From Streptomyces sp. SBT349 (GTDB taxonomy: Bacteria > Actinomycetota > Actinomycetes > Streptomycetales > Streptomycetaceae), in NCBI RefSeq assembly GCF_001083795.1, contig NZ_LAVK01000002.1, positions 1 through 64,000 on the forward strand: a DNA stretch of 64,000 bases. Reading direction: 5' to 3'. Below, piece by piece: positions 1 to 64,000 of this stretch (position 1 is the stretch's first letter; each line of letters starts with the position of its first letter). Both the position numbers and the translations under genes were made by a program. Under the pieces are notes generated by a model. It did no database searches. It was not told the DNA's origin and worked only from the letters and a program-made list of their open reading frames with translations.

Positions 1-97
1 CGTCGCCCACCGCGACGTCATCCGAGTCCCCGAGCGTGGCCGGGGTCAGCCCCTCGACGCCCTGGGCCTGGAGCACCGCGAGGTCGGTGTCCGGGTC
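1..97. repeat. Inverted copy of bases 432-528 at window start
   Basis: Bases 1-97 are the exact reverse complement of bases 432-528; the match breaks at base 98, opposite 431. The copied piece is the part of the protease gene around its catalytic Asp. The copy starts at base 1, so its true left limit is not visible. The arrangement looks like a fold-back, either an assembly or library artefact at a contig end or a real inverted duplication. Confidence 0.95.
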
Positions 98-920
98 CGT
101 CGGCCTCATCGCCGCGGTCGCCGTCGTGGCCGCGGTCGCGGGCGGCACCACGGCCGTCCTGCTGGACTCCGACCCGGCCGCCGTCGCCTCGGGCTCCGGG
201 GGCACGGGGGTCACCACCGTCTCCGACGGCACGGACGGCACCGTCGCCTCGGTCGCCGAGGCCGTGACGCCCAGCGTGGTGGAGATCTCCACCGGCACCG
301 CGGGCGGCTCCGGCGTCGTCCTCACCGAGGACGGCCGGATCCTCACCAACAACCACGTGGTCGCGGGGTCGGACACCGCGGAGGTCACGTTCCACGACGG
401 CTCCACCGCCACCGCCGAGGTCACCGGCACCGACCCGGACACCGACCTCGCGGTGCTCCAGGCCCAGGGCGTCGAGGGGCTGACCCCGGCCACGCTCGGG
501 GACTCGGATGACGTCGCGGTGGGCGACGAGGTCGTGGCGATCGGCTCCCCCGAGGGCCTGACCGGCACCGTGACCAGCGGCATCGTCTCCGCGCTCGATC
601 GCGAGGTGACCGTCAGCAAGCCGGAGACGGGCGTCCCGGGGCAGCCGGGCGGCGGCAACCAGTGGCCGTTCTCCTACGACGGCGGCAGCTACAACGGCGA
701 CCTCGGCTCCTCGACCACCACCTACCAGGCCATCCAGACGGACGCCTCCCTCAACCACGGCAACTCCGGCGGCGCCCTGGTCAACATGGCCGGCGAGATC
801 ATCGGCATCAACTCCGCCATGTACAGCACCTCGGCCGACGCGGGCAGCGCGGGCCTCGGCTTCGCCATTCCGAGCGACACCGTGCGGGAGGTCCTGGACG
901 CCCTCGGGACCCCGGTGTGA
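98..920 (+). CDS. HtrA/DegP-like trypsin-family serine protease, 5' end missing
   Basis: Secreted or membrane-anchored S1C serine protease. Genuine coding sequence begins near base 98, in a hydrophobic anchor (GLIAAVAVVAAVAGG...). The protease domain follows, with the catalytic His in TNNHVV, Asp in DTDLAVLQ and Ser in GNSGGAL. The protein stops at the end of the protease domain, so there is no PDZ domain. The N-terminal cytoplasmic part and start codon are lost, because bases 1-97 are an inverted copy of internal sequence; an apparent GTG start at base 36 lies in that copy and is spurious. A response regulator and kinase follow, as in the mycobacterial pepD-mprAB arrangement, which suggests an envelope-stress role (inference). 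Confidence 0.85.
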
Positions 921-975
921 CACGGCCTCCCGCCACGCCGGCCGGCGCCCCGCCGCCTGATGCCACACTGGCCGC

Positions 976-1725
976 ATGGCAGACGGTGCGGGACCCCGCG
1001 TGCTGATCGTGGACGACGAGCCCGCGGTGCGGGAGGCGCTGGAGCGGAGCCTCGCCTTCGAGGGGTACCGCACCGAGACCGCGGCCGACGGCGCCGAGGC
1101 GCTGGCCCGGCTGAACGCGTCGGCGCCGGGGGAGGCGCCGGACGCCGTCGTCCTCGACGTGCTGATGCCGCGGATGGACGGCCTCACCGCGGCCCGGCGG
1201 CTGCGCGCCGCGGGGAACAGGGTGCCGATCCTCATGCTCACCGCCCGCGACACCGTGGGCGACCGGGTCAGCGGCCTCGACGCGGGCGCCGACGACTACC
1301 TGGTCAAACCGTTCGAACTGGACGAGCTGCTCGCCCGGCTCCGCGCGCTGCTGCGCCGGGGCGCGTACGCCGGAGCAGCCGCCGGGGGCGGGGGCGGCGG
1401 CCGGGAGGGCGGCGGCGCGGGACCGGCCGGGCGGCTGGCCTTCGCCGACCTGCGGATGGACCCCGCCACCCGGGAGGTGGCCCGCGGCGACCGCGCGGTG
1501 GAGCTGACCAGGACGGAGTTCACCCTGCTCGAACTGTTCCTGACCCACCCCAGGCAGGTGCTCACGCGGGAGCAGATCCTGCGCACCGTCTGGGGCTTCG
1601 ACCACGAGCCCGCCTCCAACTCCCTGGACGTCTACATCATGTACCTGCGCCGGAAGACCGAGGCGGGCGGCGAGCCGCGTCTCGTGCACACCGTCCGGGG
1701 CGTCGGCTACGTCCTCCGTGGCTGA
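976..1725 (+). CDS. OmpR/PhoB-family response regulator, MprA-like
   Basis: DNA-binding response regulator of 249 residues. The receiver domain has the acidic pair at D13-D14, the phospho-acceptor D61 in VVLDVLMP and the conserved Lys in YLVKPFE. A Gly/Ala-rich linker (about residues 128-146) separates it from a winged-helix C-terminal domain ending [10 protein letters not shown]. The downstream kinase gene overlaps it by 8 bases, so the two are translationally coupled. With the HtrA-like protease upstream it resembles mprAB-pepD, an envelope-stress system (inference). The start is an ATG 55 bases after the protease stop. Confidence 0.9.
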
Positions 1726-3196
1726 CGCCTCGCGGCGGCCGGGTGGGCGGCTCGCCGGACTGCCGCTGCGCTCCCGCCTCGCGCTGCTCACGGCGCTCGC
1801 GGTGGCGCTCGCGGTGGCCGTGTGCGCCGGCGCGGCCTGGTTCCTGGTCCGCGGGCAGCTGCGCTCCTCCCTGGACGACGCGCTGCGCGAGACGCGCGCC
1901 GACCCGGCGGGCGTGCAGGCCGTGCTCGCGCAGCGGAGCTGGGAGGGGTGCCAGGACCCCCCCGCGGGCGCCGACGCCGTGCCCGAGCTGGTCGACTCCA
2001 CGATCCAGGTCGTCGACAGCCAGGGGAACCGGTGCGTCCTCGCGGGCCAGGTCACGCTGGAGGTGACCGACTCGGACATCGCGGTGGCGCAGCGGCGCCT
2101 CGGCGAGAGCCTGCACGACGCGGAGGCGTCCGACGGCACCACCTACCGCGTGATGACCCGGCCCCTGGAGGGGCGTCTCGCGGGCAACGGCGGCGCCGTC
2201 TCCGTGGCCCGCCCGATGACCGAGGTCGACGAGCCGCTGCGGTCGCTGGCGTTCGTCCTCGCCCTGGTCGCGGCGGCGGGCGCGGTGGGCGCGGCGGGCA
2301 TCGGCGTCGGGCTGGCCCGCACCGGGCTGCGGCCCGTGGACCGGCTCACGCACGCGGCCGAGCACATCGCCCGCACCGAGGACCTGACCGTCCGCATCCC
2401 CGTGACGGGGGACGACGAGATCGCGCGCCTGTCGCGTTCGTTCAACTCCATGACCGAGGCCCTGGCCTCCTCGCGCGAGCTCCAGCGGCAGCTCATCGCC
2501 GACGCGGGGCACGAGCTGCGCACCCCGCTGACCTCGCTGCGGACCAATGTGGAGCTGCTGGTGCGCAGCGAGGAGGCGGGCCGCCCGCTGCCAGAGGAGG
2601 ACAGGCGGCGGCTGCTCGCCTCGGTGACCGCGCAGCTGGGCGAGCTGGCCGCGCTGATCGGCGACCTCCAGGAGCTGTCCCGCCCCGAGGCGGCGGCCGG
2701 CGGCGGGCGGCGCGAGGTGGTGGCGCTGCACGAGGCGGCGGGCCGGGCGGTGAGCCGGGCCAGGCTGCGCGCCGGGGGCCTGCCGATCGCGAGCGAGCTG
2801 CACCCGTGGTACGTGCGGGCCGAGCCGGCGGCGCTGGAGCGCGTGGTGGTGAACCTGCTGGACAACGCCCTGAAGTTCGGCGCCGCCGACCCGCGCGGCG
2901 TCGAGGTCGGGCTGCGGGACGGCGTGCTGCGGATCAGGGACCACGGGCCGGGCATCCCGCCGGACGAGCTGCCGCATGTGTTCGAACGCTTCTGGCGTGC
3001 CCCGGCCGCGCGCGGCCTGCCGGGTTCCGGGCTCGGCCTGTCGATCGTGGCCAGGACCGTGCGCGAGGCGGGCGGCGCCGTCGAGCTGCGCCCGGCCGCG
3101 GGCGGCGGCACCGAGGCGCTGCTCGCCCTGCCGGGCGCGCCGGTCCCGCCCCCGGAGGTGCCCCCGGAGGTGTCTCCCGGCGACGTGCCCTACTAG
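1718..3196 (+). CDS. Sensor histidine kinase, MprB-like, partner of the upstream regulator
   Basis: Membrane sensor kinase of 492 residues starting at a GTG inside the end of the response-regulator gene. Order: first membrane segment (about 20-45), extracytoplasmic sensor region (about 50-170) with two Cys, second membrane segment (about 175-205), HAMP, HisKA with H265 in [11 protein letters not shown], and HATPase_c with an N box (NLLDNALKF) and G boxes ([16 protein letters not shown]). The C-terminus is Pro-rich. It should phosphorylate the adjacent regulator in response to an extracytoplasmic signal. Its stop overlaps that of the convergent soxR by a few bases. Confidence 0.9.
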
Positions 3197-3723
3197 GCGG
3201 ACGAGGCGGACGCCGTGGCGGGGGTCGGGTCGGCGCAGGACGAGGGGCCGCAGGACGCGTCGCCGGGGGCGTTCCCGTCGTCCATCAGGCGGCGCGGGCC
3301 GCAGCCCTGCTCGCCGCAGATGTCGTACGGGTTGGCGAGCATGCAGCTCTCCAGCGACAGGCAGCCGCAGCCGATGCAGTCCGTGAGGTCGTCCCTCAGG
3401 CGCGTCAGCTGGCGGATTCGCGCGTCGAGGTCGGCCCGCCAGAACCCGGAGACCTCGGCCCAGTCCTCCCGGTTCGGCGTGCGGCCCTCGGGCAGCCGGG
3501 CGAGCGCCCTGCGGATCGCGCTCAGCGGCATGCCCACGTTCTGCGAGACCCGGATGAACGCCACCCGGCGCAGCATGTCCCGCGGGTACCGGCGCTGGTT
3601 GCCCGAGGTGCGGCGGCTGCTGATCAGGCCCTGTTCCTCGTAGAAGCGGAGCGCGGAGGTGGCCACACCGCTGCGTTGGGACAGCTGTCCGATGGTGAGT
3701 TCTTTGACGATCTGCGGAGCCAT
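3193..3723 (-). CDS. soxR: SoxR redox-sensing MerR-family regulator
   Basis: MerR-type activator of 176 residues. The N-terminal HTH (ELTIGQLSQRSGVATSALRF) and the SGNQRRY segment are typical of SoxR. The [2Fe-2S] ligands are the four Cys of CIGCGCLSLESC. In Streptomyces, SoxR responds to redox-active metabolites rather than superoxide (family knowledge). The C-terminal tail is Cys-poor and Ala/Ser/Pro-rich. The ATG at 3723 is chosen because AGGA lies about 8 bases upstream; an ATG nine bases earlier is possible. A SoxR-like operator lies upstream in the gap to a divergent phosphodiesterase gene. Confidence 0.9.
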   Translation of the reverse strand: MAPQIVKELTIGQLSQRSGVATSALRFYEEQGLISSRRTSGNQRRYPRDMLRRVAFIRVSQNVGMPLSAIRRALARLPEGRTPNREDWAEVSGFWRADLDARIRQLTRLRDDLTDCIGCGCLSLESCMLANPYDICGEQGCGPRRLMDDGNAPGDASCGPSSCADPTPATASASSA

Positions 3724-3741
3724 GCCGACCATCCTAGCGAG

Positions 3742-3761
3742 ACTTAAAGGCTTCTTGAGGT
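3742..3761. promoter_or_regulatory. SoxR-box-like dyad between soxR and divergent gene
   Basis: The half-sites ACTTAAA and TTGAGGT are separated by six bases, the 7-6-7 layout of SoxR operators (ideal half-site ACCTCAA / TTGAGGT). The right half-site is exact and the left matches at 5 of 7 positions. It lies 18 bases upstream of the soxR start and 49 bases upstream of the divergent gene. It could serve either gene. Confidence 0.5.
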
Positions 3762-3810
3762 CCATGGGGTAAGGTGGCCGCCGGTCCCGGCTACCGAGGG
3801 GAGTTGGCGC

Positions 3811-4659
3811 ATGGGGAAGCTGGTGGCCATCAGCGATCTGCATGTGCGGTACGAGGAGAACCGCGACATGGTGGAGCGGCTGCGGCCGGCGGACGACGAG
3901 GACTGGCTGCTGGTCGCGGGGGACGTGGGGGAGCTGAGCACCGACATCGAGTGGGCGCTGACGCTGCTCGCCGACCGCTTCGCCCGGGTGGTCTGGGTCC
4001 CGGGGAACCACGAGCTGTGGACGCCGCCCGACGACCCGGTGCAGCTCAAGGGCGAGGCCAGGTACCGCTGGCTGGTCGAGCTCTGCCGCCGCCTCGGCGT
4101 CGTGACGCCCGAGGACCCGTACCCGGTCTGGGAGGGCGAGGGCGGACCGGCCGTGATCGTGCCGCTGTTCCTCCTCTACGACTACTCCTTCCGCCCCCCG
4201 GGGACCCGCGGCAAGCGCGAGGCGCTGGAGGTGGCCGAGGAGGCGGGGGTGATCTGCACCGACGAGTTCCTGCTGAAGCCGGAGCCGTACCCGAGCGCCG
4301 ACGCGTGGTGCGCCGCGCGGGTCGCCTCGACGCGGGCCCGGCTGGAGGCCGAGCTGCCCGAGGGGCTGCCGACCGTGCTGGTCAACCACTACCCGCTGGT
4401 CCGCGAGCCCACGAGGGTGCTGCGGTACCCCGAGTTCGCGCTGTGGTGCGGCACCGAGGCCACGGACGACTGGCCGAAGCGGTTCAACGCGGCGAGCGTC
4501 GTCTACGGCCATCTGCACATCCACCGGCTGATCCACCACGACGGGGTGCCGCACCACGAGGTGTCCCTCGGCTATCCCCGCGAGTGGAAGGCGTACCAGA
4601 AGGACCCGGGGCGGCTGGTGCCGGTGCTCCCGGCCGGGAAGACGGCGGTGGGGCGGTGA
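3811..4659 (+). CDS. Calcineurin-like phosphodiesterase, PptH-like
   Basis: Metallophosphoesterase of 282 residues. The metal motifs appear in order: SDLHVR (D-x-H), GDVGE, GNHELW, an NHYPL histidine and GHLHIHR. It is followed, with a 4-base GTGA overlap, by a phosphopantetheinyl transferase gene. The same pairing in mycobacteria (PptH with PptT) is an opposing-enzyme module in which PptH removes 4'-phosphopantetheine from carrier proteins. That role is therefore the best inference here; a general phosphodiesterase cannot be excluded. No signal peptide is seen, so it should act in the cytoplasm. Confidence 0.8.
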   Translation: MGKLVAISDLHVRYEENRDMVERLRPADDEDWLLVAGDVGELSTDIEWALTLLADRFARVVWVPGNHELWTPPDDPVQLKGEARYRWLVELCRRLGVVTPEDPYPVWEGEGGPAVIVPLFLLYDYSFRPPGTRGKREALEVAEEAGVICTDEFLLKPEPYPSADAWCAARVASTRARLEAELPEGLPTVLVNHYPLVREPTRVLRYPEFALWCGTEATDDWPKRFNAASVVYGHLHIHRLIHHDGVPHHEVSLGYPREWKAYQKDPGRLVPVLPAGKTAVGR

Positions 4660-5414
4660 GCGCGCCGGTGAGCGGCGGGCCGCTGCGCCTGCTGCTGCCC
4701 GCTCCGGTCGCGGTGGCCGAGACGTTCGGGGACTCCGGGACGCCCACCGGCCTCTTCCCCGAGGAGGAGGCCCACGTCGCCAACGCCGTGGCCAAGCGGC
4801 GCAACGAGTTCACCACCGTCAGGAACTGCGCGCGCGACGCCCTGGCCGAGCTCGGCGGCCCGAGGGCGCCGCTGCTGCCGGGCGAGCGCGGCGCGCCGGG
4901 CTGGCCCCCCGGGTTCGTCGGGAGCATGACGCACTGCCTCGGCTACCGCGGCGCCGCGGTGGCGCGGGCGGGCGACCTGGCGAGCGTGGGGATCGACGCC
5001 GAGCCCAACGAGCCGCTGCCGAGCGAGGGCGTGCGGGACATGGTGACGCTGCCCGCCGAGCGCGCGGCGCTGCCAGGGCTCGCGGCCCGGCGGCCCGGGG
5101 TCTGCTGGGACCGGCTGATCTTCAGCGCCAAGGAGAGCGTCTACAAGACGTGGTTCCCGCTGACGCGCAGGTGGCTGGACTTCGAGGAGGCGGCCCTCGA
5201 CATCGACCCGGAGGCGGGCGTGTTCACCGCCAGGCTGCTGGTGGAGGGCCCCGTGGTCGACGGCGTGCGGCTGCCGGCGTTCTCCGGGCGCTTCGTGGTC
5301 CGCGACGGCCTGGTGGTCACCGCGATCTCCGCGGGCCCGCCGCCCGCGCCCCCCGGGACGCCGCGGCGCCCGGAGGAGGACTCCTCCGGGCGCCGCGAGG
5401 GCGTCACGCCCTAG
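4656..5414 (+). CDS. 4'-phosphopantetheinyl transferase, Sfp/PptT type
   Basis: Transfers phosphopantetheine from CoA to acyl, peptidyl or polyketide carrier proteins. It has 252 residues from a GTG that overlaps the previous stop. Mg/CoA-binding motifs are GIDAE and FSAKESVYK, with the N-terminal KRRNEF...R region and SMTHCLGY typical of actinobacterial Sfp-like enzymes. The last 20 or so residues (PRRPEEDSSGRRE...) are low complexity because a strong hairpin at 5365-5394 lies within the coding end. Coupling to the PptH-like gene suggests the two set the holo/apo balance of carrier proteins. Confidence 0.9.
   Translation: MSAPVSGGPLRLLLPAPVAVAETFGDSGTPTGLFPEEEAHVANAVAKRRNEFTTVRNCARDALAELGGPRAPLLPGERGAPGWPPGFVGSMTHCLGYRGAAVARAGDLASVGIDAEPNEPLPSEGVRDMVTLPAERAALPGLAARRPGVCWDRLIFSAKESVYKTWFPLTRRWLDFEEAALDIDPEAGVFTARLLVEGPVVDGVRLPAFSGRFVVRDGLVVTAISAGPPPAPPGTPRRPEEDSSGRREGVTP
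5365..5394. terminator. Hairpin terminator inside the 3' end of the PPTase gene
   Basis: A perfect 14-bp stem (5365-5378 with 5381-5394) with a 2-base loop. It lies between the convergent PPTase and 5'-nucleotidase genes but inside the last codons of the first. Suitable as a bidirectional terminator. Confidence 0.7.
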
Positions 5415-5456
5415 AACGTTCGGCGGGGACGGTCCGCCACCCGCGCCCCGGACGCC

Positions 5457-7259
5457 CTACTCGACCACGGTGATGCGGTCCGCGGCGGGGGGCGCCAGGG
5501 GCTCGGCCTCGCTGGAGCCGGCCGTCAGGTACTCCGCGAGGACGGCCATGTCGTCCTCGCCGACCAGCGGGTTGCCGCCCTCGGCCAGCGTCGGGAAGCC
5601 GTCGCCGCCGCCCGCGAGGAACGAGTTGACCGCGACCCGGTAGGTGGCCGCCGGGTCCAGCGGCTCGCCGCCCACGGTGACGGTGTCGGCCACGATCCGC
5701 TCCGCGCCCGCACGGGTCAGGTCCAGGGTGTAGGCCAGCCCGGCGGACGGCTGGAGCACCTTCGGGGACGCCTCGTTGACCCCGCTGACCTGCTCCCGGA
5801 GCACGGTGAGCAGCTGCTCGCCGGTGAGGTCGACCAGGTTCACCGTGTTGGAGAACGGCTGGACCGTGAAGCCCTCGCCATAGGTGACCACGCCGTCGCC
5901 CTCCTCGCCCGAGGCCGCGTACGTGAGGTCGGCGCGGATGCCGCCCGGGTTCATCAGGGCGAGATCCGCCTCGGCGTCCAGCTCGGTGGCGTGCGCCAGC
6001 TGCGCGTCGGCGACCAGGTCGCCCAGCGGGAACTCGGCGGTGCCGGCGTCCCGGCCCGCGATGTCCTCGGAGATCCAGCCGATCGGCGCGTTGGCCACCG
6101 GCGCCGCGAGCTCGTTCCAGAAGCCGATCAGCTCGGTGAGGTCGGCGGCCGGCTCCCGCTCCCGGTCCACCACCCGGTTGGTGCCCTCGACCGAGGTGCG
6201 CACGATGTCCTGGGTGCGGCGGTCGAACGTCATGTTCAGCTCGGTGAAGAGGCGGCCGTTGGAGGCGGCCGAGGTGACCAGCCGGTCGTTGCCCTCCGGG
6301 TCCGGGACCGTGCAGACGTAGGGCTGGTGGGTGTGCCCGGTGACCAGGGCGTCCACGCCCGCGTCGGTCGCGGCGGCGATCTCGTCGATCGGCCCCGAGA
6401 TGCCACCGCCCTCGGCGTCGCAGTCCGCGTTGTACGCGGCGGAGGCCGGGTAGCCGCCCTCGTGGACGAGCGCGACGACCGCGTTCACGCCGCGCCGCTC
6501 CAGCTCGGCGGTGTAACGGTTGATGGTCTCGGCCTCGTCCAGGAACTCCAGGCCCTCGATGCCCTCCTGGGTGACGATGTCGGCCGTGCCCTCCAGGGTG
6601 ACGCCGATGAAGCCGACCCGGACGCCGTTCAGGTTCTGGATGGAGTAGGGCGCGAGGATCGGCTCGCCGGTGTCCTCGTCGACCACGTTCGCCGCGAGGT
6701 AGGGGAAGTCCGAGCCGCCGAACTCGCGGCCCTCGACGTAGCAGCCGTCCTCCGGGTGGCAGCCGCCCTCCTGGAGCCTGACCAGCTCCTCCCAGCCCTC
6801 GTCGAACTCGTGGTTGCCCACCCCGGCGACATCCATCTCCAGCCGGTTGAGCGCCTCGATGGTCGGCTCGTCGTGGAACAGCCCCGACATCAGCGGCGTC
6901 GCGCCGATCAGGTCGCCCGCCGCCACGGTGACCGAGCGGCCCGCGCCCTCGCGGGCGTCGCGCAGCCCGGTGGCCAGGTACTCCACGCCCCCGGCGGTGA
7001 TGGTCTCGGTGGTCCCGTCCTCGTGCTCGTGGAGGAGCTCCCCGTTCGACCCGGTCGGCGGTTCCAGCGCGCCGTGCAGGTCGTTGATGGCCAGCACCTG
7101 GAGGTCGACGGTCATCCCGTCCACCGGCACCCAGCCGCCGCGCCCGTCGCCGCCGTTCTCGTCGGGCGCCGCCTGCGCGGCGGGCAGGGCGACGGCGAGC
7201 GCCCCGACGGCCGCGAGCATCGCTGCCCCCGCGGTGAGCCTGTACATCCGTGCGTGCAT
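5457..7259 (-). CDS. Secreted 5'-nucleotidase / UshA-family phosphoesterase
   Basis: Exported enzyme of 600 residues that releases phosphate from nucleotides outside the cell (family role). A signal peptide (about residues 5-31, ending AAQAAPDE) precedes a calcineurin-like domain with NDLHG, GDLIG, GNHEFDEG and TGHTHQPY metal motifs. A 5'-nucleotidase C-terminal domain follows with NPGGIRADL and the substrate-binding loop near FSNTVNLVDLTG. The start is the ATG at 7259; an ATG four codons later is also possible. It is divergent from mshD. A link to phosphate supply is plausible given ppk and phoRP in the window, but I see no good PHO box in its promoter. Confidence 0.9.
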   Translation of the reverse strand: MHARMYRLTAGAAMLAAVGALAVALPAAQAAPDENGGDGRGGWVPVDGMTVDLQVLAINDLHGALEPPTGSNGELLHEHEDGTTETITAGGVEYLATGLRDAREGAGRSVTVAAGDLIGATPLMSGLFHDEPTIEALNRLEMDVAGVGNHEFDEGWEELVRLQEGGCHPEDGCYVEGREFGGSDFPYLAANVVDEDTGEPILAPYSIQNLNGVRVGFIGVTLEGTADIVTQEGIEGLEFLDEAETINRYTAELERRGVNAVVALVHEGGYPASAAYNADCDAEGGGISGPIDEIAAATDAGVDALVTGHTHQPYVCTVPDPEGNDRLVTSAASNGRLFTELNMTFDRRTQDIVRTSVEGTNRVVDREREPAADLTELIGFWNELAAPVANAPIGWISEDIAGRDAGTAEFPLGDLVADAQLAHATELDAEADLALMNPGGIRADLTYAASGEEGDGVVTYGEGFTVQPFSNTVNLVDLTGEQLLTVLREQVSGVNEASPKVLQPSAGLAYTLDLTRAGAERIVADTVTVGGEPLDPAATYRVAVNSFLAGGGDGFPTLAEGGNPLVGEDDMAVLAEYLTAGSSEAEPLAPPAADRITVVE

Positions 7260-7361
7260 GAGCGGTTCATCCCTTCGGTCCGCCCGCACCCTATGGGTTA
7301 CGCGCGTAGCCGTCAGGAGGGGCTGTGTAACAAGGAGAAAAACGCTGGGTACCTTCGCGTT

Positions 7362-8276
7362 ATGAGCGATGTCGTGGTGGTGGACCGGGTGACCGAGGAC
7401 GAACAGCGCGAGATCGGCGGCCTGATCGCCGCCGCGGCGGCGGTGGACGGCCGCCACGCGGTGTCCGAGCAGGGCATGCTGCTCCTGCGCGGCGGCGCGC
7501 GGACGGGCGTCGAACACCTGCTGCTGCGGAGCGGGACCGGGCTCGTCGGCTACGCCCAACTCGACGGAACGGACCCGGTGGAGGCGCCCTCGGGCGAGCT
7601 CGTCGTCCACCCGGCCCACCGCGGGCAGCGGTACGGGCGGGCCCTGGGTGAGGCGCTGCTCGCCGAGTCGGGGCACCGGCTGCGGCTGTGGGCGCACGGC
7701 GGCCACCCGGCGGCGCGGCACCTGGCGCGCCAGCTCGGGCTGACGCTCTTCCGTGAACTGCGGCAGCTGCGGCGCCCGTTGGGCGGGCTGAGCCTCCCCG
7801 ACCCCGGGCTGCCGGCGGGCGTGGAGCTCAGGACGTTCGTCCCCGGGCGGGACGAGGAGGCGTGGCTCGCGGTGAACGCGGCGGCCTTCGCGCACCACCC
7901 CGAGCAGGGTGCGCTGACCCGGCGGGACCTGGCCGCGCGTGAGGCCGAACCGTGGTTCGACCCGGCCGGGTTCTTCCTGGCCGTGCGGGCGGCGGGCGAG
8001 CCGGGGGAGGGCGCGATCCTCGGGTTCCACTGGACCAAGACGCACGCCGCCGAGGGTCTGGGCGAGGTGTACGTCGTGGGGGTGGCGCCCGAGGCCCAGG
8101 GCCTGGGCCTCGGGCGGGCGCTGACCACCGTCGGCCTGCGCCACCTGGCCGCCGACCCCGCGCTGGACACGGCGATGCTCTACGTCGACGCCGACAACGC
8201 GCCGGCCGTCCGGGTGTACGAGAGCCTCGGCTTCCGCACGTTCGAGGCGGACCTGATGTACCGGACGGAGAGGTGA
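7362..8276 (+). CDS. mshD: Mycothiol synthase MshD
   Basis: Last step of mycothiol synthesis: acetylates Cys-GlcN-Ins with acetyl-CoA. It has 304 residues with two GNAT domains. The C-terminal, catalytically active one carries EVYVVGVAPEAQGLGLGRAL (acetyl-CoA loop) and ends with MLYVDADNAPAVRVYESLGF. The N-terminal one has VHPAHRGQRYGRAL. No Shine-Dalgarno sequence sits next to the ATG; a -10-like TACCTT lies 7 bases upstream, so the message may be leaderless. mshA is about 4 kb downstream. Confidence 0.92.
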   Translation: MSDVVVVDRVTEDEQREIGGLIAAAAAVDGRHAVSEQGMLLLRGGARTGVEHLLLRSGTGLVGYAQLDGTDPVEAPSGELVVHPAHRGQRYGRALGEALLAESGHRLRLWAHGGHPAARHLARQLGLTLFRELRQLRRPLGGLSLPDPGLPAGVELRTFVPGRDEEAWLAVNAAAFAHHPEQGALTRRDLAAREAEPWFDPAGFFLAVRAAGEPGEGAILGFHWTKTHAAEGLGEVYVVGVAPEAQGLGLGRALTTVGLRHLAADPALDTAMLYVDADNAPAVRVYESLGFRTFEADLMYRTER

Positions 8277-8351
8277 CCCGGGGATGACCCGGACGGGGGA
8301 GCGCTCGCCCCCGGCCGGTGGGCGCGCCGCCCCGCGGGTACTGTCCGTTGC

Positions 8352-8588
8352 ATGAACCACGGCAGGCGCCCCCCGCTGTCCGAGGCCGACCGGCTGCGGC
8401 TCGCCCGTGCCGTCGTGGAGGACGGCTGGTCCGCGCGGCGGGCCGCGGAGCGGTTCGGGGTCTCGCCGGGCACGGTCCGCCGCTGGGCCGGCCGGTACCG
8501 GCGGTACGGCGCCGACGGCATACGGTCCGATGCCCCCGTTCACCTCACTGATGTGCCCCGTTCGTCCGGATGGCGTGAGAATGGAGGC
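8352..8588 (+). other. Open HTH-domain reading frame, in frame with and upstream of ppk
   Basis: From the ATG at 8352 the frame encodes an HTH domain ([16 protein letters not shown], then [20 protein letters not shown]) of the kind found at the N-terminus of IS481-type transposases. It then continues without a stop into ppk. The PHO box at 8538-8570 lies within it, and ppk has its own start, so a true fusion is unlikely. It could be a small HTH gene that lost its stop, a transposase remnant, or a coincidental open frame. Confidence 0.35.
8538..8570 (+). promoter_or_regulatory. PHO box (PhoP operator) in front of ppk
   Basis: Three contiguous 11-base units: GTTCACCTCAC at 8538, a degenerate unit at 8549 and GTTCGTCCGGA at 8560. 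The first and third fit the Streptomyces direct-repeat unit (GTTCACC type). The box ends 18 bases before the ppk ATG. A -10-like GAGAAT at 8577-8582 would give a leaderless or near-leaderless transcript. PhoP control of ppk is established in S. lividans. Confidence 0.75.
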
Positions 8589-10832
8589 ATGAGCCAGGAG
8601 ACGAGCATCCGCCAGGACCGCCCGTACACCGTGCCGCAGCCCGCGGATCCGAGCGCGCGCACCGCGCCCGAGGAGGCCCCCCGGAGCGCCATCGAGCCGG
8701 GCGAGATCGAGGAGACCGAGGAGACCGGGGAAGCCGCCGCGGGCGGGGCCGGGCCGTTCCCCGCCGAGCTGCCGGGCGACCGCTTCCTGGACCGGGAGCG
8801 GAGCTGGCTCGCCTTCAACGAACGGGTCCTCGAACTGGCCGAGGACCCCGAGACGCCGCTGCTCGAACGGGCCAACTTCCTGTCGATCTTCGCGAGCAAC
8901 CTGGACGAGTTCTTCATGGTGCGCGTCGCCGGGCTCAAGCGGCGCATCGCCACCGGCGTGGCGAACCGCTCCGTCACCGGGCAGACCCCCCACGAGGTGC
9001 TGGAGACCATCTGGGCGCGGGCCAGGGAGCAGATGACGCGGCACGCGGCCTGCTACCAGCGGACGGTGGCCCCCCAGCTCGCCGCCGCGGGCATCCACCT
9101 GCTGCGCTGGCCCGACCTGACCGAGCAGGAGCAGACCCGGCTCTTCTCCCTCTTCCGCAAGAAGATCTTCCCGGTCCTGACCCCGCTGGCCGTCGACCCG
9201 GCCCACCCGTTCCCCTACATATCGGGGCTCTCGCTCAACCTGGCCGTCCGCGTGCGGAACCCGGCCAGCGGCAACGAGCACTTCGCCCGCGTCAAGGTGC
9301 CGCCGCTGCTCTCCCGCTTCCTCGAAGCCTCGCCGCAGCGCTATGTGCCGGTCGAGGACGTCATCGCCGCCCACCTGGAAGAGCTCTTCCGCGGCATGGA
9401 GGTCCTGGGCCACTACGTCTTCCGCGTCACCCGGAACGAGGACCTGGAGGTCGAGGAGGACGACGCGGAGAACCTGCTCCAGGCCCTGGAGAAGGAGCTG
9501 CTGCGCCGCCGCTTCGGGCCGCCGGTGCGCCTGGAGGTCGAGGAGTCCATCGACCCGGAGGTGCTCGACCGGCTGGTGCGGGAGCTGAAGACCAGCCGCG
9601 AGGAGGTCTTCGCGCTGCCGGGGCCGCTGGACCTCACCGGGCTGAGCTCCATCGCCGCGCTGGACCGGCCGGACCTGAAGTACCCGAAGTTCGTCGCGGG
9701 CACCCACCGCGACCTGGCCGAGGTGGAGTCCGCCTCCCCGCCCGACATCTTCGCGGCGCTGCGCACCCGCGACGTGCTGCTGCACCACCCGTACGACTCG
9801 TTCTCCACCTCGGTCCAGGCGTTCCTCGAACAGGCCGCGGCCGACCCCGACGTGCTGGCCATCAAGCAGACGCTCTACCGCACCTCCGGCGACTCCCCGA
9901 TCGTGGACGCGCTGATCGACGCCGCCGAGTCGGGCAAGCAGGTGCTCGTGCTGGTGGAGATCAAGGCCCGGTTCGACGAGCACGCGAACATCAAGTGGGC
10001 CAGGAAGCTGGAGGAGTCCGGCTGCCACGTCGTCTACGGCCTGGTCGGGCTGAAGACCCACTGCAAGCTCTCCCTCGTCGTCCGCCAGGAGGGGGAGGAA
10101 CTGCGGCGCTACGCGCACGTCGGCACCGGGAACTACCACCCGAAGACGGCCAGGCGCTACGAGGACCTGGGCCTTCTGACCGCGGACAACGAGGTGGGCG
10201 CGGACCTGTCCGACCTGTTCAACCGGCTCTCCGGGTACTCGCGCCGGGACAGCTACCGCCGCCTGCTGGTGGCGCCGCGCTCGCTGCGCGACGGGCTGGT
10301 GGCCCGGATCCGCCGGGAGGTCGAGCACCACCAGGAGGGCCGCCCCGCCTGGGTGCGGATCAAGGCCAACTCCATCGTGGACGAGCGGGTGATCGACGCC
10401 CTCTACCGCGCCTCGCGCGCCGGCGTGCCCGTGGACATCTGGGCGCGCGGGATCTGCGCCCTGCGCCCGGGGGTGCCGGGGCTCTCCGAGAACATCCGGG
10501 TCCGCAGCGTCCTGGGGCGTTTCCTGGAGCACTCCCGTGTCTACGCCTTCGCCAACGGCGGGGAGGGCGAGGTGTGGCTCGGCTCCGCCGACCTCATGCA
10601 CCGCAACCTCGACCGCCGCATCGAGGTGCTGGTGCGCGTCACCGACCCCGGGCACCGCTCCTCGCTCAACCGGCTGCTGGCCACCGGCACCGCCGACTCC
10701 ACCGAGTCCTGGCACCTCGGCTCCGACGGCCGCTGGACCCGCCACGCGCGCGACGCCGAGGGCGGGCGCCTGCGCAACCTGCAGGAGGCGCTGATCGACG
10801 CCCGCAGGAAGCGCCGTGGCCCCGGGGCCTGA
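8589..10832 (+). CDS. ppk: Polyphosphate kinase 1
   Basis: Makes polyphosphate reversibly from ATP. It has 747 residues. An acidic N-terminal tail of about 60 residues precedes the N domain ([19 protein letters not shown]) and head domain, then two PLD-like catalytic domains. The autophosphorylated His is H491 in GLKTHCKL and the second active-site His is H510 in AHVGTGNY. The start is ATG 8589 because of the PHO box just upstream and the family-typical MSQ start. The Nudix gene starts within its last codons, as in the mycobacterial ppk-mutT1 pair. PhoP control is expected. Confidence 0.95.
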
Positions 10833-11319
10833 GGGCCCCGCGGGGCCCGGGCGGCCTGACCTGGTGCGGGCCGCGGGGTGTGTGCTGTGGCGCGCCCCGG
10901 CGCGGGCGCCGGGCGCGTCGGGAGGAACGGGGGGCGGGATCGAGGTGGCCCTGGTGCACCGGCCCCGGTACGACGACTGGTCGCACCCCAAGGGCAAGCT
11001 GAAGCCGGGCGAGTCGGCGGCGGACGCGGCGCGCCGGGAGGTCAAGGAGGAGACGGGCATCGACTGCGTGCTCGGCCCCCCGCTCCCCACCGCGCGGTAT
11101 GTCGCCAGGGGGCGGCCGAAGGAGGTCGTCTACTGGGTGGCCGAGGCGGTCGGCGGCCGGTTCGAGACGAACGCGGAGGTCGACGAGGTCCTGTGGCTGC
11201 CGCCGGGAAGGGCGCGCGGCAGGCTCTCCCACCCCGCCAACCGCAAGCTGCTGGACGCGGCGCTGGCCGCGCTGGGGCTCAGCCTCGGCGGGGTGCCACA
11301 GCGCTCCACCGGAGTGTGA
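10816..11319 (+). CDS. Nudix hydrolase, MutT1-like, lacking the phosphatase domain
   Basis: Nudix hydrolase of 167 residues starting at a GTG 17 bases before the ppk stop. The signature GX5EX7REUXEEXGU is complete: [20 protein letters not shown] followed by TGI. The likely substrate is a nucleoside di- or triphosphate such as 8-oxo-dGTP, or a polyphosphate (family range). Mycobacterial MutT1, also next to ppk, carries an extra C-terminal histidine-phosphatase domain that is absent here. The 3' end overlaps that of the convergent methyltransferase by 41 bases. Confidence 0.88.
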
Positions 11320-12063
11320 CCTCGCCCTGCCGCCAGCGCCCGGGGCCGTCGGCGACCGGCCAGTCGGCGGCCAGGGCCCGCACCGCGTGGACCCACCGCT
11401 GGCGGGCGCCGAGCGGGCCGTAGGGCGCGGCGGCGGCCCACGCGCGGTCGAAGTCGCTGAGGAACGCGTGCACCGGCTCGCCCGGCACGTTGCGGTGGAT
11501 CAGCGCCTTGGGCAGCCGTTCGGCCAGGTCGGAGGGGGTGGCCAGCGAGGCGAGGCGGGCGGCGAAGGTGACGGTGAGGGGGCCGCCGGGACCCAGCGCC
11601 ACCCACACGTGGCGGCGGCCCGCCTCGTCGCACGTGCCCTCGACCAGGAGCCCCCCGGGCGCGAGCCGGGCGCACAGCCGCTCCCACGCGCCGTCCACCT
11701 CGTGCTCCGCGTACTGGCGCAGCACATTGGCCGCCCGTATCAGCAGCGGACGCTCCCCGCCAGGCAGCGGCACCTCGAAGCCGCCGCGCCGGAAGCTCAG
11801 CCCGGGACGCTCGTAGGGGAGGGCGGCGGCGACCCGCGCCTGGTCGATCTCCACGCCCGTCACCCGCGCGTCGGCCCGTATCCGGCGCAGCCGCGCCAGC
11901 AGCTCGACGGCGGTCCAGGGCGCGGCCCCGTACCCCAGGTCCACGGCCAGCGGCGGGCCCGCCGCGCGGCGCAGGCCCGCGCGTGCACGGCGGCGATCCA
12001 GCGGTCCATGCGCCGCAGCCGGTTCGTTCCCGTGGTTCCCCGGGTCACCCTCCCCTCCGCCAT
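11279..12063 (-). pseudogene. Class I SAM-dependent methyltransferase broken by a one-base frameshift
   Basis: The N-terminus (MAEGRVTRGTTGTNRLRRMD, then RWIAAVHA) reads in one frame from ATG 12063. The rest (GLRRAAGPPLAVDLGYGAAP onward, with the SAM loop DLGYG and acidic EID) reads in another. One base is missing around 11975-11982, in a GC-only stretch. Joined, the parts give a normal protein of about 260 residues. The substrate is unknown. A sequencing or assembly error is as likely as a real mutation, because no other damage is visible. The gene is divergent from mshA, and the mshA promoter lies between them. Confidence 0.75.
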
Positions 12064-12102
12064 ACGGGTGAGGGTAGACGAGGGTAAACAAGCCTCCCGA
12101 AG

Positions 12103-12129
12103 GGGAACACGGACGGCTGGTGCGCGGTT
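12103..12129 (+). promoter_or_regulatory. Sigma-R type promoter of mshA
   Basis: GGGAAC at 12103-12108, an exact 18-base spacer and GTT at 12127-12129 match the sigma-R (thiol-stress ECF) consensus GGGAAT-N18-GTT. The mshA start lies 50 bases downstream. S. coelicolor mshA is a known sigma-R target, so disulfide stress should induce this gene. Confidence 0.75.
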
Positions 12130-12178
12130 GCACGACAGGACGTAGGACCGGAAGCCGAGCGAGAAGCCGTCAGGAGGC

Positions 12179-13465
12179 GTGGTGCCCCACATCCGCCGGG
12201 TCGCGATGCTCAGTGTGCACACCTCCCCGCTGGATCAGCCGGGCACCGGCGACGCCGGCGGGATGAACGTGTACATCGTGGAGCTGTCACGGCAGCTCGC
12301 AGCGCTGGGCATCGAGGTGGAGATCTTCACCCGCGCCACCTCGGGCGCCGCCGAGCCGGTGGCCGAGCTCGGCCCCGGCGTCCTGGTGCGGCACGTGGAC
12401 GCGGGCCCCTACGAGGGCCTGAACAAGGAGGAACTGCCCGCGCAGCTCTGCGCGTTCACCCACGGCGTGATGCAGATCTGGGCGGGGCACCGGCCCGGCT
12501 ACTTCGACCTGGTCCACTCGCACTACTGGCTCTCCGGGCACGTCGGCTGGCTGGCCTCGCAGCGCTGGGGCGTGCCGCTCGTGCACGCGATGCACACGAT
12601 GGCCAAGGTGAAGAACGCGGCCCTCGCCGCGGGCGACACCCCCGAGCCCGCCGCCCGGGTGATCGGGGAGACGCAGATCGTCCGCGCCGCCGACCGGCTG
12701 ATCGCCAACACCACCGAGGAGGCGGCCGAGCTGGTCACGCACTACGCGGCCGACCCGCCGCGCACCGCGGTGGTGCACCCGGGGGTGAACCTGGACCGTT
12801 TCACCCCGGGCGACGGGCGGGCCGCGGCGCGGGCCAGGCTGGGGCTGCCGCCCGGCGCGTTCGTCCCCCTCTTCGCGGGGCGCATCCAGCCGCTGAAGGC
12901 GCCCGACATCCTGCTGCACGCCGTCCGCGAGCTGCTGGACGCCGACCCCTCGCTCCGTTCGCGCCTGGTGGTCCCGGTCGTCGGCGGCCCCAGCGGCAGC
13001 GGCCTGGCCAGGCCCGAGCGGATGCAGAAGCTCGCCGCCCGGCTGGGCATCGCCGACCTGGTGCACTTCCACCCGCCGGTCTCGCAGGGAGACCTCGCCG
13101 ACTGGTACCGGGCGGCGAACGTGCTGGTGATGCCGTCCTACAGCGAGTCGTTCGGCCTGGTCGCGGCCGAGGCGCAGGCGTGCGGAACGCCCGTGGTGGC
13201 CGCCGCGGTCGGCGGCCTGCCGGTGGTGGTGCGCGACGGGCACACCGGCTTCCTCATCGACGGGCACGACCCGGTGCACTACGCCCGCGCCCTGCGCCGC
13301 TTCGCCGACCACCCCGCGCTCTCGGAGCGCCTGGGCGCCGCCGCCGCCCGCCACGCCCGCCGCTTCGGCTGGGACGCCACGGCGGCGGACACCCTCGACG
13401 TCTACCGGGCCGTGGTCGAGGCCCGCCGCTTCACCCGCGGGGGGCTACGCTCTGGCCATGGCTGA
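12179..13465 (+). CDS. mshA: MshA, N-acetylglucosamine transferase of mycothiol synthesis
   Basis: First committed step of mycothiol synthesis: joins GlcNAc from UDP-GlcNAc to 1-L-myo-inositol-1-phosphate. GT-B/GT4 enzyme of 428 residues. Hallmarks are the N-terminal [20 protein letters not shown], the HSHYWLSG segment, [15 protein letters not shown] and the donor-site [22 protein letters not shown] 12179 or GTG 12182 follows AGGAGG (12172-12177); the later GTG has better spacing. It is shorter at the N-terminus than S. coelicolor MshA, beginning almost at the conserved RRVAMLS. A sigma-R promoter lies upstream; the YbjN gene overlaps its end by 8 bases. Confidence 0.93.
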
Positions 13466-14045
13466 TCCGCGGCGGGTGATCGAGGAAGCGCTGGGCGAGC
13501 TGGGCGTGGAGTGGGAGTCGCCGGGTGACGGGCGCTACGTGGTGACGCTGCCGGGCACCCGCAAGCTGTCCACCACCTGCTCCCTGGTCGTCGGACGCCA
13601 CTCGCTGTCGGTCAACGCCTTCGTGATCCGCCGCCCCGACGAGAACCACGGGGCCGTGCACCGCTGGCTCCTCGAACGCAATCCGCGGCTGCACGGGGTC
13701 GCGTTCGCCGTGGACGCCCTGGGCGACGTCTACCTGGTCGGCCGCCTCCCTCCCGCCGCGGTCACCCCCGAGGAGATCGACCGCCTGCTGGGCGCGGTGC
13801 TCGACGCGGCGGACAGCTCGTTCAACACCCTGCTGGAACTGGGCTTCGCCGGGGCGATCAGGAGGGAACACGCCTGGCGCACCTCCCGCGGCCTGCCCCC
13901 CCGCCCCCCCCCCTCCCCCCCCCCCCCCGCCCCCGGGGGGCCGCGGCGCCCGCCCCCCGCCCCACCCCGCCCCGTCTTCGCGTGCCCTCGGCTGCCCTCG
14001 GCCGCCCTCAGCCGCCGCGGGGCAGGCGCTGCTCGGCCCAGATGA
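13458..14045 (+). CDS. YbjN-domain protein with aberrant Pro-rich C-terminus
   Basis: YbjN/type III-secretion-chaperone-like fold (about residues 1-145: [41 protein letters not shown]). Its biochemical role is unknown, but it commonly follows mshA in Streptomyces. After HAWRTSRG at about residue 150 the frame enters a poly-C tract and reads 45 low-complexity Pro/Arg/Ala residues into the convergent phosphatase gene. Family members usually stop soon after that motif, so the end is probably wrong because of a slipped homopolymer. ATG 13458 overlaps the mshA stop, so the two are coupled. Confidence 0.75.
13896..13935. repeat. Poly-C tract at a convergent gene end
   Basis: A nearly pure C stretch including runs of about 7, 9 and 14 C, followed by G-runs that can pair with it. 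It lies at the expected 3' end of the YbjN gene. Such homopolymers are prone to sequencing and replication slippage. Confidence 0.9.
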
Positions 14046-16671
14046 CCTTGCCCTCCTGGGTGTAACGGGTGCCCCAGCGGTCGGCGTACTGCGCGATCAG
14101 GAACAGGCCGCGCCCGCCCTCGTCCGTCGCCGCGGCGTTCCTCAGGTGCGGCGAGGTGCTGCTGCCGTCGGAGACCTCGCAGATCAGCGTCCGGTCGCGG
14201 AGCAGCCTGACCCGGATGGGGCCGGTGCCGTGCCGCATGGCGTTGGTGATCAGCTCGGTCAGGAGCAGCTCGGTGATGAACGCGATCTCCGTCAGGCGCC
14301 ACTCCCCGAGCTGGCGGCTCGCCGCCGCCCGCACGTCGGCCACCGCGGCGGGCGTGAACGGGACGTCGAACGTCGCCACCTGCGCGGGGGCCAGCACGCG
14401 CGTGCGGGCGATGAGGATCGCCACGTCGTCGGTCGGGGCCTCGGGGAGCAGCGCCTCCAGCACCGCGTCGCACGCCGCCTCCGGCTCCCCGGGGCTCGCC
14501 CGCAGCGCGTCGGCCAGCAGCCCGAGCCCCACGTCGATGTCCCGGTCGCGGCGCTCGATCAGGCCGTCCGTGTACAGCACGAGGCGGCTGCCCTCGGCCA
14601 GCCGCAGCTCGGCCACCTCGAACGGCGTGCCCCCCACGCCCAGCGGCGGCTGCGTCGGCAGCCGGGGGTACTCGACCGTGCCGTCGGGGTGCACCACCGC
14701 GGGCGGCAGGTGTCCGGCGGTGGCCATGCTGCACACCCCCTCGACCGAGTCGTAGACGGCGTACAGACAGGTGGCGCCCGTGACCGCGCCGATGCCGTCC
14801 GCCTCGCCGTCCTCGGGGTCGTCGCGGTCGGCCAGCTCGCCGAGGCGGCCCAGCAGTTCGTCCGGGGGCAGGTCCAGCGCGGCGAAGTTGTGCACGGCCG
14901 TCCGCAGCCGGCCCATCGTCGCGGCGGCGTGCAGGCCGTGCCCGACCACGTCCCCGACCACCAGCGCGACGCGCGCCCCCGAGAGCGGGATGACGTCGAA
15001 GAAGTCGCCGCCCACGGCCTCGGCCGGCTGGTACCGGTACGCCGCCACCACCGCGCTCTGCTCCGGCAGCCCGCGCGGCAGCAGGCTGCGCTGGAGCGTC
15101 GCCGCCATCTCGTGCTCACGGGCGTAGCGGCGCGCGTTGTCGACGCAGACCGCGGTGCGCGCCGCCAGCTCCTCGGCCAGCGACAGGTCCTCGGCGTCGA
15201 ACGGCTCCCGCGTCCCGGCCCGCCAGAACGCGGCCACCCCCAGGACCACGCCGCGCGCGTGCAGCGGGGCGCAGATGACCGAGTGGATCCCGTAGTCGAT
15301 CACCCGCCGGGCGTACTCCTCGTCCCCGGCCTGCCACCAGTCCGTCCCCCGCAGGTCGTTCTCGGTGACGGCGTGCCCGGCGGCCAGCGCCCGCACCTGC
15401 GGCACGTCGGCGTTGAGGCGCAGCGTGGAGTGCGGCCCGCGCAGCGGGTGGTCGTGGCTCACCCCGCCGGTGGCGGCGCGGCGCATGCGGTCCTCCGTGC
15501 CGGCGCTCTCCTCGCCGCGGAACACCGGCTCGGCCAGGTCGACGGTGATGAAGTCCGCGAAGTCGGCGGCGGCCACCTCGGTCAGCTCCTCGGCCGTGCG
15601 CACGATCTCCAGCGTGGTCCCGATCCCCACGCTGGCGGCGTACAGCAGCGACAGCCGCTTCTGCGCCGCCTCCGCCCGCCCGCTCAGCGCCCGCAACTCG
15701 GTGGTGTCCCGCAGCGTGGTGACGCTGCTGTGCTCCCCGCTGGGCTGGACCGTCAGGCGGTGGTTGACGGTGAGGAGCCGGCCGCCCGCCATGTGGACCT
15801 GGTCGGTGACCTCCTCGTCGGAGGACAGCAGCGCCTCGGTCGTCTGGTCGAGCCCGAGGCCGGAGACGTTGCGCCCTACCGCGTCGTCCGGCAGCCCGAG
15901 CAGCCGCGTGGCCTCCTCGTTGGCGAGCAGCAGCTTGCGCCGGGCGTCCAGGATGACCACCCCCTCGCGGACCGCGTGCAACACCGCGTCGTGGTGCTCG
16001 TACATGCGGGTGATCTCGGCCGGGCCCATGCCCCGGGTCTGGCGCAGCAGCCGCCGGCTGACCAGTGCGGTGGCGCCGGTGGACAGGATGAAGATCGCGG
16101 CGGCCACCAGCAGCAGGAGGCGCAGTTCGTTGCCGAGCATCATGTTGATCGACCTGACGGTGACGCCGGAGGAGACCATGCCGACGACGCGGCCGTTGTC
16201 GTCCTCGACGGGCACCACGACCTGGTGCAGCGGGCCGATGGTCCCTTCGAGGGACTCCCGCACCACCTTCCCGTGCCGGGCCGGCTCCAGCTTGCCCACG
16301 AAGTGCTTGCCGATGCGGTCGGGTTTGGGGTGGGTGAAGCGGATGCCCTCGCGGTCCAGCACGACCACGAAGTCGACGCCCGTCTGCTTCCTGATCGCCT
16401 CGGCCCGCGGCTGGAGGATCCTGGTCGGGTCGGAGGAGCGCAGCGCGTTTCTCGTGCCGGGAGCCTGCGCCATGGCCGAGGCCACCCCCAGCCCGCGTTC
16501 GAACGCCGCCTGCGTCTTGTCCTGCCGCGCCTGGAGGTAGAGCGTGGTGAGCGCGGCGGAGAGCAGCAGCAGAACGAGCACCACCTGGATGATGAACATC
16601 TGGCCCACGACGCTGCGCACGTTCAGCAGCGAACGCCGAAGCCTCTGCCTGGCGCGGGAGAATGCCCTCAT
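14008..16671 (-). CDS. Membrane sensor with PAS, GAF, SpoIIE phosphatase and anti-sigma kinase domains
   Basis: Large regulator of 887 residues. Order: membrane segment (about 25-47), extracytoplasmic CitA/DcuS-like cache domain (VDFVVVLDREGIRFTHP), second membrane segment (about 185-205), PAS (AVREGVVILDARRKLLLANE), GAF (about 345-520, ICAPLHARGVVLGVAAF), PP2C/SpoIIE phosphatase (VGGDFFDVI, VGDVVGHG, LYTDGLIERR) and a C-terminal HATPase_c anti-sigma-type domain (ELLLTELITNAMRHG, GGRGLFLI). It should link an external ligand to an anti-sigma/anti-anti-sigma switch. Partners are not in the window. The start is ATG 16671; the divergent gpmA begins 74 bases away. Confidence 0.9.
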   Translation of the reverse strand: MRAFSRARQRLRRSLLNVRSVVGQMFIIQVVLVLLLLSAALTTLYLQARQDKTQAAFERGLGVASAMAQAPGTRNALRSSDPTRILQPRAEAIRKQTGVDFVVVLDREGIRFTHPKPDRIGKHFVGKLEPARHGKVVRESLEGTIGPLHQVVVPVEDDNGRVVGMVSSGVTVRSINMMLGNELRLLLLVAAAIFILSTGATALVSRRLLRQTRGMGPAEITRMYEHHDAVLHAVREGVVILDARRKLLLANEEATRLLGLPDDAVGRNVSGLGLDQTTEALLSSDEEVTDQVHMAGGRLLTVNHRLTVQPSGEHSSVTTLRDTTELRALSGRAEAAQKRLSLLYAASVGIGTTLEIVRTAEELTEVAAADFADFITVDLAEPVFRGEESAGTEDRMRRAATGGVSHDHPLRGPHSTLRLNADVPQVRALAAGHAVTENDLRGTDWWQAGDEEYARRVIDYGIHSVICAPLHARGVVLGVAAFWRAGTREPFDAEDLSLAEELAARTAVCVDNARRYAREHEMAATLQRSLLPRGLPEQSAVVAAYRYQPAEAVGGDFFDVIPLSGARVALVVGDVVGHGLHAAATMGRLRTAVHNFAALDLPPDELLGRLGELADRDDPEDGEADGIGAVTGATCLYAVYDSVEGVCSMATAGHLPPAVVHPDGTVEYPRLPTQPPLGVGGTPFEVAELRLAEGSRLVLYTDGLIERRDRDIDVGLGLLADALRASPGEPEAACDAVLEALLPEAPTDDVAILIARTRVLAPAQVATFDVPFTPAAVADVRAAASRQLGEWRLTEIAFITELLLTELITNAMRHGTGPIRVRLLRDRTLICEVSDGSSTSPHLRNAAATDEGGRGLFLIAQYADRWGTRYTQEGKVIWAEQRLPRGG

Positions 16672-16744
16672 TCCTCCACTTTGTACCCTCAGCCAACTCC
16701 AGGCCGCATCCGCCCGCGCGCAAGGGCTCGTCTAGTCTCGGGAC

Positions 16745-17503
16745 ATGGCCGACGCACCGAACAAGCTCATTCTGCTTCGCCACGGCGAAAGCGAGTGGAA
16801 CGCGAAGAATCTCTTCACCGGCTGGGTGGACGTCAACCTGACCGACAAGGGTGAGAAGGAGGCGGTCCGCGGCGGCGAGCTGCTGAAGGACGCCGGCCTG
16901 CTCCCCGATGTGCTGCACACCTCCACGCTCAAGCGCGCCATCCGCACCGCGAACCTCGCGCTCGACGCCGCCGACCGCGCCTGGGTCCCGGTGCGCCGCA
17001 CCTGGCGGCTGAACGAGCGGCACTACGGCGCGCTCCAGGGCAAGGACAAGGCCGCCACGCTCGCCGAGTTCGGCGAGGAGCAGTTCATGAAGTGGCGCCG
17101 TTCCTACGACATCCCGCCGCCGGAGCTCGCGGACGGCGCCGCGTGGTCGCAGAGCGACGACCCGCGCTACGCGGCCATCCCCAGCGAGGTCCGCCCGCGC
17201 ACCGAGTGCCTGAAGGACGTCGTGGTCCGGATGCTGCCGTACTGGTACGACGGCATCGTCCCCGACCTGAACGCGGGCCGCACCGTGCTGATCACCGCCC
17301 ACGGCAACAGCCTGCGCGCGCTGGTCAAGCACCTGGACGGCGTCTCGGACGCCGACATCGTGGGCCTCAACATCCCCACCGGCATCCCGCTGCTCTACGA
17401 GCTCGACACCGACTACCGGCCGGTCGTCCCCGGCGGCACCTACCTCGACCCCGAGGCCGCCGAGGCCGCGATCGAAGCCGTGAAGAACCAGGGCAAGAAG
17501 TAG
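16745..17503 (+). CDS. gpmA: 2,3-bisphosphoglycerate-dependent phosphoglycerate mutase
   Basis: Glycolytic/gluconeogenic enzyme interconverting 3- and 2-phosphoglycerate. It has 252 residues. The catalytic His is in [10 protein letters not shown]; other motifs are [19 protein letters not shown] and the second His in [11 protein letters not shown]. The last codons (QGKK and stop) form the attachment core of an integrative element whose DNA starts here. The reading frame is restored, but the stop is TAG where the displaced chromosomal end carries TAA. A -10-like TAGTCT just upstream suggests a very short leader. Confidence 0.96.
17488..17502 (+). repeat. attL core within gpmA
   Basis: CCAGGGCAAGAAGTA, identical to 24855-24869. 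It covers the codons for the C-terminal GlnGlyLysLys and the first two stop bases of gpmA. Integration here keeps gpmA intact, which explains the choice of target. Confidence 0.9.
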
Positions 17504-17517
17504 GCGACCAGACAGAA

Positions 17518-17558
17518 AGTGCCCTCTACCTGCGGCTTTCCCGCCAGTAGAGGGCACT
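17518..17558. terminator. Inverted repeat between gpmA and the integrase gene
   Basis: A perfect 12-bp stem (17518-17529 with 17547-17558) around a 17-base loop, between two convergent genes. It should act as a terminator for gpmA and int. It is carried by the element, just inside attL, so it could also serve in att-site architecture. Confidence 0.6.
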
Positions 17559-17561
17559 CCC

Positions 17562-17586
17562 GGCACCCGGGGCCGTCTGTGGGCCG
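17562..17586 (+). repeat. Arm-type repeat near attL
   Basis: A 25-base stretch reading GGCACCCGGGG then CCGTCTGTGGGCCG recurs with two differences at 24722-24745 near the other end of the element. Paired copies just inside both att sites are what integrase arm-type binding sites look like (inference). Confidence 0.5.
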
Positions 17587-18825
17587 TCAGTGCTCGCGCA
17601 AAACCTCCCCGAAGACCTTCGCCACGGCCTTTCGAGTGCGTTCCTGGCTGCTTGGCATGAGGTGCGCGTACACGCGGAGCGTCAACCCGGGGTCGGAGTG
17701 CCCCAGGTACTCGGCCACGGCCTTGATGCTCTCACCGGCATCGAGCAGGACCGAGGCGTAGAAGTGCCTGAGCGCATGCATGCCGTGCTCGCGAGCGGCG
17801 GCGTACTCCTCGCCCTTCTCCGGGTGAGGGATGATGCCAGCCGCGGCCAGAGCGGGCTTCCAGCTCCGCGTGTTGAACTCGCCTCGCCAGACCTGTCCCC
17901 CCGACGGCCGGGTCACGATGAGCCGCTTGGTCACCAGCGGCCCGCCAGTCGTCTTCCATGGCAGGGTCACCTCAACGGGCGGGAACGCCTTCATGTGCGC
18001 CCTCAGTGCGTCCGCGACGGGCCCCGGAAGCGGGACCTCGCGGAGCTTCCCACCCTTGGGCGGCGCAAACACCGGCTTACTGCGGCTGAGCTTGAGCTGT
18101 CGCACCACGTGCAGCGTGCCAGCGTCGAGGTCCACGGCATCCTCAGCCAGGCCCAGAATCTCCCCCTGCCGTAGCCCGCAGCCACCCCCCACGTCCACGG
18201 TGACGCGGTACCGCTCGGGAAGGGCCGCCCGCACGGCGAGGAGGCGCTCAGGCAGCCAGGGGACCACGCGTCTGGCATCGACGGTCGGCGGTCGGACCGA
18301 TCGGGCGGCGCACGGGTTGCGGGGCAGGTAGCCATCGTCCACGGCCGCACTCAGGCAGCCCCGGACGTTGGAGTAGATGACCCGGGCGTACGAGCCGACC
18401 ACCCCGCCGGCCGCGAGCTGACTCAGCCAGTCCCGGACGTGCTCCGGCTGGAAGGACCCGAGGGGGCGCGTCCCGATGTACGGGAAGGCGTGCAACCGCA
18501 TCTGCGACTCCATAGACGCCCGCGTGTTCGGGTCCCCGCCCTGCGTGGCTAGCCACTTCTCGGCGTATTGCTGGAAGGTGGTCCGGGCGTGCTTGGGGTC
18601 GATGTACTGGCCGCGTTCCATGTCGGCGCGGGTGTGGATGAGCCACTGTTCCGCGGCACGGCGCTGCCGGTCGGGGAAGCTCTTGGACTTCTCGGTGCCG
18701 TCAGGGCCGGTGTACCGGGCGCGGTAGCGCAGGCCGGTGCCGTGTCGGTCGGTCTTGACGCGGACGGTCTTGCCGTCCGGGCCGGTGGTCTCTTTGAACC
18801 AGCGGTCTTGGATGTGCCCTGCCAT
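17587..18825 (-). CDS. Tyrosine recombinase (phage/ICE integrase)
   Basis: Site-specific integrase of 412 residues. An N-terminal arm-binding region with positively charged beta strands (RVKTDRHGTGLRYRARYTGPD) is followed by a SAM-like core-binding domain (TFQQYAEKWLA...). The catalytic domain has the Arg of GGGCGLRQGEILGLA, the HxxR box HALRHFYAS and the terminal LGHSDPGLTLRVYAHL with the nucleophile Tyr. The start is ATG 18825; the frame is open for 32 codons further upstream but looks non-coding there. It lies against attL. Two palindromes at 18963-18996 are in its promoter region. Confidence 0.93.
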   Translation of the reverse strand: MAGHIQDRWFKETTGPDGKTVRVKTDRHGTGLRYRARYTGPDGTEKSKSFPDRQRRAAEQWLIHTRADMERGQYIDPKHARTTFQQYAEKWLATQGGDPNTRASMESQMRLHAFPYIGTRPLGSFQPEHVRDWLSQLAAGGVVGSYARVIYSNVRGCLSAAVDDGYLPRNPCAARSVRPPTVDARRVVPWLPERLLAVRAALPERYRVTVDVGGGCGLRQGEILGLAEDAVDLDAGTLHVVRQLKLSRSKPVFAPPKGGKLREVPLPGPVADALRAHMKAFPPVEVTLPWKTTGGPLVTKRLIVTRPSGGQVWRGEFNTRSWKPALAAAGIIPHPEKGEEYAAAREHGMHALRHFYASVLLDAGESIKAVAEYLGHSDPGLTLRVYAHLMPSSQERTRKAVAKVFGEVLREH

Positions 18826-18962
18826 GGAGGGTGTGCTCCCTGCGGGTAGCAGTTGCGGCGGGTGCCGGAACGGCCCGTGGTGGGCCGTTCTGGCGGTGCC
18901 GGTGGCGGGGGTGCTATGCACTATCGCGCTGATCAGGTGCGTTGCGGGGCGCTAGCGGGGGT

Positions 18963-18996
18963 GCTACCGGTAGCAGGGGTGGCCGCTACCGGTAGC
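18963..18996. promoter_or_regulatory. Two identical 12-bp palindromes upstream of int
   Basis: GCTACCGGTAGC occurs at 18963-18974 and again at 18985-18996, 22 bases apart (two helical turns) on the same DNA face. They lie between the AAA ATPase gene and int. Likely a repressor or recombination-factor binding site. Confidence 0.6.
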
Positions 18997-19013
18997 ACCC
19001 TGGCGGGGGTAGG

Positions 19014-20351
19014 TCAGGGGGCGTCCTGGGTGCATCCGGGGTGGGTGGTCTGGCCCGGTTCGACGGCGGTCATGGGTCCGCCGCACGCGGTGCAGCGCCC
19101 CGGGCCGGTGGTTACGTTGGGTGATGCCGGTCGGTCCAGTCGGCTCACCGATTCCTCAGTCAGCTCAGTCGGCTCAGGGCTCTGGGAGGTGAGCTGACTG
19201 AGCTGACTGTGAGCTGACTGCGCCGAATCGGGGTGAATCCACAGGCTGCCGCCCCCGAAGCCCTTACGCTCCGTGTGCACGACCCTGGCCTTGGTCTTGG
19301 CTCTCTTGATGGTCGCCTCGGAGAAGCTGAGGGCCTTGGCCGCCTTCATCACCTCGCCCCGGGGCGCCTCGCCCCCGTGGTCGGTGAGGTAGCCGAGAAG
19401 CCAGTCAACGGCCTCAGCGCGCTCCCCGGCTTCCTCCGGGTCGGCGGTGGCGGTGAGGGTGTCCTCGACGCTGCGGGTGGTGATGCCGGTGAAGGCCAGG
19501 CGGCCGACGTTGGCGGTGCCGCCTGCGGCGGGCACGTCGTGTCCCTCGATGCGGTAGGACAGCGAGGGCAGGTCGAGTTTGCCCAGGCTGTTCTTGGTCT
19601 GGGTCATGACCTGTTCGCCGGTTTCGCGGTCGTGGGCGAAGGCGAGGATGGCGCGTGCGAGGTCTTTGAAGGCGCCTGATCCTGAGATGAGCTGGGAGGC
19701 GTCGGTTCCGGTGGTCTTGTTGAAGTGGGCGATGCCCAGGGTGAGGGCGGTGGTGCGTTCGGCCATGCGCACCACGGGTTCCAGGGCGCGGCGTACGTCC
19801 TGGGTGCGGTGGGCGTCGGTGTGCTGCCCGAGGGTGGACATGAGGGGGTCGATGATGAGCGCGGCTACGTGGTGTTCCGCCACGGCGTGTTCGAGGGGGC
19901 CGGTGTCCAGGGGCAGGGAGAGCATGGTCTCGCCGCGGAGCACGTCATCGACGTCGACGCGGTAGACGCGTTCGAGGTCGGCCCCTGCGGCGATGAGGCG
20001 GGGTACGAGGGTGCGGGACCATGAGTCTTCGACGGCCGCGTAGAAGACGGTGCGGGGCTGGTGGTGGAAGGTGCCGGGGAGCTGCCCGCGTGAGAGGCGG
20101 GCGGCCAGCCAGATGCCGAAGCTGGACTTGCCGGTGCCTTCCCGCCCGGCGGCGAGGGTCAGGGCGCCGGCGGGGATGCGCCCGGCCCCGGGCTCGGGCT
20201 CCCAGGCCCAGATCACCGGTTCGGGATCGATGGAGCTTGCGGGGGTGAGCTTGATCCGGCGGGCGGGGAAGTCGGGGGCGTCACCGACCGCCGGGTCGTG
20301 GGCCCACGTGCCGCGTGTGTCGTCGGGCGGGATCGGGTGGTGGGGCATCAC
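19014..20351 (-). CDS. AAA/RepA-like hexameric ATPase of the element
   Basis: ATPase of 445 residues of the RepA/DnaB-RecA fold (AAA_25 type). It has a Walker A in AAGREGTGKSSFG and a Walker B in AALIIDPLMSTLG; downstream SGSGAFKDLARAIL and QTKNSLGK fit the family. The C-terminus adds a winged-helix-like region (SFSEATIKRAKTKA), a Ser/Gln-rich linker and a small zinc-ribbon (CTACGG...HPGC). A role as replication helicase for the excised circle is likely. The start is GTG 20351 or ATG 20348; both overlap the stop of the gene before it. Confidence 0.8.
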   Translation of the reverse strand: MMPHHPIPPDDTRGTWAHDPAVGDAPDFPARRIKLTPASSIDPEPVIWAWEPEPGAGRIPAGALTLAAGREGTGKSSFGIWLAARLSRGQLPGTFHHQPRTVFYAAVEDSWSRTLVPRLIAAGADLERVYRVDVDDVLRGETMLSLPLDTGPLEHAVAEHHVAALIIDPLMSTLGQHTDAHRTQDVRRALEPVVRMAERTTALTLGIAHFNKTTGTDASQLISGSGAFKDLARAILAFAHDRETGEQVMTQTKNSLGKLDLPSLSYRIEGHDVPAAGGTANVGRLAFTGITTRSVEDTLTATADPEEAGERAEAVDWLLGYLTDHGGEAPRGEVMKAAKALSFSEATIKRAKTKARVVHTERKGFGGGSLWIHPDSAQSAHSQLSQLTSQSPEPTELTEESVSRLDRPASPNVTTGPGRCTACGGPMTAVEPGQTTHPGCTQDAP

Positions 20352-20785
20352 GCGGCCTCCTTGCCGCTGGTGCGGGTGGCGATCCAGGCGGCCACAGCCG
20401 CCGGGTCGTAGCGCAGGTGCTTGCCGATGCGGAAGGCGGGCGGGCCGGTGCCGTTCTTGCGCCAGGCGTAGACGGTCTGCACGCTCTCCAGCTGGAAGAG
20501 GGCGACGAGGTCTTCGGGGGTGAGGTACCGATCGGGCAGAGCGCCCCGCAGCGTGTGCAGCGGCGCGGGGCTGTCCGGATCGGCCGATCGCCTGCCCGAT
20601 CCCGGGGCCGATCGGATCGGCCGACCATCGGCCGATCCGTGTCCCGATCCCTGGCGCGTGCCGGTCGGCCGACGATCGGGGGGCGGGGCGCCGATCCGGT
20701 CGGCCGATCCGGCAGCCCGGTTTTCGTCCCGGTTTTCGTTCCGGTTTTCGTTCCGCGCGATGGGTGTTGCGTCCAGCCGTGTCAT
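20348..20785 (-). CDS. HTH protein (excisionase/AlpA-type) with low-complexity N-terminus
   Basis: Protein of 145 residues. The C-terminal 60 form an HTH_17/AlpA-type domain (YLTPEDLVALFQLESVQTVY, FRIGKHLRYDPAAVAAWI), typical of excisionases or small DNA-binding partners. The N-terminal half is low complexity: three copies of (N/D)ENR, then a Ser/Gly/Arg/Pro region encoded by DNA dense in GGCCGATC-type motifs. It overlaps the next gene by TGATG, and its own ATG overlaps the HNH stop by one base. It may bind the repeats within its own gene (speculative). Confidence 0.7.
   Translation of the reverse strand: MTRLDATPIARNENRNENRDENRAAGSADRIGAPPPDRRPTGTRQGSGHGSADGRPIRSAPGSGRRSADPDSPAPLHTLRGALPDRYLTPEDLVALFQLESVQTVYAWRKNGTGPPAFRIGKHLRYDPAAVAAWIATRTSGKEAA
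20581..20710. repeat. Cluster of GGCCGAT(C/-) motifs, iteron-like
   Basis: Within 130 bp the motif GGCCGATC or a one-base variant occurs about seven times (near 20582, 20606, 20619, 20630, 20667, 20692, 20702), several as CGATCGG palindromes. It lies inside the low-complexity half of the HTH gene. The density suggests a protein-binding iteron array, perhaps an origin, rather than chance. Confidence 0.5.
20719..20754. repeat. 12-bp tandem repeat, three copies
   Basis: Three consecutive copies of CGGTTTTCGT(C/T)C, encoding Asn/Asp-Glu-Asn-Arg repeats at the N-terminus of the HTH protein. Period 12 keeps the frame. It is AT-richer than its surroundings. Confidence 0.8.
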
Positions 20786-21183
20786 CACGCGGCCACCTCC
20801 CACATGCCGCGCCAGGTGGCGCGGTCGGCCGTCTGCCGGATGTGGGCGAGGCGGGCGAGCAGCTGCACCATCCCCGTGTCGGCCTCGGCCGGGTCGGCCA
20901 CCCGGGTGGGGTGGCCGACCGTGGCGAGCAGCGTCAGGGCGAGGAGCAGGGGCAGGCGGTCGGCCTTGGCCTGGTTGCAGCTGTGGCAGGCCAGGACCAG
21001 GTTCGCGGCGGCCCACGTGCGCAGGAGGGAGAGAGGCGCTACGTGGTCCAGCGTGGCCTGGCGCAGGTCGGTGAAGGGGATGCGGCAGTAGGTGCAGCGT
21101 GCGCCGTCCCTCGCGGCCACCGCCTGCTTGCGGGCACGCTTCCTCGGGCCGTTCAGCTGCTTCCTGGGGTCCTGGGTGCTCAC
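20785..21183 (-). CDS. HNH endonuclease
   Basis: Small HNH nuclease of 132 residues. The zinc Cys pairs are CTYC and CHSC; the HNH core is DHVAPLS...NLVLACHSCNQAK. The C-terminal helix region is Leu/Ala-rich. The GTG start overlaps the excisionase stop by four bases and the stop shares a base with the next ATG, so it is fully embedded in the operon. Possible roles are nicking at an origin or att site, homing, or attack on competing DNA; nothing in the sequence decides between them. Confidence 0.8.
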   Translation of the reverse strand: MSTQDPRKQLNGPRKRARKQAVAARDGARCTYCRIPFTDLRQATLDHVAPLSLLRTWAAANLVLACHSCNQAKADRLPLLLALTLLATVGHPTRVADPAEADTGMVQLLARLAHIRQTADRATWRGMWEVAA

Positions 21184-21404
21184 AGCGGCACCTCCAGCTC
21201 ACTGGCGGGGATGCCCCGGGCGTCGAGGTAGGCGCGGAACGCCGCGCGGGGGATACGGATGGTGCCGCGTCCGGTGCCGACCCGGTAGGCGTACAGGCGG
21301 CCCGCCTGGATCTCCCGGTAGATGACGGAGGAGTCCTTGCCCAGCGCACGGGCGATGTCCTTGACGCGCAGCGCACGCAACTCCTGTTCGACGGCGGTCA
21401 TCAC
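21180..21404 (-). CDS. Excisionase-type HTH protein
   Basis: Small basic protein of 73-74 residues with an HTH_17/MerR-like fold (LRVKDIARALGKDSSVIYRE, IQAGRLYAYRVG, TIRIPRAAFRAYLDARG). Such proteins act as recombination directionality factors beside tyrosine integrases. The start is ATG 21401 (sharing TGATG with the sigma-gene stop) or GTG three bases upstream. It sits four genes away from int. Confidence 0.75.
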   Translation of the reverse strand: MMTAVEQELRALRVKDIARALGKDSSVIYREIQAGRLYAYRVGTGRGTIRIPRAAFRAYLDARGIPASELEVPL

Positions 21405-22015
21405 GCGGCCTTCTTCAGGGAGGTCTTGCGGACGGTGGTGGGCAGCGTCGTGTAGTGGGGCGTGGGGCGGCGCTCAAGGTGCCTGCGGACGGCGCGGAGG
21501 GCGCGGGTGAGGGCCTGCCGCACGCACGGGACGGGCACCTGAAGGCGCAGGGCGATCTCCCGGGTCGTCATCTCGCGGAAGAGGTGCAGGGTCAGCGCGT
21601 CGCGTTCCAGAAGCGGCAGCGTCTTCAGCGCGCGGCGCACGTCCACCACCGCCGGGACCACCGCGTCGGGCGCGTCCGGGGCCAGCCCGAACGCCGTGCG
21701 GCTCTCGGTGCGGAACTCCTCGGTGGCCAACTCCCGCTGGTTGCGGGCCCGCGACAGGTGGGCGCCAATCGTCCACCTCGCCTGGAGGGCCAGGAAACCG
21801 TGCAGCCGGTCGTCGTCCGCCGGGTCGGCCTTGCGCAGCGAGGTCCCCAGCGCGAGGAACGTCTCACTGGCCAAGTCCTCGGCCAGCGCCCGGTTCGGCA
21901 CCCGCCGCTGGATGTACCGCAGCACGAACGGGTGGTACTGCTCGAAGACCCGCCCCCACCGCTCCCGATCCACCAGCAACTCAGTCGACCGCTCAACCAC
22001 AACCTCAGGCATCAT
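21401..22015 (-). CDS. ECF-type sigma-70 family factor heading the element operon
   Basis: Protein of 204 residues with region 2 (FEQYHPFVLRYIQRRV, ALAEDLASETFLAL, WTIGAHLSRARNQ) and region 4 (LPLLERDALTLHLFREMTTR, IALRLQVPVPCVRQALTRAL). No anti-sigma factor is adjacent. The ATG at 22015 follows AGAGGGG at good spacing. As first gene of a fully overlapping five-gene operon it probably controls element transcription. It could instead be a degenerate sigma fold acting as an ordinary activator. Confidence 0.75.
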   Translation of the reverse strand: MMPEVVVERSTELLVDRERWGRVFEQYHPFVLRYIQRRVPNRALAEDLASETFLALGTSLRKADPADDDRLHGFLALQARWTIGAHLSRARNQRELATEEFRTESRTAFGLAPDAPDAVVPAVVDVRRALKTLPLLERDALTLHLFREMTTREIALRLQVPVPCVRQALTRALRAVRRHLERRPTPHYTTLPTTVRKTSLKKAA

Positions 22016-22118
22016 GGAACTACCCCTCTCGAAGGGCCCTAGGGCGCGGTGATCAGCTGGCAGGCAGCACCGCGCCCTTTGTCATGGGTCGAAGTCCCCT
22101 AGAGAACCTAAGTTCAGG

Positions 22119-22178
22119 TCCTCATTAGGACTTGCTGGGAGAGACACTAGACCTAGGGTGGGCGATTCCTCAATAGGA
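22119..22178. promoter_or_regulatory. Paired operators in the divergent sigma/GntR gap
   Basis: TCCTCATTAGGA (22119-22130) and TCCTCAATAGGA (22167-22178) are near-identical short palindromes 48 bases apart. Outside them sit TTCAGGTCCT on the left and AGGACCTGAA on the right in opposite orientation. They lie in the 242-bp gap between the divergent sigma and GntR genes. Probable binding sites for the GntR regulator, controlling both directions. Confidence 0.6.
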
Positions 22179-22257
22179 CCTGAAGAGAAAAGTTATTGAT
22201 CTTCTGTGGACTCGGTCGCGCCCAAGCGGCATCCTGTGGGGCAGTAGGAGGACCAAC

Positions 22258-23040
22258 GTGACTGAGGCAATCGCCGGGCAGGCGAAGTACCACCGCGTAG
22301 CCAATGCGCTGCGCCGAGAGATCCAACAGGGGAAGTTCGACCCGAGCGGGCGCCTGCCTGCGGAGACAGACATCGCCAAGCGTTTCGCCGTGAGCCCCCC
22401 CACAGTGAGGCAGGGTCTCGCGGTCCTGCGGGCTGAAGGGCTCATCGACTCACAGCAAGGCCGAGGGACGTTCGTCAGGAAGGGGCGACCGCACCAACGC
22501 CGATCACGGCACCGCTACGGTCGTGCACGGGGGGATCAGCAGCTACTCACGCCCGACCTGCGTCACGAAATCGACTTCGCAGGGAGGGCGCCTGTCCCAG
22601 CTCACATCGCTGAGGTCATGGACGTGCCCACGGGCACTGAGGTGGTCGTGAGGCGGCGCCACTTGTTCGACAAGGAGACCGGGCGACCGGAAGAGGTGGG
22701 CGCAAGCTACATCCCGGTAGAGATCGCCGGTGGCACCTTCATGGAGGAACCCTCGGTGGTCCCAAAGGCGCTCTTCCTGTGCGTGGAAGATGCCGCCGGT
22801 CAGCGCTACGCCACGGCAAAGGACCTGTGGCGATGCAGGATGCCGACACCGGATGAAGCCGCCGCGCTCCAACTGTCCACAGGCGCGCCCGTCATGAACG
22901 TCGTCCACACTGCGCGTGGCGAAGACGGCAGAGTCTTGGAGGTCTCGGAATCGACATGGCCAGCCGACCGGGTCGTGATCGTGGATGAGTACGAGGTGGA
23001 GCCGCATGCCGCCGAACCTGACTCCCCATCGGAGATCTGA
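22258..23040 (+). CDS. GntR/HutC-family regulator with UTRA domain
   Basis: Regulator of 260 residues. The N-terminal GntR winged helix (YHRVANALRREIQQGKFDPS, LPAETDIAKRFAVSPPTVRQ, GLIDSQQGRGTFV) is followed by a basic linker and a UTRA effector domain (PVPAHIAEVMDVPTGTEVVV, WRCRMPTPDEAAALQ). AGGAGG lies 5 bases before the GTG start. It is divergent from the sigma-headed operon and probably represses it, as KorSA does in pSAM2-type elements (inference). The stop overlaps the next ATG (TGATG), so the downstream phosphoesterase is co-translated. Confidence 0.85.
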   Translation: MTEAIAGQAKYHRVANALRREIQQGKFDPSGRLPAETDIAKRFAVSPPTVRQGLAVLRAEGLIDSQQGRGTFVRKGRPHQRRSRHRYGRARGDQQLLTPDLRHEIDFAGRAPVPAHIAEVMDVPTGTEVVVRRRHLFDKETGRPEEVGASYIPVEIAGGTFMEEPSVVPKALFLCVEDAAGQRYATAKDLWRCRMPTPDEAAALQLSTGAPVMNVVHTARGEDGRVLEVSESTWPADRVVIVDEYEVEPHAAEPDSPSEI

Positions 23041-23705
23041 TGAGCTTTGCTGATCTCCCGCCGGGGCACCACGCCTCCGCCCTGCGTGACCACTGGTGGT
23101 GGCGCCCCGGTTGGCACGTGGGGCAGCGCGCCTACACCTGGCACCTGACTTTCGAGGGGCAGAACGGATTGCATCGCCTGGTTAGCGGCTACCAGCGGCG
23201 GCTCAGCACGTTCGTTGGGCTGGACCCGATCCCGCCGACGTGGCTACACCTGACCATGCAGGGCGTTGGATTCACGGAAGAGGTCGATCCGGCTGAAGTA
23301 GGTCGCATCTCGAAGGCAGTCCGCCGACGCCTGGCGGACTTGCCGACGCTGGCACTCGGCTTCAAGTGGGTCACTGTCGCCGATGAAGCCCTCGTGCTTC
23401 CTCCAGTCGAGGAGGAAGCCGTGCGAGCTGTACGTGGCGCCGTCCGGAGAGGGATCGGCGACGTGTGGGGGATGGACAGGATTCCGGAGAACGCTGACCG
23501 GTACCGGCCGCACGTGAGCGTGGCCTACAGCAATCGCGACCAGGAAGCGGCTCCTCTCGTTGCTGCGGTAGCGAGGATGGAACCAGAACCGGCCCTGGTG
23601 ACCGTGCCTGCGGCGTCGTTGATCGTGATCCATCGTGATCATCGGGTCTATGAGTGGGAGATGGTGGAACAAGTCCCCATCGGGGCACGCCAAGTCTCCG
23701 AGTAG
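23040..23705 (+). CDS. 2H phosphoesterase (2'-5' RNA ligase-like)
   Basis: Protein of 221 residues with the two H-x-T/S motifs of the 2H superfamily: HLT in PTWLHLTMQGVGF and HVS in YRPHVSVAYSN. The N-terminus is Trp-rich (HWWWRPGWHVGQRAYTWHL). 2H enzymes cleave or form 2'-5' or cyclic phosphodiesters in RNA and nucleotides; phage Acb1 of this superfamily destroys CBASS cyclic-nucleotide signals. Being on a mobile element and coupled to a GntR regulator, it may be a cargo gene counteracting host defence, or an RNA-repair enzyme. No substrate can be read from the sequence. Confidence 0.75.
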   Translation: MSFADLPPGHHASALRDHWWWRPGWHVGQRAYTWHLTFEGQNGLHRLVSGYQRRLSTFVGLDPIPPTWLHLTMQGVGFTEEVDPAEVGRISKAVRRRLADLPTLALGFKWVTVADEALVLPPVEEEAVRAVRGAVRRGIGDVWGMDRIPENADRYRPHVSVAYSNRDQEAAPLVAAVARMEPEPALVTVPAASLIVIHRDHRVYEWEMVEQVPIGARQVSE

Positions 23706-23852
23706 GGCATTAACTCACAGTGACCCCCCTGGGTGGCCTAGCAACTAGCGCGGGGGTGTCAAACCCCGGATTCCGGCGGATCAGGGGGTTTCCGCAGGTG
23801 AAGCGCTAGGGGCTAGATCAAAGATCAGGCGGCAGATTGGGCGCTAGGAGGG

Positions 23853-23890
23853 CTGCTAGACCTAGCGGTGAGGAGTGCTAGGTCTAGCAG
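23853..23890. repeat. 14-bp perfect inverted repeat
   Basis: CTGCTAGACCTAGC at 23853-23866 pairs exactly with 23877-23890 across a 10-base loop. Immediately next to it, CAGCCGTTAACGGCTG (23888-23903) is a perfect 16-bp palindrome. Together they make a strong structured or protein-binding site about 150 bases after the 2H gene. Confidence 0.85.
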
Positions 23891-23930
23891 CCGTTAACGG
23901 CTGAGAGTTCATGCACAGAGAGTGATATGG

Positions 23931-24072
23931 GCGCCTGCGGCGCACGGCCTTTGGCAGGGCCGCGAGCGGCCCGCCGGGTGCTGAGGCGTCCGGCATCGGT
24001 GGTCGGCCGTGTGCGGGCCCGCTGTGCGTGAAGAGCAGCTACGTGGGGAGGGGGGCGGGTGGCCTCTTCGGG
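23931..24072. repeat. Left arm of a 142-bp inverted repeat
   Basis: Reverse complement of 24426-24567 apart from two one-base length differences in C or G runs. The spacer is 353 bp. No open frame spans either arm convincingly. Confidence 0.9.
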
Positions 24073-24094
24073 GCTCTGGCAGCGAGGTGGAGGA

Positions 24095-24157
24095 CTTACC
24101 GACCCCCTTACCGACTGGGGGTTTCCGCAGGTCAGGGGACTTACCGACCTTACCGAC
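24095..24157 (+). repeat. Four CTTACCGAC direct repeats
   Basis: CTTACCGAC starts at 24095, 24107, 24140 and 24149, all in the same orientation. They lie between the arms of the large inverted repeat. Iteron-like spacing suggests an initiator or partition-protein binding site. Confidence 0.65.
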
Positions 24158-24188
24158 CGGGCCCCCGCCCTTCCGCTGGTAGCCGTCA

Positions 24189-24227
24189 GTAACCAAGGTT
24201 GACAACTCAACGCGTATGCGTGGTTAC
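24189..24227. promoter_or_regulatory. Nested dyad with TTGACA
   Basis: GTAACCA (24189-24195) and TGGTTAC (24221-24227) form a 7-bp inverted repeat enclosing GTTGACAACTCAAC (24198-24211), itself a dyad. The inner dyad includes a consensus -35 TTGACA. A repressed promoter reading rightward is plausible, but no -10 is convincing. Confidence 0.45.
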
Positions 24228-24425
24228 GAAACGCCAATGCCTGGTCGCTCGGCTATTTCTGCGGATTTGCCGAGTCTTTCTGCGGTGACCCCGGGGGGTG
24301 CATCATCGCAGGTCAGCGGTTTACGCGTATATTGCGGTTTGTGCGGCGAGTTCCGGGAGCCGTCCCCCTCGTACACCACGCTCCGTCACCGGCGCCGGAA
24401 GACCCTGACAGCTGCACAGGGCAGA

Positions 24426-24567
24426 CCCGAAGAGGCCACCCGCCCCCTCCCCACGTAGCTGCTCTTCACGCACAGCGGGCCCGCACACGGCCGACCACCG
24501 ATGCCGGACGCCTCAGCACCCGGCGGGCCGCTCGCGGCCCTGCCAAAGGCCGTGCGCCGCAGGGCGC
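24426..24567. repeat. Right arm of the 142-bp inverted repeat
   Basis: Reverse complement of 23931-24072 with two one-base indels. As RNA or single-stranded DNA the two arms would form a very long hairpin. Confidence 0.9.
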
Positions 24568-24702
24568 TCCTTCTAGCTCTAGCTTGATAGCGGCCCGCGC
24601 CGCACCCCCCAGGCCGCCTCAAGCCCGTTCCAGGGACCCCGCACGTCGGCCCACTATCGGCTAACAGGCTGGCCAGAGGTGGTTTCGGTTGCTAGCACAG
24701 CC

Positions 24703-24720
24703 GCTAACGCTAGCGTTAGC
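24703..24720. repeat. 18-bp perfect palindrome near attR
   Basis: GCTAACGCTAGCGTTAGC reads identically on both strands. It is about 135 bases inside attR, beside the arm-type repeat. Possibly an excisionase or replication-protein site. Confidence 0.7.
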
Positions 24721-24721
24721 A

Positions 24722-24745
24722 GGCACCCGGGCCGCCTGTGGGCCG
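24722..24745 (+). repeat. Arm-type repeat near attR
   Basis: Near-identical copy of 17562-17586 (one base shorter, one substitution), about 110 bases inside attR. Possible integrase or excisionase arm site. Confidence 0.5.
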
Positions 24746-24854
24746 CGCGAGGCTGACCAGCGACGACCAACAACAACCACCAAGGCCCCCGACAACCCGC
24801 CGCCGCGTTGGCCAGTGCAGCGTTCCCGCTGGTGGCTGAGGCCGCCTACCAGAC

Positions 24855-24869
24855 CCAGGGCAAGAAGTA
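24855..24869 (+). repeat. attR core
   Basis: CCAGGGCAAGAAGTA, identical to 17488-17502. Bases to its right (TAA completion, then chromosomal DNA before the kinase gene) are the displaced chromosomal continuation of gpmA. Bases to its left belong to the element. Confidence 0.9.
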
Positions 24870-24912
24870 AATACCCGGCGGCGGGCGCGGCACGGGTCGT
24901 AGGCTCGTCGGC

Positions 24913-26289
24913 ATGACCGACACGGGGGCTCGCGAGATCTGGGAGCAGCGCTGGCTGCTGCCCGGCGAGCTCAGGGAGGGGCTCGGGGAGGAGCTGGCCC
25001 GCCGCCCGCCCGGCGGCCCGGCCACCTCCCCGGCGCCCGAGGGGTCCCCCGCGCCGGAGGCCGCGCCCGCGCGCGGCCCCGAGCCCGCGCCCGCACGCGG
25101 GCGGGCGCACCGCCGCACCGGCCGGGACTGGACCGTCGACGTCCTGCTCTTCCTGTGGGCCGCCGGGATGTGGCTCCTGATGGTCGCGACCCTGCCCGAC
25201 CGGGACTACCTTCCCGCCTGGATGACGGCGATCGACGCGCCCCTCGGCGCGCTCGGCTGCCTCGCCCTCTGGTGGCGCCGCCGCTTCCCGCTGCTGCTGG
25301 CCGTCGCGCTGGTCCCGGTCGGCGCCCTGACCTCCGCGGTCTTCGGCGCCCTCACCGTCGTCATCCTCAACCTGGGCCTGCGCACCTCCTGGCGCACCGG
25401 CGCCGCGGTGCTCGCCGCCCACGTCACCGCCGCCCTGCCCTACATGCTGCTCTACGGCGTCCCGCACGAGGGCGGCTGGGCCTCGGTCGCGTTCGTCGTC
25501 GCCCACTACCTGTTCTTCTTCTCCTGGGGCGCGGGTCTCCGGCTGCGCCGCCAGCTGGTGATCCGGCTGCGCGAGGACGCCCGGCGCGAGCGCGCCGAGC
25601 ACGCGCGGCGGCTCGCCGACGCCCGCAGGACCGAGCGGGAGGCCATCGCGCGCGAGATGCACGACGTGCTCGCGCACCGCATGTCCCTGCTCTCCGTCCA
25701 CGCCGGCGCGCTCGCGTACCGCACGCGCGCCTCGGCGCCCGCGACCCCGCTGTCGGCCTCCGAGATCAGCGACAGCGCCCAGCTCATCAGGGACACCGCG
25801 CACCAGGCGCTGGAGGAGCTGCGGGACGTGCTGACCGTGCTGCGCGGCACCGGGGCGACGGACGGCGGGCCGCAGCCGGAGATCTCGGACATCGGGCGCC
25901 TGGTGGCGGACGCCACCGGCGCGGGCCAGCGCGTGACCCTGAGCACCGGCTACGACGAGGCGGCCGTGGAGGGCCTGCGCGGACAGGTGCGGCGCACCGC
26001 CTACCGGGTGGTCCAGGAGGGCCTGACCAACGCCCGCAAGCACGCCCCGGGCCGCCCCGTCACCGTGAGCGTCACCGGCGCCCCCGGCCACGGGCTGACC
26101 GTGGCCGTGCGCAACGAGCTGGCCCCGGGCGTGGTCCCCGGCGGCGCCGGGGAGATACCGGGCGCCGGGGCGGGCCTGGCCGGTCTGGAGGAACGCGCCG
26201 CGCTCGACGGCGGATCCCTGAGCCACGGCGTCACCGGCACCGCGTTCCACCTGGTCGCCGAACTGCCCTGGGGCCCCGCCGAGCCGTGA
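24913..26289 (+). CDS. Orphan NarL-type sensor histidine kinase
   Basis: Kinase of 458 residues. A Pro/Ala-rich cytoplasmic N-terminus (about 1-70) precedes four or five membrane helices (about 75-200), a short coiled stretch, HisKA_3 with H250 in REMHDVLAHRMSLL and HATPase_c (VVQEGLTNARKHAPG, GAGLAGLEERAALDGG). Such kinases normally sit beside a LuxR-type response regulator, but none is here: attR is 44 bases upstream and mtpA/phoU follow. It is the chromosomal gene displaced from gpmA by the element. ATG 24913 has no clear Shine-Dalgarno. Confidence 0.88.
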   Translation: MTDTGAREIWEQRWLLPGELREGLGEELARRPPGGPATSPAPEGSPAPEAAPARGPEPAPARGRAHRRTGRDWTVDVLLFLWAAGMWLLMVATLPDRDYLPAWMTAIDAPLGALGCLALWWRRRFPLLLAVALVPVGALTSAVFGALTVVILNLGLRTSWRTGAAVLAAHVTAALPYMLLYGVPHEGGWASVAFVVAHYLFFFSWGAGLRLRRQLVIRLREDARRERAEHARRLADARRTEREAIAREMHDVLAHRMSLLSVHAGALAYRTRASAPATPLSASEISDSAQLIRDTAHQALEELRDVLTVLRGTGATDGGPQPEISDIGRLVADATGAGQRVTLSTGYDEAAVEGLRGQVRRTAYRVVQEGLTNARKHAPGRPVTVSVTGAPGHGLTVAVRNELAPGVVPGGAGEIPGAGAGLAGLEERAALDGGSLSHGVTGTAFHLVAELPWGPAEP

Positions 26290-26322
26290 GGCGGGACGGG
26301 ACCCCGGGCGTGCGCGGGCGTG

Positions 26323-26496
26323 TCAGCCGCAGCTCCCCCCGCACTGGCAGGCCGAGCCGGACTGGCAGCCGCAGCTGCAGCCCGAGCCGCAGCCGCAGGC
26401 GGCGAGCAGCGGAAGCGGCCTGCGCTCCCGCGGGGTCGTGGGGGCGGGCACGGAATTCGGGGCGGGTGAGGCGGATGAGGCGGATGAGGCAGCCAT
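26323..26496 (-). CDS. mtpA: Small Cys-rich metallothionein-like protein MtpA
   Basis: Peptide of 57 residues with a Ser/Pro/Ala-rich N-terminal half and a C-terminal cluster of nine Cys in about 24 residues (ACGCGSGCSCGCQSG, then SACQCGGSCG), suited to bind metal. It lies just downstream of phoU, the position of mtpA in S. lividans and S. coelicolor, where it is reported as PhoP-regulated. AGGAG/AGGG sequences precede ATG 26496. On the + strand a weak PHO-like unit (GCTCACCCCCG) lies in the gap to phoU. Confidence 0.75.
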   Translation of the reverse strand: MAASSASSASPAPNSVPAPTTPRERRPLPLLAACGCGSGCSCGCQSGSACQCGGSCG

Positions 26497-26597
26497 GGAT
26501 CCCTCTCCTCGGCAGCGGAAGTCCTCCACCCACATTGGACGCCCCGCTCACCCCCGGCCGTCAACGGCGCACAACCGGCGCGCGGAGGTGAAAACCC

Positions 26598-27272
26598 TCA
26601 GACGGTGGCCTCCGGCTCCGGGCTGAACTCGTCCGCGTGCTCCCCGGTGACCAGATAGACGACCCGGCGGGCGATCGACACCGCGTGATCGGCGAACCGC
26701 TCGTAGTAGCGGCCGAGCAGCGTCACATCGACCGCCGTCTCTATCCCGTGGTGCCAGCGCTCGTCCAGCAGGTGGCTGAAGAGCGTCCGGTGCAGCGAGT
26801 CCATCTCGTCGTCGTCCTGCTCCAGCTGCATCGCCAGCTCGACGTCCTTGGTGATCAGCACCTCGGTCGCCTTCGCCATCAGCCGCTGCGCCAGCTGCCC
26901 CATCTCCAGGATGGTCGCCGTCAGGTCGTGCGGCACCGCCGAGTCGGGGAAGCGCAGCCTCGCCACCTTCGCCACGTGCTGCGCCAGGTCGCCGCACCGC
27001 TCCAGGTCGGCGCTCATCCGCAGCGACATCACCACGATCCTGAGGTCGGTCGCCACCGGCTGCTGGCGCGCGAGGAGCGCGACCGCGGACGCCTCCAGCG
27101 CCCGCTGCATCTCGTCGACCTTCTCGTCGGCGGCTATCACGCTCTCCGCGAGCTTCAGATCCGCGTCCAGCATGGCCGTCGTCGCCCGCCCGATGGCCGA
27201 TCCGACGAAACGCGCCATCTCCACCAGGTTGTCGCTGATCGCGTCGAGCTCTTCGTGATACGCGTCACGCAT
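26598..27272 (-). CDS. phoU: PhoU, phosphate signalling regulator
   Basis: All-helical protein of 224 residues with two PhoU repeats. Metal-binding signatures are LERCGDLAQHVAKV in the first half and YYERFADHAVSIARRV in the second (E/DxxxD type). It damps signalling through the phosphate transporter to PhoR and modulates PhoP activity (family role). It is divergent from phoR-phoP with the shared PHO box in between, and mtpA lies downstream on the same strand. ATG 27272 is preceded by AGGAAGGACA at usable spacing. Confidence 0.95.
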   Translation of the reverse strand: MRDAYHEELDAISDNLVEMARFVGSAIGRATTAMLDADLKLAESVIAADEKVDEMQRALEASAVALLARQQPVATDLRIVVMSLRMSADLERCGDLAQHVAKVARLRFPDSAVPHDLTATILEMGQLAQRLMAKATEVLITKDVELAMQLEQDDDEMDSLHRTLFSHLLDERWHHGIETAVDVTLLGRYYERFADHAVSIARRVVYLVTGEHADEFSPEPEATV

Positions 27273-27354
27273 GAGTGTCCTTCCTGCCTGCTCGCCTGCC
27301 GGTACCCGTCTGTATCGTCCCAAGCTCTGCCCCGAAGACGGCCGGATCCGCCCC

Positions 27355-27387
27355 GTCAAGTGAATCATCGCTGTCGCCAAGGTGAAC
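27355..27387 (-). promoter_or_regulatory. PHO box between phoU and phoR-phoP
   Basis: Read on the minus strand, three contiguous 11-base units: GTTCACCTTGG, CGACAGCGATG, ATTCACTTGAC. Units one and three fit the PhoP direct-repeat consensus. It lies 83 bases before phoU and 74 bases before phoR, placed to control both directions, as shown for S. lividans and S. coelicolor. Confidence 0.88.
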
Positions 27388-27460
27388 TCTCGCGGGCGCC
27401 CCGACGAGCATCTTCGGTCACATCTGTGGCCCCCTTGCCACCCCCGCCTAACCTGAGGAT

Positions 27461-28771
27461 ATGGACGTGAACGCGGCGGTCGCCGCAGTGGCGGCGATAG
27501 CCGGTCTGTGCACCGGTGTCATCGCCATGCTGGCATTCCGGCTCAGCGAGCGCGAGCGAACGCGTCCCGGCGGGGCCGCCCCCGCCATGGAGGCCAGACT
27601 TCCCTCCGGCGTCGACACCGTTCTCTCCGTGCTGCGCTCCTCGGCCGTCGTCCTCGACGAGAGCGACGGTGTGGTCAAGGCCAGCTCCGCCGCGTACGCT
27701 CTCGGCCTGGTACGCGGCGGACGCATCGCCGTCGAGCCGATGCTCAAGATGGCGCGCGACACCCGGAGGGACGGGGAGATCCGGGAGATGGAGCTCGACC
27801 TGCCGCGCCGCGGACGAACGCTGGGCCGCGCCGACGTGCTCGCCGTCTCGGCGCGCGCCGCGCCGCTCGGCTCCCGCCTGGTCCTGCTGCTGGTCGAGGA
27901 CCTGACCGAGGCCCGCCGCATCGACGCCGTCCGCCGCGACTTCGTGGCCAACGTCAGCCACGAGCTCAAGACCCCGGCCGGCGCGCTCTCCCTGCTCTCC
28001 GAGGCCGTGCTCGACGCCGCGGACGACCCCGAGGCGGTCACCCGCTTCGCGGGCCGCATGCAGAACGAGGCCGCCCGCCTCACCAACCTCATCCAGGAGC
28101 TCATCGACCTCTCCCGCGTCCAGGACAACGACATGCTGTCCAACGCCGAGATGGTCCCGGTGGGCGAGCTGGTCAGCGAGGCCCTCGACCGATGCAGCCA
28201 GCAGGCGGACAGCAAGCACATCACCGTCGCCTCGGGCGGCGTCGACGAGCTGTCCGTCTGGGGGAACCGGGCGCAGCTCGCCGCCGCCCTGGGCAACCTG
28301 GTGGAGAACGCGGTCAACTACAGCCCGCCCCACACCCGGGTCGCCATCGCGGGCTCCCGCCTGCGCGCCCAGGGCACCGAGCTGATCGAGATCGCCGTGA
28401 CCGACCAGGGCATCGGCATCCCCGAGACCGACCGGGAGCGCGTCTTCGAACGTTTCTACCGCGTCGACCCGGCCCGCTCCCGCGCGACCGGCGGGACGGG
28501 CCTCGGCCTGGCGATCGTCAAACACGTGGCCGCCTCGCACGGCGGGGAGGTCCAGGTCTGGAGCGCCGAAGGCCAGGGCTCCACCTTTACCCTGCGACTG
28601 CCGGAACCCGGCAGCGCGCGGGACCGCCATCTCGCAGCCCGCCGCCACCGCGACGGACTCAGTGGCACCCTGCACGAACCGGCCGAGTTCCCCGACAGCC
28701 CGGAAGCCGTCGCCGGACCGGAGCCACACTCCACCCGCACCAACGAATCTGCCCGGGAGGTCCTCCCGTGA
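27461..28771 (+). CDS. phoR: PhoR sensor histidine kinase
   Basis: Phosphate-starvation sensor of 436 residues. There is one N-terminal membrane segment (about 5-27) and no sizeable external domain. A PAS-like region (SSAVVLDESDGVVKASSAAY) precedes HisKA with H167 in FVANVSHELKTPAGAL, and HATPase_c carries NLVENAVNYSPP, DQGIGIP and GGTGLGLAIVKHVA. A 50-residue hydrophilic tail follows. SD GAGGA precedes ATG 27461. The stop overlaps the phoP GTG by four bases, so kinase and regulator are coupled. Confidence 0.95.
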   Translation: MDVNAAVAAVAAIAGLCTGVIAMLAFRLSERERTRPGGAAPAMEARLPSGVDTVLSVLRSSAVVLDESDGVVKASSAAYALGLVRGGRIAVEPMLKMARDTRRDGEIREMELDLPRRGRTLGRADVLAVSARAAPLGSRLVLLLVEDLTEARRIDAVRRDFVANVSHELKTPAGALSLLSEAVLDAADDPEAVTRFAGRMQNEAARLTNLIQELIDLSRVQDNDMLSNAEMVPVGELVSEALDRCSQQADSKHITVASGGVDELSVWGNRAQLAAALGNLVENAVNYSPPHTRVAIAGSRLRAQGTELIEIAVTDQGIGIPETDRERVFERFYRVDPARSRATGGTGLGLAIVKHVAASHGGEVQVWSAEGQGSTFTLRLPEPGSARDRHLAARRHRDGLSGTLHEPAEFPDSPEAVAGPEPHSTRTNESAREVLP

Positions 28772-29448
28772 CCCGAGTGCTCGTCGTCGAGGACGAGGAG
28801 TCGTTCAGCGACGCTCTGTCATACATGCTCCGCAAGGAGGGCTTCGAGGTCGCCACGGCGGCCACAGGGCCCGAGGGCCTGGACGAGTTCGAGCGCAACG
28901 GCGCCGACCTCGTTCTGCTCGACCTCATGCTGCCGGGGCTGCCCGGCACCGAGGTCTGCCGCCAGCTGCGGGGCCGGTCCAATGTCCCGGTCATCATGGT
29001 GACCGCCAAGGACAGCGAAATCGACAAGGTCGTCGGCCTGGAAATAGGGGCCGACGACTATGTGACCAAGCCCTTCTCCTCACGGGAGCTGGTCGCCCGC
29101 ATCCGCGCGGTGCTGCGCCGCCGCGGCGAGTCCGAGGAGGAGAGCCCCGCCGCCCTGGAGGCCGGCCCGGTGCGGATGGACGTCGACCGCCACGTGGTCA
29201 CCGTCTCGGGCCGCAAGGTCGACCTGCCGCTCAAGGAGTTCGACCTGCTGGCCATGCTCCTGCGCAACGCGGGGCGCGTGCTCACCCGCATGCAGCTGAT
29301 CGACCGGGTCTGGGGCGCGGACTACGTCGGGGACACCAAGACCCTGGACGTCCACGTGAAGCGGCTGAGGGCCAAGATCGAGCCGGACCCGGGTGCCCCC
29401 AGGTACCTGGTCACCGTGCGCGGCCTCGGCTACAAGTTCGAGCCGTAA
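28768..29448 (+). CDS. phoP: PhoP response regulator
   Basis: OmpR-type activator of the phosphate regulon, 226 residues from a GTG overlapping the phoR stop. The receiver has acidic residues in VVEDEE, phospho-acceptor D52 in VLLDLMLPG and the Lys in YVTKPFSS. The winged helix (LPLKEFDLLAMLLRNAGRVL, TLDVHVKRLRAKIE, VRGLGYKFEP) binds tandem PHO units such as those before ppk and between phoU and phoR. It is followed by a strong terminator at 29483. Confidence 0.96.
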   Translation: MTRVLVVEDEESFSDALSYMLRKEGFEVATAATGPEGLDEFERNGADLVLLDLMLPGLPGTEVCRQLRGRSNVPVIMVTAKDSEIDKVVGLEIGADDYVTKPFSSRELVARIRAVLRRRGESEEESPAALEAGPVRMDVDRHVVTVSGRKVDLPLKEFDLLAMLLRNAGRVLTRMQLIDRVWGADYVGDTKTLDVHVKRLRAKIEPDPGAPRYLVTVRGLGYKFEP

Positions 29449-29482
29449 GGGCGCGCGGCCCACGGGCGGGCCACGGAACGCC

Positions 29483-29512
29483 AACGGCCGGAGGGCTCGC
29501 CCTCCGGCCGTT
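29483..29512. terminator. Terminator after phoP
   Basis: A perfect 14-bp GC-rich stem (29483-29496 with 29499-29512) with a 2-base loop, between convergent phoP and the lipoprotein gene. Probably works in both directions. Confidence 0.8.
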
Positions 29513-29536
29513 CCGACGCGCGGTGACGCCGCGCGC

Positions 29537-30364
29537 TCAGTCCTCGCCGACGACCCCGTCGTCGGCGGTCCCGTCGTCCACGGTGCCGTCGTCTCCGACC
29601 GTGCCGTCCTCGCTCTGCAGGCCGTCGCCGCTCTCCTCACCCGTGGAGCCGTCCGCCGGCTCCCCCTCGGTGCCCTCGGTGTCCTCGGTGCCGTCCGTCC
29701 CGTCACCCGGCTCGCCCGTCGTGCCGTCGGCCGGCGCGTCCGGGCTCTCCTGGTCCTCCCCCGAGGCGTCGTCGCCCGGCAGGCCCGTCCCGTCCGTCTC
29801 GTCGGTTCCCTCGTCGGCCGGGTCCTCGGAGGGCTCGGGCTCGGGCGGGGCCGACGGCCCCCAGTCGGCGAAGTGGCCGAACGCCTCGTCGTCCTCCACC
29901 ACGCGGGCCGAGAGGGAGATCTCGCCGGTCTCGCTCAGGAGGAAGACGACCCGCTGCGCGTTGCCCAGCACGACGTCGCCCGCCGCCGGGTCCTCCAGGA
30001 ACGCCGACACGTTGCCCTCGCCGCCCAGGGCGATCGAGCCGCGGGCGGGCACGACGATCGGCCCGCCGCCCTCCGCCGGGATCAGCTCGGCCTGCTGGCC
30101 GGCGTCCGGCAGCGCGACCGCCTCCAGCGTCTGGTCCTCGGCACCGTCGTTGAACAGCCGGGCGCTGATGCCGCCCGGCCCCTCGTTCCCCTCGGGGAGG
30201 ACGACGTTGACGTTCTGCACCTTGATCTCGTCGACCTGCGCGGACGCGTTGTCCGGCCTGGTCTTGCCGGTCTCGGCGCCATGGCCGGCGCCGCACGCCG
30301 TCAGCGTGGCGAGCGAGAACGCGAAGAAGGCGGCGGCCACGCCGCGACGAAGGCTGCTGCTCAC
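29537..30364 (-). CDS. Lipoprotein, DUF461/PCuAC-like, with acidic repetitive tail
   Basis: Exported lipoprotein of 275 residues. The signal sequence ends in the lipobox LTAC (Cys about residue 24). The middle domain (about 40-165: VQNVNVVLPEGNEGPGGISA...) resembles the DUF461 family found at this place in Streptomyces, related to copper-chaperone PCuAC folds; I see no His/Met copper motif. The last 110 residues are Asp/Glu/Gly/Thr-rich and repetitive (GTDGTEDTEGTEG, GTVGDDGTVDDGTADDG), probably a wall-spanning linker. The start is GTG 30364. Function unknown. Confidence 0.8.
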   Translation of the reverse strand: MSSSLRRGVAAAFFAFSLATLTACGAGHGAETGKTRPDNASAQVDEIKVQNVNVVLPEGNEGPGGISARLFNDGAEDQTLEAVALPDAGQQAELIPAEGGGPIVVPARGSIALGGEGNVSAFLEDPAAGDVVLGNAQRVVFLLSETGEISLSARVVEDDEAFGHFADWGPSAPPEPEPSEDPADEGTDETDGTGLPGDDASGEDQESPDAPADGTTGEPGDGTDGTEDTEGTEGEPADGSTGEESGDGLQSEDGTVGDDGTVDDGTADDGVVGED

Positions 30365-30793
30365 GGCGGAGGCATCTCCTCGGACAGTCCTGTTGATCTA
30401 TCGGGCACAGGGTACCGAAGGGCATTCGGGGTGGACCGCCCGACCCCTGAAGTGAACGCGGGTGAACCGGAGTGAATTGCTGCCGGGACGCTTTCCGCTG
30501 ATCAATTCCCCGGCCCTCCGGGCCCCGGACGAGGGCTTTCCGCCAACTCGGACAAATCGGACACCTTTCCAGGGTCGACCGAACTTTCTTGTCTTCTTTC
30601 GGACGTAGATCGACGAACTGCCCCGCCCGGCAAACTCGGCTCTCACCTGCGGATACCCGCCGCCCCACGGCCGCCGCAGCACGCCACCGGTGCGCTTGTC
30701 AACCCCCGAGATGTGTCCTGACCTGGGAAAACGTCATTCAAAGGGGGCTCCTCCCGTGTTAGCATGGAGAGCCACGGAAGGGGTACCTGTCAC
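30365..30793. other. Long intergenic region upstream of carD
   Basis: 429 bases with no gene I can support. It is AT-richer than its surroundings around 30440-30610. Near its right end, TTCAAA (30737-30742) and TAGCAT (30760-30765), 17 bases apart, form a housekeeping-type promoter for carD. The rest shows no clear hairpin or repeat. Confidence 0.5.
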
Positions 30794-31276
30794 ATGACGT
30801 TCAAGGTTGGCGACACCGTGGTCTATCCCCATCACGGGGCCGCGCTGATCGAGGCCATCGAAACTCGCCAGATTAAAGGCGTGGACAAGACCTACTTGGT
30901 GCTGAAGGTCGCCCAGGGTGACCTGGAAGTGCGTGTCCCGGCGGAAAATGCCGAGCTGGTCGGTGTCCGCGACGTGGTCGGGCAGGACGGGCTGGACCGG
31001 GTCTTCGAGGTGCTCCGCGCGCCGTACGCCGAAGAGCCCACCAACTGGTCCCGCCGGTACAAGGCGAACCTGGAGAAGCTGGCGTCCGGCGACGTCATCA
31101 AGGTCGCCGAGGTCGTCCGCGACCTGTGGCGCCGTGAGCGCGAGCGCGGCCTCTCCGCCGGTGAGAAGCGCATGCTCGCCAAGGCGCGGCAGATCCTGGT
31201 GAGCGAGCTCGCTCTCGCCGAGGCCACCAACGAGGACAAAGCCGAATCGCTGCTCGACGAGGTGCTCGCCTCCTGA
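30794..31276 (+). CDS. carD: CarD/CdnL-family RNA polymerase-binding regulator
   Basis: Essential-type transcription factor of 160 residues that binds the RNA polymerase beta subunit and stabilises open complexes, notably at rRNA promoters. The N-terminal Tudor-like RNAP-interaction domain ([20 protein letters not shown]) is followed by a helical DNA-binding domain ([40 protein letters not shown]). The start is ATG 30794, after GGAAGGGG; an earlier in-frame ATG at 30764 lies within the -10 and is not used. Position before ispD-ispF is conserved in actinobacteria. Confidence 0.95.
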
Positions 31277-31602
31277 GGGCCGCCACCCGCTCACTTCGCG
31301 CATGACATCAGCTCTCGATCGGCGGTTCCCGGTCTGCTGAGCTCTCGGAATCCGCTGGGCCCTCGGTCACTCTGAACAGCCATCGATCGATCCCACGCCT
31401 GCGACGGTGTGCCGCAGCGCCCGGAGGCATTCCCCTATGCCGTACGGGCGCTGCCGCATGTACGGATCGTTCTTCAAGAGATGTGCCGGGCCCGTGAAGC
31501 TCCCTCGACCGGCCTGTCACGGAAGGGTCCGGTCGTGTGGTGCCCGGCACGCTCAGGCCATACCCAACACCACCCTGCAAACAAACCTGCACCCGTCACC
31601 AA
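31277..31602. other. Intergenic region between carD and ispD
   Basis: 326 bases. Short open frames on both strands have no recognisable domain. No strong hairpin or repeat is apparent. No Shine-Dalgarno precedes the ispD ATG, so a promoter close to the start is possible. Confidence 0.5.
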
Positions 31603-32370
31603 ATGACTGACACCACACATGAATCCCGCGGGCGGCTGCCCCGCACGGCGGCCGTGATTCCCGCGGCCGGCAGTGGGCAGCGGCTCGGTCCCGGTATCCC
31701 CAAGGCCCTCCGTCCGCTCGGCGGCACGCCGATGCTCGTCCACGCGGTGCGCGCGATGGCGCGCGCCAGGGCGGTCGTCCTCGTCGTCGTCGTCGCCCCC
31801 TCCGCCGAGGTCGAGGCCGTTCGCTCGCTGCTCGACGAGCACCCGCCGCCCTCGGGCGTCGACCAGCTCGTCGTCCCCGGTGGGGCGACGCGCCAGGAGT
31901 CCGTCCGAAGCGGCCTCGACGTGCTGCCCGAGGACATCGAGGTGGTGCTCGTCCACGACGCGGCCCGCCCGCTGGTCCCCGTCGATACCGTGGACGCGGT
32001 CGCCGCCGCCGTCCGCGCCGGCGCGCCCGCCGTCGTTCCCGCCCTCCCGCTGACCGACACGGTCAAGGAGGTCGCCCCGCCGAGCGCCGTCGGCGCGCCG
32101 GAGCCGGTGGTCGCGACCCCGGACCGTTCGCTCCTGCGCGCGGTTCAGACGCCCCAGGGCTTCGAACGCGCCACGCTCGTCAAGGCGCACGACCGGCTCG
32201 CCGGCGTCGCCGAGGCCGCCGCGACCGACGACGCGGGCCTGGTCGAGCGGCTCGGCGTCCCGGTGGTGCTCGTCCTGGGGCACGAGGAGGCGTTCAAGGT
32301 GACCCGCCCGCTCGACCTGGTCCTCGCCGAGGCCGTGCTCGCCAGAAGGAGACTGAACGATGGGTTCTGA
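31603..32370 (+). CDS. ispD: 2-C-methyl-D-erythritol 4-phosphate cytidylyltransferase
   Basis: Third step of the MEP isoprenoid pathway: MEP + CTP to CDP-ME. It has 255 residues. The nucleotide loop is [20 protein letters not shown]; other motifs are [12 protein letters not shown] and [12 protein letters not shown], plus DDAGLVE. The start is ATG 31603 (MTDTTHE...), without a clear Shine-Dalgarno. The 3' end overlaps ispF by 11 bases, so the two pathway enzymes are coupled. Confidence 0.95.
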
Positions 32371-32854
32371 CGTGCGGGTGGGCATCGGCACCGACGTGCA
32401 CGCCTTCGAGCGCGGGCGCGCGCTGTGGTGCGCCGGGCTGCACTGGCCGGAGGCCGAGTACGGCCTCGCCGGGCACTCCGACGGCGACGTCGCGGCGCAC
32501 GCCGCCTGCGACGCGCTGTTCTCCGCCTCGGCCACCGGCGACCTCGGCGAGCACTTCGGCACCGACCGCCCCGAGTGGTCGGGCGCCTCGGGCGCCGCCC
32601 TGCTCGGCGAGGCCGCCAGGATCGTGCGCGCCGCCGGCTTCGAGATCGGCAATGTCGCCATCCAGGTCATCGGCGTCAGGCCCCGCGTCGGCAAGCGCCG
32701 CGACGAGGCTCAGAAGGTGCTGTCGGCCGCCCTCGGCGGAGTGCCCGTCTCCGTCTCCGGCACCACGACCGACGGCCTGGGCCTCACCGGGCGCGGCGAC
32801 GGCCTGGCCGCCGTCGCGACGGCGCTCGTCGTGCCGCGCGCCCCTGGCGGGTGA
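32360..32854 (+). CDS. ispF: 2-C-methyl-D-erythritol 2,4-cyclodiphosphate synthase
   Basis: Fifth step of the MEP pathway: cyclises CDP-ME 2-phosphate. It has 164 residues, trimeric fold in the family. Metal ligands are in GIGTDVHAF (D-x-H) and [16 protein letters not shown]; the FGTDRPEW loop and the C-terminal [17 protein letters not shown] are diagnostic. It starts at ATG 32360, inside the ispD end. AAGGAG lies upstream. Confidence 0.96.
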
Positions 32855-32922
32855 CACGGTCCGGCGGGGGTACGGACATGGTGCGCGATGCAACGACTCA
32901 ACGCGACGAGGAAGGTGTCACC

Positions 32923-33333
32923 GTGGCAGTCACGCTCCCCGAGGGCCTCAAGGCGGCGCTCGACGAGAAGGTCTTCGTCACCATCGCCACCATCCAGCGG
33001 GACGGCAGTCCCCAGCTGACCCCGGTCTGGGTCACGCGGGACGGCGACGACCTGCTGATCTCCACCACGGTCGGCCGCAGCAAGGAGCGGAACCTGCGCC
33101 GGGACCCGCGCGTCAGCGTCCAGGTCGTTCCCGCCGAGGCGCCCTACAGCTACGCCACGGTCTACGGCACGGCCGAGCTGACCACCGAGGGCGGCCAGGA
33201 GCTGATCGACGCCCTCGCCCTCAAGTACGTGGGAAAGAAATACGCCGAGTTCAACCCCGCGAGCGCGCAGGACGCCCCCCGCGTCGTCGTGCGCGTGAGG
33301 GCCGACCGGATCGTGGGCCAGGGCATCGTCTGA
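32923..33333 (+). CDS. PPOX-family flavin/F420-dependent protein
   Basis: Split-barrel flavin-binding protein of 136 residues. Features are VFVTIATIQRDGSPQLTPVW, DDLLISTTVGRSKERNLRRD and YATVYGTAEL. Actinobacterial members of this size (TIGR03618-like) often use F420 or bind haem or FMN; the cofactor cannot be decided here. GTG 32923 is chosen because AGGAAGG lies 7 bases before it; an upstream in-frame ATG at 32878 lacks this. It sits alone between ispF and cysS. Confidence 0.82.
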   Translation: MAVTLPEGLKAALDEKVFVTIATIQRDGSPQLTPVWVTRDGDDLLISTTVGRSKERNLRRDPRVSVQVVPAEAPYSYATVYGTAELTTEGGQELIDALALKYVGKKYAEFNPASAQDAPRVVVRVRADRIVGQGIV

Positions 33334-33443
33334 CGCCGGGCCCCACCGGGCCGTTCCCGCGGCCCCGGAGGTGCCGTTCTGGACCGTTCCCTTCCCCGCG
33401 CCCGTCGGCGCGGGGGAGGCCCCCCGCCCACTACTCTTGACGT

Positions 33444-34835
33444 GTGAGCCTTCGCCTGTACGACACCAGCGCCCGGCAGATCCGTGACTTCGTCCCGCTC
33501 GCGCCGGGCTGCGTCTCGATCTACCTCTGTGGCGCCACGGTCCAGGCCGCGCCACACATCGGACATGTCCGCTCAGGACTGAACTTCGACATCATGCGCC
33601 GCTGGTTCACCTACCGCGGCTTCGATGTCGTCTTCATCCGGAACGTGACGGACATCGACGACAAGATCCTCGCCAAGAGCGCCGAGCAGGGCCGCCCGTG
33701 GTGGGCCATCGGCTACGAGAACGAGCGCAAGTTCGACGACGCCTACGCCGCCCTCGGCTGCCTCCCGCCCACCTACCAGCCGCGCGCGACCGGCCATGTG
33801 CCGGAGATGGTCGCGATGATCCGCACCCTCGTCGACCGTGGCCACGCCTACGCGGCCGAGGGCAGCGTCTACTTCGACGTGCGCACCTTCCCCGCCTACC
33901 TGGAGCTGTCCAACCAGGACCTGGACCAGATGCTCCAGCCGTGCGGCGAGGGCGAGTCGGGCAAGCGCGACCCGCGCGACTTCGCGCTGTGGAAGGCGGC
34001 CAGGCCCGGCGAGCCCAGCTGGGAGACGCCCTGGGGCCCCGGCCGCCCCGGCTGGCACCTGGAGTGCTCCGCCATGGCCCACAAGTACCTGGGCGAGGCG
34101 TTCGACATCCACGGGGGCGGGCTCGACCTGGTCTTCCCCCACCACGAGAACGAGATCGCCCAGGCCAAGGCGGCGGGGGACAGCTTCGCGCGGTACTGGA
34201 CCCACAACGCGTGGGTCACCATGAGCGGCGAGAAGATGAGCAAGTCCCTGGGGAACTCGGTGCTCGTCACCGAGATGACCAAGCGCTGGCGCCCCATCGT
34301 CCTGCGGTACTACCTGGGCACCCCGCACTACCGCTCCATGGTCGAGTACAGCGAGGAGGCCCTGGCCGAGGCCGACGCCGCGTTCACCCGCGTCGAGGGC
34401 TTCCTGCACAGGGCCCTCGACCAGGCGGGCCAGATCCTCCCGGCCGCCGAGGTGCCGGGCGACTTCGCCGCCGCCATGGACGAGGACCTCGGCGTCCCGG
34501 GCGCGCTCGCCATCCTGCACAACGCCGTCCGCCAGGGCAACGCCGCGCTGGCCGAGGGAGACAAGGAGTCCGTGGTCGTGCTGGCCTCCCAGGTCCGCGC
34601 CATGCTCGGCGTCCTCGGCCTCGACCCGCTGGACCGGCCCTGGGCCGCGGCGGGCGGCAGGGGCGAGCAGCTCGCGGGCGCCGTCGACTCCCTGGTCGGC
34701 CTGGTGCTGAGGCAGCGCCAGGTGGCGCGCGAGCGCAAGGACTACGGCACCGCCGACGCCATCCGTGACGAACTCCAGTCCGCCGGCCTGGTGATCGAGG
34801 ACACCCCCGACGGTCCCCGTTGGGAACTGAGCTGA
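33444..34835 (+). CDS. cysS: Cysteinyl-tRNA synthetase
   Basis: Charges tRNA-Cys. Class I synthetase of 463 residues with the HIGH box as PHIGH in [11 protein letters not shown] and KMSKS in [11 protein letters not shown]. Zinc ligands include Cys of LCGATVQ, ECSAM and HHENE. The specific residues ([20 protein letters not shown]) distinguish it from the mycothiol enzyme MshC, whose substrate differs. It begins at GTG 33444, and rlmB follows after 19 bases, the usual actinobacterial pairing. Confidence 0.95.
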
Positions 34836-34854
34836 GAAGGACCGGACCACACCC

Positions 34855-35808
34855 ATGGCAGGCAACAGCGAACGCCGCAACCGACGCACGACCCAGAAGA
34901 AGGGCCCGCAGATCGGCAGTGGCGGCCAGCGGCGCCGCGGGCTGCGCGGCAAGGGGCCCACGCCGCCCGCCGAGGCGCGCACCGGCCACGCCAAGAAGCG
35001 CGCCGCCGACCTCAAGGCGCGCAAGGAGGCCGGGCGCAAGGCCCAGGCCCGCCGCTCGGGCACCTCGCCCTCCGAGCTCGTCGTCGGCCGGAACCCGGTG
35101 GTCGAGGCCCTGCGCGGTGGCGTTCCCGCGGGCACGCTGTATGTGCAGCAGTTCCTCGACAGCGACGACCGCGTCACCGACGCCGTCAAGCTCGCCATGG
35201 AACGCGGCGACGTCCACCTCCTGGAGGCGCCCCGGGCCGAGCTGGACCGGATCACCGGCGGGCTTAACCACCAGGGCCTCGCGCTCCAGGTCCCGCCCTA
35301 CGAGTACGCCCACCCCGACGACCTGACCGCCGCCGCCTTCGACGCGGACGAGGACCCGTTGATCGTGGCGCTGGACGGGGTCACCGACCCGAGGAACCTG
35401 GGGGCCGTGGTCCGCTCGCTCACCGCGTTCGCCGGGCACGGCGTCGTCGTGCCCGAGCGGCGGGCCGCGGGCATGACCGCCGGCGCGTGGAAGACCTCGG
35501 CGGGCACCGCGGCGCGCACCCCGGTCGCCCGCGCCACCAACCTCACCCGCACGCTGAAGGCGTACCAGAAGGCCGGGTTGACCGTGGTCGGCCTGGCCGC
35601 GGACGGCGAGGCCGACCTCGGTGACGTGGACGCGCTCGGCGGGCCCGTGGTCGTCGTGGTCGGCAGCGAGGGCAAGGGCCTGTCCCGGCTGGTCGGGGAG
35701 ACGTGCGACATCCGCGCCCGCATCCCGATGCCGGGCGGCGCGGAGAGCCTGAACGCGGGGGTCGCCGCCGGGATCGTGCTCTACGAGGTCGCACGCCGCC
35801 GCGCCTGA
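34855..35808 (+). CDS. rlmB: 23S rRNA (guanosine-2'-O-)-methyltransferase RlmB, SpoU family
   Basis: Modifies a conserved guanosine in 23S rRNA (family role). It has 317 residues: a 70-residue Lys/Arg-rich RNA-binding extension, a substrate-binding domain ([16 protein letters not shown]), then the SPOUT knot ([52 protein letters not shown]). AGAAGGACC precedes ATG 34855. Probably cotranscribed with cysS. Confidence 0.93.
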
Positions 35809-35891
35809 ACGGGCGTGCGTGCCGGGGGGTTTGAAGGGTCGCGGACAGACTTCGGTCAAGGCAGTGTCTTAAGCGTCTGTCACTCGGTTAG

Positions 35892-37511
35892 ATGAGTGTG
35901 GACACCAGAACACCCCGCGGCGGCCCCACGCTGGACGAGCCGGTGCTCAGCACGGTCAAGGTGCCGTCCGACCCGGCCCAGGTCGTCGTCAACCACGCCA
36001 GTTTCCGGGTACAGCTCGCGACGCCGCCCCCGGTGAGCATCGCGGTGCCCGACACGGCGCCGGTGCCCCGGATCCCCGCGGCGGGCCGCCGCCGCCCGCT
36101 GGTGTGGACCGGGCGCAGCGCGCCGGGGGACGCGGGCGCGAGCGGCCTGCTGCGCGCGGTGCGCGAGGCCGGGCACGCCGTCGACGGCGCCGCGACCCAG
36201 GTGCTCCCGCGCGTGGCCACCGGCGCGCGCCCCGCCTCCCTGGTCGGCCCCCGCCACCCGCAGCCGTCCGAGTCGACGCGGCTGCTGGTGACGGGCGGCG
36301 GGGGCGCGGGGACGCGCGGACCCGCCCTCGGCGAGCCCTCGGACCCGGACGCCGCCGAGGACGCCGCGGATCTCGCCATGGACCCGGGCGCGGACCCCGG
36401 CGTGGGCCCCGGCGCGGACCGGGGGACCCGCTCCGGCGCGCACGCGGGCGAACGGTCGCACCGGGCCGACGCGCGCCAGGCGTACCATCCGGGGCGCCAC
36501 CTCAGCCTGGGCGTGGTGCTGCTGCCGCTGCGCCTGCTGCTCGGCTTCATGGCGATCTACGCGGGCATGGGCAAGCTCACCAACCCGGTCTACTTCGACG
36601 GCGGCGAGCGCGGCTCGCTCAACGCCTGGCTCGGCGCCCTCGAACCGTGGTCGGCGGCGGCCCCGCTCCACGAGTGGGCGCTCTCCCACCCGGTGGGCGC
36701 CGGGCTGACCGTGGCGTTCACGCAGCTCATCGTCGGCGTGCTGACCGTCTTCGGCCTGTGGCAGCGGGTCGCAGCCGGGCTCGGCGCGGCGCTCTCGCTG
36801 GCCCTGCTGGTGACCGTCGGCTGGAAGAACGGGCCCGCCTACGACGCGCCCGACATCTTCCTCGCCGCCGCCTGGTCCCCGCTGCTGATCGCGGGCGCGC
36901 CCGTCTACTCGCTGGACGCCAGGCTCGCGGGTGAGGCATGGCGCAGGCTGGGTCCGCGCGCGCCGCTCGCCGACCTGCGCCACCGGGTGCTGCGCCGGGG
37001 CGCGGCCCTGGCGACGCTGCTGATCGGGCTCGCCCTGCTCATCGGCTCGATGCTCGGCAGCGCCGTGCGCTCCGACCGTTTCCCCACGCTGCCCGGCCCC
37101 GGTGAGCCCCCGCGCAACCACCTGCCCGGCGAGCCGTTGCCCGAGGAGACGACCGAGGAGGACCGCGCCGAGGACGAGCGGCGCGAGGAGAAGAGCGGCG
37201 CCGCGGCCGAGGAGTCGGCGACGCCGGGGGAGCGGCGCGAGGAGGACGCCGCGCCGGGGGACGCGTCCGGGCCGGGCCGGGGCGGCGCGACGGACGGTCC
37301 GCCCTCGGAGGAAGGGCCGAGCGCGGAGCAGACCGTGCCCGCCCCGCGGCAGGAACAGCCGTCCGCGCCCGACCCGTTGGTCCCCGAGGGGGTCCCCTCC
37401 CCCTCGTCGCCCGGCGCCGGCGACGGCGGCGAGCCCGTGCAGGAGAGCCCGCCCGTGGACGAAGGGGGGGACGGGAGCAGCCTCAGCCCTATCGGCGGGC
37501 TGCTCGGCTAG
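35892..37511 (+). CDS. DoxX-family membrane protein with long disordered ends
   Basis: Protein of 539 residues. Residues 1-195 are hydrophilic and Pro/Gly/Ala/Asp-rich. A DoxX-like membrane core (about 205-400; PLRLLLGFMAIYAGMGKLTN, TVAFTQLIVGVLTVFGLWQR) has four or five helices. The last 130 residues are Glu/Pro/Gly-rich. DoxX proteins are tied to thiol/redox membrane complexes in mycobacteria. The same gene follows rlmB in other Streptomyces. A -10-like TTAGAT overlaps ATG 35892, so the true start may be later. Confidence 0.8.
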   Translation: MSVDTRTPRGGPTLDEPVLSTVKVPSDPAQVVVNHASFRVQLATPPPVSIAVPDTAPVPRIPAAGRRRPLVWTGRSAPGDAGASGLLRAVREAGHAVDGAATQVLPRVATGARPASLVGPRHPQPSESTRLLVTGGGGAGTRGPALGEPSDPDAAEDAADLAMDPGADPGVGPGADRGTRSGAHAGERSHRADARQAYHPGRHLSLGVVLLPLRLLLGFMAIYAGMGKLTNPVYFDGGERGSLNAWLGALEPWSAAAPLHEWALSHPVGAGLTVAFTQLIVGVLTVFGLWQRVAAGLGAALSLALLVTVGWKNGPAYDAPDIFLAAAWSPLLIAGAPVYSLDARLAGEAWRRLGPRAPLADLRHRVLRRGAALATLLIGLALLIGSMLGSAVRSDRFPTLPGPGEPPRNHLPGEPLPEETTEEDRAEDERREEKSGAAAEESATPGERREEDAAPGDASGPGRGGATDGPPSEEGPSAEQTVPAPRQEQPSAPDPLVPEGVPSPSSPGAGDGGEPVQESPPVDEGGDGSSLSPIGGLLG

Positions 37512-37581
37512 CGAGCTTCTCGGTGCGTAGCGTGTGACGGACGCCACGGGAACTCCCTGGCCGCTCCGGACAATTCATTGG

Positions 37582-38268
37582 GTGAACGAATCCATGCACG
37601 CCCGCGTGCGCGTTGGCGACCCCGAGGCGTTCCGGTCGCTGTTCACCTCCTACGCGCAGCTCGTCTACGGGTACGCGGTCCGTGCGACCGGGGATCCGGG
37701 GCTGGCCGAGGACGTGGTGTCCCTGACCTTCCTGGAGGCGTGGCGGCTGCGCGAGCGGCTGCGGGACGAGGGGGAGACCCCGCGCCCGTGGCTCATGGGG
37801 ATCGCCGTCAACGTGCTCCGCAACACCTCGCGTGCCAAGCGCCGCCATGAACGCGCCATGGCGCGCGTTCCGGCGAGGGAGCCCCTGCCCGACTTCGCCG
37901 ACGAGGTGGTCGGGCGCATGGCCGACGCGGAGCAACTCGCCGCCGCCAAGGCCGCGTTGGGGCGCCTGCGGGACGGCGACCGCGAGGTGTTCATGCTCTG
38001 CGTCTGGTCCGGGCTCGGCTACGCGGAGGCGGCCGAGGCCCTCGGCGTGCGTGTGGGCACGGTCCGTTCGCGCCTCTTCCGCGCCAGGGCGCGCCTGCGC
38101 CGGCTCACGGACGAGGAGCTGAGCGGGGCGGCGGGCGTGGCGACGAGCGGGGAACCGCCACCCGGGCGTGGACAAGCACCAAGCGACCGCCGACGCCCGG
38201 CGGTTCGGTCGAGAGGACGGAGCGCGCCGAACGCGGAGCGCGCGCAGAGCGTGGAGAGGCACCCATGA
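37582..38268 (+). CDS. ECF sigma factor, partner of downstream membrane protein
   Basis: Sigma-70-family ECF factor of 228 residues. Region 2: YAQLVYGYAVRATGDPGLAE, VVSLTFLEAWRLRERL, PWLMGIAVNVLRNTSRAKRR. Region 4: LRDGDREVFMLCVWSGLGYA, ALGVRVGTVRSRLFRARARL. A basic tail of about 50 residues follows. GTG 37582 fits the family start (VNESMHARVRVGD); a GTG at 37534 is also in frame. The ATGA overlap with the next gene shows the pair is co-translated, an arrangement common in Streptomyces. Confidence 0.85.
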   Translation: MNESMHARVRVGDPEAFRSLFTSYAQLVYGYAVRATGDPGLAEDVVSLTFLEAWRLRERLRDEGETPRPWLMGIAVNVLRNTSRAKRRHERAMARVPAREPLPDFADEVVGRMADAEQLAAAKAALGRLRDGDREVFMLCVWSGLGYAEAAEALGVRVGTVRSRLFRARARLRRLTDEELSGAAGVATSGEPPPGRGQAPSDRRRPAVRSRGRSAPNAERAQSVERHP

Positions 38269-39440
38269 ACCGTTTCCCGTGGAGCCGGGGCGAGGGTCCC
38301 GACCGGGAGGAGCTGGCCCGGCTGCTGCCGCCGCCCGCCGCACCGCGCCTGGCCGACGACCGCCGTCTGCTGCTTGAGGAGCATCTGATGCGCGAGACAG
38401 AGAACGCCCCCGAACGCCGGTGGGGGCGCCGGAGGTTGGTACTGATCGCCGTGCCGGTGGCCACGGCCGCGGTCGTCGTCGCCGCCACGGTGGTGGGCGC
38501 CGAGGGGGACGGGGAAGGGGGACCGGCCTCGGGCGGCTCGACCCTGTCCCAGCTCGCCGCCGCCGCGGCGGCGGGACCCGAGGTCGAGATCGGCCCCGAC
38601 CAGTGGTTCCTGACGGAGAGCGTGGTGGTCCACGACTGGGGCGGCCGGCCGAACAACGGGGACAACGTGGAACGCTCCGAGCGGGGCCCGTACGAGACCA
38701 GGCTGTGGCTCTCGGCGGACGGCAGCGAGGGCTGGTACTGGAACTCCTCGACCGCCCCCGACGGCATCCCCGTCGAGATCCCGTACGCCGGCGAGCCGTG
38801 CACCGTCGACCCCGGCGCGGAGAACCCCGGCGAGGGGAACGCCGACGAGAACCCCGACCGCTGCTTCCTGGGCGAGGTCGGGAGCGAGGAGGAGGACCCG
38901 AACGGGAGCGTCGGCGAGGACTACTACCCGGGCATCGGCGGCGAGTTCCCCGCCAACCTCCAGCAGCCCACGTTCGACTACATGCTGGGGATCCCCGAGG
39001 ACCCGGCGGAGTTCCTGGAGAAGATCTACGAGGAGAACGGCTCGGCCGACTCGGGCGACCAGGCCGACCAGTGGGCGTTCGAGACGGTCGGCGGCATGTT
39101 CGAGGACGTGCTCCTGCCGCCCGAGGTGGCGGAGGAGCTCTTCCTGACCTGGGACCTGATCCCGGGCGTCTCCGTGGGCGCGGCGACGGACGCCTCGGGC
39201 CGGGAGGGCATCGGCATCACCCGGTTCGGCAGCCACCTCGGCCACGAGACGACCTATGTCTTCGAGGAGGGCACCGGCCAGTACCTGGGGACCCGCATCA
39301 CGCAGGTCGAGGACGGGCACTTCCACCCGGTGGACACGGTGTTCACGGACTCCGCGGTCACCGGGCGCTCCGTCTCCGACGTCTCCGACGTGTCCGACGT
39401 GTCCGACGTCAGCCCTGAGACGGGCGCCGGGACGGAGTAG
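38265..39440 (+). CDS. CU044_5270-type membrane protein, partner of ECF sigma factor
   Basis: Protein of 391 residues: cytoplasmic N-terminus (about 60 residues, ELARLLPPPAAPRLADDRRL), one membrane helix (VLIAVPVATAAVVVAATVVG) and a large extracytoplasmic domain. It resembles the CU044_5270 family always found behind ECF genes of this type, so it may act as the anti-sigma or sensor partner (inference; no zinc anti-sigma motif is visible). The C-terminus holds four Ser-Asp-Val repeats encoded by a 9-bp repeat. Its end overlaps that of the convergent nucleotidyltransferase gene by 32 bases. Confidence 0.75.
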   Translation: MNRFPWSRGEGPDREELARLLPPPAAPRLADDRRLLLEEHLMRETENAPERRWGRRRLVLIAVPVATAAVVVAATVVGAEGDGEGGPASGGSTLSQLAAAAAAGPEVEIGPDQWFLTESVVVHDWGGRPNNGDNVERSERGPYETRLWLSADGSEGWYWNSSTAPDGIPVEIPYAGEPCTVDPGAENPGEGNADENPDRCFLGEVGSEEEDPNGSVGEDYYPGIGGEFPANLQQPTFDYMLGIPEDPAEFLEKIYEENGSADSGDQADQWAFETVGGMFEDVLLPPEVAEELFLTWDLIPGVSVGAATDASGREGIGITRFGSHLGHETTYVFEEGTGQYLGTRITQVEDGHFHPVDTVFTDSAVTGRSVSDVSDVSDVSDVSPETGAGTE

Positions 39441-40158
39441 CCAGGTCCTTCGCCGCCTGGGTGAGGTCCTTGGCGGTGTCGATGGCCCGCCAGTACGCGC
39501 CCTGCGGCAGCGGGAATCCGGCCAGCCTGCGTTCCCTCGCGAGCCGGGGGAACGTGGTCCGCTCGTGGTCGCCGCGGTCGGGCAGCAGCTTGGTGAACTC
39601 GGCGGCGAAGACGTACACGCCGGCGTTGATCAGGTAGGGGGAGGGCGGGGCCTCGATGAAGTCGAGGACATGGCCGAACTCGTCGGTCTCCACCACGCCC
39701 CAGGGGATGCGCGGGCGGGCCAGCGCCAGCGTGGCCAACGCGTCGCGCTCGGCGTGGAACTCGGCCATCTCGCTCAGCGAGAAGCGGGTCCAGATGTCGC
39801 CGTTGGTGGCGAACCACGGCTCGTGCGGGCGCGGCAGCGCGGCGGCGGCGTACTTCAGGCCGCCGCCGCGGCCCAGCGGCTCGCTCTCGACCACGGTGGT
39901 GACCCGCAGCGGCACCTCGGCCGTCGCCAGCCAGTCCTGGAGCACCTCGGCGAGGTGCCCGCAGGAGACGACGGCGTCGGTGACGCCCTCGGCGGCGAGC
40001 CACGTCAGCTGGTGGCCGATGATCGGGACGCCGGTGCCGGGGATCTCCACCATCGGCTTGGGCCGGTCGTCCGTGTACGGCCGCAGGCGCGAGCCCTGGC
40101 CTCCGGCCAGGACAACGGCCTGCGTGGGCTGCGGGACGTCGAGGGCGGCATGTGTCAT
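39409..40158 (-). CDS. Sugar-phosphate nucleotidyltransferase family protein
   Basis: NTP-transferase (GT-A like) of 249 residues. The N-terminal signature VVLAGGQGSRLRPYTDDRPK with PMVEIPG is complete; FATNGDIWTRF holds the metal Asp, followed by YLINAGVYVFAAEF. It probably makes an NDP-sugar such as GDP-mannose or NDP-glucose from a sugar 1-phosphate; the sugar cannot be read. No sugar-pathway partners are adjacent. Start ATG 40158. Confidence 0.85.
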   Translation of the reverse strand: MTHAALDVPQPTQAVVLAGGQGSRLRPYTDDRPKPMVEIPGTGVPIIGHQLTWLAAEGVTDAVVSCGHLAEVLQDWLATAEVPLRVTTVVESEPLGRGGGLKYAAAALPRPHEPWFATNGDIWTRFSLSEMAEFHAERDALATLALARPRIPWGVVETDEFGHVLDFIEAPPSPYLINAGVYVFAAEFTKLLPDRGDHERTTFPRLARERRLAGFPLPQGAYWRAIDTAKDLTQAAKDLATPSRRPSQG

Positions 40159-40200
40159 GCCCGCAGCCTATGCGGTCGGCCCTCAGCCGGTGGGCGGGCC

Positions 40201-40602
40201 TCAGCCGGCGGCGGCGACGCCCGCCGCGTAGGCGGTGTCACAGACGGGACGGGCGTGCTGCTGGGCCCGTTGGGCGCTGCCGTACTTCTCCACCGCGGCC
40301 TCGCCGAGCGCCTGCGCGATGCCCGCGCAGTGCGGCGCGAGGGAGGGGTCCGCGTCGACGGCCTCCTGGAGGCCGGTCAGGGCGGCGCTCGGGTCCTCCT
40401 GGCGCAGCGTGGTGACCAGCCGGTCGGTGAGCACGTCCTCCGGCGCCTTCTGCTCCCGCTCGGCGGAGGCGGTCAGCATCTGGGTCTCGGAGGGCGCGGA
40501 GACCCAGGGGACGCGGGTGACGGCGAGTGTCCCGGAGAGCACCAGGACGACAGGGAGGGCGATGGCGAGACTTCTGCCGATGTGTCGGAGTGCCTGATTC
40601 AC
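40201..40602 (-). CDS. Small secreted or membrane-anchored hypothetical protein
   Basis: Protein of 133 residues with an N-terminal signal anchor (SLAIALPVVLVLSGTLAVTR) and an Ala/Gln-rich helical remainder with two Cys (HCAGIAQ, PVCDTAY) that could form a disulfide. GTG 40602 is preceded by GAGGAAGAG. I do not recognise the family. It lies between the nucleotidyltransferase and msiK on the same strand. Confidence 0.6.
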   Translation of the reverse strand: MNQALRHIGRSLAIALPVVLVLSGTLAVTRVPWVSAPSETQMLTASAEREQKAPEDVLTDRLVTTLRQEDPSAALTGLQEAVDADPSLAPHCAGIAQALGEAAVEKYGSAQRAQQHARPVCDTAYAAGVAAAG

Positions 40603-40729
40603 TGGAGCTCTTCCTCGCAAGACGGGTGACGGGCTTGGTGAATCGTAGCGGCGAGTAGTGATTTGGTGACATTTCGCCACTCTCACGAGTGACAAGGGAC
40701 CGGGAATTCCGGCGCGGGTGTTGACGCGC

Positions 40730-40772
40730 AAAGGGCCGTGTTTCCGCACTGTGTGCGGAAACACGGCCCTTT
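40730..40772. terminator. Strong terminator after msiK
   Basis: A perfect 20-bp stem (40730-40749 with 40753-40772) with a 3-base loop, ending in TTT on the plus strand and AAA/TTT symmetry on both. It lies 33 bases downstream of the msiK stop. Confidence 0.88.
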
Positions 40773-40804
40773 CACGGGTGTGACGAACGGCGTCGGTGAA
40801 CGCG

Positions 40805-41947
<1,143 letters not shown>

Positions 41948-42206
41948 GTCTCTTTGTCTCCTTCTACCGGCAGGAACGTGCCGGACGATCCGAGTAGGAA
42001 GGTGTGACGGCCATGTAAATGGACGCTGAGTGAACCTAACTCGAAACGGGTGGGAAAGTCAGTAGCCGGTGCGCAAAAATAGTCATCGCATGATCAACGG
42101 TCCTGGCGTGCGGGCGACGGGGACGGCCTCGCGCACGGGCCGACCGGCTGTTCGCGTCCGTGTAGGCTGGATCAGCCGTTGCCGCCGGTCATGGCCGTGC
42201 GAGCGT

Positions 42207-42283
42207 GCCGCCTTAGCTCAGTTGGCCAGAGCAGCTGTCTTGTAAACAGCAGGTCGTCGGTTCGAATCCGACAGGCGGCTCCA
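42207..42283 (+). tRNA. tRNA-Thr (anticodon TGT)
   Basis: Full cloverleaf. The acceptor stem GCCGCCT pairs with AGGCGGC, the D-loop is TAGCTCAGTTGGCCAGAGCA, the anticodon loop CTTGTAA has TGT and the T-loop is TTCGAATC. Discriminator T at 42280 and encoded CCA at 42281-42283. Confidence 0.95.
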
Positions 42284-42536
42284 GACCTTCACCGCCCGTG
42301 ACCAGTACGGCGGGCGCGGAACGACGGCTCACCCGGGCGGCCCTCCTTCAGCGGCTCACGGCTCGCACACCGGCGCCCGGGGGCCGGGCGGTGGCCGGGC
42401 CGAGCCCCTGATCAGGCCCACCCGGCCCGGGGCTGGTCACGCCCGGCGCACGCGCCCCCTGCTCCCTTGACGGGTCAGGTGGCACAACCATAGAAATATC
42501 GCACATGTCTCAACAGGATCGATCAGGGGATCTCAC

Positions 42537-44675
42537 ATGCGTGACGGGACCTACGTCCACCTCCGTTCCGCGGGCACCAGCCTCGTGCTGGACTGCACCG
42601 GAAGCGGGCTGCCCTGGGTCGTGCACTGGGGGGAGGACCTGGGCGAGCTGTCGCGGGACGCCCTCGCCGCGCTCGCCCGCGCCGAGGTGCCGCAGATAGC
42701 CTCGAACAACGTCGGCACCGTCGTTCCCGCCGCCCTGCTGCCCGAGCACTCGGCCGGGTGGCTCGGCACCCCGGGGCTGAGCGGTCACCGGGCCGGCGCC
42801 GACTTCTCCACGGCCTTCGCCGTCACCTCCCTCCAGACCGCCGCCCGCTCCCTCACCGTGATCGCCGAGGACGTGCGCGCCGAGCTCGAACTGCGCGTCG
42901 AGGTCGAGCTGACCGACTCCGGGCTGGTGCGCCAGCGCGCCACGGTCAGCAGCAGGGCCGCCGCCGACGCCGCGCCGTTCACGCTCTCCGGCGTGCTGCT
43001 CACCCTGCCCGTGCCGGAACGGGCCACCGAACTGCTCGACATGACCGGCCGCCACCTGCGTGAACGCACCCCGCAGCGCCACGAGTTCACCCTGGGGACC
43101 CATCTGCGGGAGAACCGCAAGGGCCGCACCGGCACCGACGCCGCGACCGTCCATGTGGCGGGCGAGCGCGGCTTCGGCTTCAGGTCGGGCGAGGTCTGGG
43201 GCCTGCACGTGGCCTGGAGCGGGAACCAGCGGTCCCTGGCCGAACGCACCCACGCGGGCGTCTCGCTCCTCGGCGGCGGCGAGCTGCTGCTCGCGGGCGA
43301 ACTCGACCTCGGCGCCGAGGAGTCCTACACCACGCCCTGGGTGTACGGCAGCTACGGGCGGAACGGCCTCGACGAGCTCGCGGGGCGCTTCCACACCCAC
43401 CTGCGCGGGCGTGAGCGCCACCCGAGCACGCCCCGGCCCGTCACGCTCAACGTCTGGGAGGCCGTCTACTTCGACCACGACCTGGGCAAGCTCACCGAGC
43501 TGGCCGATCTCGCCGCCGAGGTGGGCGCCGAACGGTTCGTGCTGGACGACGGCTGGTTCCGCGGGCGCCGCGACGACCACGCGGGCCTGGGCGACTGGTA
43601 CGTGGACGAGGGCGTCTGGCCCGAGGGGCTGCACCCGCTGACCCGCCATGTGCGGGGCCTCGGCATCGAGTTCGGCCTGTGGGTCGAGCCGGAGATGGTC
43701 AACCCCAACTCCGACCTGGCGCGCGCCCACCCCGAGTGGATCATGGCGACCGGCGACAGGATGCCCCCCGAGTCCCGCCAGCAGCAGGTCCTCGACCTCG
43801 GCCACCCGGGCGCGTACGACTACATCCTGGAACGGCTCGACGCGATCGTCACCGAGTACGAGCTGACCTATCTCAAGTGGGACCACAACCGCGACCTGGT
43901 CGAGGCGGGCCACAGCCCCACCGGCCGCGCCGGCGTGCACGCCCAGACGCGGGCCGTCTACCGGCTGCTCGACACGCTGCGCTCCCGCCACCCCCGCCTG
44001 GAGATCGAGTCCTGCTCCTCCGGCGGCGGCCGCGTCGACCTGGGCATCCTCGAACGCACCGACCGCGTCTGGACCAGCGACTGCATCGACGCGCTGGAGC
44101 GGCAGCAGATCCAGCGCTGGACCGGGCTGCTCCTCCCGCCGGAGCTGATGGGGGCGCACGTCGGCGCGCCCACGGCGCACACCACCGGGCGCACCCACGC
44201 GCTCGGCTTCCGCGCCGGGACCGCGCTCTTCGGTCACTTCGGCATCGAGTGGGACCTGACCCGGGCCACGGCCGAGGACCGGGCGGCGCTCGCCGAGTGG
44301 ATCGCGCTGTACAAGACGCTCCGGCCCCTGCTGCACACCGGCGACGTGGTCCGCGGCGATCACCCCGACACGGCGCTCTGGACGCACGGCGTGGTGGCGC
44401 GGGACCGCTCGCGCGCCGTCTACGCGCTGGTGCAGGTGGCGACGAGCGCCGTCTCGCCGCCCGGACGCGTCGCCCTTCCCGGCCTCGACCCGGAGGCCAC
44501 CTACCGCGTGGCGCCGCTCCCGCCCGGCGACCGGCTCGCGGGGTCGCGGGCGGAGACGCTGCCGTGGTGGGGCGAGGGCGTCACCCTGCCGGGCCGCGCC
44601 CTCGCCACGGTGGGCGTGCGCGCCCCGATCCAGTGGCCCGAGCGCCTGGTACTGATCGAGGCGGTCCGCGTCTGA
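42537..44675 (+). CDS. Alpha-galactosidase, glycoside hydrolase family 36
   Basis: Hydrolyses alpha-galactosides such as melibiose or raffinose. It has 712 residues, no signal peptide, so probably cytoplasmic. The N-terminal beta-supersandwich domain is followed by the (beta/alpha)8 catalytic barrel. The nucleophile Asp is in YLKWDHNR and the acid/base Asp in WTSDCIDALER; other markers are FVLDDGWF, GLWVEPEMVNP and ESCSSGGGR. SD-like GGGGAT precedes ATG 42537. The nearby MsiK would energise uptake of its substrate by a transporter outside the window (inference). Confidence 0.93.
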   Translation: MRDGTYVHLRSAGTSLVLDCTGSGLPWVVHWGEDLGELSRDALAALARAEVPQIASNNVGTVVPAALLPEHSAGWLGTPGLSGHRAGADFSTAFAVTSLQTAARSLTVIAEDVRAELELRVEVELTDSGLVRQRATVSSRAAADAAPFTLSGVLLTLPVPERATELLDMTGRHLRERTPQRHEFTLGTHLRENRKGRTGTDAATVHVAGERGFGFRSGEVWGLHVAWSGNQRSLAERTHAGVSLLGGGELLLAGELDLGAEESYTTPWVYGSYGRNGLDELAGRFHTHLRGRERHPSTPRPVTLNVWEAVYFDHDLGKLTELADLAAEVGAERFVLDDGWFRGRRDDHAGLGDWYVDEGVWPEGLHPLTRHVRGLGIEFGLWVEPEMVNPNSDLARAHPEWIMATGDRMPPESRQQQVLDLGHPGAYDYILERLDAIVTEYELTYLKWDHNRDLVEAGHSPTGRAGVHAQTRAVYRLLDTLRSRHPRLEIESCSSGGGRVDLGILERTDRVWTSDCIDALERQQIQRWTGLLLPPELMGAHVGAPTAHTTGRTHALGFRAGTALFGHFGIEWDLTRATAEDRAALAEWIALYKTLRPLLHTGDVVRGDHPDTALWTHGVVARDRSRAVYALVQVATSAVSPPGRVALPGLDPEATYRVAPLPPGDRLAGSRAETLPWWGEGVTLPGRALATVGVRAPIQWPERLVLIEAVRV

Positions 44676-44717
44676 CCGTTTCCCTTCTTCCTGTGCCTCT
44701 CGGTGCTGGAAGTGCGC

Positions 44718-45722
44718 TCAGGGAATGAGCACGACCTTGCCGATGGTGGCCCGGGTCTCGATCGCCCGGTGGGCCCCGGCCGCCTCGGCGAGCGGGAAGT
44801 GGTGCACCAGGGGAACGAGCGTGCCCGCCGCCGCCTCGGTCAGCGACTCGACCTCCAGCACCCGCAGGTTCTCCCAGCCGCCGATCTTCTCGACCAGGCG
44901 CGGCCCGAGCACCGGCCGCGAGACGATCTCCCGTTCCGCCGCCTCCTGTTCGGGCAGCGCGGCCGTCGCGTCGACGCCCGGCGCGGCCGAGAACGAGCCG
45001 TACGCGACGTGAACGCCCCCCGGCGCGAGCAGCCGCAGCGCCGTCAGGGCCGTCTCGCCGCCGACGCCCTCGTAGAGAAGGGTCACGGGCCGGTCCCCGT
45101 GGGCGGCGCGGAGGCGGTCGGCCCAGCCCTCGCGCGTGTAGTCGACGGCGAGGTCCGCGCCGAGGTCGCGCACGGCGCTCACCTTGGCCGCCCCGCCCGC
45201 CGCGCCGATGACGGTCGCGCCGCGGCTCTTGGCGTGCTGCACCAGCAGCGCGCCGATGCCGCCCGCGGCGGCCAGCACCAGCACGGTGTCCCCGGGCGCG
45301 GGATCGGCGAAGCGCAGGACGGCCATCGTCATCCGGCCGGTGCCGACCATGGCCACGGCCCGGTCCTCGGGCAGCCCGTCCGGCACCGGGTGCAGCCGCT
45401 CCGCCCCGGTGACGGTCAGCTCGGCGTAGCCGCCGGGCACCATCCCCAGGTGTGCGACGACGCGGCGGCCCAGCCACGCCGGGTCGGTGCCCTCGCCGAC
45501 GGCGTCCACCGTTCCCGCCACCTCGCGGCCCGGGATGGTGGGCAGCTCGGGGACGCCGAAGTGGCCGCCGAGCGGGCCCGCGCGCAACGCGGTGTCGACG
45601 ACGTGCACCCCGGCCGCGGCCACGGCGATCCGCACCTGCCCGGGGCCGGGCTCGGGGTCGGGCGCCTCCTCGTAGCGCAGGTTCTCCGGCGGGCCGAACG
45701 CGTGCAGACGGACTGCGTGCAT
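44718..45722 (-). CDS. Zinc-independent quinone-oxidoreductase-like MDR reductase
   Basis: NADPH-dependent medium-chain reductase of 334 residues. GroES-like N-terminal domain (PENLRYEEAPDPEPGPGQVR), then the Rossmann loop VLAAAGGIGALLVQHAKSRG. The catalytic and structural zinc Cys clusters of alcohol dehydrogenases are missing, which points to quinone or enone reduction. ATG 45722 is preceded by GAGAGAGA. It is divergent from the pentapeptide-repeat gene. Confidence 0.88.
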   Translation of the reverse strand: MHAVRLHAFGPPENLRYEEAPDPEPGPGQVRIAVAAAGVHVVDTALRAGPLGGHFGVPELPTIPGREVAGTVDAVGEGTDPAWLGRRVVAHLGMVPGGYAELTVTGAERLHPVPDGLPEDRAVAMVGTGRMTMAVLRFADPAPGDTVLVLAAAGGIGALLVQHAKSRGATVIGAAGGAAKVSAVRDLGADLAVDYTREGWADRLRAAHGDRPVTLLYEGVGGETALTALRLLAPGGVHVAYGSFSAAPGVDATAALPEQEAAEREIVSRPVLGPRLVEKIGGWENLRVLEVESLTEAAAGTLVPLVHHFPLAEAAGAHRAIETRATIGKVVLIP

Positions 45723-45831
45723 GGTGGTCTCTCTCTCTTGTTTGGCGCGTGCGGCCCACCCTGTTACTTCAAGGATGGTTGAGGTCAAGCGGGAGGCGCC
45801 GTTGTCAGTGGTGAGCGGCAGGATGGGCGCC

Positions 45832-46497
45832 ATGGCGCAACGAGACGCGGTGAAGGCGCCGCGACCACCGAACTTCACGCTGCCGGTGCTGAGCCCCTTC
45901 GGGGAGGAGCGGCTCGAACCCGAAGGGGACTACGACGGAGTCGAGTTCAGCGGGCTCGACCTGACCGGCGCGGCGGCGCCGGGGGCGCACTTCCTGGACT
46001 GCGCGCTGCGGCGGTGCGTGCTGGACGAGGCGGGGATGAAACGTGCCAGGCTCGCGGACACGCTGCTGGAGGAGGTGCGCGGCGTCGGGACGGCGCTGTC
46101 CGAGGCCCAGCTGCGGGACGTGGAGATCAGGGACGCCCGCCTGGGCGGCATACAGCTCGGCGGCGCCGCGCTGACCCGGGTCCGGTTCCAGGGCGGCAAG
46201 ATCGACTATCTGAACCTGCGCCAGGCCAGGCTGACCGACGTCACCTTCAGCGGCTGCGTCCTGGTGGAGCCGGACTTCGGCGGGGCGCGGCTGGAGCGGG
46301 TCTCGTTCGAGGCGTGCGAACTGCGCGAGGCGGACCTGACGTCGGCGACCCTCCAGCACACCGACTTCCGCGGCGCCGCGCACCTGTCGTTCGCCCGCGG
46401 CATCGACCGCCTGGCGGGCGCGGTGATCACCCCCACCCAACTCCTCGACCTCGCCCCCCACTTCGCGGCTAGCATGGGGGTGCGGGTGGAGGATTGA
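45832..46497 (+). CDS. Pentapeptide-repeat protein
   Basis: Protein of 221 residues with a series of A(D/N)LXX-like repeats from about residue 40 to 195 (FSGLDLTGA, HFLDCALRRCVLDEAGMKRA, VRFQGGKIDYLNLRQARL, FEACELREADLTSATLQHTD). These form a right-handed quadrilateral helix. Function unknown; some relatives mimic DNA and protect gyrase, but this one lacks any diagnostic feature. ATG 45832 is a likely start; an in-frame ATG three codons earlier is possible. Confidence 0.8.
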   Translation: MAQRDAVKAPRPPNFTLPVLSPFGEERLEPEGDYDGVEFSGLDLTGAAAPGAHFLDCALRRCVLDEAGMKRARLADTLLEEVRGVGTALSEAQLRDVEIRDARLGGIQLGGAALTRVRFQGGKIDYLNLRQARLTDVTFSGCVLVEPDFGGARLERVSFEACELREADLTSATLQHTDFRGAAHLSFARGIDRLAGAVITPTQLLDLAPHFAASMGVRVED

Positions 46498-46546
46498 CCC
46501 TTTTCCGTCCCGGCCTCCGCCGGGCGACGGCGCGTAGGGTGCTCGG

Positions 46547-47479
46547 ATGATCGGGGTACCGGAGTCGTTCGCGCGGAGCACGGTCGGGCGTGAAGGAGAG
46601 CCTGGGGCGGCGTGGCTCGCCGAACTTCCCGGGATCGTGGACGCGTTGCTGGAGCGCTGGCAGTGCGTGCCTGACGGGGAGGTCATGCACGGGGGTGTCG
46701 GGATCATCGTCCCCGTACGGCGGCGGGACGAGGAGGCGGCCGTGCTGAAGGTGTCGTTCCCGCACCCGGGCAATGTGTACGAGCCGGACGCGTTCGCGGC
46801 GTGGGGCGGGCGCGGGGCCGTCCTGCTGCGCGAGCGCGACGACGAGCGCTTCGCGATGCTGCTGGAGCGGGCGCGGACGTCGACGCTGGCGGAGGTCGAG
46901 GACGGCGACGAGGTGCTGGCCGTCGCGGGACGGATCAATCGCCGCCTGGCCGTCCCCGCGCCGCCCGGTCTGCCCCGGATGCGGGAGCGGGCCGACGTGT
47001 GGGAGGAGGAGCTCCGCAAGGATGCCGGGGAGTTGCCGCACACGCTGCCGCGCCGGGTGACGGCGGCCGCCGTGGCGACCGTCCGCGAGCTGGGCCGCAC
47101 CCAGCCGGACACCCTCGTCCACGGCGACCTCCACCCGGGGAACATCCTGCGCGCCGACCGGGAGCCGTGGCTGGCCGTCGATCCCAAGGGATACGCGGGC
47201 GACCCGGCGTACGACGGTGGCACGCTGCTGAAGTCACGCGCGCTGACGTTCCTCGAAGCGGGCGACCTGCGCAAGGCCGTCCACCGCGCCGTGGAGATCT
47301 TCGCCGAGGCCGCGGAGGTCGATCGCGAACGCGCCCTGCGCTGGGCCCAGTTCCACGCCGTGCGGGCCGCGTTCTGGGGCCGCCGCCATGGCTTCCGTGT
47401 CGCCCGGGACGGGCCGCGGCTTGACCGGCTCACCGCGTTCGCGGACCGCCTGGCGGAGCTGCTCACGGAGCGCCCGTAG
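46547..47479 (+). CDS. APH(6)/hydroxyurea-kinase-like phosphotransferase
   Basis: Kinase of 310 residues of the aminoglycoside 6-phosphotransferase/hydroxyurea kinase family. The catalytic loop is VHGDLHPGNIL and the metal Asp is in VDPKGYAGDPAYDG; the ATP Lys is in VLKVSFPHPGN. Members give streptomycin resistance in producers but most are uncharacterised. There is no biosynthetic cluster here, so a resistance role is unproven. Start ATG 46547. Confidence 0.85.
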   Translation: MIGVPESFARSTVGREGEPGAAWLAELPGIVDALLERWQCVPDGEVMHGGVGIIVPVRRRDEEAAVLKVSFPHPGNVYEPDAFAAWGGRGAVLLRERDDERFAMLLERARTSTLAEVEDGDEVLAVAGRINRRLAVPAPPGLPRMRERADVWEEELRKDAGELPHTLPRRVTAAAVATVRELGRTQPDTLVHGDLHPGNILRADREPWLAVDPKGYAGDPAYDGGTLLKSRALTFLEAGDLRKAVHRAVEIFAEAAEVDRERALRWAQFHAVRAAFWGRRHGFRVARDGPRLDRLTAFADRLAELLTERP

Positions 47480-47510
47480 CGCCGCCCGACACGACGAGAG
47501 GCATCGGCCT

Positions 47511-48416
47511 TCATCCCTCGTCGTCGGCGGGTGCGGCCATCGAGGGGGAGAGGCCGACGAGGTGGGCGCTCTCGTTCCACAGGCGGTCGCAGCGGGTGGG
47601 ATCGGTCAGGTGCGGTGCGATCGTGACCGGCTTGCGTCTCACGAAGAACCGGCCCGTCACGCCCTCGACCTCGGGGGACGACGCCAGCCACACCGGCGTG
47701 TCCGCCCCCGCGTCGGGCCCCCGCAGGAACGGGCTCAGCGCCGCGGCCAGAATCCGCAGCGTGCCGCGCGAACTCCGCACCAGCCCGGTCCCCTTGATGA
47801 CGCCGGGGTGCACGCCGTTCACCGTGATCCGTGTGCCGTCGAGCCTGCGGGCGAGCCCGTTGACGAACATCGCGTTCATGTTCTTGGTGCGGCCGTAGCA
47901 GTCGAACGGCCGGAGGCTCGGGACGGGTCCCAGGCCGCGGCCGGTCGCGCAGTCCAGGTCGTCCAGATCGACCGGCATGCGCGCCAGCGCCCTCGGGGCC
48001 CCGCACACGACGACGAACCGGGCGGGCCGGTCGCCGAGGTGTCCGGCGAGGAGGCGCAGCAGGAGATAGGGGGCGAGGTGGTTGGTCGCCAGCGTCCGCT
48101 GGATGCCCTCCGCCGTGGTGTCGCCGACCTCCGCGATGACGGCCGCGTTGCTGACCACGACGTCCGGCGGGGCGTGGCGCGCCGTCAGGCGCCCGGCCAG
48201 GGCGCGGACGTCGGCGAGCAGGGAGAGGTCCGCGCGCTCCGACCGCAGATCCGCCTCCGGGACCGCCGCGGTGAGCCGTCGCCGCGCCGCGTCGAGCCGC
48301 TGGTCGCTGCGGCCGACCAGGACGACGGTCCTGCCGTCCGCCGCCAGGCGGCGCGCGATGGCCTCCCCGATGCCGCCCGTCCCTCCCGTCACCACCGCGG
48401 TGCTCGTCCGGTGCAT
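47511..48416 (-). CDS. Short-chain dehydrogenase/reductase
   Basis: SDR of 301 residues. The cofactor loop is TGGTGGIGEAIARRL, followed by NAAVI, and the catalytic Tyr/Lys occur as YGRTKNMN. The Arg at VGRSDQRLDAARRRL suggests NADP preference. It is of the retinol-dehydrogenase-like group. It is divergent from a TetR gene, with two palindromes between them, so it is the likely target of that regulator. Confidence 0.88.
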   Translation of the reverse strand: MHRTSTAVVTGGTGGIGEAIARRLAADGRTVVLVGRSDQRLDAARRRLTAAVPEADLRSERADLSLLADVRALAGRLTARHAPPDVVVSNAAVIAEVGDTTAEGIQRTLATNHLAPYLLLRLLAGHLGDRPARFVVVCGAPRALARMPVDLDDLDCATGRGLGPVPSLRPFDCYGRTKNMNAMFVNGLARRLDGTRITVNGVHPGVIKGTGLVRSSRGTLRILAAALSPFLRGPDAGADTPVWLASSPEVEGVTGRFFVRRKPVTIAPHLTDPTRCDRLWNESAHLVGLSPSMAAPADDEG

Positions 48417-48440
48417 GGAGGGCCGCCCTTCTCGCGCCGG

Positions 48441-48484
48441 GTTGACGACGTCAACGCTAGGTGGGGGCGGTTGACGACGTCAAC
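48441..48484. promoter_or_regulatory. Twin TetR operators and promoter between SDR and TetR genes
   Basis: GTTGACGACGTCAAC occurs twice, at 48441-48455 and 48470-48484 (7-bp arms around a central A), 29 bases apart. The second copy overlaps the -35 TTGACG (48471-48476) of a promoter whose -10 TACGAT is at 48493-48498. The -10 is 6 bases from the TetR ATG, so the transcript is probably leaderless. Confidence 0.82.
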
Positions 48485-48504
48485 CGCACACCTACGATGG
48501 CGGC

Positions 48505-49080
48505 ATGGGAACGGGCACGCGAGAGGCGCTGATCGACGCGGCGGCGGGGCTGCTGGACGAGGGCGGCGTCGAGGCGGTGACGCTGCGCGAGGTCGGCCGC
48601 CGCGTGGGCGTGTCGCACAACGCCCCGTACCGGCACTTCGCCAGCAAGGAGACGCTGCTCGCCGCGGTGGCCGCGCGTGAGCTCGAACGGCGCGTCATGG
48701 TGCCCACGGAGAGAGGGGAGAGGCGGCGGTCACCCCAGGAGGAGCTGCGCACGGCCATGCACGGTTACCTCGCCTGGGCGCGCCACCACCCGGCGCGCTT
48801 CAAGCTGGTGTTCGGCGCGTGGTCGGTCGACTCGGAGGAGCTGGGCGCCGCCGCGCGGGCGGCGCAGGCCCGGTGGAACGGCGTCGTCGCCGCCGCCCAG
48901 GACGCCGGCGCGCTGCCCCCGGGCGACCCGGTCCGGTTCGCCTCGCTCGTGCGCGCGCTCGCGCACGGGGCCGCCGACCTCGCCTCCGCCGGGCACCTCG
49001 CGCCGGACGGCGCGGGGCACCTCATCGACGACCTGCTCGCCCACCTCCGCGGCGCGGCCGAGGTGGCCGAGGCGGGCTGA
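48505..49080 (+). CDS. TetR-family repressor
   Basis: Regulator of 191 residues. N-terminal HTH (REALIDAAAGLLDEGGVEAV, LREVGRRVGVSHNAPYRHFA). The C-terminal helical ligand domain resembles the WHG group (PARFKLVFGAW). It most likely binds the two palindromes upstream, repressing itself and the SDR gene. The start is ATG 48505, close behind the -10, consistent with leaderless mRNA. The ligand is unknown. Confidence 0.9.
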   Translation: MGTGTREALIDAAAGLLDEGGVEAVTLREVGRRVGVSHNAPYRHFASKETLLAAVAARELERRVMVPTERGERRRSPQEELRTAMHGYLAWARHHPARFKLVFGAWSVDSEELGAAARAAQARWNGVVAAAQDAGALPPGDPVRFASLVRALAHGAADLASAGHLAPDGAGHLIDDLLAHLRGAAEVAEAG

Positions 49081-49099
49081 CCGGCCGCCCAGGACGGCC

Positions 49100-49132
49100 G
49101 GGACCCCCCGACGCCGTGCGTCGGGAGGTCCC
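49100..49132. terminator. Terminator between TetR gene and terD
   Basis: A 15-bp stem with one mismatch (49100-49114 with 49118-49132) and a 3-base loop between convergent genes. Bidirectional. Confidence 0.75.
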
Positions 49133-49162
49133 GGGTGGCCCTGAGGGCGAGAGTCGGCCGCG

Positions 49163-49738
49163 TCAGACGTTCACGCCGAAGTCCTGGGCGATGCCGGCCA
49201 GACCCGAGGCGTAACCCTGGCCGACCGCGCGGAACTTCCACTCCGCGCCGCTGCGGTAGAGCTCGCCGAAGACCATCGCCGTCTCGGTGGACGCGTCCTC
49301 GGTCAGGTCGTAGCGGGCGATCTCCGCGCCGCCCGCCTGGTTCAGCACACGGATGAACGCGTTCCGCACCTGGCCGAAGTTCTGGCCGCGGTTCTCGGCG
49401 TCGTGGATCGAGACCGGGAAGACGATCTTGTCGACCTCGGCCGGGAGACCGGCCAGGTTGACCTTGATCTGCTCGTCGTCGCCCTCGCCCTCACCCGTCA
49501 GGTTGTCCCCGGTGTGCTCGATGGCGCCGTCGGGCGTCTTCAGGTTGTTGTAGAAGATGAAGTGCTGGTCCGAGACGATCTTGCCACCCGAGTTCACCCC
49601 AAGGGCGCTCGCGTCCAGGTCGAAGTCGGCACCAGTGGTGCTGCGAACGTCCCAGCCCAGACCGACCGTGACGGCGGTCAGGCCCGGTGCCTCCTTGCTC
49701 AGCGAGACGTTGCCGCCCTTGGACAGGCTCACACCCAT
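49163..49738 (-). CDS. terD: TerD-family stress/tellurite protein
   Basis: Calcium-binding protein of 191 residues. Characteristic sequences are [47 protein letters not shown] and FVRxLN-like [19 protein letters not shown]. TerD paralogues are numerous in Streptomyces and linked to stress tolerance and differentiation rather than only to tellurite. Start ATG 49738. No other ter gene is adjacent. Confidence 0.93.
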
Positions 49739-49881
49739 GTAGATCCCCTTATTCCATGTCGCTCAGGGTCGCCTTTGCGATGACGTTACTCTCACTGTCC
49801 CCAACGATGTCAGGGGGGAGGTGGGTTCCACGCGCGTTCGGGCGAAAAACCAGCGTGCGGGATGCGGCCGAGCGGGGGATC

Positions 49882-50322
49882 ATGGAACGCATGTCCGGGC
49901 CCTACGTCATTCGCGGCGCGGTCTCCCTGCCGGAGGCCGAGCTCCGCTGGCGTTTCTCCCGGTCCTCCGGCCCCGGCGGCCAGCACGTCAACACCAGCGA
50001 CACGCAGGCCGAGGTCAGCTTCGACCTCGCCGCCACCCGCTCCCTCCCCGACGTGTGGAAGGAACGCGCCCTCGACCGGCTCGCCGGGCGGCTGCATGAC
50101 GGGGTGCTGACGGTGCGGGCGAGCGAGCACCGCTCCCAGTGGCGCAACCGCGAGACGGCCGCGCGGCGGATGGCCGGGGTGCTGGCCGAGGCGTCCGCGC
50201 CCCCGCCCCGCCCGCGCAAGGCCCGCCGCACGCCACGCGGAGTCACGGAGCGCCGCCTCGCCGACAAGCGCCGCCGCGCCGATCTGAAGCGTGGCCGCTC
50301 GGGCCGGGACAGCTGGGACTGA
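49882..50322 (+). CDS. ArfB/YaeJ-like peptidyl-tRNA hydrolase (GGQ domain)
   Basis: Ribosome-rescue factor of 146 residues. Class I release-factor GGQ domain (RFSRSSGPGGQHVNTSDTQA) with a basic C-terminal tail (RKARRTPRGVTERRLADKRR) that enters the empty mRNA channel in relatives. No stop-codon-recognition domain is present. ATG 49882 has GGGGGAT in front; ATG 49891 fits the family N-terminus equally. Divergent from terD. Confidence 0.9.
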   Translation: MERMSGPYVIRGAVSLPEAELRWRFSRSSGPGGQHVNTSDTQAEVSFDLAATRSLPDVWKERALDRLAGRLHDGVLTVRASEHRSQWRNRETAARRMAGVLAEASAPPPRPRKARRTPRGVTERRLADKRRRADLKRGRSGRDSWD

Positions 50323-50330
50323 CGGGCCCG

Positions 50331-50888
50331 CTACCCCAGCCGCCGGTAGGAGCCGCGGTAGTAGAGCAGGGGTCCCTCGCCGGTCGCCGGGACGGTGGCC
50401 GCCAGGACGCGGGCGATCAGCAGCGTGTGGTCCCCGGCCTCGACCCGTTGCTCGGTTCTGCACTCCACGGTCGCCAGCGCGCCGGTCACCAGCGGCGCCC
50501 CCGTGATCTCGCCGAGGGTGTGCGGGAGGTCCTGGAACAGGAGCCGGTCGGACAGCCGCCCCGCCATCGCGAACCGGCCCGCCGTCGTGCGGCCCTCCTC
50601 GCCGAGCAGCGACGCGGCCCACAGCGGCTGGCGCTCCAGCACCTCGTCCATCCGCGAGCCGGTCCGCACGCTCACCAGCACCAGCGGCGGGTCGAGCGAC
50701 ACGGACAGGAAGGCGGTCGCCGTCATCCCGGCCGCCGCGCCGCGCGGGCCGTCCTCCTCGTCGTGGGCGGTCACCAGTACGACCCCGGCCGCGAGCCGGG
50801 CCAGGGCGCCGCGGAACTCCTCCTCGCTCACCCCTTCAGGATGCGGGACGGGCTGGTGCTGCTGCACAGGTAGGGACACGGCCCACAC
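50331..50888 (-). CDS. Flavin reductase-like, FMN-binding split-barrel protein
   Basis: Protein of 185 residues of the HpaC/flavin-reductase family. FRGALARLAAGVVLVTAHDE, GMTATAFLSVSLDPPLVLVS and LLYYRGSYRRLG are the family landmarks. It should supply reduced FMN/FAD to a monooxygenase; no monooxygenase is nearby. GTG 50888 is preceded by GGGAG at 5 bases; later GTG codons would remove a Gln/His/Pro-rich lead. Confidence 0.82.
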   Translation of the reverse strand: MWAVSLPVQQHQPVPHPEGVSEEEFRGALARLAAGVVLVTAHDEEDGPRGAAAGMTATAFLSVSLDPPLVLVSVRTGSRMDEVLERQPLWAASLLGEEGRTTAGRFAMAGRLSDRLLFQDLPHTLGEITGAPLVTGALATVECRTEQRVEAGDHTLLIARVLAATVPATGEGPLLYYRGSYRRLG

Positions 50889-50980
50889 GCTAACTCCCGT
50901 TGCCCGTGCGGTGCATCGGCCCAGGGAACCAGAGCGGGGGCCCCGGTCGTCCTACATCCCGCGACCGAGCACATCCGTAC

Positions 50981-50996
50981 TGTGACATGAATCACA
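50981..50996. promoter_or_regulatory. Crp-like palindrome upstream of cdgB
   Basis: TGTGACATGAATCACA is a perfect TGTGA-N6-TCACA palindrome, the classic cAMP-receptor-protein site. Streptomyces Crp uses a related motif. It lies 98 bases before the cdgB ATG and 93 bases before the divergent flavin-reductase start. Confidence 0.55.
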
Positions 50997-51012
50997 CAAG
51001 GCAACTAATTGC

Positions 51013-51025
51013 TGACCCTGTGTAC
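51013..51025 (+). promoter_or_regulatory. BldD-box-like site upstream of cdgB
   Basis: TGACCCTGTGTAC fits the BldD pattern (tnACnc(A/T)GnGTnA) at all positions except the last. It lies 69 bases before the cdgB ATG. BldD, itself activated by c-di-GMP, represses cdgB in other Streptomyces. Confidence 0.55.
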
Positions 51026-51093
51026 CTAGCGGGCAGCTCCCTGTGATTCAGTGGCCTGTGTATCTGCACGTGCATTTCGCGCCCGGGGGAGTG

Positions 51094-52737
51094 ATGGAAA
51101 CGGAGACGGAGCCCTATGTGCGCCTCGCCTCACTGCGGGAGCTGCACCAGGTCGTCGCTCAGCTGAACACCGCTCGCAGCATGGCGGACACCCTCCAGAC
51201 GATCGCGGACGGCGCGGTCGCCGCGCTCGGCTTCGAGCTCGCCGCCGTCAACCTCGTCAGACCGGACGGGGATCTGCTGGTGGCGGCCGTCGCGGGCAAC
51301 GACAACGCGGAGGCCGCCCTGGCGGGGCGCACCGGCTCGCGCGAGTCCTGGGAGCGGCGCCTGGGCATGGGCGAGCACTGGGGCGAGCTGCGTTTCATCC
51401 CCTATACCGAGGGCTGGGTCCTCGACCACGACGACGTGCCGCAGTGGCACATCACCGGGCCCGCGCCCCGTTACCCCGACGAGTGGCACCCGATGGACCG
51501 GCTGTTCGCGCCGATGCACGCCTCGGACGGCGAGCTGCTCGCCGTTCTGGAGGTGGACCGCCCGCGCAACGGCCGCCGCCCCGGGCCCTGGGGATGCGAG
51601 GCGCTCCAGCTCTACGCCTCCCAGGCCGCCATAGCCATCAGCAACGCCCGCCTGCGCGGCAACATGCAGCGGGCGCTCGTGCGCCTGGAACGGGAGCAGC
51701 AGGCGCTGCGGGCCAGCGAGGAGAGCTTCCGCCAGGCGTTCGAGTACGCGCCGAGCGGCATGGCCATCGCCGAGGTGGGCGGCGAGACCAACGGGCGGCT
51801 GATCAAGGTCAACGACGCGCTGTGCCGGCTGCTCGGCCGCCCCGGCGCCGTGCTGCGCCGCTACAGCTTCGCCGACCTCGTCCACCCGGAGGACACCGGC
51901 GTCCTGCTGCGCACCTCGGCCGAGGGCGGCCGCGCCGAGCTGCGCCTCGCGAGGCGCGACGGCTCCTATGTCTGGGTCTCCCTGCGGAACTCGGTGGTCG
52001 CCGACGTCGCCGACGGGCCGCAGGTGCAGCTCACGCACGTCGAGGACATCGAGGAGCGCAAGCGGCACGAGCTGGCCCTCGCGCACCGCGCGAGCCACGA
52101 CTCGCTGACCGGGCTGCCCAACAGCGCGGAGCTGAAGGCCAGACTCGGCGGCCGGATCTGCGAACGGTCCGCGGCCTCCGACCGGCCGGGACCCGTGGGC
52201 GTCCACGGCATGCAGGGCGTGCACGGGATGCGGGACGGGATGCGGGGTGGCGACGCGTTCGAGGGCCTGGGCACGCCGAGGCGGCGCCTGCACGATCACC
52301 ACGAGCACGTGCACGCGCCCGACGCGCCGGGCGGGGATGGCAAGGGGCTGGCCGTTCTCTTCTGCGATCTGGACGGATTCAAGTCAATCAACGACCGTTT
52401 CGGCCATGTTTGCGGCGATGCGGTCCTCATCGAGGTCGCCCGGCGGCTGGAGCAGGGCGTCCGGGACAACGACACCGTCGCGCGGCTCGGCGGCGACGAG
52501 TTCGTCGTCCTGGCCGAGGGCCTCGGCCCGTCCGAGGCGTCCGACCTGGCGGTCCGCCTGCGCAACGGCATCATCCCCCCCATCAGGGTGGAGGGCCGCG
52601 CGGTCCGGGTCGGCGCCAGCTTCGGCATCGGCTGGGCCGCCTGCGGCATGACGACCGAGGAGATCCTCGAATCCGCCGACCAGCGCATGTATGTCGAGAA
52701 GCGCTCCAGGTCGCAGGGCAAGCGCCGGGTGGGCTGA
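51094..52737 (+). CDS. cdgB: CdgB-like diguanylate cyclase (GAF-PAS-GGDEF)
   Basis: Makes c-di-GMP, which controls Streptomyces development through BldD. It has 547 residues: GAF (about 30-195), PAS/PAC (about 215-335), then GGDEF with an intact active-site motif at residues 466-470 (RLGGDEFVVLAEG) and a metal-binding FCDLDGFKSIND. An insert rich in Gly/His/Met (GVHGMQGVHGMRDGMRGG, then HDHHEHVHAPD) sits early in the GGDEF domain, between the two conserved halves. No EAL domain and no membrane segment. ATG 51094 fits the family N-terminus (METETEPYVRL). Confidence 0.92.
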   Translation: METETEPYVRLASLRELHQVVAQLNTARSMADTLQTIADGAVAALGFELAAVNLVRPDGDLLVAAVAGNDNAEAALAGRTGSRESWERRLGMGEHWGELRFIPYTEGWVLDHDDVPQWHITGPAPRYPDEWHPMDRLFAPMHASDGELLAVLEVDRPRNGRRPGPWGCEALQLYASQAAIAISNARLRGNMQRALVRLEREQQALRASEESFRQAFEYAPSGMAIAEVGGETNGRLIKVNDALCRLLGRPGAVLRRYSFADLVHPEDTGVLLRTSAEGGRAELRLARRDGSYVWVSLRNSVVADVADGPQVQLTHVEDIEERKRHELALAHRASHDSLTGLPNSAELKARLGGRICERSAASDRPGPVGVHGMQGVHGMRDGMRGGDAFEGLGTPRRRLHDHHEHVHAPDAPGGDGKGLAVLFCDLDGFKSINDRFGHVCGDAVLIEVARRLEQGVRDNDTVARLGGDEFVVLAEGLGPSEASDLAVRLRNGIIPPIRVEGRAVRVGASFGIGWAACGMTTEEILESADQRMYVEKRSRSQGKRRVG

Positions 52738-52838
52738 GACCGCCGGGGCGCGAAGGGTCCGGGGCCTTCCCCCGAAAGGGGTAGGCTCGCGCGGAGACAT
52801 GGTGGGGGAAAGAAGCGGTAGCTAAGGAGCGGAAGCCG

Positions 52839-53798
52839 ATGAGCGCGGGGCACACCGGCGGCAGGGGCACGCCCGACGAGGGCGACGACCCGTTCGGATA
52901 CCTCTATCGACCGGAGGCCGGGCAGCCGCAGCCGCAAGCGGCCCCGCGGCAGCCCTCCTACCATCAGGTCCGCCCGGTGGGGGAGCGGACGTTCGGCGGG
53001 CAGCAGGGGTACCGCCAGCCGCAGACGCAGACACACCAGGCCCAGCAGGGCCACCCGTCCCGTCAGCCCCACCAGCAGAGTCCCGACGCGTACTACGCGG
53101 CGCCCGAGACCCAGCCGGGCGGCCCGCCGTACTCGGGCCCGCCCGACCGCCGCCGGCAGGACTCCGAGCCCCGGCGCAACGGGCTGCTGATCGGCGCCAT
53201 CGCCGTCGTCCTGGCCGTGGTGGTGGGCGTCGGCGCGGCGATCATCTTCAGCAGCGGAGGCGAGGACGGCTCCGAGGCGGGCGGCGACCCGTCGGCGTCG
53301 GCGACCGAGGACAGCGGGGACGACGGAGGGAACGGCGACCCGGGGGACGAGCCCACGGACGAGCAGACCGAGCCCGAGGGCCTGCCCGCCGCCACCATCA
53401 CCGACGTGCAACTGGGCGGCGGCATCACGTTCGCCTCGGACGTCCCCGGCGCCGAGACGGAGAACGGCGCCTACATCGCCGTCGGCGGCACGCAGAACTC
53501 CACGGTCACCTGGACGTTCGACTTCGAGGGCGAGCCCGGTCAGTACCGCCTCTACACCGGCTACGCCGCGATCGCGGACGGTCAGACCATGGCGTTCTCG
53601 GTCAACAACACCCCCCGCGAGGACCCGGTCGAGCTGCGGGACTACAACGGCGGCGAGAGCGCCTGGGAGTCCAGCTGGTTCGAGACGTACAACATCGTCG
53701 AGCTGGCCGAGGGTTCGAACACGGTGCAGTTCACCTGCACCGCCCAGTGCGACGTCCTCATCAACAAGCTGGAGATCCGCGAGAACCGCGACCAGTGA
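52839..53798 (+). CDS. Membrane-anchored protein with CBM35/CBM6-like domain
   Basis: Protein of 319 residues. Residues 1-115 form a Gln/Pro/Gly-rich cytoplasmic segment, then a membrane helix (GLLIGAIAVVLAVVVGVGAA), an acidic linker and an extracellular beta-sandwich (about 185-319; GAYIAVGGTQNSTVTWTFDF, GQYRLYTGYAAI, YNIVELAEGSNTVQF). The latter is like carbohydrate-binding module families 6/35. The two Cys of CTAQC may form a disulfide. It may bind cell-wall or host glycans; the ligand is unknown. Confidence 0.75.
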   Translation: MSAGHTGGRGTPDEGDDPFGYLYRPEAGQPQPQAAPRQPSYHQVRPVGERTFGGQQGYRQPQTQTHQAQQGHPSRQPHQQSPDAYYAAPETQPGGPPYSGPPDRRRQDSEPRRNGLLIGAIAVVLAVVVGVGAAIIFSSGGEDGSEAGGDPSASATEDSGDDGGNGDPGDEPTDEQTEPEGLPAATITDVQLGGGITFASDVPGAETENGAYIAVGGTQNSTVTWTFDFEGEPGQYRLYTGYAAIADGQTMAFSVNNTPREDPVELRDYNGGESAWESSWFETYNIVELAEGSNTVQFTCTAQCDVLINKLEIRENRDQ

Positions 53799-53852
53799 CC
53801 CCGGCCGGGCCCCTGCTCGGGCCCGCCCCCGGGTCCCGGTCGGCGCTCGCCG

Positions 53853-54692
53853 TCAGCCGCCGAGCACCCGCAGGAAACGCTCGGCCACGGCCGTCATCGC
53901 GGCCCGCCCCGCGGCCAGATACGGCCGGGGGTCGGCGCCGCCGGGATCCGCCGCCAGCCGTTCGCGGACGGCGGCGGTCATGGCCGCGTTGAGCGCCGTC
54001 CCCACGTTGATCTTGGTGAGCCCGGCCGCCACCCCCCGCCGCAGCTCCCCGTCCGGCACCCCGGACGAGCCGTGCAGCACCAGCGGGACCCCGACGGCCG
54101 CCCGCAGCCTGCCTATCAGCGCGTGGTCGAGCGCCGCGGTCCTCTCCGTCATCGCGTGGCTGGAGCCCACCGCGACGGCCAGCGCGTCCACGCCGGTCTC
54201 GGCGACGAACGCCACCGCCTCCTCCGGATCCGTCCGCACCCCCGGCGCGTGCGCGTCGCCCGGCTTGCCGCCGATCCGGCCCAGCTCCGCCTCCACCAGC
54301 AGCCCGTGGCGGTGCCCGAAGCGCGCCGCCTCCGCCGTCGCCGCCACATTGGCCGCGTAGGGCAGCCGCGAGCCGTCGAACATGGCCGAGCCGAAGCCCG
54401 CCGCCGGAGCCTCGTGCAGAAGCGCCTCGTCCGTCACATGGTCCAGGTGCAGCCCCAGCGGAACGGGTGCCTCCCGCGCCAGCGCGACCAGCGCGGCGGC
54501 CAGCGGGGCGAGGCGCCCGCCGTGGTGGGCCACCGCGTTCTGCGAGACGGCGAGCACGGCGGGCGCCCCGGCCGCCGCCGCTCCCGCCGCCACCGCCTGG
54601 GCGTGTTCGAGGGTGATCACATTGAACGCCGCCAGCGCGCGCCCCTCGGCGCGCGCCTCGGCCAGCAGCCTCGCGCCGGGCGCAAGCGTCAC
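53853..54692 (-). CDS. Class II ketose-bisphosphate aldolase (tagatose-type)
   Basis: Aldolase of 279 residues. Zinc ligands and active-site motifs: LGLHLDHVTDE, VEAELGRIGG, VGSSHAM, LVLHGSSG and KINVGTALN. It resembles KbaY/GatY/AgaY, which split tagatose 1,6-bisphosphate to DHAP and glyceraldehyde 3-phosphate. GTG 54692 overlaps the nagA stop by four bases, so it ends an amino-sugar operon with a deacetylase, ROK kinase and SIS protein. Fructose 1,6-bisphosphate as substrate cannot be excluded. Confidence 0.82.
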   Translation of the reverse strand: MTLAPGARLLAEARAEGRALAAFNVITLEHAQAVAAGAAAAGAPAVLAVSQNAVAHHGGRLAPLAAALVALAREAPVPLGLHLDHVTDEALLHEAPAAGFGSAMFDGSRLPYAANVAATAEAARFGHRHGLLVEAELGRIGGKPGDAHAPGVRTDPEEAVAFVAETGVDALAVAVGSSHAMTERTAALDHALIGRLRAAVGVPLVLHGSSGVPDGELRRGVAAGLTKINVGTALNAAMTAAVRERLAADPGGADPRPYLAAGRAAMTAVAERFLRVLGG

Positions 54693-55831
54693 GGGCGCAC
54701 CAGCCACTCGCCCTTGCGGAGCACGCCGGTCACCTCGAACGCCTCGTCGAGCACCACCAGGTCGGCGTCCTTGCCCTCCTCGATCGAGCCGACCCGGTCG
54801 CCCAGGCCGAGCAGCCGCGCCGGCGTCGAGCACAGCGCCGCCACCGCCTCGGTCACCCGCAGCCCGTCCACCGTGACCGCCCGCCGGAACGCCCGGTCCA
54901 GGGTGAGCGTCGAGCCCGCGATGGCGCCCCCCTCCGTCAGCCGCGCCACGCCGTCCCTCACCTCGACCTCCATGGGGCCCAACGGGTAGAGCCCGTCGCC
55001 CATCCCGGCCGCGCCCATGGCGTCCGTGATGAACGCGACCCGGTCCGCGCCCGCCCGCCGGAACGCGAGCCCCAGCACGGACGGGTGCAGATGGGTGCCG
55101 TCGTTGACCAGCTCGACGGTGACCCGTTCGTCCTCCAGCAGCGCCGCCACCGGCCCCGGGGCGCGGTGGCCGAGCTGCGGCATCGCGTTGAACAGGTGCG
55201 TCGCCACGGTCGCGCCCGCCTCGACGGCGTCCACCACCGTCTCGTAGGGCGCGTCCGTGTGGCCCACCGCCGCGATCACCCCGGCGTCCCGCAGCAGCCG
55301 CACCGAGTCGATGCCCCCCGGCAGTTCGGGCGCGAGCGTCACCATGCGCGCCGTGCCGCGCGCCGCGTCGATCAGCTTGCGCACCTCGGCCGGGTCGGGG
55401 TCGCGCAGCAGCGCGGGCTCGTGCGCGCCGCAGCGCTGCGGCGAGATGAACGGGCCCTCGAAGTGGATCCCGGCCAGCTCGCCCTGCTCGGCCAGTTCGG
55501 AGAGCACGCCCGCCTGCCCGGCCAAATCGCCGAGGTCGCCGGTGACCGTGGAGGCGACCATGGTGGTCGTGCCGTGCGCCCGGTGGGTCGCGATGACCCG
55601 CATCGCCTGATCCGCCGTGCCCGCGGAGAACGAGGCGCCGCCCCCGCCGTGGACGTGGATGTCGACGAAGCCGGGCAGCACCCAGTGGCCGGTCAGGTCG
55701 ACGACCTCGGCGTGGTCGGGCTCCTCCCGGCGCCCGGCGGCGATGCGTCCGTCCTCGACCGTCACCCGGCCGCCGTCCACGACCCCGGTGGGCCGCACCA
55801 CCTTCGCGCCGGTGAGCACGGTGCGCTTCAT
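54689..55831 (-). CDS. nagA: N-acetylglucosamine-6-phosphate deacetylase
   Basis: Removes the acetyl group from GlcNAc-6-P (or GalNAc-6-P). Amidohydrolase of 380 residues. Metal and substrate motifs: VDIHVHGGGG, HFEGPFISPQRCGAHEP, VGHTDAP, THLFNAMPQLGHR, GTHLHPSV and ITDAMGAAG. ATG 55831 shares TGATG with the ROK kinase stop. S. coelicolor nagA and nagK have the same order. Feeding GlcN-6-P to metabolism and to the DasR switch is its expected effect. Confidence 0.92.
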   Translation of the reverse strand: MKRTVLTGAKVVRPTGVVDGGRVTVEDGRIAAGRREEPDHAEVVDLTGHWVLPGFVDIHVHGGGGASFSAGTADQAMRVIATHRAHGTTTMVASTVTGDLGDLAGQAGVLSELAEQGELAGIHFEGPFISPQRCGAHEPALLRDPDPAEVRKLIDAARGTARMVTLAPELPGGIDSVRLLRDAGVIAAVGHTDAPYETVVDAVEAGATVATHLFNAMPQLGHRAPGPVAALLEDERVTVELVNDGTHLHPSVLGLAFRRAGADRVAFITDAMGAAGMGDGLYPLGPMEVEVRDGVARLTEGGAIAGSTLTLDRAFRRAVTVDGLRVTEAVAALCSTPARLLGLGDRVGSIEEGKDADLVVLDEAFEVTGVLRKGEWLVRP

Positions 55832-56796
55832 CACGGGGAAACCTCCGCTGACATGGGGAGCTTGCAGTGGTCCCAGGCGAGGAGTCCCGCGCCCAGGCAG
55901 CCGGCGGCGTCGCCGAGCGCCGCCGGAACGATCGTGGGGAGCGGCTGGAAGGTGGCCTTGGCGGCGAGCGCCACGCGCAGGGGCGCGAGCAGTGTCTCGC
56001 CCGCCTCGGCGAGCCCGCCGCCCACGATCACCGCCCCCGGGTCGAGCAGGCTGACGGCGGTCAGCAGGCCGTCGGCCAGGCCGTCCACCGCCTCCCGCCA
56101 CAGCGACTCGGCGCGCGGATCGCCCGCGACGACGGCCCGCGCGGCGTCGGCGGCGGTCGCGCCCGGCGTTGCCGAGGCCGCCGCCCAGGCCCGGCCGATG
56201 GCCGCGGCCGAGGCCACGGTCTCCAGGCAGCCCTGCTGCCCGCACCCGCAGCGCGTGCCCCCGGGGCGCACGACGACGTGTCCGATCTCCCCCGCACCTC
56301 CGTGCGCCCCCGGATCGACGGCGCCCCCGATGCCGATGGCCCCGGCGATCCCGGTCCCCAGCGCGATGAACAGGAAACGCTCCTGTCCCGCGCCGGCGCC
56401 CAGGCGCCCCTCCGCGAGCCCTCCGGCGCGCACGTCGTGGCCGAGCCCCACCGGGATGCCGTCGAGCCGTTCGCTCACCAGCCGCCGCAGCGGCAGATCG
56501 CGCCAGCCGAGGTTCGCCGAGTAGACGGCGACCCCGGCCCGCTCGTCCACGATGCCGGGCACCGCCACCCCCGCGGCGGACGGCGGGCGGCCGAAGCGGG
56601 CCAGGCCCGTTCCGTACAACTCGGCCGCGAAGTCCAGGACCCCGGCGGTCACGGCCGCCTGGTCGCCCGAGCCGCTGGTGGCGCGGCGGACCTGGTACAG
56701 CGGTTCGTTGTCCTGGCCGGTGAGGGCGCCCTTGAGCACGGTGCCGCCCACATCAAGGGCGATGACGTAACGTTCCTGGTCCTCGTGCATCATCAC
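55831..56796 (-). CDS. nagK: ROK-family amino-sugar kinase
   Basis: Kinase of about 321 residues. ATP loop LDVGGTVLKGAL; ROK zinc motif CGCGQQGCLE preceded by GEIGHVVVRPGG; catalytic Asp in GHDVRAGGLAE. It probably phosphorylates GlcNAc or GalNAc before NagA acts. The start is GTG 56796 or one of two ATGs directly after it; no good Shine-Dalgarno. A DasR-like site lies 29 bases upstream, which places nagK-nagA-aldolase under amino-sugar control. Confidence 0.88.
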   Translation of the reverse strand: MMMHEDQERYVIALDVGGTVLKGALTGQDNEPLYQVRRATSGSGDQAAVTAGVLDFAAELYGTGLARFGRPPSAAGVAVPGIVDERAGVAVYSANLGWRDLPLRRLVSERLDGIPVGLGHDVRAGGLAEGRLGAGAGQERFLFIALGTGIAGAIGIGGAVDPGAHGGAGEIGHVVVRPGGTRCGCGQQGCLETVASAAAIGRAWAAASATPGATAADAARAVVAGDPRAESLWREAVDGLADGLLTAVSLLDPGAVIVGGGLAEAGETLLAPLRVALAAKATFQPLPTIVPAALGDAAGCLGAGLLAWDHCKLPMSAEVSP

Positions 56797-56824
56797 AGGC
56801 GCAAGTCTCGCCCCAGACGGGGGA

Positions 56825-56840
56825 ACAGGTCTAGTCCACT
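56825..56840. promoter_or_regulatory. DasR-responsive element (dre)
   Basis: ACAGGTCTAGTCCACT matches the dre consensus ACTGGTCTAGACCACT at 14 of 16 positions, including the GGTCTAG core. It ends at the stop codon of the SIS gene and lies 29 bases before nagK. DasR is released by GlcN-6-P. Confidence 0.78.
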
Positions 56841-57798
56841 ACACGGTCGGCTCCGACAGGATCACCGAACGCGTCAGGTTCCGCGGCCGGTCGGCGTCCA
56901 GGCCACGCGCCCCCGCCACCGCCACCGCGAGGCGCTGGGCGAGCACGAGACGCGCCATCGGATCGATGCCCGCGCCCGGCGCGAACACCGCGCCCGCGCG
57001 CCTCACCTCCGCGTCGAGCCCCTGGGGCGCGTCACCGAACACCCACACCACGCGCCCGGCCGCCGCGATGGAGACGGGCCCGTGCCGGTACTCCATCGAC
57101 GGGTACGCCTCCGTCCACGCCCCCGCCGACTCGCGCATCTTCAACGCCGCCTCCTGCGCCAGGCCGTAGCACCAGCCCCGGCCGAGGAACGTCCACTGCT
57201 CCGCCTCCACGACCGCCTCGGGCAGCGCCTTCTCCAGGGCCGCCTCCGCCTCCCCGGCCGCTCGCGTCACCGCGGCCTCACCGCCGGGCAGCCCGGCCCG
57301 CAGCAGCGCGAGCGCCGTCGTCGCGAACCGGGTCTGCACCACCGACGTCTCGTCCGCGTAGTCCAGCACCGCCACGTGCGGCGCCGACCGCAGCACCGGC
57401 GAGGACGGATCCGCGGTCAGCGCCACCAGCGGCGTCCCGGGGCCCGCCACGCGCAACGCGCCCAGCAGATCGAGGACTTCGGTCGTGGTCCCGGACCGCG
57501 TGATCGCCACCACCCGGTCGTACGCCCGCCCGGCGGGGAACTCCGAGGCGGCGAACGCGTCCGTGTTTCCCTCGCCCGCGGCCTCGCGCAGCGCCGCGTA
57601 CGCCTGCGCCATGAACCACGAGGTGCCGCAGCCGGTGACCGCCACCCGCTCGCCCCGCCGGGGCAGCGCGGCGGCGAAGTCGGCGTGGTCGCGGACGGCC
57701 CGCAGCCAGCACTCCGGCTGGGTGGCGAGCTCGGCGGCGGTGCGGGAGCCCCGGGACGGGTCGGATGCCGGTGGGACGGCGGGCACGGTGGGAGACAT
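56839..57798 (-). CDS. SIS-domain sugar isomerase/deaminase (AgaS/GlmS-C-like)
   Basis: Protein of 319 residues with two SIS domains: VTGCGTSWFMAQAYAALREA with ITRSGTTTEVLDLL, then LGRGWCYGLAQEAALKM with YPSMEYRHGP (GlmS-type EYRHGP loop). There is no glutaminase domain, so it does not use glutamine. With an upstream kinase/deacetylase set it fits an aldose-ketose isomerase/deaminase acting on an amino-sugar phosphate (AgaS role, inference). Start ATG 57798. It is divergent from the DUF3263 gene; 42 bases separate its end from nagK. Confidence 0.82.
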   Translation of the reverse strand: MSPTVPAVPPASDPSRGSRTAAELATQPECWLRAVRDHADFAAALPRRGERVAVTGCGTSWFMAQAYAALREAAGEGNTDAFAASEFPAGRAYDRVVAITRSGTTTEVLDLLGALRVAGPGTPLVALTADPSSPVLRSAPHVAVLDYADETSVVQTRFATTALALLRAGLPGGEAAVTRAAGEAEAALEKALPEAVVEAEQWTFLGRGWCYGLAQEAALKMRESAGAWTEAYPSMEYRHGPVSIAAAGRVVWVFGDAPQGLDAEVRRAGAVFAPGAGIDPMARLVLAQRLAVAVAGARGLDADRPRNLTRSVILSEPTV

Positions 57799-57821
57799 GA
57801 GGCGCAGCCTAGACTTTCCGG

Positions 57822-58130
57822 GTGACCGGCGAGGAGGGCGACCAGCGCGATCAGCGGGATCAGCGCGAGGAGCCCGGGGAACGCGAGGAGCGCGACGCGT
57901 CCGAGGAGGGACTGTCCGAACGGGACAGGGCCGTCCTCGCGGTCGAACGCGCCTCCTGGCCCGGCCCCGGCGCCAAGGAGCGCGCGATCAGGGAACGCCT
58001 CGGCATGTCGCCCACCCGGTACTACCAACTGCTCAACGCACTGCTTGACGACCCCCGGGCCCTCGCCCACGACCCCGTCACCGTGAACCGCCTCAGAAGG
58101 GTCCGCGCATCCCGCCGTCGCCGCCGGTAG
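57822..58130 (+). CDS. DUF3263 small HTH protein
   Basis: Protein of 102 residues from GTG 57822. An Asp/Glu/Arg-rich N-terminus (about 1-32) leads into a DUF3263 domain (LSERDRAVLAVERASWPGPG, IRERLGMSPTRYYQLLNALL), which looks like an HTH-type DNA-binding fold and is typical of actinobacteria. Function unknown. otsB starts four bases after its stop, so they are probably cotranscribed. Confidence 0.78.
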   Translation: MTGEEGDQRDQRDQREEPGEREERDASEEGLSERDRAVLAVERASWPGPGAKERAIRERLGMSPTRYYQLLNALLDDPRALAHDPVTVNRLRRVRASRRRRR

Positions 58131-58134
58131 GGTC

Positions 58135-58962
58135 ATGTACATGGGCAGCCTTCCCGTACCCACGACGGACGCCGGCCGCGCCGGACTCGCCGCACTCCTC
58201 GACCAGCCGGAACGGGCGCTGATCGCCCTGGACTTCGACGGCACGCTCGCCCCCATCGTCGACGACCCCGAGCGCTCCCGCCCTCACCCCGACGCCGTCC
58301 CGGCCCTGGCGCGCGTCGCCGGCCGGGTCGCGGTCGTCGCCGTCATCACCGGCCGCCCCGCCCAGGTCGCGGCGCGCCTCGGCGGCTTCGACGGCCACCC
58401 CGAGCTGGCCGGGCTCACCGTCCTCGGCGCCTATGGCGCGGAGCGGTGGGACGCCGCCACCGGAGAGCTCCACACCCCGCCCCCGCACGCGGGAGTCGCC
58501 GCCGCCCGCGCCGAACTCCCGGCCCTGACAGCGGACTCGGGCGCGTTCATCGAGGACAAGGGCAACGCCCTCGCCGTCCACACCCGCCGCGCCCCCGACC
58601 CCGCGGGCGCGCTCGCCGCCCTCCGCGAGCCGCTGGCCGCGCTGGCCGCGGCGCACGGACTGGCGCTCGAACCGGGCCGCCTCGTCCTCGAACTCCGCCC
58701 GCCCGGCATGGACAAGGGCGCCGCGCTGACCGCCCTGGCCCGGGAGACGGACGCCGCCTCCGTGCTCTACGGCGGCGACGACCTGGGCGACCTTCCGGCG
58801 TTCGAGGCCGTGGCCGCGCTCCGCGAGACGGGGGTGGCGGGCCTGCGAGTGTGCAGCGGCAGCGCGGAGGTGGCGGAGCTGAGCTCGGCGACCGACCTGA
58901 CCGTCGACGGCCCTCACGGCATCGCCGCGCTCCTGACCACCCTCGCCGACCACTTCGCCTGA
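58135..58962 (+). CDS. otsB: Trehalose-6-phosphate phosphatase
   Basis: Dephosphorylates trehalose 6-phosphate, the second step of OtsAB trehalose synthesis. HAD-superfamily enzyme of 275 residues. Motif I is LDFDGTLAP, motif II VITGRPA and motif IV GGDDLGDLPAF; the cap contains AFIEDKGNALAVHTRRA. No otsA is in the window. Starts at ATG 58135; a second in-frame Met two codons on is possible. Confidence 0.92.
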   Translation: MYMGSLPVPTTDAGRAGLAALLDQPERALIALDFDGTLAPIVDDPERSRPHPDAVPALARVAGRVAVVAVITGRPAQVAARLGGFDGHPELAGLTVLGAYGAERWDAATGELHTPPPHAGVAAARAELPALTADSGAFIEDKGNALAVHTRRAPDPAGALAALREPLAALAAAHGLALEPGRLVLELRPPGMDKGAALTALARETDAASVLYGGDDLGDLPAFEAVAALRETGVAGLRVCSGSAEVAELSSATDLTVDGPHGIAALLTTLADHFA

Positions 58963-59041
58963 CCACCGCTCGCCCGACCACCGCGGCCCCCGGCCGGGGT
59001 CATCCCGCCGCGGTCCCCCGGCCGCGGCCCCCCGGCCGCGG

Positions 59042-61606
59042 TCACTCCGTCGCGATCGCCCGCAGCACGTTCATCCGGCCCGCCCGGAACGCCGGCACGA
59101 TCGCCGCCACCAGGCCCACCACCGCGGACCCCACGAACACCGCCCCGATCGTGCCCCACGGCACCTCCAGCACCTCGAACCCCTCCAGCGCCAGCACCCG
59201 CTGCGCGGCGGCCCCCCACCCGAGCCCCAGCCCGAGTCCGAGCAGCGCGCCGAACAGCGCGATCACCACCGATTCGAGCCGCACCATCCGCCGCAGCTGC
59301 CGCCGCGACAGGCCGATCGCCCGCATGAGGCCGATCTCCCTGGTCCGTTCGATCACCGACAGCGCCAGCGTGTTCACCACGCCCAGGATCGCCACGATGA
59401 TCGCCAGCGCCAGCAGCGCGTACACGATGTTCAGCAGCATCCCGATCTCGTCCTCCAGCGACTGCTTGTAGTCCGCCTGGTCCGAGACGTCGTACTGCGG
59501 GAACGGCGCCAGGTTCGCCTTCAGCGCCTCGTAGGCCGCGTCCTTCTGCCCCTCCTCGGCTTGCGCGAACATCACCGAGTTCAACGGCATCCGCTCCTCC
59601 GGCAGGTGCGCCCGCGCCGTGTCCATCGCCATGTACATCGCGCCCTGGTCGAGCAGCGTGTCCTCCGAGGTGATCGCCCCCAGCGTCATCTCGACCCCCG
59701 AGTCCCCGCCCACGAACCGCGCGGTCAGCACATCGCCCACCGCGAGGCCGTGCTCCTCGGCGAACGTCTCGCCCACCGACAGCCGGTCCGGCTCGTACGC
59801 CGCCGCCAGCTCGCCCGACACCGTCCGCGCCCGCAGGTCCTGCGCGTACGTCGGGTCCGCCGCGATCATCTCCTCCGTGGTCGACGCGCCGTCCGCCGTC
59901 GTCAGCTCCACCTGCACGCCCGTGTAGTCCGTCACATGGGCCAGACCCGGCGTCGAACGCACCGCCTCCGCCGCCTCGGGCGTGATCGGCTGCCCCGACG
60001 TGTCCACGATGAAGTCCGCCCCCACCGAACGGTCCAGCTCGTCCGAGGCCGACGCCACCACCGACGTGCTGACCACCGAGAGCGATCCGACCAGCGCCAG
60101 CCCGATCATCAGCGCCCCCGCCGTCGCCCCGGTCCGCCGCGGGTTGCGCCGCGCGTTCCGCCCGGCCATCCGGCCCACCGAGCCGAACGCCCGCAGCACG
60201 ATCGCGCTGAGCACCCGCACCACGCCCGCCGCGAGCAGCGGCCCGACGACCACCGCGCCGACCAGCGTCAGCAGCAGCCCGAGCGCCAGGTACAGCGACC
60301 CGTCGGACGCCTCCTCCGAGGCCGCCGCCGCGACCAGCGCCGCTCCGCCCGTGACCGTCAGCAGCAGCCCGAGGACCGCCCTGACGCGTCCGGCCGCGCC
60401 GTCGCCCGGCGTGCCCGCGTCCCGCAGCGCCGCCATCGGCGACACCTTGCTCGCCCGGCGCGCCGGCAGCCACGCCGCCACCACCGTGGCCACCACGCCC
60501 ACCAGGATCCCCGCCACCGGCGTGCTCGCCGCGACCGTCAGATCCGAGGTGCTCATCGTGATGCCCGCCGAGTCCATCAGCTTCATCAGCCCCACGGCCA
60601 GCCCCACGCCCGCGCCGACGCCCACCACGGAGCCCACCACGCCGAGCAGCAGCGCCTCCGTCAGCACCGACCGGTTGACCTGGCGGCGGCTCGCGCCCAC
60701 CGCACGCATCAGCCCGATCTCGCGCGTCCGCTGCGCGACCAGCATCGAGAACGTGTTGACGATGAGGAAGATGCCCACCAGCACCGCGATGCCGGCGAAG
60801 CCGAGCATCGCGTACCGCATCACGTCGAGGAACCCGCCCACGTCGTCCTGCATCGCGGCCTCGTTGTCGGCGCGCGTGTCGATGTCGTGGTCGGCGCCGA
60901 TCCCGGCCGCGATCCGCTCCCCGAGCTCCGCGTCGGCGACCCCGTCCACCGCCATCGCGTTCACGCCGGTGATCAGGTCGGGCGAGCCGAGCAGCGCCGT
61001 CCGCGCCGCCTCCGGTTCGAGCAGGATGTGCGGCGCGCCCGGGTTGGTGGTGCGGAACGCGGCCAGCCCCGTCACGGTCACCTCGTGCGTGCCCGTCACC
61101 GAGATGATCCGCAGCTCGTCGCCGATCGCGACGTCCGCCCGTTCCGCGGTGTCCACGTCGAGGAGCGCCTCGCCTGGCCCGCCCGGCTCCCGCCCCGAGG
61201 CCAGGTCCATCGAACGCTGCATGTCCGGGCCCCAGCCGGTGCCGATGGTCGGGGCGCCGTTCGACGAGGACACGCTCTCGCCCTCGCCGTCCACCACCGT
61301 GATCGAGGTGTCGAACACCACGCCCTCGGCCGACGCGACCCCCTCGACCGCCCTGACCTCCTCCACCAGCGAGGCGGGCAGCGTCTCCGCGCGCCCGGTC
61401 TCCTGCGCGTCCTCCTCCTCGGGCGGCCCGACGGTCACATCCGCCGAGGTCGACCCGAAGAACTTGTCGAACGTCGTGTTCAGCGTGTCGGTGAACACCA
61501 GCGTCCCGCAGACGAACGCCACCGACAGCACGATCGCCACGCCGGAGAGCAGCATCCGCCCCTTGTGGGACAGGAAGCTCCGCAGGGATGTCTTGAACAC
61601 GGTCAT
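59042..61606 (-). CDS. FtsX/MacB-type ABC transporter permease
   Basis: Permease of 854 residues with two copies of an FtsX module. Each has an extracytoplasmic MacB_PCD domain followed by three membrane helices, with conserved QRTREIGLMRAVGASRRQV (about residue 300) and ERTREIGLMRAIGLSRRQLR (about 765). An extra pair of helices lies between the halves, and the N-terminal helix is LLSGVAIVLSVAFVCGTLVF. With the ATPase encoded immediately upstream (ATGA overlap) it forms a mechanotransmission-type or lipoprotein/peptide exporter; substrate unknown. Confidence 0.9.
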   Translation of the reverse strand: MTVFKTSLRSFLSHKGRMLLSGVAIVLSVAFVCGTLVFTDTLNTTFDKFFGSTSADVTVGPPEEEDAQETGRAETLPASLVEEVRAVEGVASAEGVVFDTSITVVDGEGESVSSSNGAPTIGTGWGPDMQRSMDLASGREPGGPGEALLDVDTAERADVAIGDELRIISVTGTHEVTVTGLAAFRTTNPGAPHILLEPEAARTALLGSPDLITGVNAMAVDGVADAELGERIAAGIGADHDIDTRADNEAAMQDDVGGFLDVMRYAMLGFAGIAVLVGIFLIVNTFSMLVAQRTREIGLMRAVGASRRQVNRSVLTEALLLGVVGSVVGVGAGVGLAVGLMKLMDSAGITMSTSDLTVAASTPVAGILVGVVATVVAAWLPARRASKVSPMAALRDAGTPGDGAAGRVRAVLGLLLTVTGGAALVAAAASEEASDGSLYLALGLLLTLVGAVVVGPLLAAGVVRVLSAIVLRAFGSVGRMAGRNARRNPRRTGATAGALMIGLALVGSLSVVSTSVVASASDELDRSVGADFIVDTSGQPITPEAAEAVRSTPGLAHVTDYTGVQVELTTADGASTTEEMIAADPTYAQDLRARTVSGELAAAYEPDRLSVGETFAEEHGLAVGDVLTARFVGGDSGVEMTLGAITSEDTLLDQGAMYMAMDTARAHLPEERMPLNSVMFAQAEEGQKDAAYEALKANLAPFPQYDVSDQADYKQSLEDEIGMLLNIVYALLALAIIVAILGVVNTLALSVIERTREIGLMRAIGLSRRQLRRMVRLESVVIALFGALLGLGLGLGWGAAAQRVLALEGFEVLEVPWGTIGAVFVGSAVVGLVAAIVPAFRAGRMNVLRAIATE

Positions 61607-62391
61607 GACACACGGCCCCTGGCGTCGAAGCGGCGCATCCGGTCCAGGACCAGGTCCGCGGTCGGCTGCCACATGTCGTCCACCACGCGCCCGTCCGCCA
61701 GATACAGCACACGGTCGGCGTGGGCGGCGGCGACGGGGTCGTGGGTGACCATGACGATGGTCTGGCCGAGGTCGTCGACGGAGCGGCGCAGGAAGCCGAG
61801 GACTTCGGCGCCGGCGCGGGAGTCGAGGTTGCCGGTGGGTTCGTCGCCGAAGATGATCGCGGGCCGGGCGGCGAGGGCGCGGGCGACGGCGACGCGCTGC
61901 TGCTGGCCGCCGGAGAGCTGGCCCGGTCGGTGCTTGAGGCGGTCGCCCAGGCCGACGGTGGTGACCACGCGCTCCAGCCACTCCTTGTCCGGCTTGCGGC
62001 CGGCGATGTCCATGGGGAGGGTGATGTTCTCCAGGGCGTTGAGGGTGGGGAGCAGATTGAACGCCTGGAAGATGAAGCCGATGCTGTCGCGCCGCAGCTT
62101 GGTGAGCTTCTTGTCCTTCAGCCCGGTGATCTCGGTCTCGCCGACCCATATCCGCCCGCTGGTGACCGTGTCCAGACCGGCCAGGCAGTGCATCAGCGTC
62201 GACTTCCCCGACCCCGAAGGCCCCATGATCGCCGTGAAACCACCGCGCTCGATGTCCACGGTCACGTTGTCCAGGGCGAGGACCTGCGTCTCGCCCGCGC
62301 CGTACGCTTTCACGACACCCTCGGCCCGTGCGGCTACGGCTGTGTGCCCTCCGCTGCCCCCGGTCGTCGGATTCACTACAGCCGTCGTCAC
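61603..62391 (-). CDS. MacB/LolD-type ABC transporter ATPase
   Basis: ATP-binding protein of 262 residues: Walker A GPSGSGKST, Q loop FQAFNLLPTL, signature QLSGGQQQRVAVARA, Walker B AIIFGDEPTGNLD and the H loop VTHDPVAA. GDEPTGNLDS is typical of the MacB/LolD subgroup. GTG 62391 is chosen since GAGGAG lies five bases upstream; an earlier start would lack this. Forms an exporter with the downstream permease. Confidence 0.93.
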   Translation of the reverse strand: MTTAVVNPTTGGSGGHTAVAARAEGVVKAYGAGETQVLALDNVTVDIERGGFTAIMGPSGSGKSTLMHCLAGLDTVTSGRIWVGETEITGLKDKKLTKLRRDSIGFIFQAFNLLPTLNALENITLPMDIAGRKPDKEWLERVVTTVGLGDRLKHRPGQLSGGQQQRVAVARALAARPAIIFGDEPTGNLDSRAGAEVLGFLRRSVDDLGQTIVMVTHDPVAAAHADRVLYLADGRVVDDMWQPTADLVLDRMRRFDARGRVS

Positions 62392-62800
62392 GTCGTCTCC
62401 TCGTATCCTGCGATGCTCGAATCGTGCATGTGTGCCCCTCGGCCCCAAAGACTACGGACCCCCCACCGCCGCCTCGTCGCCCCGGAGGACGAACCGGAGG
62501 TAGGAGGAAAGTCGCACGAGCCCCTAGGGGATCCTCCCGGAGCACGGCCGCGCCCTCCGGGGAGGGCGACCCCTCGGGGGCCCGCCGCGCGAACCGCCGG
62601 GCGCGGTGCGGCAGGTGGGGGCCTCCGCGGGGAGAGCGGAACCGCAGGCAGACGGTAATCTGAACCATCCCGCGCGGGACGCACCGCGCGCCCCGGGCGA
62701 TCGCCCGCCCTCGCCGTCACTCTCACCGTCATTCTCGCTGTCAGCTTCACCGTCACCCTCACCGTCAACCGCCCCTCAATCACCAGGAGATGCTCAGTCG
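62392..62800. other. Divergent intergenic region with 12-bp repeats
   Basis: 409 bases. The right part holds five tandem 12-base units at 62714-62773. The rest is GC-rich without a clear gene, although open frames with Arg/Pro-rich products exist on both strands. It must contain the promoters of the ABC operon and the glycosyltransferase-like gene. Confidence 0.55.
62714..62773 (+). repeat. Five tandem 12-bp units upstream of the last gene
   Basis: Units start at 62714, 62726, 62738, 62750 and 62762, with consensus CCGTCAYYCTCA. The array ends 27 bases before the downstream ATG. It could be a regulator-binding array or a slippage product. Confidence 0.75.
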
Positions 62801-64000
62801 ATGGGAAGCGCTGTGCCTCGCGCGGTCGTGCTCGCGGACTCCGACAGCCGGTGGAAGTGGGCGGCGCTGGTCGCACGGCAGCTCGCCCCGAAGCACGCGC
62901 TCGACGCCCGTTTCCTCCAGACCAGCACCACCCCGACCGAGCGGCAGATCGCCGAGGCCGGCGTCGTTCCCGACACCAGCAAGGTCGTCGGATACGGCGA
63001 GCTCCTCGACGACCCGGCGCTCGCCGAGGCCGACCTCGTGGTGCTCGGCACCATCGGCGGCACGGCGCTCGCGCTCATCCACAGCCTGGGGATGGCCTGG
63101 GACGGCGGCTCCCGGCGGCCGGTGGTCGTCTCCGGCTACGTCGGCGTCGTCTACGAGAACCTGGTGGACGGCCTGCTGCTGCGCGTCGGCTCGGACATGG
63201 TCCTGGCCAACAGCCCGCACGACGCCACGCTGTTCCGCGAGATCTACCGCGGCGTCGGCGCCGACCCGTACACCGTGGTCGAGGCCGGGCTCCCGTTCCT
63301 CGGCGGCCAGCGGTACGACCCGTCCGCGGTCGGCCGGGGAGACCGCCGGTTCACCGTCTGCTTCGCCGTGCAGCCGACCGTTCCCGCCGGGCGCGCGGCC
63401 AGGGCCGGGATGCTCGACAAGCTCCAGCGCCACGCCAGGCGCCACCCCGACCGCGACGTGCTGCTCAAGCTGCGCACGCGCGACGGCGAGACGACCAGCC
63501 GCCTGGAGCGTTACCCCTACCGGACGCTCTTCGAGGAGCTGCCGGACCCGCCGCCCAATCTCACGGTGGCGCACGGCGCCATGGGCGATGTCCTGGACCG
63601 CACCGACCTGCTGGTCACGGTGAGTTCGACGGCCGCCATGGAGTCCATCCACCGCGGCATCCCGACGGCGATCCTGACCGACTACGGCATACGCGAGGCC
63701 CACGGCAACCACTTCTTCGCCGCGTCCGGCGCGCTCGCCTCCTGGGTCCAGCTCGACGAGGGCCTGGTACCGCGTGCCTCCGCGTCCTGGGCCACGGCCC
63801 ACGGACTCGGCGGGGGCGACGCGTTCACGGCGGCGCGCGCCCAGTTCGCGCAGCTCCGTTCCCGCGTCACCCTGCCGCGGATGCGCCCCTTCTACACCCA
63901 GCAGAACGCGTCCGAGTACCTGGAGTCGCTCCTCAGCCGCCACGGCCTGGGCCTGAGCGGACGCCCCCTGCCCTCGGCCCTGCCCGCGAGCCCCACCGCG
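62801..64000 (+). CDS. DUF6716-type putative glycosyltransferase, 3' end outside window
   Basis: First 400 codons of a gene cut by the window end. GT-B-like folds are suggested: VVLADSDSRWKWAALVARQL, VVLGTIGGTALALIHSLGMA, then a C-terminal half with LLKLRTRDGETTSRLERYPY and VTVSSTAAMESIHRGIPTAI, like capsule or teichoic-acid transferases that select a donor. DUF6716 proteins of Streptomyces match this pattern (from memory). SD-like AGGAGA lies 14 bases before ATG 62801. The substrate is unknown. Confidence 0.78.
   Translation, partial: MGSAVPRAVVLADSDSRWKWAALVARQLAPKHALDARFLQTSTTPTERQIAEAGVVPDTSKVVGYGELLDDPALAEADLVVLGTIGGTALALIHSLGMAWDGGSRRPVVVSGYVGVVYENLVDGLLLRVGSDMVLANSPHDATLFREIYRGVGADPYTVVEAGLPFLGGQRYDPSAVGRGDRRFTVCFAVQPTVPAGRAARAGMLDKLQRHARRHPDRDVLLKLRTRDGETTSRLERYPYRTLFEELPDPPPNLTVAHGAMGDVLDRTDLLVTVSSTAAMESIHRGIPTAILTDYGIREAHGNHFFAASGALASWVQLDEGLVPRASASWATAHGLGGGDAFTAARAQFAQLRSRVTLPRMRPFYTQQNASEYLESLLSRHGLGLSGRPLPSALPASPTA

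Follow-up and report, generated by a model that had tools for sequence, protein, structure and literature searches.

In the available parts of their descriptions, the plasmid RSF1010 has iterons as well as a helicase, and its AEP primase recognises the stem-loops ssiA and ssiB (PMC4234260, PMC4538821, PMC6925257), while in pRN1 a stem-loop located behind prim-pol is required (PMC4234260). With regard to integrative elements, the accessible portion of one study raises the question of whether elements can use the TraB of another (PMC9513070), that of a second regards Frankia elements without tra or rep genes as either remnants or mobilizable (PMC3218068), and that of a third describes the 8-bp TRS (PMC4170104). 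A pair of hairpins like the one reported below, or satellites of the kind proposed here, appeared in no title or abstract opening found in literature that mostly excluded subscription journals. The locus belongs to a small integrated element and brings such a hairpin pair together with modules resembling those found behind traB genes.

A small integrated element behind gpm

The window, i.e. the whole stretch of DNA analysed here, covers bases 1-64,000 of the 69,250-base contig C222, which belongs to a draft genome of 8.06 Mb in 691 contigs. It holds an element of 7.38 kb that is marked by a 15-nt direct repeat, with the attL core CCAGGGCAAGAAGTA at 17488-17502 (plus strand) in the 3' end of the phosphoglycerate mutase gene gpm (16745-17503, named by NCBIfam) and the attR core at 24855-24869 (plus strand). 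These repeats place the long inverted repeat 0.3 kb inside the right end, in agreement with the earlier suggestion that it lies near the end of a small element. In 20 relatives, chosen for the closeness of both matches, gpm and the region around 26321, which we take to be the phoU region, are at most about 3 kb apart. The 3' end of gpm resembles an insertion hot spot (window 17503-26321), where relatives hold differing stretches or little at all.

On the minus strand the element encodes a tyrosine integrase (17587-18921, Pfam Phage_integrase), a Rep/helicase-like AAA_25 ATPase (19014-20351, Pfam AAA_25), an HTH_17 protein of the Xis/AlpA-like type (20348-20563, Pfam and tblastn) and a sigma-70-like protein (21401-22015, Pfam and NCBIfam); on the plus strand follow a GntR/UTRA regulator (22258-23040, Pfam) and a 2'-5' RNA ligase superfamily protein (23040-23705, Pfam). 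A gene for an HNH protein is also present. A stretch of 17 nt at 24729-24745 (plus strand), 94% identical to 17570-17586, is a probable Int arm-type site, and a similar repeat of 22 nt is found near both ends of L133, which is related to the window element by its integrase, GntR and ligase proteins (64, 64 and 59% identity). L133 and the window element are the two for which borders were defined. L133 bears a TraB of the FtsK type, and no long inverted repeat, module A (see below) or hairpin motif was found in it.

The window element thus has the integrase and att repeats of an actinomycete integrative and conjugative element (AICE), and no FtsK/SpoIIIE-type TraB, Prim-Pol or DUF3631 was found in it; its candidate replication initiator is the AAA_25 protein, and the absence of a detected Prim-Pol sets it apart from an IncQ-type origin, for which a primase in the same element would be expected. 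With an integrase of its own and no detected transfer gene, it may be a mobilizable element served by the TraB of a helper. Owing to the AAA_25 protein, it may need no helper for some functions.

A long inverted repeat around a spacer of short words

Sequence comparison bears out the preliminary description of two 142-base arms, at 23931-24072 (plus strand) and 24426-24567 (minus strand), that are reverse complements of each other apart from two one-base indels in homopolymers, one in a C run and one in a G run. Their identical core spans 121 nt (23934-24054 / 24443-24563) and is followed by a mismatch at the inner edge. In 17 of 20 block-shuffled windows, 16-nt words recur as exact inverted copies no more than 1.5 kb apart, so that short dyads are to be expected by chance, and the identity over 121 nt exceeds chance by arithmetic alone. 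The window holds one further long inverted repeat, a 97-nt inverted copy at the first base of the contig.

No further match to the segment exists in its own genome, and exact 24- or 22-base words from the arms are absent from the genome_contigs and viral_contigs collections, whose scope possibly leaves out this genome. Pieces of the arms of about 30-68 nt weakly match several genomes of the genus (E 1e-4 to 9e-4), and window 23700-24950 has no relative in the plasmid and phage collections at E 1e-5. The reported absence of a clear gene holds as well, as two ORFs spanning the segment have no Pfam or NCBIfam match, the second having been included in one of the two domain scans. An 80-aa ORF of the spacer is matched in one of 295 genus genomes, namely its own, and has no relative elsewhere in that sample; its reading as a protein was dropped.

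Within the spacer, the four direct repeats CTTACCGAC lie where the preliminary description had them, at 24095, 24107, 24140 and 24149, with no other site in the window, and form an iteron-type module around CGCAGGTCAGGGG (24095-24158, plus strand). The word is rare in the genus, with pairs no more than 30 bp apart in three of 295 genomes, but its four occurrences do not exceed what shuffling of the spacer can yield, the top word CTTACCGA having a count of four against five in the best of 100 shuffles. In two other genomes the spaced pair of CTTACCGAC sits at unrelated places, and the search for kindred sites by this word was dropped. A degenerate module at 24237-24350 (plus strand) resembles one between rep and xis in L221 (88% over 33 nt, 24316-24348). 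The 'iterons' of the preliminary description make up one among several modules with differing words. The nested dyad GTAACCA/TGGTTAC (24189-24195 / 24221-24227), with TTGACA at 24199-24204 inside it, is likewise present. As a stand-alone marker, a TCGCAGGTCAGGGG core was rejected, since the surrounding repeated word was missing at eight of the 14 loci seen and several of them resemble terminators or tRNA flanks.

A pair of inward-facing hairpin motifs

The arms coincide with two hairpin motifs of 49 nt, most of one copy lying in each arm. These motifs face inward on opposite strands and follow the pattern GAAGG-A-hairpin-ACGA-CCTTT. Both members start outside their arms. The plus copy (23916-23961) scores 28.7 bits with the motif model R1, and the minus copy (24536-24583), of which 24540-24583 is 87% identical to L220, scores 56.6 bits, having itself belonged to the seed of the model. 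This seed consisted of ten copies, most of them from a scan that demanded a hairpin; they were aligned with MAFFT and given a structure by hand, with an outer stem GAAGG/CCTTC, hairpin 1 and an A/ACGA internal loop. Standard pairs fill 89% of the pair cells in the ten-copy alignment, and the covariation score (0.258 against 0.150 after shuffling) was reached by two of 500 shuffles, while two of five covariation measures are ordinary (39 and 129 of 500). Among eight copies internal to prim-pol, columns 18 and 31 hold A-U four times, G-C three times and U-A once; here the score was reached by one of 500 shuffles, and two other measures are again ordinary (357 and 372 of 500). All these values lean towards pairing, because the scan behind most of the seeds demanded a hairpin and later copies were found by a structure model.

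At E ≤ 0.01 the model matches at least 94 of 295 genus genomes, with E-values that are rough and some matches near 0.01 that may be due to chance. The orientation of paired matches is consistent. At E ≤ 0.1 and within 1.6 kb they face inward in all 18 loci, including L145 with three plus copies followed by one minus copy; at E ≤ 0.5 this holds for 20 of 21 loci, the outward one being L272, and in the genus-wide search for ten of ten among the matches listed. Beyond the motif, the two copies of a locus are more alike than in all 200 shuffles for five of the 11 prim-pol-free loci (those of the window, L220, L266, L271 and L281) and for two of eight with prim-pol, in a test run on loci other than L145. 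DNA folding energies are ordinary in six stretches (z from -1.9 to 0.7), and the best DNA fold of the plus copy lacks hairpin 1. Two conserved stem-loops on opposite strands beside iterons, as in IncQ plasmids, are hence indicated by the motif model, whereas folding energies alone do not support them.

No Rfam family reached its gathering threshold in the segment, either in a search of the whole window or in e-value mode on 23700-24900; e-value mode on L233, L236, L237, L239 and L244 also gave nothing at the cut-off. Sub-threshold matches were mostly to animal microRNA models, and the segment's reading as a known RNA was abandoned. Elsewhere in the window, an Rfam msiK RNA was matched at 41952-42009 on the minus strand, near a tRNA-Thr (42207-42283).

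Near-identity of the two arms

The high similarity of the arms could be younger than the motif pair itself. As the arms are identical, the inner score of the plus copy is inherited from this identity, and the flank outside the left arm is more informative. These 15 nt (23916-23930), placed in the register set by R1, score 6.7 bits when compared with the 5' parts of 14 further copies (a set that leaves aside, among others, three of the L145 copies, both L266 and L279, and one copy each from L269 and L270), a value reached by 0.04% of 14,736 element 15-mers, so the plus copy seems to continue past the left arm. The 3' halves of both window copies resemble one subtype (log-odds -4.4), while in the 5' part the minus copy leans to the other subtype (2.8) and the plus copy falls into neither (0.4), for which reason a direction of conversion is only weakly indicated. 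Taken from sequence patterns, these observations moderately favour gene conversion between two older, diverged copies as the source of the 142-bp near-identity.

Related pairs and their prim-pol setting

A homologous pair is found in L220, from another species, which shares the right end of the element (24727-24867 alignable at 64%). Its inverted pair at 6437-6501 / 7182-7121 is 74% identical over 65 nt, and both members match ends of the window's arms, one match crossing the junction between the right arm and its outer flank. Inward-facing copies also occur in L028/L228 and in L145. In six prim-pol loci (L274-L278 and L282) one copy falls within the prim-pol match and its partner follows directly after the match, preceding rep in the five of six in which DUF3631 was found, and this placement is repeated at weaker scores in L140 and L215. 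Copy A is also protein-coding, which counts against a role in an origin.

A further 18 loci have no intact prim-pol (the window element, L220, L228, L145, L263-L273 and L279-L281), 12 with a pair and six (L264, L265, L267, L272, L273 and L280) without an accepted one at E ≤ 0.1 within 1.6 kb; L268, L273 and L280 are short owing to contig ends. Twenty loci were hand-picked from the genus search with R1, several for a visible pair. In the 12 paired loci the motifs bracket other DNA, with remnants of Prim-Pol between them in L266 and L279. Repeated 8-mers rise above all 100 shuffles in seven of these 12 spacers and in none of seven prim-pol spacers. The words are AGCGTCCG/GCGGACGC in L220, L228, L263, L270 and L279, GCGTCACC in L145 and ACCCAGTA in L269; in L266, L268, L271 and L281 no word rises above all 100 shuffles. 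In L145, from a single-contig genome, 14 CGCAGGTCA/GA words, each amid a repeated 7-mer, were seen between 4900 and 11700, mostly within 5000-8400, a count made without a control and with copies in repeat arms counted twice. The same locus has inverted repeats of 425 and 218 nt (96%) around module A.

No TraB was found in the 18 loci without intact prim-pol, whether paired or not, and in a PF01580 search of 20 genomes the nearest match on the same contig was at least 49 kb from such loci among the matches listed, beyond which weak FtsK matches may lie. Of ten prim-pol loci, among them L140, L142, L143 and L215, which were found by way of module A or plasmid matches, five have TraB in the stretch covered, or seven after further reading in G189 and G125; for the six picked by motif the count is one, or three after 10-13 kb more. 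This contrast is to be read with most loci lacking prim-pol covered over a shorter stretch than the extended prim-pol loci. Beside xis in four TraB-less elements lies a protein of about 550 aa (L228 8539-10200, L270 1871-3499, L263 12654-14318, L220 1874-3535), with no Pfam match in the four and none above the NCBIfam cut-off in three. One of the four was compared with the PDB and had no match there. The protein is possibly a new replication protein.

Modules resembling transfer sites

Just outside the left arm lies module A (23781-23895, plus strand), a putative clt with the dyad GGCTGCTAGACCTAGC-10 nt-GCTAGGTCTAGCAGCC at 23851-23892. It is matched in 26 of the best 29 genus loci other than its own, and in 23 of these 26 a traB reading frame ends no more than 46 bp away; L140, L142 and L143, members of the TraB profile, share loci with L012, L008 and L005. 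In the three exceptions no TraB was found over the stretch covered (L027/G165, 26 kb; L028/G268, 20 kb; L032/G023, 17 kb). L231, also from G023, has an integrase of the same type and module A, with no TraB match and no detectable hairpin pair. This combination counts against reading the pair as an origin. From the position of module A, and more weakly of module C, in other loci, the transfer site of the window element can be placed putatively.

Module C (24628-24715, plus strand), with GCTAAC/GCTAGCG words, is a possible second module of the clt type. It is 75% identical to a stretch 37 bp behind the 3' end of another TraB family at one locus, L225 (= L030), and weakly matches a stretch behind TraB in L221. 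At the other end of the element, the dyad B module (18887-19010, plus strand; GGGTGCTACCGGTAGC-10 nt-GCTACCGGTAGCACCC at 18959-19000) shows about 73% identity to the region around module A in both L140 and L141. Dyad B and the AGTCAGCTCA-type repeats (19130-19226), which lie in the 3' coding end of the AAA_25 gene, resemble further recognition modules with other words. L145 contains modules of the CCGCTAC type similar to the ones that separate rep from xis in L142, L215 and L275. Beside module A in L228 a stretch is 78% identical to pWTY27 9797-9911 and matches 11 plasmid records, in six of which the matched stretch carries a traB annotation. For pWTY27, the available part of its description places the tested clt at 9803-9977 (PMC3583192).

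Possible role of the hairpin pair

The architecture itself can be read directly from the DNA, and from it we infer a function. Tentatively, and with confidence a little short of even, we read the two arms as the halves of a composite origin of replication, belonging to an integrative element for which neither TraB nor Prim-Pol was detected. The roles named earlier were an origin of replication, a transfer origin and a structured RNA. Of these, a replication origin with start sites on single strands is favoured because the motifs lie in and beside prim-pol in six loci, and the part of the suggestion that concerned transfer is taken up by clt-type modules outside the arms. After excision, a Rep protein would bind the repeated modules and a helicase would then open the DNA, upon which an archaeo-eukaryotic-type primase, the Prim-Pol of a helper, would prime at the hairpin on each strand in the manner of RepB' at ssiA and ssiB of RSF1010; finally, the helper's TraB could move the circle by way of module A or C. 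A helper element with CTTACCGAC words was not found, which counts against the proposed origin. The genome itself holds two elements of the DUF3631 type, L275 (on C94) and L284 (on C281), one of them with Prim-Pol and CCGCTACA repeats. These could act as helpers, and no TraB was found on either stretch.

Possible, if rather doubtful, is the existence of a whole class of such satellites of AICEs or plasmids in Streptomyces-type genomes, lacking TraB and Prim-Pol and each carrying the recognition sites of several helpers. Their cassette would combine clt modules from different TraB families and iterons for different Rep proteins with a pair of inward-facing start hairpins for Prim-Pol. The hairpins would be the last remains of a prim-pol locus, made nearly identical in the window, and any of several helpers could replicate and transfer the element.

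Against a composite origin, the hairpins may act in transcripts, for example by tuning the expression of prim-pol and rep. The six prim-pol loci, with one copy inside the gene and the other behind it, ahead of rep wherever rep was matched, would suit such a role, and the hairpin covaries, but it was partly selected by structure and two measures are ordinary in each set. Since the two copies occupy opposite strands, loci without intact prim-pol retain the pair and no Rfam family matches the segment at cut-off, we regard a structured RNA as unlikely. The composite origin likewise seems preferable to a partition or protein-binding site, or a part of a transfer locus, without a priming role. Clt-type modules do lie on both sides (module C being known from one locus), and RepA of pWTY27 binds a long inverted repeat according to the accessible part of its description (PMC3583192), yet the pair is associated with prim-pol rather than with traB, and in six of 11 loci its copies are not alike beyond shuffles, unlike those of recombination sites, all of which makes this explanation improbable.

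Two further explanations would deprive the repeat of a role. The arms could stem from an inverted duplication that arose here recently, or from the insertion of a small transposon-like unit bounded by long terminal repeats, which would account for the 121 identical nucleotides and for the 3-nt repeat GCG that flanks this core. This explanation is very unlikely, as the genome has no other copy and the arms sit on a motif pair that is found at the same place in L220. A transposon or MITE was rejected for want of a second copy in the genome. Alternatively, the second arm could be a false inverted copy made by contig extension or joining, and such copies do occur at contig ends in this assembly. 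Bases 1-97 of the window are an exact inverted copy of 432-528, which is probably false because its source lies inside a long reading frame, presumably that of an HtrA-like protease. In a survey of 59 stretches (712,165 bases; 58 other contigs covered in part or in full, plus the end of C222), contig-end copies were found in C5 (29 nt), C100 (45 nt), C110 (46 nt, overlapping) and C250 (64 nt), and C400 and C600 are palindromic over most of their length. The window's repeat, however, is internal, and apart from the palindromic contigs the survey found no internal exact inverted repeat longer than 40 nt. As gpm adjoins the 26321 region in the chosen relatives, the plus motif extends past the left arm and, above all, another species carries a homologous pair, the assembly duplicate that the preliminary description had envisaged as a refutation has little probability.

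Comparison with known systems

The proposed origin is closest to the oriV of RSF1010/IncQ plasmids, which in the available sources has iterons, two stem-loop start sites, a primase of the AEP class and a helicase. The sequence differs, the primase would come from a helper, and the hairpins of the relatives lie in or behind prim-pol; the function of the present pair is predicted. Origins of the pRN1 type likewise have a hairpin just behind the prim-pol gene (PMC4234260), although pRN1, as far as its accessible description goes, has a single stem-loop of 100 nt and no iterons, in contrast to the two inverted copies of the present loci. With a primase supplied by a helper, the hairpin pair would fit the logic of both systems, so far as these partial accounts permit, and it points to an origin structure for AICEs of the Prim-Pol type.

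With AICEs (pSAM2 and pMEA300 types) and the defective, TraB-bearing DAICEs the window element has integrase, Xis-like, GntR and Rep-like genes in common (PMC3218068, PMC9513070, in the parts available), but no TraB or Prim-Pol was found in it, whereas the DAICEs described there keep traB. In the accessible text on pWTY27, a clt with four TGACACC repeats lies behind a tra gene and an iteron is accompanied by a long inverted repeat (PMC3583192). That plasmid is autonomous, and the relative of its clt is found in L228 and is absent from the window. The module named here lies directly behind traB in 23 genus loci and is also carried by elements without a TraB match, so that mobilisation in trans could be tested by one mating. 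Integrative mobilizable elements and islands of the SGI1 type similarly use the transfer machinery of another element (PMC5704250, PMC7433901, in the portions seen). Instead of a relaxase and oriT, the window element would use double-stranded transfer of the TraB type with clt sites, and it carries several putative recognition modules side by side.
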